Positions 1 through 41,324 of a stretch of DNA of 41,324 bases are shown here, one piece after another. The position numbers and the translations under genes were made by a program. The notes under the pieces are model-generated. The model saw nothing but the letters and a program-made list of their open reading frames with translations. It searched no databases and was not told the origin of the DNA. Position 1 is the stretch's first letter; each line of letters opens with the position of its first letter. Source of the DNA: Acidobacteriaceae bacterium (lineage in GTDB: Bacteria; Acidobacteriota; Terriglobia; Terriglobales; Acidobacteriaceae); NCBI GenBank assembly GCA_030037705.1, contig JASHQE010000231.1, forward strand, positions 1-41,324. The letters are read 5' to 3'.

Positions 1-57
1 TGGGCGGTCTCGTACTTCTCCTGGCGCCGTCTGCAGGCCGCGCCGGCCAGCGCCTGA
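1..57 (+). CDS. C-terminal end of an unknown protein (partial)
   Basis: The first base opens a frame that runs to a TGA at 55-57 and encodes WAVSYFSWRRLQAAPASA. An aromatic-rich stretch followed by RRL resembles the end of a membrane protein whose last helix is followed by a positive cytoplasmic tail. Only 18 codons are visible, so no family can be named, and the frame could be open by chance. No gene is seen from 58 to 292. Confidence 0.25.
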   Translation, partial: WAVSYFSWRRLQAAPASA

Positions 58-292
58 TCACACACGGCAAGAAGTGAAAACAAAAGGGTGGACAGTATTT
101 GGAGCTGCTTATGAAAAAGCCTGTTGGCGCGGAGTCCGCCTCTGCTTTTATCGACGCGAAACCAAGCTGAAGCCTCGGTGAGCCGGCAGCGGGCAGCAGA
201 CTAGAGCGGATTAGAATCCACGTGGGGCATTTGACGGTGCAAGGTGCCGGCAAAGGCCGCTCCCCCGTTGCAGCTTGAGGCTCGCCGGAACA

Positions 293-979
293 TTACTCGC
301 AGAAGTTTGATTCGTTTGAATCCTTCACCCACTTCGGCGCGAACTCGTTCTTGGCCGCTTGTTGTTCGATCATTTTTCTCGCCTCTGCTACGTGCAGCCG
401 CATGAGTCTCTCCGCCTCGTCAGGAAAGTTGTGGTCGATTGCTTCCACGATGCGCAGGTGCTCGTCGTAGACCATGCGCGGATCGCGCATGGCACGCACG
501 GCCATCCCGAGAACGCGATAGCCTTCGGCCAGCCGGAGCAGAATCTTGTTGCGCGAAAGATTCATGATCTGGAGGTGAAAGGCGCGGTCGGCAGCGCCCA
601 TTTCGTCCATTTTGTTTTCGTTCGACAGATCCCAGATCTGGTTCGCCATCTTCCGCAAGGCGGCTACATCGGCTCGCGAAGCATGTTCGCACGCCAGGCG
701 CGCCGCCAGGCCCTCGAGAAACTCGCGTACCTGGTAAGCCTCGCACAGACGAGCCGCATCGATCTTGCCCACGAACACGCCGAGCCGGTCGATGGACTCA
801 ACCAGGCCCATCCATTGCAGTTCGAGCAGCGACTCCCGCACCGTGCCTTGTGCGACGCCCAGCTCCTTGGCCAGGCTCTGCTGCGTCAGGCGTTCCCCCG
901 GCTGGCTCTCGCCCGATAAGATGCGGCGTTGAATCTCCTCCCGCACGTGGTGCCGCCCAACGGGCGATTGAACCGCCAT
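293..979 (-). CDS. GntR family (FCD subfamily) transcriptional regulator
   Basis: A 228-residue regulator. The N-terminal winged helix-turn-helix (about residues 10-75) contains REEIQRRILSGESQPGERL and LAKELGVAQGTVRESLLEL, typical of GntR proteins. The all-helical FCD effector domain follows (about 85-215) with the usual metal-site pattern: D-x3-H in DRAFHLQ, then His in DEHLRIV and LHVAEARK. FCD regulators usually sense sugar acids or other carboxylates; here a sulfosugar or sulfolactate-type ligand is inferred from context. An ATG at 979 with GGAGGT about 10 nt upstream is chosen over an upstream TTG at 1027. Its promoter carries the 16-bp operator also found before the kinase operon, which suggests autoregulation. 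Domain family is certain; ligand and target genes are inference. Confidence 0.9.
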   Translation of the reverse strand: MAVQSPVGRHHVREEIQRRILSGESQPGERLTQQSLAKELGVAQGTVRESLLELQWMGLVESIDRLGVFVGKIDAARLCEAYQVREFLEGLAARLACEHASRADVAALRKMANQIWDLSNENKMDEMGAADRAFHLQIMNLSRNKILLRLAEGYRVLGMAVRAMRDPRMVYDEHLRIVEAIDHNFPDEAERLMRLHVAEARKMIEQQAAKNEFAPKWVKDSNESNFCE

Positions 980-1052
980 ACCTCGCCTTACCTCCGGATT
1001 TCGGAACTGGTTCCGCGTCACTCTCAATTATCGATCGGATTGCAACAGGCGC

Positions 1053-1082
1053 ATCCTATCATCGATTAAGATCGATGGTCAA
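1053..1082 (-). promoter_or_regulatory. Promoter of the GntR gene with operator between -35 and -10
   Basis: On the minus strand TTGACC (1082-1077) and TAGGAT (1058-1053) are 18 nt apart. The spacer starts with ATCGATCTTAATCGAT (1076-1061), two ATCGAT palindromes separated by 4 nt. The same 16-mer sits at the same place in the promoter at 18960-18989. A protein bound here would block RNA polymerase. Another ATCGAT lies at 1030-1035, downstream of the predicted start of transcription. Confidence 0.7.
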
Positions 1083-1083
1083 T

Positions 1084-1111
1084 CAAGGCTAGCTGGACAA
1101 GGCTAGCTGGA
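1084..1111. repeat. Perfect tandem 14-bp duplication
   Basis: CAAGGCTAGCTGGA occurs twice back to back (1084-1097 and 1098-1111), directly upstream of the -35 box of the GntR promoter. It may be a replication-slippage duplication. Confidence 0.8.
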
Positions 1112-1130
1112 ATGGAGGCGTTTCTGCGCT

Positions 1131-1167
1131 GAAAAATCAAGGTGGCCTTCCGAGGGGAAAGCCACCT
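1131..1167 (-). terminator. Rho-independent terminator after the TonB receptor gene
   Basis: AGGTGGC (1140-1146) and GCCACCT (1161-1167) form a 7-bp stem. On the minus strand the hairpin is followed by TTGATTTTT. It lies 39 nt beyond the receptor stop codon and separates the receptor from the GntR gene. Confidence 0.75.
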
Positions 1168-1205
1168 GCGTCTTGCTCTAGCGATTCCGCGAAGAGTCCT
1201 AAAAC

Positions 1206-4200
1206 CTAAAAGATGATCTTCGCCACAAACTGCCACACGCGCGGCGCGCCAGCGGTAGTAGCCGAGTTGACCGAACCGGTGCTTGTGCTGGTTGCGGTGA
1301 TGTTTCCGAACGTGCCGGAATTGGCAGCCGAAGTCGGATTGGCAAAGTTGGTGTGGTTCCAGGCATTAAAGGCCTCTGCCTGGAATTGGCCATGAACACG
1401 GTGGTCGCTCAGGATGTCCTTGAAGAGCGAGATATCAGTGTCTTCGTAAGCTGGCCCGCGCAGCGAGTTGCGCGGCACGTTGCCGAACGATTGTGTGTAC
1501 CCGTTCGCCGCTGAAGGCAGCGGGTTCTCCGCGAAGGCTGCGGGATTGAACCACTCGGTCTTCGGCGCACCTGCGGGCCTCGAAATACTGACCCCTGGGT
1601 TGTAAACCCCCAGATCATTGCCAACGCCGGATTTCGAGTTATCCACGCCGCTGGTAATGGTGATCGGCAATCCGCTTTGCGACTGAACGATCGCGTTCAC
1701 CTGCCATCCGTTGACGATCTGAGCCGCGAAGTTGTTGACGTGGAATGTGGGGAACGGATAGTTGACCGAGCCCGTGATCCGGATTGCTTGGTCGAAGTCG
1801 GCAACGCCTTTATAGGAATCGAAATTGTATGGATTCGATGGTCCGGCTTGTCCTTCGGTCCCCGATGACCCAATGTCAATCGTCTTCATCCATACGACGT
1901 TGGAGAGCAGCGTGAGGCTGTGCGCACGCCGGGTGACGTTGGCTTCCAGTGCATTGGTCTTCTCCCAATCGTAGGCATCGGCAAGTTCCACCGCGCCCAA
2001 ACCGGAGAAGAGGCGGGTCGATTCGAAAGTCCCCGGTGGTGGCGTGAACACGTATGGATTGAACTGGCGCGAGGCCATCACATGCTCGGCGTGGTTGCCG
2101 ACGTAGCCCACATTGACGGCGAAACCGCTGCCCAGTTCCTGCTCAACAGTGAAGTTGTACGCTTGGGTGTATTCCACCTTCGAGGCAGGATTCAGCACGC
2201 CGCCGGCGAGCGGCGTAATAAAGGTGTAGGTTTTGAACTGTGACGGGCCGACGTGACCGCGCGGGAACGGATCGCCGGTGACGCCGGGAGCTGTGAAGCC
2301 GGCGAAAGGGGCATCCCACACCGGCGGGTTGTTGATTTGAAGATAGAGGTCCACCGGCTGCATGGCGTCGGTGCGTTGATAGAGCAGGCCCTCGGGGAAA
2401 TCGTAGAAGATGCCGTAGGCGCCGCGTACGACCGTCTTGCTATTGCCGGAGACGTTGTAGGCAAAGCCAACGCGCGGCGCGAGGTCTTTGAAGTTGTTGC
2501 TGTACACCGAATCCGGCAATCCGGGATCGCCGACGAACCACACGCCTTTGGGCGCATTGGGCGCAACCGTGGACTGGAAGTTCGGGTTGGCCAGATCGAA
2601 GCCGACCAGCGTGCCGTTATCGTCGATCGGCGGCATCCACGGATCCCACCGCAGGCCGAGATTCAGCGTCAGCTTCGGCGTCGTCTTCCAGTCGTCCTGC
2701 AGGTACAGGGCGGGGCGAATCTCGCGCAGATACGCCTTGCGCCCGTTGTCCATAAAGTAGGCTGCCCCATAGCCTGTGTAAAAGTCAGCGAGGGAACTGC
2801 CGCTCTTGGTAAATCCCGAGGGCAGTGTGCTGCCTGTCGGAACTTCCGTGCGTGAGCTCGTGAACCCTGCCGGCGACGAATAGATGTCGCCCGGTGTGTA
2901 GGAATAATCGTCCATGTCGATGCGGTCGCGCTCAAGGTCGCCACCCATGGTGAGAGTGTGCCTGTGCAGCAGCTTGACCGCCTGGGCGTGGAAGTCGAAA
3001 GTCGTTGCATCCTGCGTGAGCGCGCCTCCCGAGAAAACATTGACATACCCGGAGATGCCCACGCGCACGCCCGGAAATGGCACGAGGTTCTCATTCGGGT
3101 TCCCGTAGGGAGCGTTCTGCCCGAGCTGTTGCAGAGTCTTTAGGCCCGGCGCTTCGGGGATCTGCGTGCGCCCGCCGCGGTAGAAGCCTGCATAGATCGC
3201 GCCGGTAAGCGTGTTCGAGAAAATGTGCGCATCACTGATGGTGACTGCCTGGTTGCGGAAGAGATTTTCGGCATAAAAGCCCAGGGGCGCCGTAAATGGC
3301 CGCTGGAAATTGTCCTGATTGTAGAAATATCGGCCGCTGAGGTGATCCTTCTCGCCAAGCGCGTAGTCGAGTCTCGAGAGATATTGCGTGTTGTCGATAT
3401 TATTGTTGGTGTTCGACGTGAATTTCACATATGTGTTGTTGCTTGCTGTCGTGCCGGTCGCTTCCTCGGCAGCCATATACTGCGCGTTCACGGCATTTGA
3501 GAGCGGGTCAATGGGGACGGCGTTTGCGCCTGCGTCAGCGGCCGAAACGTCATCGGTAATGGTGCCGCTGCAGTTGTAGCCGCCGCTGCCGTTGGAAGTT
3601 GCGGTCTGGCCGAAACCGCAGCCTGTAGCCGGGTTGTAGAGTGCGACGCCTAGCGCCTTAAAAGCGGAAAAGTTGCCAGTCAATTCTGCCGTGGTGGGGT
3701 ACTCGGTGGTGACGGTTGCGGGTGCCGAGCGCTGCTGTAAATCTTCCGCCGAGAAAAAGAAGAAGGCTTTCTTGCTCTTGAAGACCGGGCCGCCGACGGT
3801 GCCGCCGAATTGGTTCAGCTTGAATGGCGGCTTGGTCGCCGCTGGAAAGTAGCCCCAGGCGTTCAGCACCGTATTGCGAAAATACTCCCATGCGGAGCCG
3901 TGGAGTTGATCGGTTCCGGAGCGCGTGGAGAGCTGCACCAGCGCGCCTGCGCCCGCGTGATCAGCGCTGTAGTTCGAAGCCTGGATCGTGAACTCCTGCA
4001 GCGCGTCGGGATTCGGCATGGTGGGTACGGAGTTGAAGAAACGGTTGACGTAGATAGTGCCGTCGAGCGTATAAGTGTTTTCCGTCGCTCGCAGTCCGTT
4101 CACGGAAAGGCCGGTGTTATCCTCCTGCCCGCTTTCGGTGCCCGTGGTGGTCAGTACGGTGCCCGCGGTCAGCGTTGTCAGTTGCAGCGGATTACGCCCG

Positions 4201-4655
4201 TTCAATGGCAGGTCGCGCATCTGCTGCTGGCTCACCGATTGCTCGACCGTAGAGGTGCTGGTCTCGATCTGCTGCGTCTCCGATGACACTGTGATCTCAG
4301 TGCTCTGGGTGCCTACCGAAAGCTGGATGGGCAGGTCCATCGTCTGGCCGGTCAGCAGTTGCAGCGCCGGACGGTCCTGCGTAGCGAAACCTGACGCCGA
4401 GATTTTTAACGTATACGAGCCAATCGGCAGATCGGGAAAGACGAAGAGACCGTTCTCGTTTGTTGTCTCCGTGCGCTTGATGCCGGTATTGGTGTCTGTT
4501 GCAGTCACTGTGGCCTTGGTCATCGCGGCGCCGCTCTGGTCCGTCACCGTGCCGCGGATGATGCCCGTCGATTGGGCCAGGAGGGGCGCCGTCACGCTCA
4601 CCGAAAGCAGCGTTGCGAAACCGATCATGAGTAGTTTCCGAAGTGTGTTGTTCAT
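1206..4655 (-). CDS. TonB-dependent outer membrane receptor, Oar-like
   Basis: A 1149-residue outer membrane protein. A signal peptide (about residues 1-28, ending LLAQ) is followed by a carboxypeptidase-regulatory/CnaB-like beta domain (about 30-110; GIIRGTVTDQSGAAM, ENGLFVFPDLPIGSYTL). A plug-like region follows (DLPLNGRNPLQLTTL, NTYTLDGTIYV), then a large beta barrel ending in VAKIIF with the C-terminal Phe typical of outer membrane proteins. This layout is the expanded acidobacterial TonB receptor family, mostly linked to uptake of oligosaccharides or other large nutrients. ATG at 4655 with AGGAAAGG upstream is preferred over an in-frame ATG at 4712. It lies 172 nt downstream of the oxidoreductase gene on the same strand. 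A role in importing a sulfoquinovosyl compound is inference from context only. Confidence 0.9.
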   Translation of the reverse strand: MNNTLRKLLMIGFATLLSVSVTAPLLAQSTGIIRGTVTDQSGAAMTKATVTATDTNTGIKRTETTNENGLFVFPDLPIGSYTLKISASGFATQDRPALQLLTGQTMDLPIQLSVGTQSTEITVSSETQQIETSTSTVEQSVSQQQMRDLPLNGRNPLQLTTLTAGTVLTTTGTESGQEDNTGLSVNGLRATENTYTLDGTIYVNRFFNSVPTMPNPDALQEFTIQASNYSADHAGAGALVQLSTRSGTDQLHGSAWEYFRNTVLNAWGYFPAATKPPFKLNQFGGTVGGPVFKSKKAFFFFSAEDLQQRSAPATVTTEYPTTAELTGNFSAFKALGVALYNPATGCGFGQTATSNGSGGYNCSGTITDDVSAADAGANAVPIDPLSNAVNAQYMAAEEATGTTASNNTYVKFTSNTNNNIDNTQYLSRLDYALGEKDHLSGRYFYNQDNFQRPFTAPLGFYAENLFRNQAVTISDAHIFSNTLTGAIYAGFYRGGRTQIPEAPGLKTLQQLGQNAPYGNPNENLVPFPGVRVGISGYVNVFSGGALTQDATTFDFHAQAVKLLHRHTLTMGGDLERDRIDMDDYSYTPGDIYSSPAGFTSSRTEVPTGSTLPSGFTKSGSSLADFYTGYGAAYFMDNGRKAYLREIRPALYLQDDWKTTPKLTLNLGLRWDPWMPPIDDNGTLVGFDLANPNFQSTVAPNAPKGVWFVGDPGLPDSVYSNNFKDLAPRVGFAYNVSGNSKTVVRGAYGIFYDFPEGLLYQRTDAMQPVDLYLQINNPPVWDAPFAGFTAPGVTGDPFPRGHVGPSQFKTYTFITPLAGGVLNPASKVEYTQAYNFTVEQELGSGFAVNVGYVGNHAEHVMASRQFNPYVFTPPPGTFESTRLFSGLGAVELADAYDWEKTNALEANVTRRAHSLTLLSNVVWMKTIDIGSSGTEGQAGPSNPYNFDSYKGVADFDQAIRITGSVNYPFPTFHVNNFAAQIVNGWQVNAIVQSQSGLPITITSGVDNSKSGVGNDLGVYNPGVSISRPAGAPKTEWFNPAAFAENPLPSAANGYTQSFGNVPRNSLRGPAYEDTDISLFKDILSDHRVHGQFQAEAFNAWNHTNFANPTSAANSGTFGNITATSTSTGSVNSATTAGAPRVWQFVAKIIF

Positions 4656-4827
4656 GTTTCCCTTTCCTGAAGAAAAGCGCCCATCGGGCGACCTCTCATC
4701 GATACATCGCAACGCAGATCGTCACGGTTTGGCTCTGCTCTCAATCTGGGGGAGGGCGAGAAACAGGCTCCGTGTTTGGGGTTAGTGCGTCCATGTTGCC
4801 GCGCATTCTTGAAAACGCGCGGGGCCT

Positions 4828-6012
4828 CTAAACTAAATCCGCTGAAACAGCAATCTTGTTAGACCAGTACGACTCGAGCGCAAGCATTACGGGCACGCTG
4901 GCTGCCAATCCAATCTCCAGCGGCGCATTGGGCTTTTCGCTCTTGACGATCGCATCAAGAAAATTGCCCGTGTGTGCGCACTCCAGGCTCTCTGCCGAGG
5001 TCACCTCGGTGGGTGCTCCGTCGTTAGGAGTCAATGTGTAGCCCTTGCGCGTCAGGTTTAAAGACCCTTTTGTTCCTTCAAAGAACACCGAAGGATCTAC
5101 GTCGCGGATGGAAAGCACGGACGACTCGAAGTTCAGGTTCCAATTCTTGTACTTCACGATGGCGCTCACCGTGTCGGGATTGGTGAGATCGCCGCGCAAC
5201 TGAAAATCGCCACCCAGCGCGGCTGCGCTTACCGGCTGATCGTCATCGAGCATCCACTGCGCCACGTCTGCCCAGTGGGTGAGAATGTCTGCGAGCAAAC
5301 CGTTGCCGTAATCGTGATACGACCGCCAGGAACTGTAACGCGAGGTCTCATACGGGACCTTCGGCGCGGGGCCAAGAAACAGATCCCACCGCAGCTCCGG
5401 AGGCTTGGGTTCAGAAGGAATCACGCGCCGCTGCCAAGGGAAGTTGCTCCACACCGCGCGCACAAACACGATGTCGCCGAGTTGCCCGGTTGCAAACACC
5501 TCTTCCTTTGCACGCTTGTAGTGCGCGCCGCTGCGTTGCTGCATGCCGCACTGCAGAACGGCCGTGCTCTCCTTTGCAGCCTCGATCAACGTTTCGCGCT
5601 CGTGCCAACGGTGCAGCGTGGGCTTTTCGAGATAGGTGTGCTTGTTTGCGCCCAGCGTGTCCTTTGCAATCTCCACGTGCAGATGATCCGGGGTTGCGAT
5701 CAGCACCGCGTCAATGTCTTTGCGCTCCAGCATCGCCTGGTATTCAACCGATACTGCAGCCTGCGCCGTAGCATCTTTGAACCGGCCCTGGAAATCAGCT
5801 ATCTGCTTGTCGTAGATGTCTGCCAGCGCGCGGATCTGAATCCGCGGGTCCTGTTGAAAGCCACGGCACACATCGGTTGCGCGGCGTCCGCAGCCAATCA
5901 CACCCAGGCCTACGCGGTCGTTTGCTCCATCCACTGCGGCATAAGTGCGCGCATCCATGCTGCGCGCAGCCACTGCGGCGGCTCCGGCATATAAAAACTC
6001 GCGGCGGTTCAC
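4828..6012 (-). CDS. Tat-exported Gfo/Idh/MocA family oxidoreductase
   Basis: A 394-residue NAD(P)-dependent oxidoreductase-fold protein. It begins with a twin-arginine signal (NRREFLYAGAAAVAA), then a Rossmann motif GLGVIGCGRRATD (about 34-46), an EKP motif at residues 129-131 that carries the family lysine, and a C-terminal alpha/beta domain with LLADILTHWADVAQWML. A GTG start at 6012 overlaps the TGA of the upstream isomerase (GTGA), so the two are translationally coupled. The family includes sugar dehydrogenases and the NAD-dependent retaining glycosidases GH109 and GH188; GH188 contains sulfoquinovosidases. Whether this protein is a glycosidase or a simple dehydrogenase cannot be decided by eye. 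No GH31-type sulfoquinovosidase is present in the window, which makes the question relevant. Confidence 0.85.
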   Translation of the reverse strand: MNRREFLYAGAAAVAARSMDARTYAAVDGANDRVGLGVIGCGRRATDVCRGFQQDPRIQIRALADIYDKQIADFQGRFKDATAQAAVSVEYQAMLERKDIDAVLIATPDHLHVEIAKDTLGANKHTYLEKPTLHRWHERETLIEAAKESTAVLQCGMQQRSGAHYKRAKEEVFATGQLGDIVFVRAVWSNFPWQRRVIPSEPKPPELRWDLFLGPAPKVPYETSRYSSWRSYHDYGNGLLADILTHWADVAQWMLDDDQPVSAAALGGDFQLRGDLTNPDTVSAIVKYKNWNLNFESSVLSIRDVDPSVFFEGTKGSLNLTRKGYTLTPNDGAPTEVTSAESLECAHTGNFLDAIVKSEKPNAPLEIGLAASVPVMLALESYWSNKIAVSADLV

Positions 6013-6905
6013 GATGTGAAAGCCTCCTTCATCGCTTTGTAAGCGGGGGCGATTACTTCCGCGCCGTTCTTCGAAAGATCCTCGCGCTCCTCTTCGTTCT
6101 CCACCCAGCCTTTCCATCCGATCTCCTTGATCGTCGCCGCCACTTCGGCGAGCGGAAACGTGCCCGTACCGAGCGTAACCAGATGGCCGTTGCGGTAATC
6201 GCGCAGATGAAAGCCGACGATGCGCCGCGAATGCTTACGAATAAACGCCGGAACGTCTGCGCCGCCGTGATAGGCATGTCCCGCATCCAGCACGAAGTGA
6301 ACGAGTGTGGGATCGGTTTGCGTATAGAGAGCTTCTATTTCACCGATTTTGGACTCAAACTCCCACCAGTGGTTGTGATAGGCGACAGGAATGCCGACGC
6401 TCTGTGCAAAGCGTCCGGCAGTGTTGAGCGCATCGATCTTGCGTTTGAGTTCATCTGCATCGGCAGCCGGAGCGCCGCTGAGAATCAGGTGTTTTGCGCC
6501 CAGCGCCACGCCGCCGCGCGCCACCGGCTCATAGACTGAAGCAGCCGCAACGCGCGTTTGCTGGTCGTAGCCTTCGTTCGGGAAAAAGATATGAATGCCG
6601 AAAAAGGTGAGCCCGGTCTGTTCGATACTGCGGCGCGCCGGTTCGGACGCGGCGAACTGCTCACTTACATTGCGAAAGCTCGACTCGAATCCCTGATAGC
6701 CGATCTGCTTTACCTGTGCCAGCGCGTAGAGAAAGCTCTGAAAATTCCCGGGGTCGACGGGAAATGCGTTCAACTGTACACCGAAATGAATGCCGGCGGG
6801 AACACGACCGGTCTCTGCCCACAAATCGCGCGATGCGATCGGCAAAAGACTTTCGGCAGCGCCCAGAATGCTCAGCGTCCTCAGAATCTCTCTCCGCGTC
6901 CTCAT
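6009..6905 (-). CDS. Tat-exported sugar phosphate isomerase/epimerase-like TIM barrel protein
   Basis: A 298-residue AP-endonuclease-2/xylose-isomerase-like TIM barrel. Residues 1-30 form a Tat-type signal (RTRREILRTLSILGAAESL). The barrel carries family motifs such as AYHNHWWEF, FVLDAGHAYHGGADV, IVGFHLRDY, and a late ENEEER, giving the His/Glu/Asp set that usually binds a divalent metal. The ATG at 6905 is preceded by AAGGAGG; an earlier ATG at 6920 would translate the Shine-Dalgarno sequence itself. It overlaps the downstream oxidoreductase by four bases. Such oxidoreductase/TIM-barrel pairs are common in Acidobacteriota, Planctomycetota and Bacteroidota and are thought to act on oxidised glycosides. 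The substrate here is unknown. Confidence 0.85.
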   Translation of the reverse strand: MRTRREILRTLSILGAAESLLPIASRDLWAETGRVPAGIHFGVQLNAFPVDPGNFQSFLYALAQVKQIGYQGFESSFRNVSEQFAASEPARRSIEQTGLTFFGIHIFFPNEGYDQQTRVAAASVYEPVARGGVALGAKHLILSGAPAADADELKRKIDALNTAGRFAQSVGIPVAYHNHWWEFESKIGEIEALYTQTDPTLVHFVLDAGHAYHGGADVPAFIRKHSRRIVGFHLRDYRNGHLVTLGTGTFPLAEVAATIKEIGWKGWVENEEEREDLSKNGAEVIAPAYKAMKEAFTS

Positions 6906-6985
6906 GGCCCTCCTTGCCACCTGCTCACATTCAGTTTTGACTCATGCCGCAGGGGATCACGCCGCTGGGCAAGCGTTGAAGACTT

Positions 6986-7061
6986 TGGAGCACCGGGCGG
7001 GAATCGAACCCGCGCGTACGAGTTTTGCAGACTCGCGCGTTAACCACTTCGCCACCGGTGC
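6986..7061 (-). tRNA. tRNA-Cys (GCA)
   Basis: The minus strand folds into a full cloverleaf: acceptor GCACCGG/CCGGTGC, a 3-bp D stem, anticodon stem CGAGT/ACTCG around loop CTGCAAA (anticodon GCA), T arm GCGGG-TTCGATT-CCCGC, discriminator U, and an encoded CCA at 6988-6986. It lies downstream of two candidate small RNAs on the same strand and 80 nt upstream of the isomerase gene. Confidence 0.95.
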
Positions 7062-7088
7062 CCTTTGAAAAGAACTCGTGATTCGCCG

Positions 7089-7126
7089 CAAAACAGAAAA
7101 CCCACCGCGCCGTTGGGCGGGTGGGT
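7089..7126 (-). terminator. Terminator of candidate small RNA B
   Basis: ACCCACC (7100-7106) and GGTGGGT (7120-7126) form a GC-rich stem. On the minus strand it is followed by TTTTCTGTTTT. It stands between the RNA B body and the tRNA-Cys gene. Confidence 0.7.
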
Positions 7127-7285
7127 CGCAGGGATTCAGAGATTGCTTCTGAGTTCAGCCCTAGGTACACACCCGCGTTGCGCTGCCACAGCAGCACATA
7201 CATAGCGCGGGAGTGAAGATCAATCGCATCGGAATCAGAGTTTGAATCGGTCTCCGAACCGGGGGGGTGAAATCCCCAGCCGGAT
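7095..7285 (-). ncRNA. Candidate structured RNA B, about 190 nt (6S-like?)
   Basis: The transcript is predicted from a promoter (TTGACA 7320-7315, 17-nt spacer, TAGAGT 7297-7292) and an intrinsic terminator (7100-7126). Near the 5' end GGGATTTCA (7276-7268) pairs with TGAATCCC (7138-7131) to close the molecule, with one bulge. An inner stem CACTCCCGCG/CGCGGGTGTG (one mismatch) carries a GCTGC-TGTG-GCAGC terminal hairpin. Closed rod, promoter, terminator and length resemble 6S RNA, but I see no diagnostic sequence, so the family is open. Lineage-specific acidobacterial RNAs are an alternative. Frames across it do not resemble protein. Confidence 0.5.
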
Positions 7286-7291
7286 AAGCAC

Positions 7292-7320
7292 ACTCTAGGG
7301 ATTGCCTCTAGTTCTGTCAA
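7292..7320 (-). promoter_or_regulatory. Sigma70-type promoter of RNA B
   Basis: On the minus strand TTGACA (7320-7315) is a perfect -35 box, separated by 17 nt from TAGAGT (7297-7292). The predicted start is near 7285. It begins directly after the closing stem of RNA A. Confidence 0.6.
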
Positions 7321-7509
7321 GCGCCGGAATCTGGGCTGTCCAAAGTGTGTGTTGTTCACGTCGTAACCTTGCAACCTGTAAAGCCGTAATTGCGTGGGAG
7401 CCCGCCGTCTTTTCCAGCCGGAAGAGAAGCTGCCAGGAACCATTCCAACTCTGTGGGGTGAAAGCGTGTCTCCCCATTCCGGCGCGGAAAACAGCGGCCC
7501 TGAAATTTG
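7321..7509 (-). ncRNA. Candidate structured RNA A, about 190 nt, closed by a perfect 10-bp stem
   Basis: On the plus strand GCGCCGGAAT (7321-7330) and ATTCCGGCGC (7476-7485) are perfect inverted repeats that would close a 165-nt RNA on the minus strand. Inside are GGGG...CCCC (7475-7455) and TCTCTTCC-GGCT-GGAAAAGA hairpins. A strong promoter (TTGACA, 18 nt, TATACT) lies just upstream, with a start near 7509. No terminator follows the stem; the 3' end could be processed, or the transcript could continue through RNA B (about 415 nt in all). RNA A and RNA B both carry GGGGA...TTTCACCCC near their 5' ends. Family unknown. Confidence 0.4.
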
Positions 7510-7515
7510 GGGCGC

Positions 7516-7545
7516 AGTATAGGCAGAGAAAAGGGCGGCTGTCAA
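7516..7545 (-). promoter_or_regulatory. Sigma70-type promoter of RNA A
   Basis: On the minus strand TTGACA (7545-7540) and TATACT (7521-7516) are 18 nt apart, matching 11 of 12 consensus bases. This is one of the best promoter matches I saw in the window. Confidence 0.65.
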
Positions 7546-7560
7546 TCAATTTCAATCGAT
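7545..7560. promoter_or_regulatory. Weak operator-like site near the RNA A promoter
   Basis: ATCAATTTCAATCGAT matches 12 of 16 bases of the ATCGATTAAGATCGAT operator. On the opposite strand, extended to 26 bp, it matches the site at 18968 at about 20 positions. It abuts the -35 box of RNA A and lies 92 bp upstream of the site before the aldolase gene. The match could be partly chance in an AT-rich patch. Confidence 0.35.
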
Positions 7561-7636
7561 TTTGTCTTTGCCGCTGATTTCACGTGGTTTGCGGCATAGC
7601 TGGAGCCAATTTTTGCCCTCGCAGAAGATCGCTTTA

Positions 7637-7652
7637 ATCGCTTATAATCGAT
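7637..7652 (+). promoter_or_regulatory. Operator-like site overlapping the -10 box of the aldolase promoter
   Basis: ATCGCTTATAATCGAT matches 13 of 16 bases of the operator found at 1061 and 18968. It contains a perfect TATAAT (7643-7648), about 100 nt upstream of the aldolase start; I see no convincing -35 box at the right distance. Binding here would cover the -10 element. Confidence 0.5.
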
Positions 7653-7750
7653 TGACTCGGATACCGTGACTTTATGCTTTCGGTTCGCCAAACTGAATGC
7701 GCCGGGCTCAAGCTTGATCCGCAATAAATCCGAGAATGGAGAGGAACGAA

Positions 7751-8752
7751 ATGCCTACGAGTTTGACGCCCGGCAAGATCGCAGGGCTGAATGCCGTCTC
7801 CGATAGCCGCGGCGTCATCGCTGCTGTCGCCATGGATCAACGCGGCCTGCTCAAAAACATGCTGGCGCGCGAGCTCGGCCTTGCCGACCCGCCGGTGGAG
7901 AAGATATCGGAGTTCAAACAGCTGGTCGCGAGAACTCTTACGAAGGAAGCCTCATCCATTCTGCTCGATATCGAGTACGGCCTCGAGGCCACCCGGCACA
8001 TCCATGGCAAAGGACTATTGATGGCCTACGAACACGCGGGCTATAGCCCCGACAAACCCGAGCGGCTGCCTTCGCTTTTTGAAGGATGGTCTGCGTTGCG
8101 CATCAAGGAGGCTGGGGCGAACGCCGTCAAGATCCTCGTCTACTACACGCCCTTCGAAAAAGAATGGGTCAACGATCGCAAGAAGGCGTGGATCGAGCGC
8201 ATCGGCGCCGAGTGCCGCGCCGTCGATATCCCGTTCTTCCTCGAATTTCTCGGTTATGACGTGCACGGTGAGGGCGAAGCAAGTCTCGAATACGCGCGCC
8301 GCAAGCCGGAGATCGTCCTCCGCTCCATCGAAGAGTTCACCAAGAACCGCTATGGCGCCGATGTGTTCAAAGTCGAGATCCCCATCCAGATGGCCTTTGT
8401 CGAGGGCACGCGCGCCTTTAAGGGCCAAAAGCTGCACACACGCGCGGAAGCTATGGAGATCACCCGCGCTGCAGTCGCGCTCACCGGGAAGCCGATTGTC
8501 TATCTTTCTGCCGGCGTCAGCAGCGACGTATTCATCGAGACACTGGAACTCGCCGTGGAAAGCGGGGTGCACTTTCACGGCGTCCTCGGCGGCAGAGCTA
8601 CATGGCAGGATGGAGTGCCCGTCTACGCCAGGCACGGCGCTGCTGCGCTCGAAGACTGGTTGAATACGAAGGGCCTCCAGAATGTACGCGATATCAACAA
8701 CGTGCTCAAATCCGCGTATCCTTGGCATGAGGCCCGCAGCGTGCAGGCGTAG
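7751..8752 (+). CDS. LacD/YihT-type class I aldolase; proposed sulfofructose-1-phosphate aldolase
   Basis: A 333-residue TIM-barrel Schiff-base aldolase of the tagatose-1,6-bisphosphate aldolase (LacD) family. Family marks are VAMDQRG near the N-terminus, LLDIEYGLEA, Lys127 in NAVKILVYY, and the catalytic Lys207 in DVFKVEIP, positions that agree with LacD. The start is ATG 7751 with GAGAGG upstream rather than ATG 7736. LacD cleaves tagatose-1,6-bisphosphate to DHAP and glyceraldehyde-3-phosphate; the related YihT cleaves 6-deoxy-6-sulfofructose-1-phosphate to DHAP and 3-sulfolactaldehyde. The nearby SuyAB-like genes favour the second substrate. It heads a unit with the permease and the M24-like gene and carries an operator-like site shared with the regulator and kinase operon. 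Fold is secure; substrate is inferred. Confidence 0.85.
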   Translation: MPTSLTPGKIAGLNAVSDSRGVIAAVAMDQRGLLKNMLARELGLADPPVEKISEFKQLVARTLTKEASSILLDIEYGLEATRHIHGKGLLMAYEHAGYSPDKPERLPSLFEGWSALRIKEAGANAVKILVYYTPFEKEWVNDRKKAWIERIGAECRAVDIPFFLEFLGYDVHGEGEASLEYARRKPEIVLRSIEEFTKNRYGADVFKVEIPIQMAFVEGTRAFKGQKLHTRAEAMEITRAAVALTGKPIVYLSAGVSSDVFIETLELAVESGVHFHGVLGGRATWQDGVPVYARHGAAALEDWLNTKGLQNVRDINNVLKSAYPWHEARSVQA

Positions 8753-8783
8753 CTTCCATCGCCGCGCTTAATTTGGAGGATGC

Positions 8784-10079
8784 TTGCCCCAGGCTCGCGA
8801 GATTTCAACGGCTGAGACCAGCGCTGCGGCGCACAACTCCGCGCGCCGCCGATCCTGGTTGATTCTCAGTCTCCTCTTTTGCCTCACCGTCATCCTGTTC
8901 ATCGCGCGCCAGGCGTTTTCGGTGATGGCGCCCGTGCTGCGAGCGGCCTTTCATCTCTCGAATGCGGCCTATGGGCGCATCGTTGCGGCGCTCGGCTTCG
9001 GCATGATGTCCGGCGAGTTTCCGATGGGTTATCTGATGGACCGACTCGGCGCGCGGCTGGGTTTATCGGTCGCGGTCTGCTGGTGGTCGGCGGCTACGGG
9101 ATCGCTGGCACTGGCGGGATCGGGATTGCAATTCGGCCTGTCGCAATTCTGGAAAGGAACCGGGGAGTGCGGTGCGTATTCGGGCGGCGTGAAAACGGTG
9201 ACACGCCTGTTTGAAAAAAAGGACCGTACGCTGGCCATCGGTATTTTCAACGGCGGCAGCGTCATCGGCGCTACGCTTGCCCCGCCGCTCATCGTTTATC
9301 TGCTCCAGCACTACGGCTTTCGCATTGCGTTTCTGGTGCCCGCGCTTGCGGGCGTGTTGTGGATCCCTGTCTGGTGGCTCACGTATGGTCATCAGCCAAA
9401 GACAGAAGCCGACCTCTTGCAAACCCGCGCTGCGTTTGGCGCCATGCTCGGCAAGTCCTCTTCCTGGGCCGTGATGTTGTGCCGCTTTTTCATTGGGCCC
9501 GTGATGCAGTTTTACTGGTACTGGATCCCCAACTATCTTTACAGTGCCCGCCACATGACGATGACGCAGATCGGCATTCTGGCGTGGATTCCATTTCTGA
9601 TGGGCGATGTGGGCGGCGTGGCCGGCGGTTGGGTTGCAGGCGTGCTGCTGCGCCGGGGCGTTTCAGTGCGCAACGCGCGCCGCATTACGATGTACGGCAG
9701 CGCCGCGCTCTGTGCCGCGAGCCTGGCGGTGCCCTCTGCGCCGGGCATTGGCATGGCGCTCACCATGATCAGCTTGGCGATTGCCGCCGACAACTTTCTT
9801 TCCGCGAATATGTTCGCCGCAATCACCGATCTGTTTCCTGACGCACAGGTGGGCCGCGCAACGGGATTGACGGGTATTGCCGGCGGACTGAGCGGGATGT
9901 TGTTTCCGCTGCTCACGGGCATTCTGGTGGATCGCGTATCGTACAGGCCGGTTTTTCTGCTAGTGGCCATCATGCCGCTGCTTGGAACTCTCGCGCTCTT
10001 TGCCGTGGGCCGGCAGTATCGCCTGGAGAGCCGGCTCGCGCAGCCTGCAGCAAGACAACCTCAGGAACTGGTGCCATGA
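8784..10079 (+). CDS. MFS permease (anion:cation symporter-like)
   Basis: A 431-residue, 12-helix major facilitator protein resembling the hexuronate/glucarate/phthalate (ACS) branch, whose members carry organic anions. The first helix is WLILSLLFCLTVILFIARQAF. The loop between helices 2 and 3 has MGYLMDRLGARLGL, the family's G-x-L/M-x-DRxG motif. The start is TTG 8784, because GGAGG (8775-8779) is well spaced and the nearby ATG at 8780 is out of frame. It begins 32 nt after the aldolase and overlaps the next gene by ATGA. An anionic sulfonated sugar or sulfolactate would suit the family, but the substrate is inference. Confidence 0.85.
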   Translation: MPQAREISTAETSAAAHNSARRRSWLILSLLFCLTVILFIARQAFSVMAPVLRAAFHLSNAAYGRIVAALGFGMMSGEFPMGYLMDRLGARLGLSVAVCWWSAATGSLALAGSGLQFGLSQFWKGTGECGAYSGGVKTVTRLFEKKDRTLAIGIFNGGSVIGATLAPPLIVYLLQHYGFRIAFLVPALAGVLWIPVWWLTYGHQPKTEADLLQTRAAFGAMLGKSSSWAVMLCRFFIGPVMQFYWYWIPNYLYSARHMTMTQIGILAWIPFLMGDVGGVAGGWVAGVLLRRGVSVRNARRITMYGSAALCAASLAVPSAPGIGMALTMISLAIAADNFLSANMFAAITDLFPDAQVGRATGLTGIAGGLSGMLFPLLTGILVDRVSYRPVFLLVAIMPLLGTLALFAVGRQYRLESRLAQPAARQPQELVP

Positions 10080-11203
10080 AAGACGATCCATTTGGTTTGG
10101 ACAAAGACCGTCTCGCAGAGTTGAGCGCGAAGCGCCGCAAGGTTGCAGCGTTTCTCGCAGAGGAAGGACTCGACGCAATCCTGATCGCCCGCCACGAAAA
10201 TATTGCGTGGCTCACTGCCGGACTGGTTGACGTGCGCGTGGGTATGTTGCGCGAGTCGGGTCCGGCCTGCCTGCTCATCACGCGCGAAGGAGCTGCTTAC
10301 TATCTCACGACCAACAACGAAGCGCAGCGGCTCGCCGATGAGGAGTTCGCGGGACTTGGCTTCGAGCCGGTCGTGAAGCCGTGGCATGCAAACGACCTGC
10401 GCGCGTCGGTCAATTCTATTGTCGGCTCCGGCATTGCCGCCGGCGATATGGGCCAGGAGGGCTGCCGGACTGCTTCGATCCAGCGCCTGCGCTCCGAACT
10501 CACCTATGGCGAAGCGGAACGCTACCGATGGCTTGGCTGGCATGCCGCCGAGGCTGCGGCCGTGGTGTTGCGCCGTTTCGAGCCGGGCATGAGCGAGCGG
10601 GCCCTGCAGGCCATGCTGGCGGAGCAACTGATCGGCAGAGGCATTTTGCCGAGCGTGTATCTTACCTCCACCGATGCGCGGGTTACGCAGTATCCGCATC
10701 CCGTGCCGCGGGCTGGAGTGCTGAAACAACTGGGCATGCTGTGCTTTTGCGCGCGGCGCTGGGGACTTACGGTCTCGATGACGCGCTTTGTTGGCTTTGG
10801 TCCGCTGCCGGCTGTATTCGAGGAGCATCTCGCTGTAGTCACGCAAGTCAACGCGCATCTGCTTGGCGCAACGCGCGAAGGAGCGACCAGCGATGCATTG
10901 TTCGCCGTCGCCAAGCAAGCCTACGCGTTACTCGGCCACGCTGGAGCGGAGCTGCTGCATCACCAGGGTGGCGCAACCGGTTATCTCGAACGCGAATGGT
11001 TTGCGCGCCCCGGCGGCGCCGAACGTATTACTGCGCAACAGGCTCTGGCCTGGAACCCGAACCTGCGCGGCGCCAAGGTAGAAGACACGTACCTGCTCCA
11101 AGGCGGCGAGCTGAAGCTGCTTACGGCCACGCCGGAACTGCCTTCGGTGACCACGACCCTGAACGGCTCAGAATATCGTTCCGCCGATATCCTCAGGAGA
11201 TAG
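10076..11203 (+). CDS. M24 (creatinase/prolidase-fold) homologue lacking metal-binding aspartates
   Basis: A 375-residue protein with a creatinase-type N-terminal domain (about 15-140; IARHENIAWLTAG) and a C-terminal pita-bread domain. Active M24 metallopeptidases have Asp-x10-Asp, His, Glu and Glu. Here the Asp region reads MLCFCARRWGLTVSMTRFV (about 221-239) with both Asp replaced, while His295/296 and Glu336 (KVEDT) remain. It is therefore probably not a dinuclear metalloprotease; creatinase shows that metal-free members can be hydrolases. Its ATG overlaps the permease stop (ATGA), so it is coupled to transport. The role in the pathway is unknown. Confidence 0.75.
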   Translation: MKDDPFGLDKDRLAELSAKRRKVAAFLAEEGLDAILIARHENIAWLTAGLVDVRVGMLRESGPACLLITREGAAYYLTTNNEAQRLADEEFAGLGFEPVVKPWHANDLRASVNSIVGSGIAAGDMGQEGCRTASIQRLRSELTYGEAERYRWLGWHAAEAAAVVLRRFEPGMSERALQAMLAEQLIGRGILPSVYLTSTDARVTQYPHPVPRAGVLKQLGMLCFCARRWGLTVSMTRFVGFGPLPAVFEEHLAVVTQVNAHLLGATREGATSDALFAVAKQAYALLGHAGAELLHHQGGATGYLEREWFARPGGAERITAQQALAWNPNLRGAKVEDTYLLQGGELKLLTATPELPSVTTTLNGSEYRSADILRR

Positions 11204-11227
11204 AGATTTGCGCTGCTGATGGCCGAG

Positions 11228-12205
11228 TTACTTTGCAGCCAGCCTCTTCGGCGTCGCGCTGCGCACCGCGCTGATGGAAGGCTTGCCATCCAACACGCGG
11301 GCTACGTCTTCGCAGATGGCGCGCGATACCCGATCCTGCGCTTCGCGCGTAAAAGCCGCAATGTGCGGAGTGAGGATCACATTGGGCAGGGATTCGAGCT
11401 CGCCGGTCTTCGGTGGCTCCTCGCTGCGCACGTCGAGGGCCGCGCCGCCGACGATGCCGGCTTTTAGCGCTTCCACCAGATCCGGCTCGGAAACCACTCT
11501 GCCGCGCGAAGTATTGATGAACAGCGCGCCTCGCTTCATCTTGCCGAAGCGCTCGCGATTCATCAATCCCATGGTCTGTGGAGTTGCCGGAAGATGGCAT
11601 GAGACGACATCAGCGCGCGCAAGCAGATTGTCGAGATCCGTTAATTCGGCCTGCAGTTCGCTGAGCAGGATATTGTCCTGGGTTAAAAACGGATCGTACG
11701 CCAGAATCCTCATGCCGAAGGCCATCGCACGCCGCGCGGTGAGATAGCCGATCTTGCCTGCGCCGATAATGCCCAGCGTTTTGCCATAGAGCTCCGTGCC
11801 CATGAACCTGTTCCGCTGCCAGTTGCCGTCTTTCGTGTCCTGATCCGCCGCGGGGATGAAGCGCGCCAGCGAGAGCATCATGCCCATGGAGATTTCGGCC
11901 ACGCTGATGGCGTTCTGGTCCGGCGTGAACGAAACGACGATGCCGGCCTGCTCGGCGTGCTTCACGTCCACGTTGTCCAGGCCCACGCCGGCGCGGCCGA
12001 TGACCAGAAGCTCCGGCGCCGCATCGATCAGAGCGGCAGTCACGGGGGTCTGATTGCGCACAATCAGCGCGCGGCAGTTTCTCACTTGCTCTGCCAGCAA
12101 ATCGGGTTTTTTCCAAAGCTCCGCATCAAGCAGCACGTTAAAACGGGAGCGGAGCGCCTCGAAAGCCGCGCCGTGCATGTACTCGGAGATCACAATATCC
12201 GGCAT
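11228..12205 (-). CDS. slcC: D-2-hydroxyacid dehydrogenase; proposed (S)-sulfolactate dehydrogenase
   Basis: A 325-residue member of the D-3-phosphoglycerate dehydrogenase family. It has an N-terminal flavodoxin-like substrate domain, the NAD-binding motif LGIIGAGKIG (about 144-153), and catalytic Arg234 (NTSRGRV), Glu263 (SEEPP) and His281 (LTPHIAAF). In sulfolactate degraders SlcC oxidises (S)-sulfolactate to 3-sulfopyruvate, and a MPDIVISE-type start recalls it. It is the last gene of the long operon, 3 nt after the ComC-like gene. The pairing of a PGDH-family and an Ldh2-family enzyme beside SuyAB matches the known (S)-to-(R)-sulfolactate inversion route. Family is secure; specificity is inferred from context. 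Confidence 0.75.
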   Translation of the reverse strand: MPDIVISEYMHGAAFEALRSRFNVLLDAELWKKPDLLAEQVRNCRALIVRNQTPVTAALIDAAPELLVIGRAGVGLDNVDVKHAEQAGIVVSFTPDQNAISVAEISMGMMLSLARFIPAADQDTKDGNWQRNRFMGTELYGKTLGIIGAGKIGYLTARRAMAFGMRILAYDPFLTQDNILLSELQAELTDLDNLLARADVVSCHLPATPQTMGLMNRERFGKMKRGALFINTSRGRVVSEPDLVEALKAGIVGGAALDVRSEEPPKTGELESLPNVILTPHIAAFTREAQDRVSRAICEDVARVLDGKPSISAVRSATPKRLAAK

Positions 12206-12208
12206 AAA

Positions 12209-13267
12209 TCAGCAGAACACCTCATGACAGTTAAACGCGACTTTTAAGCGGGAACACCACTGTTCGATTTCGGCGACCGTTTCATCAGAAACCGGAATGC
12301 CTTGCGCGCGATTCAGTTCAGCCGTTCGCGCCGAGCGTTCTCCCGGTACCAGAATCTCTTCCGCGCCCGGCCGTTTCTTCGATGTTTTGATGCGGTCGAT
12401 AGTCTCGTCCATACGCCGCAGATACTCGGCGTAGTCAAGAAACGCGTCGATATGAAAAAGGCAGAAGAAGTGGCCTACGCCTTGCTTGCGATCGAGATGC
12501 TTGTACATTGAGCCCACATCCGGACCGATCGCCGCGCCTGAGAGCACGCCGCTGAACATTTCCACCATCAGTGCAAGCGCATAGCCTTTGTGTCCGGCCA
12601 TGGTGAGCACGGTGCCGAGCAGTGCCTCGGATGCGTCCATGGTCGGATTGCCGTCGCGATCGAGCGCCCATCCCTCGGGAATCGCCGCTTTTCTCTTTTG
12701 GGCCGCGATGATGTTGCCGCGCGCAACGGTTGATGTGGCCAGATCGATCTTCACCGGAAATCCCTTGCCGGTTGGAAACGACGCGGCGATGGGGTTCGTG
12801 CCGAAGAAGGCCTCATATCCGCCTGCAGGCGACATGGCCGGTTCGCCGTTGGTCATCGCCAGCAGCACCATTTTCTGACCGGCCGCGTAGTTCGCATACC
12901 AGGAGAGTGCGCCGAAGTGCTGCGAATTGCGGACCGTCGCCGTCGCGACGCCATTCTGCCTGGCAAGCGGCATGAGCAGGTCAAGAGCCTTCCGCGCCTG
13001 CGCCTGCCCGAGCCCGTTGCCCGCATCCAATGCTAGAACGCTGCCGGTGCGCCGGTCGATGGTGAGCGCAGCTTTCGGATCAATGAGTCCAGCTTCAATG
13101 CGCTTCAAATAAATGCTCAGGCGCGACACGCCGTGCGTGGGCACGCCGTGCAAATCCGCATCCACCAGGGATTCCGCAAAAAGGGCCGCATCTTCCGGCG
13201 GCACGCCCGTGCCGCCCGCCAGTTGCGCGGCGAGATTTTGCAAGCCCGCTTTCGGATATCGATGCAT
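12209..13267 (-). CDS. comC: Ldh2-family dehydrogenase; proposed (R)-sulfolactate dehydrogenase/sulfopyruvate reductase
   Basis: A 352-residue NAD(P)-dependent oxidoreductase of the malate/L-lactate dehydrogenase 2 family. Signatures are DLHGVPTHGVSRL (36-50), the catalytic-His segment NSQHFGALSWYA (His117), and FGTNPIAASFP. In sulfolactate pathways the ComC/SlcD homologue reduces sulfopyruvate to (R)-sulfolactate, the SuyAB substrate. Other family members act on malate, ureidoglycolate or 2,3-diketogulonate, so the family alone does not fix the substrate. It lies between the SuyB-like and SlcC-like genes, 108 nt after the former. Confidence 0.75.
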   Translation of the reverse strand: MHRYPKAGLQNLAAQLAGGTGVPPEDAALFAESLVDADLHGVPTHGVSRLSIYLKRIEAGLIDPKAALTIDRRTGSVLALDAGNGLGQAQARKALDLLMPLARQNGVATATVRNSQHFGALSWYANYAAGQKMVLLAMTNGEPAMSPAGGYEAFFGTNPIAASFPTGKGFPVKIDLATSTVARGNIIAAQKRKAAIPEGWALDRDGNPTMDASEALLGTVLTMAGHKGYALALMVEMFSGVLSGAAIGPDVGSMYKHLDRKQGVGHFFCLFHIDAFLDYAEYLRRMDETIDRIKTSKKRPGAEEILVPGERSARTAELNRAQGIPVSDETVAEIEQWCSRLKVAFNCHEVFC

Positions 13268-13375
13268 AGAACCTCAGTTACACAATTCATGCGCACAGTG
13301 TCGCGCGGTCTCGGAGACTTCCTGCAAGAAAGCAGTGCGCAGCCGGCTCGCGCTCACGAACCGGCCCCATCTCCG

Positions 13376-14539
13376 CTACGCGCTGCGATAGAGCTTGGTC
13401 ATTACGAACTCGCGATGGCCAAGCGCCTCTGCTGCCGTAAATCGTCCATTCGCCGTGCGCACGATCATTTCGATCAGTGCATCGCCGGCCTGGTCCAGGG
13501 TCATCTCGCCCTGCAGAATCGGTGAGACATCGAGGTCGATGTGGTCGGCCATGGTCTTCACAGTCTTCGGATTGCCCGAGAGCTTGATGACCGGCTCGAT
13601 CGGATTGCCGATCACGTTGCCCTGGCCGGTTGGGAAGAGATGCACGACCGCGCCCGAAGCAGCCCATAGTGTCACGGCTTCCGCCGCGGCGCTCGATGTG
13701 TCCATGTACCAGAGGCCCTGGTCGGTGGGCGCCTGGGCCGGCTTCAGGCAGCCCACGAATTTCGTCTTCTTGCCCAGCTTCTCCACATTGCCCAACGCCT
13801 TTTCTTCAATCGTCGTAAGCCCGCCGGCGATGTTGCCTTTGGTTGGCTGCGACTCGGAGAGGTCGTTTGTCTTCTCGTTGAACACGAGCTTCGTGTAATC
13901 CTCGAATGCTGCCATGAACTGCTTGCGCACCGCCTCGTTCGCAGCCTTCGCCGCAACGATGTGCTCCGCGCCCGTGAGCTCTGACGTCTCGCCGAACGAT
14001 GCCGTGCCGCCAAGGGCGCAGTGCTTGTCAATCACGTTGCCGACAGTGGGGCAGCTCGAAAGGCCCGTGGTTGTGTCGGACTCGCCGCACTTTACGCTGA
14101 TGTAGAGCTCACTGAACTTGCATTCGGTCCGCTGCAGCTCCGACGCCCACTGCACAAATTCCTTCGCTTTCACACTGGCCTGCGCAATCGTCGCGATGTC
14201 ACCCTGGCCCTCGATCGAAAATCCCGCCACCGGCTTGCCCGTCTTCGCAATGCCGTCGACGATGCGCTGCGTCCATCCCGGCTCGATGCCGATGACAACA
14301 ACAGCCGCCACATTCGGGTTCGATCCGGTACCGATCATGGTGCGGAAAAAGAGTTCCAGGTCTTCGCCGAACTGCAGCCGCCCGTAGGCGTGCGGCAGCG
14401 CCAGCGTACCCTTGATGTTGTTGCCTACGGCCTCACATGCGGCATTCGAAATGTCGTCCACCGGCAGAATGATGACATGGTTGCGCACGCCTACGCGTCC
14501 GTTTTCGCGCCGGTACGCAAGAATCTTCTGATCTTTCAT
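13376..14539 (-). CDS. suyB: (R)-sulfolactate sulfo-lyase large subunit, SuyB-like (UxaA family)
   Basis: A 387-residue protein of the altronate/galactarate dehydratase large-chain family. It contains [27 protein letters not shown], the Cys-bearing [18 protein letters not shown] (151-168), [20 protein letters not shown] and [16 protein letters not shown]. As I remember characterised SuyB, these blocks agree closely, including a C-terminus near [15 protein letters not shown]. SuyAB splits (R)-sulfolactate into pyruvate and sulfite in the cytoplasm. The ATG at 14539 overlaps the SuyA stop (TAATG) and has GAGGTGG upstream, so it is preferred to ATG 14548. The alternative is a split altronate dehydratase, but no uronate isomerase or altronate oxidoreductase is nearby. 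Confidence 0.8.
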
Positions 14540-14820
14540 TACGCCCACCTCTTCGTCTTCAAGTTATGCACGTGCACGTGCTGCCCGGCGCGGATGGGCT
14601 GAACCACTTTTCCAATCTCGCAGCCATACTTGATCACCGTATCGCCCACGGCAAAATCTTTGAGCGCCAGCTTGTGGCCCAGCGGGATATTTTGCTCCGT
14701 CTTTGCCGCAAGCGGCTTGTTGGTCGAAAGATCCCGGCCGGCGCACTCGGTGCCCGCGGCGATATCGACCACCGCCACGCCCACCGTGTCCGCCGTATCA
14801 TGCACTAGAAAATGAATCAT
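14539..14820 (-). CDS. suyA: (R)-sulfolactate sulfo-lyase small subunit, SuyA-like (SAF domain)
   Basis: A 93-residue SAF-domain protein, the size of the small chain of split UxaA-family lyases. [21 protein letters not shown] and a C-terminus [12 protein letters not shown] match the SuyA pattern as I recall it. It pairs with the SuyB-like protein immediately downstream, with a one-base stop/start overlap that suggests balanced translation of two subunits. It lies 46 nt after the ALDH gene. Confidence 0.8.
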
Positions 14821-14866
14821 CAGGTTTGCTCCCTTTCTGCTTAAACTCCGCTTCTACACCCCAGCT

Positions 14867-16309
14867 CTACACTCCGGCTATGGACACGTGCTTTGTTTCG
14901 AGGAAGGCATCCAGTCCCTCGATGCCCAGCTCGCGCCCCCAGCCGCTCTGTTTCATGCCGCCGAAGGGGCTCTGGCTCGTCGTTGGCGCGCCATCGTTGA
15001 TGCCCAGCGTACCCGCTTCGATCCGCTCCGCCAGCCGGAACATGCGCGCAATATCGCGCGTCATCGCGTATGCGCTCAATCCATATTCGCAGCCATTCGC
15101 AAGCTCAATCGCTTCTTCCTCTGTCGCAAAAGTTGCAATCGGCGCAACCGGCGCAAAGGTCTCCTCGCACATGCACAGCGCCTTTTTCACCGCTCCATCG
15201 ATCACGGTCGGCTCAAGAAAATATCCCTTCGAACCAGCCATTCGCTTGCCGCCGCAGAGAACTTTGCCGCCATATTGCACCGCATCTTCAATCTGCCGCA
15301 GCGCGCCATCGAGCGCAGCTTGATTGATCACGGGTCCCACGTCGACACCCGGCTCAAGGCCAGAGGCCGTCTTGAGTTTTTGCACTCCGGCTATAAACTT
15401 GTCGAGGAACGCGTCGTGAATCGAGCGCTGTACATAGATGCGATTCGCCGCAATGCAGGATTGCCCCGTATTGCGGAACTTCGCGATCAGCGTTTCGCGC
15501 ACGGCTTGATCGAGATCGCAATCCTCGAAGACCAGCAAGGGGGCGAGTCCGCCCAACTCCAGCGACAAGGGCTTGATCGAGCCGGCTGCGCCGCGGATCA
15601 GCTCGCGCCCCACCTCGGTCGAACCGGTGAAGCTGATCTTCCGGCAGATCGGATTCGTGAGGAATTCCTCGGAGATCATCTGTGCCTTGCCGATGATGAG
15701 CTGAAATACGCCGCCTGGAATGCCCGCTGCTTCGACGCACTCGGCAAATGCGATGGCGCAGAGCGGCGTCTGCGACGAGGGTTTCAAGATCACCGGGCAG
15801 CCCGCGGCCAACGCCGGTGCAGCTTTGCGCACCGCCAGAACCAGAGGGAAGTTCCACGGCGAAATGGCTCCGACTACACCGATCGGCGTCTTCACTGTAA
15901 AGTTACGCTTGCCCAGTGTTTGATTCGGAATCATCCGCCCATACGCGCGTTTACCTTCTTCGGCGAACCAGCGCAGGTGATCTTCTGTCATCGCCACTTC
16001 ACCGCGGCTCTGCGCCAGCGGCTTGCCGTTTTCGAGCGTTATGGTATGCGCAATCCCGTCGGCGCGGCGATTCACCTCATCTGCGACGCGATGGAGCAGT
16101 GCGCCACGCTCTTTTGCCGTCATCGCGCGCCACGCGGGGAGGGCTGCCTGCGCTGCTTCGAGCGCTGTCTTTACCTGCTCGCGGCTGACCGCGGCAACGT
16201 GGGCAAACACTTCGCCCGTTGCGGGGTTCGTTACCGGAATTAGGTCGCCGGTTTCGACCCACTTGCCATCGAGATAGGCTTTGTACAATTTCTCTAGCAC
16301 CTGAGCCAT
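14867..16309 (-). CDS. Aldehyde dehydrogenase; proposed sulfolactaldehyde dehydrogenase
   Basis: A 480-residue NAD(P)-dependent aldehyde dehydrogenase of the succinate-semialdehyde (GabD) type. It shows Asn153 (SPWNFP), KPSSQTP, Glu251 (LELGG), catalytic Cys285 (GQSCIAANR) and EETFAPVAP. GabD-type enzymes oxidise 3-sulfolactaldehyde to sulfolactate in sulfoglycolytic bacteria. Its product would be (S)-sulfolactate, which explains the inversion enzymes downstream. The usual ELGGNAP segment reads ELGGLAP, a small departure near the active site that could bear on substrate choice. It sits 20 nt downstream of the isomerase-like gene. Enzyme class is certain; the aldehyde is inferred. Confidence 0.85.
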   Translation of the reverse strand: MAQVLEKLYKAYLDGKWVETGDLIPVTNPATGEVFAHVAAVSREQVKTALEAAQAALPAWRAMTAKERGALLHRVADEVNRRADGIAHTITLENGKPLAQSRGEVAMTEDHLRWFAEEGKRAYGRMIPNQTLGKRNFTVKTPIGVVGAISPWNFPLVLAVRKAAPALAAGCPVILKPSSQTPLCAIAFAECVEAAGIPGGVFQLIIGKAQMISEEFLTNPICRKISFTGSTEVGRELIRGAAGSIKPLSLELGGLAPLLVFEDCDLDQAVRETLIAKFRNTGQSCIAANRIYVQRSIHDAFLDKFIAGVQKLKTASGLEPGVDVGPVINQAALDGALRQIEDAVQYGGKVLCGGKRMAGSKGYFLEPTVIDGAVKKALCMCEETFAPVAPIATFATEEEAIELANGCEYGLSAYAMTRDIARMFRLAERIEAGTLGINDGAPTTSQSPFGGMKQSGWGRELGIEGLDAFLETKHVSIAGV

Positions 16310-16329
16310 ACGCTCACCTCATCTGCGTC

Positions 16330-17682
16330 TCATACCCACTCTAGACAAAGCGCCCGCGCCAGCCTCCGGAACGTCTCGGCCTGTGTGCCAAACGAGAGCA
16401 GCACGTGATGCGGCATTCCTGCATGCACCAGCCTGTCGAATCGCGCCGGAACATCGGACTCCGCCACCTCCACCAGCACACTATTTCCCGTAAGCTTGCG
16501 CCTTCCAGGAATGGTGTGCCCTTCGAATGCGGTCATGTGGTACGCGTCATCGCACCGCCACAGCCGCGTGATCGTCACCGGCTGATCGACGAGGATCTCC
16601 GCATTCACCACCAGCGGCCGCACAATATTGAAGTGAGCGGCCAGCGTGGGTCCGCCTGCGCTGCCGATCGGATTGCACATATTCATCGGCGCCATGCCCG
16701 GGTGCCAGAAAAAGATCGTATCGCGGTCGTGCTCCAGCCAGTCAGTCAGAAATCCGGGACCCATACCGAGCGATGCGCTTATCAGGCTGCCGATGCATCC
16801 ATCCACGTCTCCTTCGATGGAAACCGCGCGTCCCTCGGTCCCTAGCCGCGAAACGGCCAGATACGGCCATTGTCCCAGCAGGTTGGGAAGCTCCGGCCAA
16901 CATTGCAGCGCAAGCCCATCCAGGCCCTCTTCTTCGATGATCTCCAGCATCGCCAGGTAGCAGCGCGAGTTCATGGCCAGCGCGTCTGCGGTTACGCCGT
17001 CCATAGGCATCTTTAAATCGAGCACGCGCTGCACATCCTTTTTTACGGCGGCTTCCTGGATCGCGTGCACGCGTTCCATAAACTGCGGCAGGCTGAGCGG
17101 ATGTAACTGCGTGCCCATGGTCCTGCGCAGAAGAAATGGCTCCGCCGCGAGATCAATGAATCCAGGTGCGTGCGTGCCGATCATACCCACCTTGGCGCGG
17201 CGCAGCGCGCCCGCGGTCCGCGCAATCGCGATCGCGCGTGTCAGATCCGCGCGCAGCGCCTCATCGTCCGGATCGCCATAGACCAGTTCGAAGGCGTGCC
17301 CGGCCTGGCGCAGCGACGAGCCCCACAGATGCTGCCCCACCAACGAGCACGAACTCACCTTGCCGTCGCCGGGCCGCTCCGGTGTAGCCCACAGCACCAC
17401 GGGATCAGGCCATTGCTGTGCCAGCGTCAGTGCGAGTTGCCCATGGCCCATCGAAGGCTGCAGCATTACGAGCGCTTCGCATCCGGCGTCTCGAATCAGC
17501 TTGAGCGCCGCTTTGATCGTCGCATCGTCCACAACCGGCGCTTCGGCTCCGACGATCTGATAACCGACGCTCTTCAGCGCTTCAAGGCTGCGGCGGCAAA
17601 TGATCTGGTTCCACTCCTGATCGAAGCCGGGCCGCTTGCGCCCCAAGATCAGCACGCCCACCTTGCTAACGAGTTCCTGCAT
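16330..17682 (-). CDS. L-fucose/L-arabinose isomerase-like protein; proposed sulfoquinovose isomerase
   Basis: A 450-residue protein of the fucose-isomerase-like superfamily, shorter than the roughly 590 residues of E. coli FucI. Likely metal-site segments are EEEGLDGLALQCWPEL, SIEGDVDGCIGSLIS and FWHPGMAPMN; the C-terminal beta domain ends with GMPHHVLLSFGTQAET. Members interconvert aldoses and ketoses using Mn2+. In context it could turn sulfoquinovose into 6-deoxy-6-sulfofructose, replacing the unrelated YihS of E. coli. ATG 17682 with GGAAGGA just upstream is preferred over ATG 17703. It starts 25 nt after the kinase gene. Superfamily is likely; reaction is inference. Confidence 0.7.
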   Translation of the reverse strand: MQELVSKVGVLILGRKRPGFDQEWNQIICRRSLEALKSVGYQIVGAEAPVVDDATIKAALKLIRDAGCEALVMLQPSMGHGQLALTLAQQWPDPVVLWATPERPGDGKVSSCSLVGQHLWGSSLRQAGHAFELVYGDPDDEALRADLTRAIAIARTAGALRRAKVGMIGTHAPGFIDLAAEPFLLRRTMGTQLHPLSLPQFMERVHAIQEAAVKKDVQRVLDLKMPMDGVTADALAMNSRCYLAMLEIIEEEGLDGLALQCWPELPNLLGQWPYLAVSRLGTEGRAVSIEGDVDGCIGSLISASLGMGPGFLTDWLEHDRDTIFFWHPGMAPMNMCNPIGSAGGPTLAAHFNIVRPLVVNAEILVDQPVTITRLWRCDDAYHMTAFEGHTIPGRRKLTGNSVLVEVAESDVPARFDRLVHAGMPHHVLLSFGTQAETFRRLARALCLEWV

Positions 17683-17707
17683 ATCCTTCCTTCCACGCGC
17701 CATCGGT

Positions 17708-18880
17708 TCAATGAAACAGCGGAGCGCAGTAGGGAACGAGATCGCCTACCAGCGGCCGCAGATACTCGAAGAAACTCTCTCTCACGGGAATCGCGCCGTC
17801 GCCGACCCATTCTGAGGGAATCGGCCTTTCTACTTCGGCGACTCGCTCCAGCGCGACAAACTCATAACCGGTCGCGCACTTTGTCGTGAGCGGCTGCAGG
17901 GCAACCATCTTCTCCGTTTCGCCGGCAAGCAGACCGCGCACCGCGGCCCGTCCCACAAGATCGGCATCTTTCTGGTCCCGCGCCGAAGCGTGCAGTATCG
18001 ATGAGCGGCCCAGCAGCCCCGGCTTCTCGCTGCGGCAGCGCATCTTCAGATTGCGCGCCACAGCTTCAGACAGAAATTGCGCTACGCCGCCGGTGATCGG
18101 CCGCGCGAGCGGATCATTCTGCGCCGGATCGGCCACCTGATATACATACTTGCCATCCCGGTCGCGAATTCCCTCGGCCACCACCACAATTGCCCATCCC
18201 TGCTTCGCAACGATGCGGTCGAGCGAGGCGAGAAATTCATGCAAGTCGAAGGCGCGCTCGGGCAGATAGACGAGATGAGGCGCGTCCATTTCATCGCATT
18301 TGCCGGCTGCTGCTGCGGCTGCGAGCCATCCTACGCTGCGGCCCATCGTTTCCAGAATCGAGACCGGCTGCGGCAGCGAGCGCACATCCATCCCAAGATC
18401 GCGCGTGGACTGTGCAATGTAGCGCGCGGCGCTCGCATAACCGGGACAGCGGTCCGTTGCGGCGATGTCGTTGTCCACGGTTTTGGGCACGCCCAGCATG
18501 TTTATCTCGTAACCGGACTCACGGCAGAACCGGCTCACTGTCTGCGCACCGCGCATCGTACCGTTGCCGCCCAGAAAGAGAAGATCGCGCACATGGTTGC
18601 GCCGCAGATAATCGAGCAGCTTCGCAAGATCTTCTGTGGAGGATTTTGCGCGCGAAGAACCTAGCGCCGCGCCGGGACTCACGCGCAGCAAGTTGAGATC
18701 AGCCGCCGAGAGCCGGCTCAGGCTGACTGCACCACCCGCAACGAGGCCCCTGATCCCGGACCGCGCTCCGAAGATATGCTCGAACTGGCCCCGCGCTTCT
18801 TCCACGATGGCGGCAAGGGTCGCGTTCAGAACCTGCGTCGGCCCGCCGCCCTGCACCACCAGCAGGTTGCGCTCTGTCAT
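17708..18880 (-). CDS. PfkA-family 6-phosphofructokinase-like kinase; proposed sulfofructose 1-kinase
   Basis: A 390-residue phosphofructokinase-fold protein. It shows GGGPTQVLNATL (phosphoryl-donor loop), GGNGT (104-108), the catalytic PKTVDND (132-138) and MGR (179-181). In bacterial PFKs a Gly in GGDG favours ATP and a Lys before TIDND is linked to the PPi-dependent branches. This protein has that Gly, the Lys, and Asn instead of the first Asp, so donor choice is open. PFKs phosphorylate C1 of fructose-6-phosphate; sulfofructose carries a sulfonate where the 6-phosphate sits, so it is a plausible substrate. ATG 18880 with GAGG upstream is preferred over GTG 18910. It is the first gene of the operon behind an operator-bearing promoter. 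Confidence 0.8.
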   Translation of the reverse strand: MTERNLLVVQGGGPTQVLNATLAAIVEEARGQFEHIFGARSGIRGLVAGGAVSLSRLSAADLNLLRVSPGAALGSSRAKSSTEDLAKLLDYLRRNHVRDLLFLGGNGTMRGAQTVSRFCRESGYEINMLGVPKTVDNDIAATDRCPGYASAARYIAQSTRDLGMDVRSLPQPVSILETMGRSVGWLAAAAAAGKCDEMDAPHLVYLPERAFDLHEFLASLDRIVAKQGWAIVVVAEGIRDRDGKYVYQVADPAQNDPLARPITGGVAQFLSEAVARNLKMRCRSEKPGLLGRSSILHASARDQKDADLVGRAAVRGLLAGETEKMVALQPLTTKCATGYEFVALERVAEVERPIPSEWVGDGAIPVRESFFEYLRPLVGDLVPYCAPLFH

Positions 18881-18959
18881 CTGCGCCTCAATCCGGCTTG
18901 GCAAGACCACCCCCTATCACGCGCGCACGCCAGTGTATTTGAGGCTTGCCAAAGCAATT

Positions 18960-18989
18960 ACTTTAAAATCGATTAAGATCGATTGTCAA
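18960..18989 (-). promoter_or_regulatory. Promoter of the kinase-suyAB operon with operator between -35 and -10
   Basis: On the minus strand TTGACA (18989-18984) and TAAAGT (18965-18960) are 18 nt apart. The spacer begins with ATCGATCTTAATCGAT (18983-18968), identical in sequence and position to the site in the GntR promoter. The predicted leader is about 70 nt. The site also lies in the divergent region before the plus-strand isomerase at 19041 and could control both directions. Confidence 0.75.
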
Positions 18990-19040
18990 GTTGACCTCGC
19001 CCGGAGTAAAGTGAACAGGCTGAATCGAGGAGAGTTCACC

Positions 19041-19898
19041 ATGCTTACAAGAAGAAGCTTCCTTGGCGGTGCGGCAGCCGGATTGACCGTATCGGCGCTC
19101 GAAACCACAGCCTTTGCGAAAAAAGCCCGTCGTCCACTCGGCGTTCAGCTTTACACCGTGCGCAGCCTGGTGCAGAGCGATCTGCCGGGCACGCTCGCTG
19201 CGATCCGCAAGATTGGCTACCAGACGGTGGAAACCTTCGTAGCCGAGTACAAGATGCCCGCCAAGGATCTCCGCCAGGCCATCCTCGATGCGGGCCTTAC
19301 GGTGCCCAGCGCTCATTTCGGCTATAACGACTTCGAATCCCGGCTGGATTACGCCAGGGAACTCGGCGCCGAGTACGTCGTCTGCGCGTCCATTCCCAAT
19401 ACCATCGCCAACTCCGCCGATGGCTACAAGCGCGGCGCCGACCAGTACAACGCTTGGGCCGCCAAAGCGAAATCAATGGGGCTCAAGTTCGGCTTCCACA
19501 ATCACAATGCGGAATTTCAAGAGTTCAGCGGCATTACCGGCTTCGACGTGCTGATGAACAGCACAGATCCTGCGCTCGTGCAGTGGCAGATGGACTGCTA
19601 TTGGGTCGCCCAGGCGGGCCACGATCCCGTCGCGCTGTTCCGCCAATATGGCGAGCGTATCCAGTCGCTCCACTTGAAAGACCGCAAGCCCAACGTGCCT
19701 ACATCCGTCGAGCCGGGGCCAGACGCGGCGCATTTCACCGAGGTCGGGACCGGCACGCTCGACTGGCCTGCAATCCTGCACCTCGCAGACAAGTTCCACA
19801 TTCCCTACATGTATGTGGAGCAGGACCAGACCGAACGTCCGCCGCTCGAGAGCCTCGAGATCAGCTACGCCAATCTCCGGAAGTTCCTCGCTGCGTAG
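19041..19898 (+). CDS. Tat-exported sugar phosphate isomerase/epimerase-like TIM barrel protein (second copy)
   Basis: A 285-residue AP-endonuclease-2/xylose-isomerase-like barrel with a twin-arginine signal (TRRSFLGGAAAGLTVSA, residues 3-19). Barrel motifs include LGVQLYTVRS, FGFHNHNAEF, QWQMDCYWVAQAG, SLHLKDR and EVGTGTLDW, followed by MYVEQDQT. ATG 19041 has GAGGAG 8 nt upstream; the frame is open further upstream but without a start context. It is divergent from the kinase gene, with the shared operator between them, so it probably belongs to the same regulon. It resembles the isomerase at 6009-6905 in fold and export signal. Substrate unknown; a periplasmic step before import is a reasonable guess. 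Confidence 0.85.
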   Translation: MLTRRSFLGGAAAGLTVSALETTAFAKKARRPLGVQLYTVRSLVQSDLPGTLAAIRKIGYQTVETFVAEYKMPAKDLRQAILDAGLTVPSAHFGYNDFESRLDYARELGAEYVVCASIPNTIANSADGYKRGADQYNAWAAKAKSMGLKFGFHNHNAEFQEFSGITGFDVLMNSTDPALVQWQMDCYWVAQAGHDPVALFRQYGERIQSLHLKDRKPNVPTSVEPGPDAAHFTEVGTGTLDWPAILHLADKFHIPYMYVEQDQTERPPLESLEISYANLRKFLAA

Positions 19899-19925
19899 TC
19901 GGGCTCGTCCATGAGTTTAAGGAGC

Positions 19926-22900
19926 TTAAGGATTCTGAGTTGAGGGATTCTTGCTCAAGCGCCGGTAGTATTCCGCTACGGAATCCTCATAGCCCGCGGG
20001 AATTGCGTACGGCTTGCCGGTGCGCGCGTCGGAAGAAGCGCCACTGCGTTCGAGTTCGAGCTCGATGCGGTCGACGGAGCTGAGCACTTCGCGGTGCATC
20101 TGTTCCACCATCGCCGGATTGCCGGGGAAACGGCCCGGATCAAGCCGCTGCATCTGCCGCGTCAGGTCCGCGATGTCCTTTGCTGTTTGCGGATCGCTGC
20201 CCGCCATCTGCTTGAGTTGGTTCAGCGCGCGCAGGCTCTGCTGATAGCTGCGTTCGGTGTCGACCGGATTCCCCGACGCATCAGAGGGTGCGGGTTGCGG
20301 GTGCTCGCGCAGACGCGGCGTGTTGTTGCCGGTATCGAAGTTGCCCCACACCGTGCCATCGGCCCCGCCCCAGCGCGTATCAGCGCTCCAGCCGTTGCGC
20401 GCGTCACCGCGTTGCCCGTTGTGCGGACTGCTGACATGATTGCCGGACTGCGCGCTGGTCCCATTTGCCTGGCCGGAGCGGCTTAGCGGCTGCGCAGAGG
20501 TCCAGCCCTGCTCGCTATTTTGTTCCCGCTGCGCTTCTCCGTTGCGATTTTGTCCGTCCTGTCCTGCGCGTCCAGAGTTACCGTTCTGTGCGCGCACCAT
20601 GGCTTCGATCTGATTACGCAACTGCTCCACTTGATCCAGAGCCGCGTTCTCATCGCCCGGCGCCGTCGCACGTCCTTTTTCCGGGTTCTCGTGGCTCACC
20701 GCCTGTTGCGCCTGCTGGAGCTGCTGGCTGAGCTTGCCGAGTCCTTGCGCAATCTCGCCTTCGGTGCCATCCGAATTGGGATTGATGCCGCTGCGTAGCC
20801 AGTCCGCCGTGCGCTGCATGCGATTATCGAGATCGGAGTTGTCCATCTCAGTGAGCGCATCGCGCAGCTTGCCGGCCGCGCCGGGCTCGTTCGAGGCCAT
20901 CTCCCGCGCCGCATCGCGCAGGCTCTTCTCGAGCTGCGACAGATCGTTTGAAAGCTGCTGCCGTTCGGCGGCGAGCTGATCGCGCTCGTGAAGCCGCGCC
21001 ATCACGCTATTCAGATCGGTCGCGCCATCCGCCTTCTCGACGCCATTCTGCTCGTTGGCCAATTGGTTGATGCGGTCCGCCTGCGCGCGTTCCTCCTGTG
21101 TCAAACGCTGCGCTTCGCGCGTGAGCGAGTCCATCTTGCCCGCGGAGAGCTGCTGCTGGCTCCCGGCCAGCAAATTCGTGGCCTCACGCAGCCGCTCCGC
21201 TGCCTGCCGCGCGGCATCGGCACTTTGTTCCGGATCTCCGCCGCTGTGCTGCATGGCGCCCGTCGCCTGTTTGAGCCGGCTGAGCGCCTGTTCCATGCGT
21301 TGATCGGAGCCTTGACTCGAAGACGAGTTCGATCCGGAAGCCTGGCTCCTCGCCTGTCCGCGCGGAGCCTGCGCATCGCTCTGACTTTGTGCGCCGGATT
21401 GCGCCGAAGAAAAGGAAGAATTGGTTGTGCCGTTCGCGCTTTGCTGATCTTGCTGGCCGTTCTGGCCGTTTTGGGCCATCTGCTCCATCTGGCGCTGCAG
21501 TTGTTCGGCCTCGCGGCGCAGCATCTCCTGCTGCCAGCGCTGCTCAAAGCTTTGCTGCGGATTATGCTGCTGGTTGGCGAGGTCCTCCTCGCGCCGGGCC
21601 AGCGCATCGAGTTTTTCGAGCGCATTCTCTATATCTTTTTCATGCTGCTCGGCAGGAGAAGCCGTCTGCGCCGTCTCATATTGGTTCTTCTCTGTGTCCA
21701 ACTCGAGATCGAAGAGGCTGGCCAGATCGCGGCCCGTGCTGCCTCCTCCACCACCGCCACCTCCGCCACGCTGACCGAAGGCCACTTCAATCCGCCGGAA
21801 TGTCGCCTCTGCGCGCAACAATGCTTGCAGCGCCTTCTGCTCCAGCGGAATCGCATCCTTCCACTGCGTTGCCCGCAGCTTGTCGGCCGAGGGCGCCATC
21901 GCTGTAGCTGCATCCTGCATGTCTTTGTCGAAATCTGTGAACTCCTCGTTCGCCGATGAGATGTCGCGGCTCTGCATGCGCGCGGAAAGCGCCATCACCT
22001 GATCGCGCAGCTTCTGCTGCGCATCGCCGAGGAATTGTCCCTGCGCCACTTGGTCCGTCGGTGTAGCCGTCTTATCGTTCTGCTGCTTCCACGTCGCGGC
22101 AATCAGCTCTTTCTCGCGCTTCGAGATCTCGGTCTGATTGTTGGCGCCTCCGCCTCCACCCCCGCCTCCACCTGCCTGCTGCGACTGCGAAAACTCGCGC
22201 TCGAAGGGATCCACCTGAATGAACGAGATATCCGTGCGCGCCTCGCCGTGCCCATCTTTGGCTGTTGCGTAGATACTTATCAAGTCGCCTGGAACGAGCT
22301 TGAAATCTTCAAGCGGCAGCGTGTAACTGCCATCAGCATCCTTCGCGCCCGGCGTCTTGAGCAGACTTATGTCCTTGTCCGGCCCGCCATTGACTGAGTA
22401 ATGCAAGTGCAGGTCATTCAGCCCGAACTGGTCAGACGCTTTTACGCCTACGGTCACCTCTTCGATAGGACTCGCGCGATAATCGCCGCTCGGCCGGTTG
22501 ATCGCAATCTCCGGCGGCATCGCCTTGTCAGTCGCGATGAAGTAGTCTTCGGAGAGCCGTACCGGCTGACCTTCGCCGGTCGCGGTGACGTGATACGCGC
22601 CATCTTTCTCCATGTGAATGGAAGCCTGGTAGTGATTGCCCGTGCCGCCGGAGAGTGCAATTGTCTTTCCGTCATCGAGCAGAAGCTGCCCGTCTTTGAG
22701 CGGCTTGTCCATCTGCAACTCGATTGTTGCGTCAGTTCCTTCAATGGCGCGCAGATCGCCGGCGTGTTCCTCTGTCACCGGCTTCATCCCCGTCCATTTG
22801 GGATAGTGATACGTAACGCGAATCTCCTTCACGGAGGGAAGATCGACAACGCGCACCTTATAATGCGGCGAGGTAAGCGGCCCTGCGGCGACGTAATACT

Positions 22901-23672
22901 CCACGTTTTCCGGCAATCCCGCAAAGACAAACTGATATGTTGCGCCGCCGCTCGCATCCGGCGCGGCCTGCATCGCCACCGGCTCCCAACCCGCGGCGCT
23001 CTGGTAGTGCGCAAAGAGCTGGGCATGGCTTGGTTGCATGCCGGTCACGCGCGCCGTGATGAGCTGGTCGCTGTTGCGCCGCGCAATTGTGTTGCCCGGT
23101 TTTACGATGATCGCGTAAAGCGGAGCGGCATCCTTCTTGGAGCCCGTCCACAGCAGGGAAGCGCCATAGCCCACATAACCTGGCCCCGCCGCGATCATCC
23201 ACGCCAGCACAGCGAGGCACGCGCAGCCCGCACCGCTCAAGGCAAAAAGCCGGTTGCGCGGAACCAGTATGGCCGGCTCAATTTCGTGTGTGCGCACCAG
23301 CGTATCAGCCGCAAGCAATTCCAGGAATGGATCGTCTTGGTTCGTTTTCGTGCGTTCTTCAAAAGTCGTCAGCCGCTGCTGCAGCTCCGGGTTAGCCGAC
23401 TCCGCCACGTGCACCGTATGCGACCGCGTGAGCTTCTTGAGCGGCAACGCGACGCCCAGCGCCGCTGCCGCTGCGAGCGCAATCAGAATTACCACACGCC
23501 CTATCGCAACGCCGCGTTCCGGAAATGCCAGAAGATTCAGCGCAAAGACAAGCGCCAGCGTGACGGTGAGCGCCGTGCCGGTAAAGACCGCCGCGCCGCG
23601 CAGCCACGCTCCCAGCCGCAATCTTTGTTGCAGCCGCGCGACATAGGAACTGAGCTCACTGCGATAGCTCAT
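19926..23672 (-). CDS. Large membrane protein with Gln-rich coiled coils (DUF4175-like layout)
   Basis: A 1248-residue protein. Three membrane segments lie in the first 170 residues (VFTGTALTVTLALVFALNLL, then VVILIALAAAAALGVALPL, then GCACLAVLAWMIAAGPGYV). A beta-rich extracytoplasmic region with Ig-like segments follows (IRVTYHYPKWTG), then a long helical Gln/Asn/Ala-rich region. Two poly-Gly tracts (up to nine Gly) interrupt the chain at QAGGGGGGG and QRGGGGGGG. The layout recalls DUF4175 proteins found in MoxR/VWA operons, though I cannot confirm membership. ATG 23672 overlaps the stop of the VWA gene (ATGA), so it is the last gene of the operon. Function unknown; a scaffold or partner of the VWA proteins is inference. 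Confidence 0.75.
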   Translation of the reverse strand: MSYRSELSSYVARLQQRLRLGAWLRGAAVFTGTALTVTLALVFALNLLAFPERGVAIGRVVILIALAAAAALGVALPLKKLTRSHTVHVAESANPELQQRLTTFEERTKTNQDDPFLELLAADTLVRTHEIEPAILVPRNRLFALSGAGCACLAVLAWMIAAGPGYVGYGASLLWTGSKKDAAPLYAIIVKPGNTIARRNSDQLITARVTGMQPSHAQLFAHYQSAAGWEPVAMQAAPDASGGATYQFVFAGLPENVEYYVAAGPLTSPHYKVRVVDLPSVKEIRVTYHYPKWTGMKPVTEEHAGDLRAIEGTDATIELQMDKPLKDGQLLLDDGKTIALSGGTGNHYQASIHMEKDGAYHVTATGEGQPVRLSEDYFIATDKAMPPEIAINRPSGDYRASPIEEVTVGVKASDQFGLNDLHLHYSVNGGPDKDISLLKTPGAKDADGSYTLPLEDFKLVPGDLISIYATAKDGHGEARTDISFIQVDPFEREFSQSQQAGGGGGGGGGANNQTEISKREKELIAATWKQQNDKTATPTDQVAQGQFLGDAQQKLRDQVMALSARMQSRDISSANEEFTDFDKDMQDAATAMAPSADKLRATQWKDAIPLEQKALQALLRAEATFRRIEVAFGQRGGGGGGGGGSTGRDLASLFDLELDTEKNQYETAQTASPAEQHEKDIENALEKLDALARREEDLANQQHNPQQSFEQRWQQEMLRREAEQLQRQMEQMAQNGQNGQQDQQSANGTTNSSFSSAQSGAQSQSDAQAPRGQARSQASGSNSSSSQGSDQRMEQALSRLKQATGAMQHSGGDPEQSADAARQAAERLREATNLLAGSQQQLSAGKMDSLTREAQRLTQEERAQADRINQLANEQNGVEKADGATDLNSVMARLHERDQLAAERQQLSNDLSQLEKSLRDAAREMASNEPGAAGKLRDALTEMDNSDLDNRMQRTADWLRSGINPNSDGTEGEIAQGLGKLSQQLQQAQQAVSHENPEKGRATAPGDENAALDQVEQLRNQIEAMVRAQNGNSGRAGQDGQNRNGEAQREQNSEQGWTSAQPLSRSGQANGTSAQSGNHVSSPHNGQRGDARNGWSADTRWGGADGTVWGNFDTGNNTPRLREHPQPAPSDASGNPVDTERSYQQSLRALNQLKQMAGSDPQTAKDIADLTRQMQRLDPGRFPGNPAMVEQMHREVLSSVDRIELELERSGASSDARTGKPYAIPAGYEDSVAEYYRRLSKNPSTQNP

Positions 23673-25711
23673 ACTTCCTCCCGCTGCGTGCCCAGGTAGC
23701 CGCTGGCGAGCGCCGTCTCCGCTGCCGCTGCTGCCAGTGCTAGAAGCATAACCCACCACCAGAGCTGGGCGCGCTGAAAATTCTCTGTGGCAGGTGCGGT
23801 GGCTGTGGAGGTGGTTCCGTTGCCGGAGCTCCCGCTCCAGAGAGCCAGCACATCTTCGGAAATGGGGGCCAGATCGGATTCGCGGCGATCCGGATTCACC
23901 CCGATCACTGCATCCTGCCCATTCGCAAACCGGATCTGGTAGTATCCCGCGCGCCTGAGCCGTATAGACTGCGCCGTCCGCGCTTCGCTGAGCGAAAGCG
24001 GCCGTCGGCCATCCGGATCGATGACTTCGACATTCCCGACGATGCCTATAGGTTCGGTTCCTGAACGTAGTGCAACGAAGGAGTCCACGAGCCGCGACCC
24101 GCTCAGCCGTTCACTGCCCGAGAGATATCGCGCCGCTCGATCGACAAACGCCACAAACACCGGATGCAGTGGCAGATCGTTGGTCAGGTTGTCGAGGCCA
24201 GAGGTCAAAAGCAGTGCGTGCCCCTCACCAATCTGCCTGTCGAGCAGCAGAGGCGTGCCGTCCGTGAGCCATGCCGCCACGCGCGCCTGCCCCGGATCGA
24301 CGACCGCGGCATAGAACACCTTCACCTCGGCCCAACCGCCGTTGTCGCGCCCTGGCTGTGCCTGCTCGAGCGCGGAGTCGGTAAAGTCCACTTGGCCGAC
24401 GTGAGCCGCGTTGCCGTCACGCACATAATCGCGTACGTCTTTTACGCTCGCGCCCCACAGCGGAATCTGCTTCCGCCTTGCCGCATTCGCGCCTAGCGCG
24501 ATCAGCACGCTGTCGCCCTTGGCTACGTACTGCGCCAGCGTGTGCTCGAAGACCGAGGGCAATCCCGCCGTATCCGACAACACAACAAACGCAAACTTTG
24601 CAGGATCGAGATTCTGCGTCTCCTCGGCGGCCATCGACTGCAAAACAAACGAGCCCTGCGCAGCCGCTGCCAGCGCCGCACCAAAGTAAGTTGCCGACCG
24701 CGCCTCGCCCGCCCGATGCACAAACAGCACCCGTTCCGGATCAGCCCGCCGCACCACAAACACACTGGCGTCGTCGGCTGGAAAGGCATCGGTGTCGTCA
24801 ATCCGTACGGCGCAGCGGTTGAACCCGTATCCTACATCGAGCGGCGCAAACTCCACTGTTGCACGCCCGTTGGCCGGCACATTGACCTTGCGCGTTGCGG
24901 CGATCTTTCCATTCACCACCAGCGAGACCGTCTTTACCTCTACGGGCGTGCCGAAGCCCGCCACCACTGCCTCAACGCGCGAGCGCTTTCTATCTTTGGG
25001 GTCGGGCAGATCGGCCGGCGCGTTCACGCTCTCGATGGTCCAGTTCGGCGGCACCGCACCCTTCGCAACCGGATGCAGCGCGAGCTTTACGTTCCCCGGA
25101 AGGGCCATATCGGCGAAGTTCGCCGGCATGGCCGTCCGCTGCATATCGCTGAAGAGCGCGAGATCGATCGGCCCGTGCACCGTCTCAGCCATCGTGCGCA
25201 ATGCGCCGCCGAGTTCGCCGAAGTCAGCGTGGCCGTCACCGGGTTGGATGCTTTCGAGCGCCGCGCGTAGTTGGGCTTCGTCGGTGATAGGCTGCGTCAG
25301 CACATCGAGCTGACCGCCGAGCGCCATGATCTGCGCCTTTTCGTCGCGGGGCTTTGCGGCGAGCGCAGCCAGCGCCTGCTGCTTGGCGTCGGCGAACCGC
25401 GAGCCGGCCCTCATGCTGAACGAGTTGTCGAGCACGATCAGAAGCAAGCGGCCATTGACGTCGGCTGCAGGCCGCTTCACGAACGGATCGGCGAACGCCA
25501 GTACAACCAGCAGCACGAGCGCAAATCGCAGCGCGAACAGCAGCAGATAGCGAAGCTTTCGATGGCGCGTCGAGCTCTGCGTGCCGCGCTCAAAAAACAT
25601 CAGCGAGCTCACCGGGCGCGGAATCGTGATGTGCTTGCGCAAGAGATGCACAAACACCGGTATGCCCAGCGCCGCAATTCCGCCCAGAAACCATGGCGCC
25701 AGAAAGCCCAT
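23669..25711 (-). CDS. BatA-type membrane protein with VWA domain
   Basis: A 680-residue protein. The N-terminal aerotolerance-regulator (BatA) segment has a first helix FLGGIAALGIPVFVHLLRK, the conserved IPRPVSSLMFFE, and a second helix LLLFALRFALVLLVVLAFADPF. A VWA domain follows with MIDAS motif DNSFSM. A large extracytoplasmic part comes next, and a final helix near 655-675 (LWWWVMLLALAAAAAETAL). Bat proteins work with MoxR ATPases and DUF58 proteins in envelope or stress functions. Its ATG is joined to the DUF58 stop as TGATG. Confidence 0.85.
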   Translation of the reverse strand: MGFLAPWFLGGIAALGIPVFVHLLRKHITIPRPVSSLMFFERGTQSSTRHRKLRYLLLFALRFALVLLVVLAFADPFVKRPAADVNGRLLLIVLDNSFSMRAGSRFADAKQQALAALAAKPRDEKAQIMALGGQLDVLTQPITDEAQLRAALESIQPGDGHADFGELGGALRTMAETVHGPIDLALFSDMQRTAMPANFADMALPGNVKLALHPVAKGAVPPNWTIESVNAPADLPDPKDRKRSRVEAVVAGFGTPVEVKTVSLVVNGKIAATRKVNVPANGRATVEFAPLDVGYGFNRCAVRIDDTDAFPADDASVFVVRRADPERVLFVHRAGEARSATYFGAALAAAAQGSFVLQSMAAEETQNLDPAKFAFVVLSDTAGLPSVFEHTLAQYVAKGDSVLIALGANAARRKQIPLWGASVKDVRDYVRDGNAAHVGQVDFTDSALEQAQPGRDNGGWAEVKVFYAAVVDPGQARVAAWLTDGTPLLLDRQIGEGHALLLTSGLDNLTNDLPLHPVFVAFVDRAARYLSGSERLSGSRLVDSFVALRSGTEPIGIVGNVEVIDPDGRRPLSLSEARTAQSIRLRRAGYYQIRFANGQDAVIGVNPDRRESDLAPISEDVLALWSGSSGNGTTSTATAPATENFQRAQLWWWVMLLALAAAAAETALASGYLGTQREEV

Positions 25712-26598
25712 CAGTCACGCTCCTGCCGCAGAGTGAGATACTCGCGCAACGCCGTGTCGAGCGGCTGATTGGTCACGAGCAGTTGATAATCCATGCCAGC
25801 GGCGCGCGCTTGCGTGCGCAACTGTTCGATGTGCGCGTCGATCTTTGCGCGGTATGTAGTCTTCGCGTATGCGGGAATGACTTCGATCCGACGATCGGTC
25901 TCCAAATCTACCAGCATCGCCGATCCTTTCATCACCGGCCGGATCTCCTGCGGGTCGAGAATATGGAACAGCACCACCTCGTTGCCGCGGAAGCGCAGCG
26001 GTGCGATCGTGCGCACCACTATCTCCGGTTCCTCGTAAAAATCCGAGATCATGATCGCGATGCCGCGCCTGTGCAGGAAATTTTGAAAGTGCCGCAACGG
26101 TTTAGCAAAATCCGTGCGCGCCCGCGGTTCCGCATGTTCGAGGCCTGCAAACAACCGCGCCAGCTGCCCCGGCCGAGTCGAAGGCCGGATCGTCTCGCGC
26201 ACTTCATCGTCAAATACAATCAGCCCAGCCGCATCGCGTTGATTATGAATTGCCAAATAGAAGATCGATGCCGCGATGAATCGCGCGTAATCCATCTTTT
26301 TCAGTGAGCCTGAGGCGTATTGCATCGAGTTGCTCGCGTCCAGCAGCACCGTGATCTGGCTGTTCGTCTCGCCGCGGTAGCGCTTCAAATAGCACCGGTC
26401 GGTGCGCGCAAAAAGATTCCAATCCACATGGCGCAGATCGTCGCCGGGCGTGTAGGCGCGGTACTCGGCGAACTCCTGGCTGAAACCGAAATCGGGCGAG
26501 CGGTGCGGTCCGGCCACAAAGCCGTCCACCACTGTTTTGGCCAGCAGATCGAGAGACGAGATGCCGGCCAGAATTTCGGGATCGAGAAAGCGCTGCAT
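25711..26598 (-). CDS. DUF58 family protein
   Basis: A 295-residue cytoplasmic protein of the DUF58 family, a VWA-like fold regularly encoded next to MoxR. The signature FQEFAEYRAYTPGDDLRHVDWNLFART (about residues 41-67) is clear, followed by a degenerate MIDAS at LLDASNSM. It is joined to the MoxR gene by TGATG and to the BatA-like gene in the same way. It probably links the ATPase to the membrane VWA proteins. Confidence 0.93.
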   Translation of the reverse strand: MQRFLDPEILAGISSLDLLAKTVVDGFVAGPHRSPDFGFSQEFAEYRAYTPGDDLRHVDWNLFARTDRCYLKRYRGETNSQITVLLDASNSMQYASGSLKKMDYARFIAASIFYLAIHNQRDAAGLIVFDDEVRETIRPSTRPGQLARLFAGLEHAEPRARTDFAKPLRHFQNFLHRRGIAIMISDFYEEPEIVVRTIAPLRFRGNEVVLFHILDPQEIRPVMKGSAMLVDLETDRRIEVIPAYAKTTYRAKIDAHIEQLRTQARAAGMDYQLLVTNQPLDTALREYLTLRQERD

Positions 26599-27626
26599 CA
26601 GTTTTCCTTAGGCCGCGGCACATGTGCAATGAGCCGGTTCAGAATCTCGTCGGCGTCGATCTTGTCGGACTCGGCATGAAAGTTCAACAAAATGCGATGC
26701 CGCAGCACCGGCAACGTCACGGATGTGATGTCGTCATACGTTACGTGATACCGCTTATGCGAGAGCGCTCGCGCCTTCGCGGCTAATACGATGAACTGCG
26801 CCGCACGCACGCTGGCGCCGTAGTTCGCGTATTGCCGGATGAAGTCGGGTGCACTCTCGCTCTTCGGCCGCGTGGCGCGCGCCAGGTTGACGACGTAGCG
26901 CGAGAGCGTTTCGGCAATCGGCACCATGCGCACGAGCTGCTGGAAGTCCAGAAGGTCGTCGGCAGAAGTGACGGGCTCGATCTTCACCGCGCGCGTTGCC
27001 GTCGTCCGTTCGATGACCTTGATCTCGTCGTCGGCGCTCAGGTCACCGAGGATCGCGTTGAACAAGAAGCGGTCGAGCTGTGCCTCGGGCAGCGGATATG
27101 TGCCTTCGAGCTCGATCGGGTTCTGTGTGGCCAGCACGAAGAAGGGCGCAGGAAGCTGATAGAGATGGCCGCGCACCGTGCACGAATGCTCCTGCATGGC
27201 TTCGAGTAGTGCAGACTGCGTCTTCGGCGGTGTGCGGTTGATCTCATCGGCCAGCAGAATGTTGCCGAAGATCGGCCCCTCGACAAACGTCCACTTGCGG
27301 CGGCCGGTTTCGAGGTCCTCTTCGATGATGTCAGTGCCCGTAATGTCTGAGGGCATAAGGTCAGGCGTGAACTGGATGCGCCGGAACGCAAGTCCGAGCG
27401 CATCGGCAATTGTGCGCACCATCAATGTCTTCGCCGTGCCGGGCATACCGGTTAGCAGGCAATGGCCGCCTACAAAGATCGCGATCAGGATTTGGTCCAG
27501 CACCTCTTCCTGGCCCACGATCACTTCGCGCACCTGCTTCAAAATCGCTGCGTGCACGGCGTGAAAGCGCTCGATGCGCTGCTGCAACAGTGCCGCATCT
27601 TGATTCAGTCCTGCAAAAGAAACCAT
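26598..27626 (-). CDS. MoxR family AAA+ ATPase
   Basis: A 342-residue ATPase. Walker A is GMPGTAKT (about 60-67), Walker B LLADEINRTPP, sensor 1 ATQNPIELEGTYPLPEAQLDRF, and a C-terminal lid domain follows. MoxR proteins act as chaperone-like ATPases for VWA-domain partners, supplied here by the neighbouring genes. It starts 15 nt after the TPR/peptidase gene and overlaps the DUF58 gene by one base. Confidence 0.95.
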   Translation of the reverse strand: MVSFAGLNQDAALLQQRIERFHAVHAAILKQVREVIVGQEEVLDQILIAIFVGGHCLLTGMPGTAKTLMVRTIADALGLAFRRIQFTPDLMPSDITGTDIIEEDLETGRRKWTFVEGPIFGNILLADEINRTPPKTQSALLEAMQEHSCTVRGHLYQLPAPFFVLATQNPIELEGTYPLPEAQLDRFLFNAILGDLSADDEIKVIERTTATRAVKIEPVTSADDLLDFQQLVRMVPIAETLSRYVVNLARATRPKSESAPDFIRQYANYGASVRAAQFIVLAAKARALSHKRYHVTYDDITSVTLPVLRHRILLNFHAESDKIDADEILNRLIAHVPRPKEN

Positions 27627-27641
27627 CGATTTCCTTTCCTG

Positions 27642-29858
27642 CTACTTTGCGGTCGGGGGCGTCTGTTGCAATTCAAGGAGAAGCTTCTGTGCCGGACGGT
27701 AGCCTGGCGCGATTTCGAGTGCGGCCAGCACGCTGTCCTGGGCCTTGTCTTTTTGTCCTGCCGCGAAGTAGGCCCGCGCCAGATTGAACTCGGCGCCGGC
27801 CTTGTCTACCGGATTCGATGCCACGACGGCGTTGTATTCGCGCACCGCGCCCTCAAATTGTTTTTGCGCGTAGAGCAGATCGCCGAGCCGGCGATGCAGA
27901 TCCTCGTCTTTCACCGGGTAGATATAGTTCAGCCGTTCCAGTGTTGCTATCGCGTCGTTCCTTTCTCCCGCATTCTCTTCAAGCGTCGCGAGCCGTTTAA
28001 GCGTCTCCGGCTGCTGCCCACCGGCATGTTCATATGCGATAAGGATTGCTTCTTCGCTTTTCGCATCGCCACGCGCGCGGTCTGCCTCGGCCATCAGCTC
28101 GTATACATTGGCGTCGTCCACGTACTCGGGATAGAGCGCCAGCACCGTCGGGCCCTGCTGCACCACGGCGTCGTACTGTTTCTGCTCGGCGGCAGTTGCC
28201 AGCGCCTTCAGCTTTTCGCGCCACTCGTCAAAGTGCGCTGCTTCCGCTCCATACTTCTGATCGATCCAGACGAGATACTGTTTATCAAACTCTTCGGAAC
28301 TGAGGCCAAGGTCCTGTTGAATCACATGCGGCGTCGTCACGCGCTGCGCGTAGGAGTGCACCATATCAAGCAGCTTCTCCTCGCCCCACTCGGCTTCGAT
28401 GAAATCGCAAATGGTGCCGGCCTGAAAATATGAAACGATCACCTGCGATGGATAGTCGGGATAGACGAAGCCGCGATCGAGCCTCGCAACCGGCAAAAGC
28501 TTTTTGTCGCGGATGGCGAGAATCACCTCGGGTGTCGCGCGATTGCTCCACTCCGGTGAGCGCTGGCCCTCCTCATACACCGCAAGCCCTTCGGTAAACC
28601 AGCGCGGCACGCGATGATTCGTCGCCGTCAGAATGTACACGTGGCTCATCTCATGCCACAGCGTTGCGCCCCAGTTGAAGTCGCCGGGCCTGCGCGCCGA
28701 CGGGCTGTCCATCGCGATCACTTCGCCAAACGTCACGCCAAGCGCGCCTAACCCCGGCATGCCCATCGTGCGCACCGCGAAGTCTTCGTGGTTCGGATAG
28801 ACTTCGACCTGCACGAGGCCGGGCAGCGTCATGCGGTATTTCTTGGCATAGGTGGCAAGAATCGTATGCAACTCGGGCTGCATGTAAGGTGCGAGCAAGG
28901 CCGACTCGTTCTTATCGAGTTTCAGAATCGTCGTATCGTCGCGAATCGTATCGAAGTTCTTGTAGCTATCGAGCAGGCGCAGGCTGTTCACCGTCGCGGC
29001 ATCGCGATAGCCGTTGTTGTAGCTCAACTCCAGTTCCTGCCGCGGCTCGTCCTCCTGGCCCAGCCGCATCAACTCGATACCCAGTGCGGAGTGCGCTGCC
29101 CACAGCCGCGGATCGGCCGCAATCGCCTTCCTGTAATACGTCACCGCGTCTTCATAGCGATAATGCAATTCGAGTTGATGCGCCACGCGCGCATATGCCT
29201 CGCCGCATCCGGAGCCTTTGCCGCCCGTCACCGCGTCGATCTTCGCGAACCACGCATCCGGCGCGCGATCCGCGATGAGTTCGATCGCCGCGTGAATCGC
29301 CATCGCGTCGAGTGCGTCGTCTTCGAGTGCAATCGCCTTGTCCGCTTCCGTGGCAGCGGCTTCGCGATCATCATTTTCGAGCGCCAGCGCGGCCATCAAC
29401 TCGTGCGCCTCGGCTAGCTTCGAATCGAGCGCAAGCGCCTTGGCCGCGTACTCTTCAGCTTTACCATCGAATCCATCAGCCGAAATCATCGCCAGCCCCA
29501 CGTAAGCCTCGGCATTCGACGGGTCCTTCGCAAGCGCCTCATGAAAGAGATCGGCTGCATCGGACTCATTGAATCGCTCGTGCAGCAGCATCCCCCAGCG
29601 CACCTTATAGAGCGGCTTGCTGTTCTCGGGCTGCGTCGCCAGCCGGAACTGCGCACTGGCCTGCTCCCACTGCTCTAATCCCCAAAAGCCTTCGGCCCGC
29701 TCGTAGGCATTGCTGCTGCGCATGAGCATTTCAAAACACGATTGCGCTTCAGCGCTGTGGCCATCCTTGCGCAGCTTCCAGCATTCCGCTGGCGCAGCCG
29801 CACGCGAGAGCGCCGCGCCTGCCAGCAAAAGCACCAAAAAGAAAGCTGCGCCTCTCAT
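27642..29858 (-). CDS. Secreted TPR protein with HExxH peptidase-MA-like domain
   Basis: A 738-residue protein with a signal peptide (MRGAAFFLVLLLAGAALSRA). TPR-like repeats fill residues 30-270 and 560-730. Between them is a gluzincin-type motif, LWHEMSHVYILTATNHRVP with EGLAVYEE about 20 residues later (near residue 400), the arrangement of the M1-like peptidase MA family. All three zinc ligands appear present, so it may be an active periplasmic protease. Its ATG overlaps the stop of the C13-like gene (ATGA). Confidence 0.85.
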   Translation of the reverse strand: MRGAAFFLVLLLAGAALSRAAAPAECWKLRKDGHSAEAQSCFEMLMRSSNAYERAEGFWGLEQWEQASAQFRLATQPENSKPLYKVRWGMLLHERFNESDAADLFHEALAKDPSNAEAYVGLAMISADGFDGKAEEYAAKALALDSKLAEAHELMAALALENDDREAAATEADKAIALEDDALDAMAIHAAIELIADRAPDAWFAKIDAVTGGKGSGCGEAYARVAHQLELHYRYEDAVTYYRKAIAADPRLWAAHSALGIELMRLGQEDEPRQELELSYNNGYRDAATVNSLRLLDSYKNFDTIRDDTTILKLDKNESALLAPYMQPELHTILATYAKKYRMTLPGLVQVEVYPNHEDFAVRTMGMPGLGALGVTFGEVIAMDSPSARRPGDFNWGATLWHEMSHVYILTATNHRVPRWFTEGLAVYEEGQRSPEWSNRATPEVILAIRDKKLLPVARLDRGFVYPDYPSQVIVSYFQAGTICDFIEAEWGEEKLLDMVHSYAQRVTTPHVIQQDLGLSSEEFDKQYLVWIDQKYGAEAAHFDEWREKLKALATAAEQKQYDAVVQQGPTVLALYPEYVDDANVYELMAEADRARGDAKSEEAILIAYEHAGGQQPETLKRLATLEENAGERNDAIATLERLNYIYPVKDEDLHRRLGDLLYAQKQFEGAVREYNAVVASNPVDKAGAEFNLARAYFAAGQKDKAQDSVLAALEIAPGYRPAQKLLLELQQTPPTAK

Positions 29859-30793
29859 TTGTCCAGCTCCTCCTGCACCTTGGCGAGCTGGAGCAGCGCA
29901 TCGGTCAACTGGCTTTTGTAATCCGCCGGGTCCATTGCGGCTTTCTGATACTTGAGCGTGTCGATCTTCTGTTCGAGATCCTCTTTTTGTTCGATCAGTG
30001 TGCGTTTCGCCGGGTCGTTCACCGCTTGTCGATTTACGCCCAGCCGCAGCAGCGTGAAGCTCGCGAGTAGTTGTCCTTGCCCGTTGCCTGCCTCGCGCAC
30101 CGGATCGCCCGCGCCCGTATCATTAAAGACCGCGTGCTCCGTCGCCAACCGCTTCTGCGAGTCATAAAAGGCCGCAGTCTTTCTCGTAGCGTAATTGAAA
30201 GCCTCCATCGCGCTGATCGAATCGCTCTTGTCGGCATCGGTCGAAGGGTCCTGCAACGCTTCTACCCAGTAGCGCGCAAACACCGTCGCGTTTTTCTCCG
30301 TACCCGACTTCGTCGCAGCGATCACCGCCCGCCCGGGCTTCTCGAAGGCTGGTAAGGCCCCGCCGCTCGCGCTCGTCGTGTCCACAATGAGCTGCCGCTT
30401 TGCGGCCACATGATCGCAGAGCGAGGCAATCTCGGCTGCCGTCATGTCCGGGCCGACGAGATTGAATTTGTATTCGACACCGTCGTACGAACCATGGCCG
30501 ATCAGGATCAGCGCGAAGCTGTCGTCAGCTTTTGCGTCGCGCGCGACTGAGCCCATCGTCTCGCGCAACTGTGCCGCCGTTGCCTGCGCGCCCATGAGCG
30601 CGTAAACGTGCACACCCGGACCTTCCGCCGTGAAGATTCTCTCAAGATCCTTTGCCGCTGCCGTGAAGCGCTGGTCGTAGTCCGGCTCGCCGCCCAGTCC
30701 TGCAACGATGACGTAATACGTCGCCGCCCGCGCCTGTGCTGCCAACGCGCAGAAAAGCACAACGGTCCATGCGCGGATCTGGGCGCGCTTCAT
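29855..30793 (-). CDS. C13/caspase-like protein with the catalytic Cys replaced
   Basis: A 312-residue exported protein with a signal peptide (about 1-23, ending QARA). It has a caspase-hemoglobinase fold: the His motif LILIGHGSYDG (His100) and the position where active members have Asp-x-Cys reads VDTTSASGG (Thr140). The Cys is missing, so it is probably not a protease and may be a binding or scaffold protein. A coiled-coil tail (EQKEDLEQKIDTLKYQK) ends the chain. ATG 30793 overlaps the stop of the upstream VWA gene (ATGA). Confidence 0.75.
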   Translation of the reverse strand: MKRAQIRAWTVVLFCALAAQARAATYYVIVAGLGGEPDYDQRFTAAAKDLERIFTAEGPGVHVYALMGAQATAAQLRETMGSVARDAKADDSFALILIGHGSYDGVEYKFNLVGPDMTAAEIASLCDHVAAKRQLIVDTTSASGGALPAFEKPGRAVIAATKSGTEKNATVFARYWVEALQDPSTDADKSDSISAMEAFNYATRKTAAFYDSQKRLATEHAVFNDTGAGDPVREAGNGQGQLLASFTLLRLGVNRQAVNDPAKRTLIEQKEDLEQKIDTLKYQKAAMDPADYKSQLTDALLQLAKVQEELDK

Positions 30794-33084
30794 ACCACAC
30801 CCCACTTGCGCCGAAGCAGCCATTCGGTGATCGGCAATCCGAGCAGCAACAGAAAGACGATCGGCATATCCCACAGCTCTTTTGCGCTGCGCACCGAGAT
30901 TCCCGCTTCCGAATACGAGATATCGCGTGGAAGATTTTTCAGCTCCGATAGCTTCCAGTAACGTCCCCCCGTTTCTGCTGAAAGCTGCTCCAGGAGAGCC
31001 CGATTCTGCTCGGTATGAAAGTTCTCCGCCACGCCATCCTCGCGCTGAAAAGTCAGCACATCGCTGCCCAACGGCTGCGGCGTAGCGCCCGCGGATTCGG
31101 CCGTAATCTCCGCGAGATACGCGCCCGGCTCTTCAGCCGTCCACTCGGCCTGATAGAGCCCCGGCGCTTCTTCAGACGGCGTCATCTCCACCATCGCGTT
31201 CACGCCTGCGGGGCCGACGATGTGCGCCGCCACGTGCGCGTCGGCTGCCGGCTGAAACTCTTGATCACGCACCTGCGCCGTCAGTTGCACGTGGCCCTCA
31301 TCCATCAGCAGCCGCTGCGGCATCGACGCCATCACCGGACCGGGCGACTCGGCAACGAGCCAGCGCAAAAGCTGCTGCCAGAAAAGATCGTGTGAAGGAT
31401 CGCCGAGCGCCTCGCTCATCTGCCAGCGCCACGTGCCTCCCGTCGCCAGGATCGCCGTGCGGCCACTCCCATAGCTCTGCGTTACTAACAACGGCAAGCT
31501 GCGACGCCCTACATGCATCTCGGCCAGCACCGTCGCGCCCGGCTTGGGCGAGCCCGCGTCTTCGTAGTCGGCGAGATACGTCAGCTTGCGCCAGCGCTCG
31601 GCATTCTTTTCCTTGTCATCGAGCAACCGCGTAATCGGCGATTCGATGCCCGCCGAGGTGAGCTCGACGGTTGCTGGATTGCGATGAAAATTGTGATTGC
31701 CTGCGGGCAAAAACGTCGGCAGCAGATCGTTCAAGCTCGATGCCGCCCAACCGCCGTCGCTCAAGGCTTCTCGTCCGCCCAGAAAAAGAATTCCTCCTCC
31801 ACGCCGGTCCACATATTCGCGCAGCAGCTCCTGCTGCAATGGCTTGAAGTAATCCGCTGCAACCGAGCCGATGATAATGCCTGAGTAGCCAAACAAATCC
31901 TCAGGACGCGCGGGAAAACCCTCCGCCAGTTCGCTCGGATCGCTGATGCCCTGGCGATAAATTTTATTCTCGCTGGTGCGCAGCATCGAGACCACCTGCA
32001 TCGTCGGATCGTCCTCCTCCGCGCGGCGAATGAACTTGTACTCCCAGCGCGGCTCGCCTTCAACATAGAGAATCCGCCGCTTCGCATCGCTCACCAGAAT
32101 CGGCCGCGTCACAGTGTTGTTGGCTAAGTTCTCCTCGCCCGCGATCGGTTCGACGCCGAATGTAAGCCGCTTCGCGCCCGCCGCGCCGATGGGAAAGAAA
32201 AGCTCCTCCGTCTGCAGCCGTCCGTTTGGCGCCAGCTCAATCTCGCGCGCCGCGAGCGTCTTGTCGCCGTTGCGCACGGTGAGCGTCGCTTTCTGGCCCG
32301 CGTAGCCGCGCTGCATCAGCGTGATCGTTGTGGCCACGCGCGCATTCGCAGTAACACGCGCTGCCACGCTCACATCTTCGATCTCCACGTCGTGCGCAAG
32401 CTCTTCTGCGCCAAAGCCGATGGTGTGCACCGGGAGCCGGCGATTCCTGAGCGCCTGCACTGCGTCGAGGCTGATGCCTGAGCCGCCCGCAACAGCCGTG
32501 TTTTCGCCGCCGTCGCTCAGCAGCAGCACCGCCCCGACCGGCAGATCCGCGGTCTCAGTTGAGAGCTGCTTCAGACCGTTGCCGATGTGTGTCGCCGGCT
32601 CTACCGGCGCAATCGGCTGCGGTGCAGCCAAATCATGGACGCGGGTAAGCTGGCTGCCCAATCGGTAGATGCGCGTCTGAAACCGCCTCCGCAATTCTGC
32701 CAGCAATCCACCTTCGAGCGCCGCCAGCGCCGCTGCTTCACGCGTCTTCCCGTCGCTATCGGCAATGCTCATGCTGCGCGAGTCATCGACGACCACGGCG
32801 ATGATGTTCTGTTGCGAACTCAATTCACTTACCGACATCGCAGGCTCCCAGAGCAGAAACAGAATGAGCGCAAGCAGCGTCGATTGCAGACCCCAGATCA
32901 CCCACGCGCGCCAGCTCTGCATCTTCGGTGCCGCATCCCGCAGCCGGCGTCGGATCAGCAGCGCGAGCCCGCCTCCCGCCGCCGCAATCAGCACCACCAG
33001 CAGCCACGCAGGCCACGAGCCCAGCAGCACGAACCGCCCTCTGGTGAACACCGGACTGGGATACTTGAAGAGAAACTGAAACAT
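30790..33084 (-). CDS. Membrane protein with VWA-like and glutamine-amidotransferase-like domains
   Basis: A 764-residue protein with two N-terminal helices (WPAWLLVVLIAAAGGGLALL and VIWGLQSTLLALILFLL). A VWA-like domain follows with MIDAS motif DDSRSMS and LLLSDGGENT. A class I glutamine-amidotransferase-like flavodoxin fold comes after (YSGIIIGSVAADYF, GGGILFLGGREALSDGG), then Ig-like segments and a C-terminal helix (MPIVFLLLLGLPITEWLL). This architecture is common in BatA-related proteins of Planctomycetota and Acidobacteriota. It starts 75 nt after the DUF4159 gene. Confidence 0.8.
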   Translation of the reverse strand: MFQFLFKYPSPVFTRGRFVLLGSWPAWLLVVLIAAAGGGLALLIRRRLRDAAPKMQSWRAWVIWGLQSTLLALILFLLWEPAMSVSELSSQQNIIAVVVDDSRSMSIADSDGKTREAAALAALEGGLLAELRRRFQTRIYRLGSQLTRVHDLAAPQPIAPVEPATHIGNGLKQLSTETADLPVGAVLLLSDGGENTAVAGGSGISLDAVQALRNRRLPVHTIGFGAEELAHDVEIEDVSVAARVTANARVATTITLMQRGYAGQKATLTVRNGDKTLAAREIELAPNGRLQTEELFFPIGAAGAKRLTFGVEPIAGEENLANNTVTRPILVSDAKRRILYVEGEPRWEYKFIRRAEEDDPTMQVVSMLRTSENKIYRQGISDPSELAEGFPARPEDLFGYSGIIIGSVAADYFKPLQQELLREYVDRRGGGILFLGGREALSDGGWAASSLNDLLPTFLPAGNHNFHRNPATVELTSAGIESPITRLLDDKEKNAERWRKLTYLADYEDAGSPKPGATVLAEMHVGRRSLPLLVTQSYGSGRTAILATGGTWRWQMSEALGDPSHDLFWQQLLRWLVAESPGPVMASMPQRLLMDEGHVQLTAQVRDQEFQPAADAHVAAHIVGPAGVNAMVEMTPSEEAPGLYQAEWTAEEPGAYLAEITAESAGATPQPLGSDVLTFQREDGVAENFHTEQNRALLEQLSAETGGRYWKLSELKNLPRDISYSEAGISVRSAKELWDMPIVFLLLLGLPITEWLLRRKWGVV

Positions 33085-33158
33085 GCGCGCTTCCTGTCTT
33101 CCCGTGAGCTCGCGGCGATCTCTGGTTGAAGCAAGTTTCCCGCCGGAAGGCTGGCGGA

Positions 33159-33962
33159 TCAGTGCGTCATTCCGTAAATGATGTAATCGAGTCCGACGCG
33201 AAACGCCATCGATGCAAACGTCTCAGGGTAGTTCGGATCATCGGCCCACTCCCACGCGTCGCCCAGGTGCATGTTATGGCAGATCGCGACGATGATGCGG
33301 CCCTTGTCGTCGCGGATCGCGCGCCACTTCGGCTGGTATCCGTCTTTCTCATACGTGCGCCCAGTCCACACATACTGCTCGCCCGGTATCTGCATCTTGT
33401 CGTCGATGTCGTAGAGTGTGTGGAAGATCTCATCGCCGCTCTGCAAGTCTTCGACGGGCCGGTCCGGCAGCACCTGCCTCATGCCATTCATAAAGTTTTC
33501 CCAGTCTTCGGTGCCGTGAAAATCGTCCACCATCAGGAAGCCGCCTTTGAGCAGATACTCGCGCAGCCGCTTGGCTTCGGCATCGGTAAAAGTCCAGTTC
33601 TGCACCTGCACCGCATAAATCCACGGATAATTGAAGATCTCGTCGGAATCGAGCGTGACCACCTGCTCATACGGTCGCCCGTCGATGCGCGTGAGCCGGT
33701 GCATGGCGATGAGAAACTGCCTGTCGGCCTTGGGATAATCACGCGACCAGGAGTTGAACCATCCGCGATGGCCCCAGCCGCCATAACCCGCATTCTCCAT
33801 ATTGGAGCTGTAAGCCAGGCGCGACCAGTAAAACTCCGCCTTCACATTCGTGGGCGAGTCGTCGTTGCCAAATCCGAAGTCCGCGGTCCGCTGCAAGGCC
33901 CAGAGTCCAACGCAACAGCCCCCTGCCGCCGCGGCCAGGAGCGCGACTTGCGAGAGCTTCAT
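33159..33962 (-). CDS. DUF4159 family exported protein
   Basis: A 267-residue protein with an N-terminal signal or anchor (MKLSQVALLAAAAGGCCVGL). The rest fits DUF4159: FYWSRLAYSSN, LLKGGFLMVDDFHG and FASMAFRVGLDYIIYGMTH at the end, a flavodoxin-like fold often found with MoxR/VWA operons. ATG 33962 has GGAGG upstream; the frame is open further upstream without a good start. It is the first gene of the eight-gene operon. Biochemical role unknown. Confidence 0.85.
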   Translation of the reverse strand: MKLSQVALLAAAAGGCCVGLWALQRTADFGFGNDDSPTNVKAEFYWSRLAYSSNMENAGYGGWGHRGWFNSWSRDYPKADRQFLIAMHRLTRIDGRPYEQVVTLDSDEIFNYPWIYAVQVQNWTFTDAEAKRLREYLLKGGFLMVDDFHGTEDWENFMNGMRQVLPDRPVEDLQSGDEIFHTLYDIDDKMQIPGEQYVWTGRTYEKDGYQPKWRAIRDDKGRIIVAICHNMHLGDAWEWADDPNYPETFASMAFRVGLDYIIYGMTH

Positions 33963-34039
33963 GAAAACCTCCGCGGATGGGAAGTTCGCGAGAGAACCAA
34001 GGACCGTCTGTCGTCCTGTTGCCCTAATAGACGACGCTA

Positions 34040-34049
34040 CAACCGGTTG
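34040..34049. promoter_or_regulatory. Perfect 10-bp palindrome in a divergent promoter region
   Basis: CAACCGGTTG lies in the 149-bp gap between the DUF4159 operon and the multicopper oxidase gene. It could be an operator for either direction; no other copy of the full palindrome was noticed in the window. Confidence 0.25.
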
Positions 34050-34111
34050 GTTGCAGTATGCCGCCCTCCCGGCTCCTTGTCCAGTTGGCCCCTCCGTGAG
34101 ACGATGCTGCC

Positions 34112-35554
34112 ATGCCCGGCAACTCATTGAACCGGCGCAAACTCCTTCAACTCGGCAGCGCGGCCCTGGCGCAGGCCGCCTTGACGCGGCTCGCGGGAGA
34201 CGCCCAGGCCATTCTCGCGCCCGCGCCTGAAAAAGCCGACTACACGCTGCACATTGCGCCTGTTACAGTCGAACTCGATCGCTCTCACATTCTTTCGACC
34301 ATCGGCTACAACGGCACTGCGCCGGGCCCGGTGCTGCGCATGCGCGAGGGCAGGCCGGTCACGATAGACGTGATGAACGCCACGGATACGCCCGAGCTGG
34401 TGCACTGGCACGGCATGTTGATTCCGCCCGAAGTCGATGGCACAGAAGAGGAGGGCACGCCGCTCGTCGAGCCGCACAGCCGCCGCCGCTTTCAGCTCAC
34501 GCCCGGCCCCGCCGGAAGCCGCTGGTATCACTCCCATGCCATGGCCATGGACGATCTGCACAAGGGCGCGTACACCGGGCAATTCGGTTTTGTCTATGTC
34601 GATAGCGGCAATGACCCCGGCCAATACGACCAGGAGCTATTTCTTGCCCTGCGCGATTGGGAGCCGTTCTTCACCGCCACCATGGACGACGAGGACGACG
34701 ATACGCACCAGGGACCGCTGCTCGAAAAGCCGGCGGTGCTGAACACCGATCCCGACGGCCTCGAAGTCGGGTCGATGACCTATTCGATCAATGACAAAGC
34801 TCTCGGTTCCGGGGATCCCATCCGTGTTCGCCAAGGCCAGCGCCTGCTCATCCATTTCCTCAACGCCAGCGCCATCGAAAATCGCCGCATCGCGCTCGCG
34901 GGCCACAAGATGAAGGTCATCGCCCTCGATGGCAATCCCGTTCCCGTGCCGCAGACCCTCGATTCCATCTTTATCGGCGCGGGCGAACGCATCGACGTGA
35001 TCGTCGAGATGAACAATCCCGGCATCTGGATCCTTGGCGGCACGGAGAAGCCCATCCGCGAGTCCGGCCTCGGAGTCGTCGTCGAGTACGCCGGCCAGCA
35101 CCAGCAGCCGCAGTGGATCGACCCGCCCAAAACACCCTGGGATTACACGATCTTCGGCGCGCCCTATGCCGCCGCGCCCGCTCCCGAGCAGACCATCGAA
35201 CTAATTTTTGAGAAAATCCCTGGAGGCGCGGGTAAATTCAACCTCTGGCTGGTCAACGGCAAACCCTACCCGCACGAGCGCGAGTTTGTGCTTGAACGGG
35301 GCGTGCGTTACCGGCTCGTCATGCGCAACCGCACCGACGATGCGCATCCGATGCACCTGCACCGCCATCTGTGGGAGCTTAGGTCGGTCAACGACAAGCC
35401 CACCGCTGGCATCATCAAGGACACGGTCGTCATTCCCTACTACGGCCGCGCCGTCGTCGATTTCACTGCCAACCAGCCCGGCCTCGCCCTCTTTCACTGC
35501 CACATCCAGCAACACATGGACTACGGTTTCAAAGCGCTCTTCCGCTACGCATAA
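34112..35554 (+). CDS. Tat-exported multicopper oxidase (laccase-like)
   Basis: A 480-residue three-cupredoxin oxidase. A twin-arginine signal (NRRKLLQLGSAALAQAA) starts the chain. Copper ligands are HWHG (98-101), WYHSH (139-142), HPMHLHRH and HCHIQQHMDYGF near the C-terminus (T1 Cys463). The axial position ten residues after the T1 Cys is Phe473, not Met, as in higher-potential laccases. Such periplasmic enzymes oxidise phenols or metals such as Cu(I), with O2 reduced to water. A low-complexity acidic insert (DDEDDD) sits in the middle. It is a single gene divergent from the MoxR operon. Confidence 0.92.
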   Translation: MPGNSLNRRKLLQLGSAALAQAALTRLAGDAQAILAPAPEKADYTLHIAPVTVELDRSHILSTIGYNGTAPGPVLRMREGRPVTIDVMNATDTPELVHWHGMLIPPEVDGTEEEGTPLVEPHSRRRFQLTPGPAGSRWYHSHAMAMDDLHKGAYTGQFGFVYVDSGNDPGQYDQELFLALRDWEPFFTATMDDEDDDTHQGPLLEKPAVLNTDPDGLEVGSMTYSINDKALGSGDPIRVRQGQRLLIHFLNASAIENRRIALAGHKMKVIALDGNPVPVPQTLDSIFIGAGERIDVIVEMNNPGIWILGGTEKPIRESGLGVVVEYAGQHQQPQWIDPPKTPWDYTIFGAPYAAAPAPEQTIELIFEKIPGGAGKFNLWLVNGKPYPHEREFVLERGVRYRLVMRNRTDDAHPMHLHRHLWELRSVNDKPTAGIIKDTVVIPYYGRAVVDFTANQPGLALFHCHIQQHMDYGFKALFRYA

Positions 35555-35569
35555 CTGGTGGGTTTAGAT

Positions 35570-35652
35570 GGGGCACCCGGCCATGTGCGCCGGAGGCGCA
35601 ATGGACTTTAGCCGAGTGCCGGGTGCCCCAGGTCTCGCTTTTGAGACCTGGG
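35570..35652. repeat. Two adjacent intergenic palindromes
   Basis: GGGGCACCCGGC (35570-35581) and GCCGGGTGCCCC (35618-35629) form a 12-bp inverted repeat. It is followed by CCCAGGTCTC-gctttt-GAGACCTGGG (35627-35652), a 10-bp stem with a 6-nt loop. A related but imperfect CCCAGGT...ACCTGGGGCACCC unit recurs at about 35748-35788. Such elements are, as I recall, dispersed in many copies in Acidobacteriaceae genomes. Confidence 0.7.
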
Positions 35653-35871
35653 AAAGCACGATCCTCAGTCAACCGATGAGCAATGCGCATCTCAAAGGCG
35701 GGCAGCCTTCGCTCAGGATGACAGTACTTGGTTGAGATTTGTGGTTTCCCAGGTTTTCCGCCGCGGCGGACAGACCTGGGGCACCCATTTTCGTGCCGGA
35801 TTAAGTTTTCTCAAACCTGGCCACCCGCCAGTGTCTCCGAATCGGAGAACATCTGTTTGCAGGGCAAAGAA

Positions 35872-35993
35872 CATCCCTCAGGGGTTAAAACCCCTTGGAA
35901 TTTTGCGCCTTTTCGGCATGGCTGAAGCCATGCCCTGTTACAAAACCCTCTCGCTCCATGATTCATCAGACACTGCCTAGCCCCTGAGGGATG
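35872..35993. repeat. 122-bp palindromic intergenic element (REP/MITE-like)
   Basis: CATCCCTCAGGGG (35872-35884) and CCCCTGAGGGATG (35981-35993) are perfect 13-bp terminal inverted repeats. Inside lies GGCATGGCT-GA-AGCCATGCC (35915-35934). No open frame is visible. With the preceding palindromes this explains most of the gene-free stretch from 35555 to 36050. Confidence 0.7.
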
Positions 35994-36050
35994 GTTTTAC
36001 GCAAACTGACCCACTACCAAATAGGGCGTCGGAACTTGCTACCCTGATTC

Positions 36051-37130
36051 TTGCCCGTCGGACGCCCAAACTGGCTGCCTTCTTATATTCCCGAGCTCCA
36101 GGGGCTGCGCGGGATTGCGGTGTTGGCGGTGGTTTTGTACCACTGCCACCCGCGTCTCGCGGGGACTTGGCTTTATGGAGCCTCGTTGTGGGGATGGGCG
36201 GGGGTCAATCTCTTCTTCGTGCTCTCGGGCTTTCTGATTACCTCGATCCTGCTTCAATCCCGCGGCAAGCCGCACTACTTTCGTAATTTTTACGGGCGGC
36301 GTGTGCTGCGCATCTGGCCGGTGTATGTGCTGGTGCTGGTGGTTGTTTACCTTGAAGCGCCGTGGTTCATCGGTTCACCGATAGGCGTGGCCATCAGGAC
36401 AGCGCCCTGGTTCGCCTACATTTTTTTCGTGCAGAATCTATTTCACCTCACGTTGCCGCCGGCCGTCGGTCCCACGTGGTCGCTGGCCATAGAGGAGCAA
36501 TACTACTTTGTGTGGGCTCCGGCGGTGCGCATCTTGACGCGGCCGTGGATGCTCGCATCGGCGCTCGGCGCCGCGCTGGTGGCATCGCCGCTGCTGCGGC
36601 ACGCAAACCTGCGCTGGATGACGCCCACGCATACGCTCATCCATCTGGACGGCATCGCATGTGGAAGCTTGCTGGCGCTGGGACTGTATACGCTCGGGCT
36701 GAACCGGCGCGTGTGGCTTGCGGTCGGATTGAGCGGGTTGACCGTGGGTTTGCTCGCCGCAGGCACAGTGGCGGGCGGAACGGCGTTTCTCGATTCCGCG
36801 CTGGCGCTCGCGTTTGGCGGCGCCGTGCTGGCGGCGATTGCGTCGACGGGCGCGCGCAATCCTCTGCATGTGGCGCTGCGCCGCGGCCCACTCGCATTTT
36901 ACGGGCGCATCAGCTATGGGCTTTACATGATTCACATCGCAGTCTTCATCTTTTTCGGGTGGTTTGATGCGCACATGGATCACTACGGAATGGCTGGCGA
37001 CTTGGCCGTGGTCGGTTTCCGGCTGGCGGTTTCCACGTTGGCGGCGGCGGCGCTGTGGTACGGGTTTGAGTCGCGCATTCTCAAATGGAAGCGTTTTTTG
37101 GGGGCGGGACCCGGGCCTGAGCTAAGCTAA
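36051..37130 (+). CDS. Acyltransferase 3 family membrane protein (OafA/YrhL-like)
   Basis: A 359-residue integral membrane acyltransferase with about ten helices. The family N-terminus YIPELQGLRGIAVLAVVLYH contains the conserved Arg and His, followed by GWAGVNLFFVLSGFLIT, FYGRRVLRIWPVY and PTWSLAIEEQYY. These enzymes O-acylate sugars of surface polysaccharides, lipids or antibiotics. A TTG at 36051 without a good Shine-Dalgarno is the only start near the conserved region, so the exact start is uncertain. Acceptor unknown. Confidence 0.85.
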   Translation: MPVGRPNWLPSYIPELQGLRGIAVLAVVLYHCHPRLAGTWLYGASLWGWAGVNLFFVLSGFLITSILLQSRGKPHYFRNFYGRRVLRIWPVYVLVLVVVYLEAPWFIGSPIGVAIRTAPWFAYIFFVQNLFHLTLPPAVGPTWSLAIEEQYYFVWAPAVRILTRPWMLASALGAALVASPLLRHANLRWMTPTHTLIHLDGIACGSLLALGLYTLGLNRRVWLAVGLSGLTVGLLAAGTVAGGTAFLDSALALAFGGAVLAAIASTGARNPLHVALRRGPLAFYGRISYGLYMIHIAVFIFFGWFDAHMDHYGMAGDLAVVGFRLAVSTLAAAALWYGFESRILKWKRFLGAGPGPELS

Positions 37131-37207
37131 GTGAGCTAATATGGAAGCGCCTTACAACCGGTCTCACAACTCCCATGCGGCATTTGCGCAAGCACGGGAC
37201 CTGAAAT

Positions 37208-39118
37208 ATGATGAGAAACGCTACGCAACTTCCTGCTTTCTGTAAAGAGCTGAATCGAAAACGCTGCGGCTGTTCTCTCGCAGCCGCTCTGCTGTGCGCA
37301 GTTCCGCTTGTGCGCGCGCAGTCCACTCCATCCTCAACAGAGCCCGCGGCGACGGTCCGTACCAACGCCGACCTTGTGATCGTCGACGTGGTTGTCACCG
37401 ATTCAAAGCAGAATCCGGTCCGCAATCTCACGGTATCCGATTTCACGCTCCTGGAGGACGGCAAACCCCAGTCCATCAAGGCATTTGAAGAGCACTCGGC
37501 GAACGGCGCCGTCCAGTTTACGCCCATGCCGAAGCTTGCTCCCGGCATGTTCACCAACTACTCGCCCACGCCTGCAAACGGAGCTCTCAACATTCTGTTG
37601 CTCGATAAGCTCAACACGCCCATGAACGCCCAGACCGAAGTCAGAGACCAGGTGCTGAAGTATCTCAGGCAGATTCCGGCAGGCACGCGAATGGCGATCT
37701 TTGCCCTGACTACGCAGTTGCGCATGTTGCAGGGGTTCACCTCGAATCCCGAGATTCTTCGTGCATTGGTCGAAGGCAAGAAGACGCTTCCGGGCGGTTC
37801 TCCTCTGATGGATGACGCCATGACCGGAGACGAGCCCGGCGCAGACGACCCGATGATGGACATAATCGCCGACAGCGAGGGGAGCAACCCGGATGCCGCT
37901 ACGATGGAAGCCAATCTGCAGCAGTTCGAAGCAGAGCAGCAGGCCTTTCAGCTTCAGCTTCGTGCGCGTTACACGCTGGATGCGTTCAATCTTCTGGCGC
38001 GCTATCTCAATCAACTGCCGGGCCGCAAGAACCTCATCTGGTTTTCCGGTTCTTTTCCCATCAGCATCCTTCCCGACCCCGACCTGCAGAATCCCTTTGT
38101 CATCGTCGATTCGGCCGAGGATGAGTTCAGAGAGACGACCGATCTGCTCGCCCGCAGCCAGGTGGCCGTCTATCCCATCGACGCACGCGGCCTGATGCCT
38201 GCGCCAATGTTAAACGCGAGCAACTCAGGCCGAAGCTACGCGCGCGCTCCCGAGAACTTCGCAAAAGACGATGCAAAATTCTTTCAGCAGACTACAAATG
38301 AACACGGCACGATGATGCAGATGGCTGAAGCAACCGGCGGACAGGCTTTCGTGAACACGAATGGGCTTGCCGAAGCCGTCACGCGTGCAATCGACGATGG
38401 TTCCAATTACTACACCCTGGCTTACACGCCGGCAGACCGAAATTGGAATGGCCGTTACCGCAAGATTGAAGTGAAACTTGAGCGCACGGGACTTGCGCTC
38501 AGCTACCGCCGTGGCTACTATGCGGACGACCCGAATGTGCCGATCAAAAGCACCCAGGCGAGCAACCAGACGCAGAAGCCGAAGAACGGCCTGGTTCCCT
38601 ACAGTCCATTGCGCGCAGCCATGCTGCACGGTGGTCCCGATCCTACGGAGATTTTATTCGTCGCCAATGTGCGGCCCAACAGTGCGGAAAACGAAGCATC
38701 TGTCGCTCCGGGCAATCAAATGAGTTCCAAGGTGAAGGGGCCCTACCGTCGCTATGCGGTGAATTTCCTCGTTCAACCCCGGAGCCTGAACTGCCCGTTG
38801 GCGGACGATGGCGCGTATCACTGTGCGGTGGAATTCCTGACCTTTGTTTACGATGTGGATGGCGTCCTGGTCAATCTTGCGAACAACAGCTTGGAGATCA
38901 AACTTTCAACCGGCCAATATGCGCAAGCTCTGAAAAGTAATTTCAGCTATCACCAGCAAATCAGCGTTCCGGCAAAGGGCGAATACTATCTCCGCATCGG
39001 TATTCACGACGTGGCCGCCGACCGCATGGGCGCTTTGGAGGTGCCCGTGGCCGCGGCCGCCAAATTGCCTCCCATTGCTGCGCCGGGGCCATCGCCGCTC
39101 GCAAAGCCAAATCCATAG
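37208..39118 (+). CDS. Secreted VWFA-related protein of the acidobacterial type
   Basis: A 636-residue exported protein with a signal sequence (about 20-38, LAAALLCAVPLVRAQ). A beta segment follows (VIVDVVVTDSKQNPVRNLTV, FTLLEDGKPQSIKAFE), then a VWA fold (ILLLDKLNTP, IFALTTQLRMLQGFT, LPGRKNLIWFSGSFP, VAVYPIDARGL). A C-terminal region contains YYTLAYTPADRNWNGRYRKI and YRRGYY. This is the architecture of the VWFA-related acidobacterial domain family, present in many paralogues in this phylum and of unknown role. Two adjacent ATG codons (37208, 37211) are possible starts. Confidence 0.88.
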   Translation: MMRNATQLPAFCKELNRKRCGCSLAAALLCAVPLVRAQSTPSSTEPAATVRTNADLVIVDVVVTDSKQNPVRNLTVSDFTLLEDGKPQSIKAFEEHSANGAVQFTPMPKLAPGMFTNYSPTPANGALNILLLDKLNTPMNAQTEVRDQVLKYLRQIPAGTRMAIFALTTQLRMLQGFTSNPEILRALVEGKKTLPGGSPLMDDAMTGDEPGADDPMMDIIADSEGSNPDAATMEANLQQFEAEQQAFQLQLRARYTLDAFNLLARYLNQLPGRKNLIWFSGSFPISILPDPDLQNPFVIVDSAEDEFRETTDLLARSQVAVYPIDARGLMPAPMLNASNSGRSYARAPENFAKDDAKFFQQTTNEHGTMMQMAEATGGQAFVNTNGLAEAVTRAIDDGSNYYTLAYTPADRNWNGRYRKIEVKLERTGLALSYRRGYYADDPNVPIKSTQASNQTQKPKNGLVPYSPLRAAMLHGGPDPTEILFVANVRPNSAENEASVAPGNQMSSKVKGPYRRYAVNFLVQPRSLNCPLADDGAYHCAVEFLTFVYDVDGVLVNLANNSLEIKLSTGQYAQALKSNFSYHQQISVPAKGEYYLRIGIHDVAADRMGALEVPVAAAAKLPPIAAPGPSPLAKPNP

Positions 39119-39263
39119 AAGCCAATCCTATTACGGCGCACGCGATTCCACCCACTGCATACGAAGGATTGTGAACCACGTTGTAAGACTGCTGCGCGCG
39201 TGATCTGCGACAGAGGATTTGCCGCTTGTTCTACACTGGTAGGTTGATTGGGAGCCTCTATCC

Positions 39264-40253
39264 ATGCCTGCCGCAACAGCTTCCGCAGTCACTCAACGCA
39301 CGCCATCGCCGGCTCTGCGCCGCTTTGCATGGGGTGTGCTGGTTTATTTCGTTGCCGTGATTCTCTGGGGCGCACTGGTCCGCGCCACGGGCTCTGGCGC
39401 AGGCTGCGGAGACCACTGGCCACTGTGCAACGGCACCGTGCTTCAGCACGCGCCGCGCACCGATACAATCATCGAGTTCACGCACCGGATCACCAGCGGC
39501 ATCTCCTTCTTCTCTGTCGTGGGACTGCTGGCGTGGACGTTTGCCGGCACGGTGCGCGGCCACATGGCGCGAGCGGCTGTGGCGGCATCGGTTGCGTTTA
39601 CGCTGATCGAGGCGATTCTGGGCGCGTTGCTGGTGAAGCTTGGACTGACTGCGCAGAGCCACTCTCCGCTGCGTCCGGCGTATCTGGCGCTCCATTTGAC
39701 TAATACGCTGCTACTGCTGGCTGCATTGGCTCTTACGGCGCACCTGTTAAGCCGTGAAGAAGGATACCTGCGCCGCGACATCCGCGTGATTGCGCCGGTG
39801 GGCGCCGCGGCTGGACTCTTTGTCGTGCTGGTGGTGGGCGTTACCGGATCGCTGGCTGCGCTCGGCGACACTCTTTTTCCTGCGACCTCACTAGGCGCGG
39901 CTCTGCAGCAGGATTTTTCCGCAGGGAGCGGGTGGCTGCTGCGCTGGCGCTGGACGCATCCGACCATAGCGTTCCTCGCCAGCATTTTTCTGATCTGGAT
40001 TCTGGTGCGCGCAGCGCAACGCTCCAGGTACTGGAATAATCGCGGGCTCTCCGCGCTGGTGCTGATCTTGCTGGCTGCGCAGTACCTGTTGGGCGTGATG
40101 GATGTGCTGCTGCTCGCGCCTGTGTGGCTGCAAGTGGCGCACCTTTTAGGCGCTGATGCGCTCTGGATCGCTTTGGTTGTTCTCACTGCGCGGCTTACTT
40201 TTGAGCCGGTGATCCCACCTATGCTGACGACGGCGGTGAATTCCTCTCGATAG
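39264..40253 (+). CDS. ctaA: CtaA/Cox15-type haem A synthase
   Basis: A 329-residue, 8-helix membrane protein. Diagnostic segments are GSGAGCGDHWPLCNG (Cys pair loop), the haem-ligand IEFTHRITSG, LALHLTNTLLLL, HPTIAFLAS and the late VAHLLGADALW, giving the four His of the CtaA family. It oxidises haem O to haem A for aa3-type cytochrome oxidase. No haem O synthase or oxidase subunit lies in the remaining sequence. Confidence 0.88.
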   Translation: MPAATASAVTQRTPSPALRRFAWGVLVYFVAVILWGALVRATGSGAGCGDHWPLCNGTVLQHAPRTDTIIEFTHRITSGISFFSVVGLLAWTFAGTVRGHMARAAVAASVAFTLIEAILGALLVKLGLTAQSHSPLRPAYLALHLTNTLLLLAALALTAHLLSREEGYLRRDIRVIAPVGAAAGLFVVLVVGVTGSLAALGDTLFPATSLGAALQQDFSAGSGWLLRWRWTHPTIAFLASIFLIWILVRAAQRSRYWNNRGLSALVLILLAAQYLLGVMDVLLLAPVWLQVAHLLGADALWIALVVLTARLTFEPVIPPMLTTAVNSSR

Positions 40254-40644
40254 ACCTCTTGCCCGGTCATCTCATCTCGTCCATTTTGCATCGTATGAAA
40301 ATGGGCGCCCGTATTCGAATACCTTTTCTGGCAACCCTCGCACGGTAAGAGCAGGACGATTGTATGTTGACTTGAATGGGCAGTGGCCAACAACATCCTT
40401 TGAGGGCGTCTTCAAAATTCAATCCCTCACAGGCAAACGCATCTCCGATGCATTCCGGCAGCAGCTTTGGTTCGCGAATCGGATTGTGCTCTCGATGAGC
40501 GCACAGCCGTCTGATCGCCGCCCAGCCTGGAGACGTGAGTGTGGAGACGTGCTTAACGGCGTTTGCCTCAGCCCCTTTGTGTTTGCATCTCTCGTTCACA
40601 ATCTCGTGCACTGTTTGACGGGCTTTCTACCGAGGTGGACGACG

Positions 40645-41181
40645 ATGAAGAAATGGATCGTATTGCTGTTTTTGCCTTTGGGAATGGCTGGATGCGCTTA
40701 CACGCCGACCGGCAACGTAAATCAGATCCAATTGGCGGTTTATACGCCCGACTGCGTAGACGTTCAGGACGCGAGCACCGCGGCTGGAGCGCACTTGCAG
40801 ATTTATCCCTGCGGCGCGGGCAAGATGAGCCAGGAGTGGACCGTCGAACCGATCAATAACTCCAAAAATTACCTGTTTATCAACGCCAACAGTCAGATGT
40901 GCATGAGCGTGGCCAGTGATCCCGACACAGCCCCGGGCCAATATGTGGTGCAGGAGCCATGCGCTCCGGATAATTCAGACCTCGATGAGGTGTGGAACAT
41001 CAATAAGGCTCCCAGCGGGGAGGCAGGCATTCAGATCGTCTCAGCCGCAAGCAGTCAATGTCTCGATCTGCCTTACGGTGAGATTGCATCCATCGTTACC
41101 TTGCAACAGTATTACTGCGACACAGATGATCCCGCGCAGGGATGGACGATCAATCCGGTGGCGAAGGGAAATATCCCGTAG
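40645..41181 (+). CDS. Ricin-type beta-trefoil lectin-like lipoprotein
   Basis: A 178-residue protein with a lipoprotein signal (MKKWIVLLFLPLGMAGC, lipobox Cys17). Three repeats fit a ricin-B/beta-trefoil pattern: CVDVQDASTAAGAHLQIYPC...SQEW, CMSVASDPDTAPGQYVVQEPC...DEVW, and CLDLPYGEIASIVTLQQYYC...AQGW, each a C-x-D/V start and a Q-x-W-like end. Carbohydrate binding at the cell surface is likely. ATG 40645 is chosen because it starts the signal peptide and has GAGGT upstream; the frame is open back to 40360. In the 391 bp before it (40254-40644) I see no gene. Confidence 0.75.
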   Translation: MKKWIVLLFLPLGMAGCAYTPTGNVNQIQLAVYTPDCVDVQDASTAAGAHLQIYPCGAGKMSQEWTVEPINNSKNYLFINANSQMCMSVASDPDTAPGQYVVQEPCAPDNSDLDEVWNINKAPSGEAGIQIVSAASSQCLDLPYGEIASIVTLQQYYCDTDDPAQGWTINPVAKGNIP

Positions 41182-41203
41182 GAGCTTACAGGGACTCGGT
41201 GAG

Positions 41204-41324
41204 TTAATCTTCGAGCGCAGGGTGGTAGTGGCTCTCCCAGCCCAAATAGCGCACCGCGGCTTCATGCACTGCCTTGGAAACGCTGCTGAAGTTGGCAGCG
41301 ACGTGATGCTCGAAGCCTTTATGG
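41204..41324 (-). CDS. C-terminal fragment of a probable fucose/arabinose-isomerase-like protein (partial)
   Basis: A minus-strand frame enters from the right edge and stops at TAA (41206-41204), giving 39 residues containing GFEHHVAANFSSVSKAVHEA and YLGWESHYHP. GFEHHVAANF parallels GMPHHVLLSF at the end of the isomerase-like protein at 16330-17682, so it may be a second member of that superfamily. The rest lies outside the window. Confidence 0.5.
   Translation of the reverse strand, partial: HKGFEHHVAANFSSVSKAVHEAAVRYLGWESHYHPALED

Follow-up and report, generated by a model that had tools for sequence, protein, structure and literature searches.

The closest described counterpart of the locus analysed here is the sulfo-EMP2 pathway of Liu et al. 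2021, which a review (PMC9594981) presents as a set of three enzymes, the FucI-family isomerase SqvD, the PfkA-family (PF00365) kinase SqiK and the aldolase SqiA, with Bacillus urumqiensis and Megamonas rupellensis as hosts. The same pairing of a FucI-family isomerase with a PfkA-family kinase is given as sulfo-EMP2 in PMC12890257. The sulfo-EMP pathway of E. coli (YihS, YihV, YihT, YihU) uses an AGE isomerase and a PfkB kinase and reduces sulfolactaldehyde to DHPS. Hybrid sulfo-EMP/EMP2 clusters have been reported in Actinobacteria, Firmicutes and Proteobacteria (PMC10599462), and a Vibrio hybrid combines E. coli-type enzymes with the SqiA aldolase (PMC13372026). Paracoccus wurundjeri has a tandem sulfofucolytic-sulfolactate sulfolyase pathway (PMC12421959). 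For the peatland acidobacterium MAG SbA5, suyAB, comC, slcC and dsrAB were reported with sulfolactate as the starting substrate; the main text of that paper (PMC6018796) does not mention sulfoquinovose, and we found no mention there of adjoining sulfosugar genes. A full-text search of the open-access literature, with subscription papers outside its scope, returned no paper linking Acidobacteria with sulfoglycolysis.

The window, a stretch of 41,324 nt, corresponds to contig C304 in the assembly of an Acidobacteriaceae genome (G000; 5.1 Mb, 332 contigs, 85% complete). The closest matches are metagenome-assembled genomes named as Acidobacteriaceae. Its minus strand carries a run of seven genes, for a kinase, an isomerase, an aldehyde dehydrogenase (ALDH), SuyA, SuyB, ComC and SlcC, spaced by -10 to 108 bp, and genes for a LacD-type aldolase, an MFS transporter and an M24-fold protein lie on the opposite strand (Table 1). 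We consider it probable (about 0.68) that this cluster serves to break a 6-deoxy-6-sulfo-aldohexose down fully, to sulfite and intermediates of central metabolism; sulfoquinovose (SQ) is the most likely such sugar. In the predicted route, SQ would enter via the TonB receptor and the MFS transporter, under regulation by the GntR protein, and be converted to sulfofructose by the metal-dependent AraA/FucI-fold isomerase. The PfkA-type kinase would phosphorylate O1 of sulfofructose with ATP, and the class I LacD/YihT-type aldolase would split sulfofructose-1-phosphate into DHAP and sulfolactaldehyde. The SlaB-like ALDH would oxidise the latter to (S)-sulfolactate, SlcC and ComC would convert this via sulfopyruvate to (R)-sulfolactate, and SuyAB would release pyruvate and sulfite. 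One locus should in this way run a sulfohexose to DHAP, pyruvate and sulfite.

Table 1. Features of the predicted sulfosugar cluster, with positions in the window
Feature	Position	Strand	Characteristics
Kinase, predicted sulfofructose (6-deoxy-6-sulfoketohexose) 1-kinase	17708..18880	-	PfkA superfamily, PRK14072 subfamily; G104, [ED]KPG
Isomerase, predicted sulfoaldose-sulfoketose	16330..17703	-	AraA/FucI fold; distant SqvD/SftI relative
Predicted sulfolactaldehyde dehydrogenase, SlaB-like ALDH	14867..16309	-	WNF oxyanion tripeptide; R161/R279 correspond to RlGabD R171/R289
SuyA, (R)-sulfolactate sulfo-lyase small subunit	14539..14820	-	SAF domain, 93 aa; 10 bp overlap with suyB
SuyB, (R)-sulfolactate sulfo-lyase large subunit	13376..14548	-	GD_AH_C subunit; clade of known sulfonate degraders
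ComC-like (R)-sulfolactate dehydrogenase	12209..13267	-	Ldh_2 family
SlcC-like (S)-sulfolactate dehydrogenase	11228..12205	-	D-2-hydroxyacid dehydrogenase family
M24/creatinase-fold protein, role unassigned	10076..11203	+	recurs in two other Acidobacteriaceae sulfo clusters
MFS transporter	8784..10079	+	recurs adjoining aldolase
Predicted sulfoketose-1-phosphate aldolase	7736..8752	+	class I LacD/YihT family, PF01791; Schiff-base Lys and GRAxW conserved
Exported xylose-isomerase-like TIM barrel	6009..6920	-	pairs with Gfo/Idh/MocA oxidoreductase
Exported Gfo/Idh/MocA oxidoreductase	4828..6117	-	65% identical homologue adjoins kinase in G372
TonB-dependent outer-membrane receptor	1206..4712	-	also adjoins operon in L018, L019, L051
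GntR/FadR-type regulator	293..1027	-	67% identity to relatives' cluster GntR

The earlier note had proposed that a fucose-isomerase-like protein and a PfkA-fold kinase hold the sulfoglycolytic isomerase and kinase positions, and the folds, the PF00365 match and the conserved cluster bear this out; both genes lie on the minus strand where it placed them, as two genes of a longer cluster spanning 293-18910. Its further claim, that the pair makes a distinct new sulfo-EMP assembly, does not survive, because FucI-family isomerase and PfkA-family kinase together are sulfo-EMP2, already described as SqvD and SqiK (PMC9594981). As in sulfo-EMP2, a protein of FucI-type fold and a PfkA-family kinase are predicted to serve the first two steps, the kinase belonging to PF00365 by family and fold with its sulfofructose specificity predicted, and sulfolactaldehyde is predicted to be oxidised to sulfolactate, as in aerobic Bacilli. 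In contrast to sulfo-EMP2, the isomerase is distant from the SftI model, the host is an acidobacterium, and SuyAB, encoded in the same operon, is predicted to cleave the sulfolactate. Furthermore, SqiA is a class II (PF01116) enzyme, whereas the cluster aldolase is a class I (PF01791) LacD/YihT-type protein; the cluster is therefore an EMP/EMP2 hybrid rather than sulfo-EMP2 proper.

Relative to the other described systems, the locus shares with E. coli sulfo-EMP the predicted intermediates and a PF01791 aldolase with the same catalytic lysine. The isomerase and kinase of the two are non-orthologous, however, and none of the cluster proteins matched PF07221 (YihS-type AGE) or PF00294 (YihV-type PfkB). 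Like the known hybrids it mixes enzymes from both sets, but those come from other phyla, and the Vibrio combination is the reverse of the one here. P. wurundjeri likewise takes a C6 sulfosugar to a C3 sulfonate and on through SlcC, ComC and SuyAB to sulfite within one organism, although its upper half is of the Entner-Doudoroff type and no SlaB-type dehydrogenase was identified there. SbA5 carries the same type of locus, one of our loci (L015) being a contig of that MAG (OKRB01000086). While the isomerase and kinase types are already known from sulfo-EMP2, and EMP/EMP2 hybrids from other phyla, the host phylum, this mix of enzymes, the attached sulfolactate-sulfolyase module and the non-F6P residues of the kinase appear undescribed.

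At least 16 other Acidobacteriaceae loci have an orthologous kinase-isomerase pair, and where the contig suffices the genes that follow and their order are also the same; this recurrence excludes a chance association. The orthologues come from ten Acidobacteriaceae/Acidobacteria loci (L013-L022) and from genomes G015, G022, G198, G340, G372 and G447. Order and strand of kinase, isomerase, slaB, suyA, suyB, comC and slcC are kept in ten block-spanning Acidobacteriaceae loci (in one of them the kinase is cut by the contig end); the aldolase is close by in seven of the ten, within the stretch examined, and gntR sits between isomerase and slaB in most relatives. Across an even sample of 396 Acidobacteriota genomes the isomerase is sparse and family-restricted, occurring in five, all of one family. 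Three of these five genomes are nearly complete and in few contigs, and possibly represent isolates.

The assignment of the lower half as a sulfolactate module is solid. A SAF-domain SuyA adjoins a GD_AH_C SuyB, and the latter is 61-72% identical to 13 plasmid-borne proteins, falling in this sulfonate clade and not with the generic UxaA proteins that make up the next group (<40%). Among these close proteins are one from Cupriavidus pinatubonensis, adjoining hpsN and hpsO (DHPS degradation), and one in a Rhodococcus cluster of GntR, SuyA, SuyB, ALDH, MFS, a slcC-type hydroxyacid dehydrogenase and a comC-type Ldh. The best NCBIfam model of the ComC-like Ldh_2 protein is L-sulfolactate dehydrogenase, at 265 bits against a cut-off of 500. 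Sulfolactaldehyde dehydrogenases are marked by a W/F-N-F/V tripeptide and an Arg/Arg (or His/Asn) sulfonate pair (PMC10599462), and the cluster ALDH has both WNF and R161 with R279. Succinate-semialdehyde dehydrogenases share these residues, however, and we rejected the two arginines as evidence that the substrate is a sulfonate, since they do not discriminate. Given the SuyB clade, the Ldh_2 score and the ALDH residues together, sulfolactate formed from sulfolactaldehyde is very probably what the operon processes.

The kinase ORF (17708-18910, 400 aa) opens with GTG; ten orthologues all keep its Met11 (position 18880), so that 18880, the start used in the earlier note, is likely the true one. 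The protein matches PF00365 (E 3e-51), its best NCBIfam model is PRK14072 (diphosphate--fructose-6-phosphate 1-phosphotransferase; 382 bits, cut-off 273), and its structure model (pLDDT 77) resembles the PPi-PFK 3hno (Z 36.8). In an alignment covering 16 cluster kinases, numbered as E. coli PfkA, the catalytic T-x-D-N-D residues T125, D127 and D129 and the arginines R72, R243 and R252 are kept in all 16. Equally invariant are P162 and L249, which replace the 6-phosphate ligands R162 and H249 present in E. coli PfkA and in nearly all separate PFKs of the cluster-bearing genomes. Despite membership in the PRK14072 model, the cluster kinases lack the PPi-donor Asp104 of the GGxD motif: all 16 have G104 (GGNG), whereas D104 is found in 7/7 non-cluster PRK14072-like PFKs compared. 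The ATP-dependent Trypanosoma PFK aligns with the same G104/K124 pair. Here we take position 104 to set the donor, with glycine marking the ATP type, and we likewise assume the list of 6-phosphate ligands from general knowledge of the PFK family. The window's genome encodes a separate PFK elsewhere (C321), 30% identical to the cluster kinase, which retains R162, H249 and D104 and has all four phosphate ligands intact. Judged by these residues, the cluster kinase is predicted not to be an F6P kinase, and its donor would be ATP.

An additional motif, [ED]-K246-P247-G248, is present in 16/16 cluster kinases and in a PFK of Candidatus Chlorohelix allophototropha (Chloroflexota); it is missing from 14 further PFK-family sequences, seven of them PRK14072-like and seven classical. 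Next to the Chlorohelix gene lies one for an SqvD-like isomerase that scores 343 bits against SftI, and sulfite reductase genes are found upstream. A maximum-likelihood tree unites the cluster kinases in a single clade (99/100), with Chlorohelix outside it, on a long branch whose placement is unsure. To go by the sequences, the shared motif may reflect common ancestry or convergence.

The isomerase (457 aa) has no Pfam match; among NCBIfam models SftI (sulfoquinovose isomerase) scores highest, with 149.8 bits (E 1e-43) against an equivalog cut-off of 700. Since this score is weak and isomerase-family members with other or unassigned functions score alike (76-155 bits), sequence alone gives no substrate. 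Its AlphaFold model (pLDDT 80) aligns over nearly the full length with L-arabinose isomerases (Z 33) and L-fucose isomerases (Z 28-29.5). An alignment of diverse family members shows little or no variation at E297, D321, H334 and H432/H433, and E297 aligns with the EGD motif of arabinose isomerase; these residues are candidate metal ligands that would fit the AraA/FucI metal site. SQ is its predicted substrate. A plasmid search with the Chlorohelix isomerase returned no close Bacillota sequence. Related isomerases also occur in clusters that lack sulfonate genes, in Deinococcus (where the GH31 is closest to alpha-xylosidase), in Marinovum and Paracoccus (with a DHA kinase and an ABC transporter alongside) and in genome G040 (with GH92/GH76).

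The aldolase keeps the equivalents of YihT K193, the Schiff-base lysine, and R253, and is closest to tagatose-1,6-bisphosphate aldolases. Enzymes of the LacD type do not discriminate between the D-fructose and D-tagatose configurations. We withdrew the Deinococcus cluster as proof of an SQ role for LacD aldolases, as its GH31 scores as an alpha-xylosidase.

These properties bear on which sugar enters the pathway. Were it sulfofucose (6-deoxy-6-sulfo-D-galactose), the isomerase and kinase would act via sulfotagatose and sulfotagatose-1-phosphate, and the LacD aldolase would again yield DHAP and sulfolactaldehyde. The kinship of the aldolase would suit this, as would the arabinose isomerases as nearest fold of the cluster isomerase, which can use D-galactose. 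PMC12421959 discusses such a route for Paracoccus and shows sulfofucose breakdown with SuyAB in a soil bacterium; in that study, however, the proteins of the route were not induced. With an SQ isomerase as the best curated model of the cluster isomerase, and SQ far more abundant in nature, we regard sulfofucose as an unlikely substrate.

More doubtful still is that isomerase, kinase and aldolase degrade a non-sulfonated sugar, the proximity of the sulfolactate module being incidental or reflecting co-regulated use of products of plant debris. The related isomerases in clusters without sulfonate genes speak for this, but kinase, isomerase and sulfolactate module stand together in every locus that is long enough, the ALDH needs a source of sulfolactaldehyde, the cluster has no recognisable DHPS dehydrogenase gene, and the kinase has an altered pocket. 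The kinase might also be an ordinary 6-phosphofructokinase, dependent on PPi or ATP, that has come to lie in the operon: the PRK14072 score favours this, but R162P, H249L and G104 in place of D104, together with the intact separate PFK, make it very improbable. SQ degradation by way of sulfofructose remains our preferred reading.

Beyond the operon, the 67% identity of the window's GntR to the relatives' cluster GntR shows that the cluster extends to the window's left end, and this protein is likely the cluster regulator. The TonB receptor possibly serves as a putative sulfosugar uptake protein, and the Gfo/Idh/MocA oxidoreductase may have a glycoside-processing role. The M24-fold protein also recurs in the Deinococcus isomerase-LacD cluster. 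We found no YihQ-type sulfoquinovosidase in the window's genome (85% complete), where GH31 matches were partial and ~26-35% identical. As a GH188 sulfoquinovosidase the Gfo/Idh/MocA protein was rejected: the solved proteins nearest to it are other dehydrogenases (8tdf, E 4e-23), and 8qc2/8qc3, which we take to be GH188 structures, match with E 5e-7 to 7e-5 only. An exported DUF5054 (PF16477) protein flanks the cluster in L059 and L060, with its C-terminal part in L062, and occurs in 9/19 genomes tested versus 5/~295 others in the phylum sample, two samples that are not phylogenetically matched. It was rejected as the missing glycosidase, since in G000, G035 and G060 its gene is found away from the cluster, with a different ALDH close by.

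Concerning the fate of sulfite, among 13 cluster-bearing genomes checked, dsrA scored above the curated cut-off in three (G035/SbA5, G060, G063) and was present as a fragment in G025; it is absent from the window's own genome. We rejected dissimilatory sulfite reduction as a general feature on these counts, and sulfite respiration is possible in some strains without being a property of the cluster. A broader proposal would join these strands: ATP-dependent sulfofructose kinases arose from PPi-PFK ancestors through D104G, loss of the 6-phosphate ligands and acquisition of [ED]KPG, perhaps in more than one event (Acidobacteriota, Chloroflexota), and the Acidobacteriaceae locus mineralises SQ to sulfite that is respired in the dsrA strains. 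As a whole this is speculative and on balance unlikely; if true, a single soil bacterium would turn the sugar of the plant sulfolipid into sulfide.

Few organosulfur compounds are as abundant as SQ, the headgroup of the plant sulfolipid, and large amounts of it reach soils. Acidobacteria are among the commonest soil phyla and go without mention in the sulfoglycolysis papers searched. The kinase motif offers a sequence test by which other sulfofructose kinases may be picked out from proteins now labelled PPi-phosphofructokinases. The cluster also suggests a source of sulfolactate for the published peatland SuyAB genes, and with a single locus leading from the sulfosugar as far as sulfite, the second organism that is usually needed would be dispensable.

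Several gene families recur around the sulfo cluster. An exported xylose-isomerase-like protein has homologues upstream of the kinase gene in several relatives. In the window, the listed start of its ORF overlaps the kinase gene, so the real start probably lies further inside. The window also encodes an exported Gfo/Idh/MocA oxidoreductase and xylose-isomerase-like TIM barrel, which could together cleave glycosides oxidoreductively; a pair with 65% identity to them adjoins the kinase gene in genome G372.

Exported DUF5054 proteins adjoin the sulfo cluster in part of the genomes. They carry a GH38-like HxD motif, and DUF5054 occurs in 9 of 19 tested genomes versus 5 of ~295 others from a phylum sample, sets that are not phylogenetically matched. 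We infer a candidate glycosidase. Three Acidobacteriaceae sulfo clusters, the window's among them, and one Deinococcus isomerase-LacD cluster share a protein with the M24/creatinase fold; its customary metal-binding Asp positions appear substituted (CARRWGLTVSMTR), and it may therefore not be a peptidase.

Features near the sulfo cluster and in related loci (L, loci from other genomes; G000, the window's genome)
Feature	Location	Strand	Remark
Exported xylose-isomerase-like protein	window 18636-19898	+	ORF as listed
Exported DUF5054 protein	L059:12209-14293; L060:13545-15710; L049:13022-15316
Exported DUF5054 protein	G000 contig C284:1227-2015
Exported Gfo/Idh/MocA oxidoreductase and xylose-isomerase-like TIM barrel	window 4828-6920	-
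Gfo/Idh/MocA oxidoreductase and xylose-isomerase-like TIM barrel	L061:11593-13679
M24/creatinase-fold protein	window 10076-11203	+	sulfo cluster
M24/creatinase-fold protein	L059:10931-12064; L061:14024-15166		Acidobacteriaceae sulfo clusters
M24/creatinase-fold protein	L026:475-1536		Deinococcus isomerase-LacD cluster

Related isomerases (45% identical) also occur in contexts that differ from the sulfo cluster: with GH92, GH76, DUF5054 and SlaB (64%) in L049 (G040), and with a Cgl0159-like aldolase and SSF symporter in L050 (G052). SuyAB was not seen at either locus, and both probably serve other sugars or partial pathways. On Marinovum and Paracoccus plasmids (L028, L081), a FucI-like isomerase is encoded alongside a LacD aldolase, an ALDH and a dihydroxyacetone kinase, a combination that suggests that a ketose undergoes aldol cleavage in its unphosphorylated form.

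Plasmid pZZM402 of an industrial Zymomonas mobilis strain (L025) carries a possible sulfoglycolysis cluster, in which an SqvD-like isomerase (288 bits against the SftI model) is accompanied by a class II aldolase, an aldose epimerase, a Gfo/Idh/MocA protein and an SSADH. The Candidatus Chlorohelix allophototropha plasmid NZ_CP128401.1 (L024) combines SSADH-like, sulfite reductase, siroheme, PFK, SqvD-like isomerase, ABC transporter and PGDH genes with a threonine-synthase-like protein, possibly a cysteate synthase; this is a probable sulfosugar cluster in a member of the Chloroflexota.
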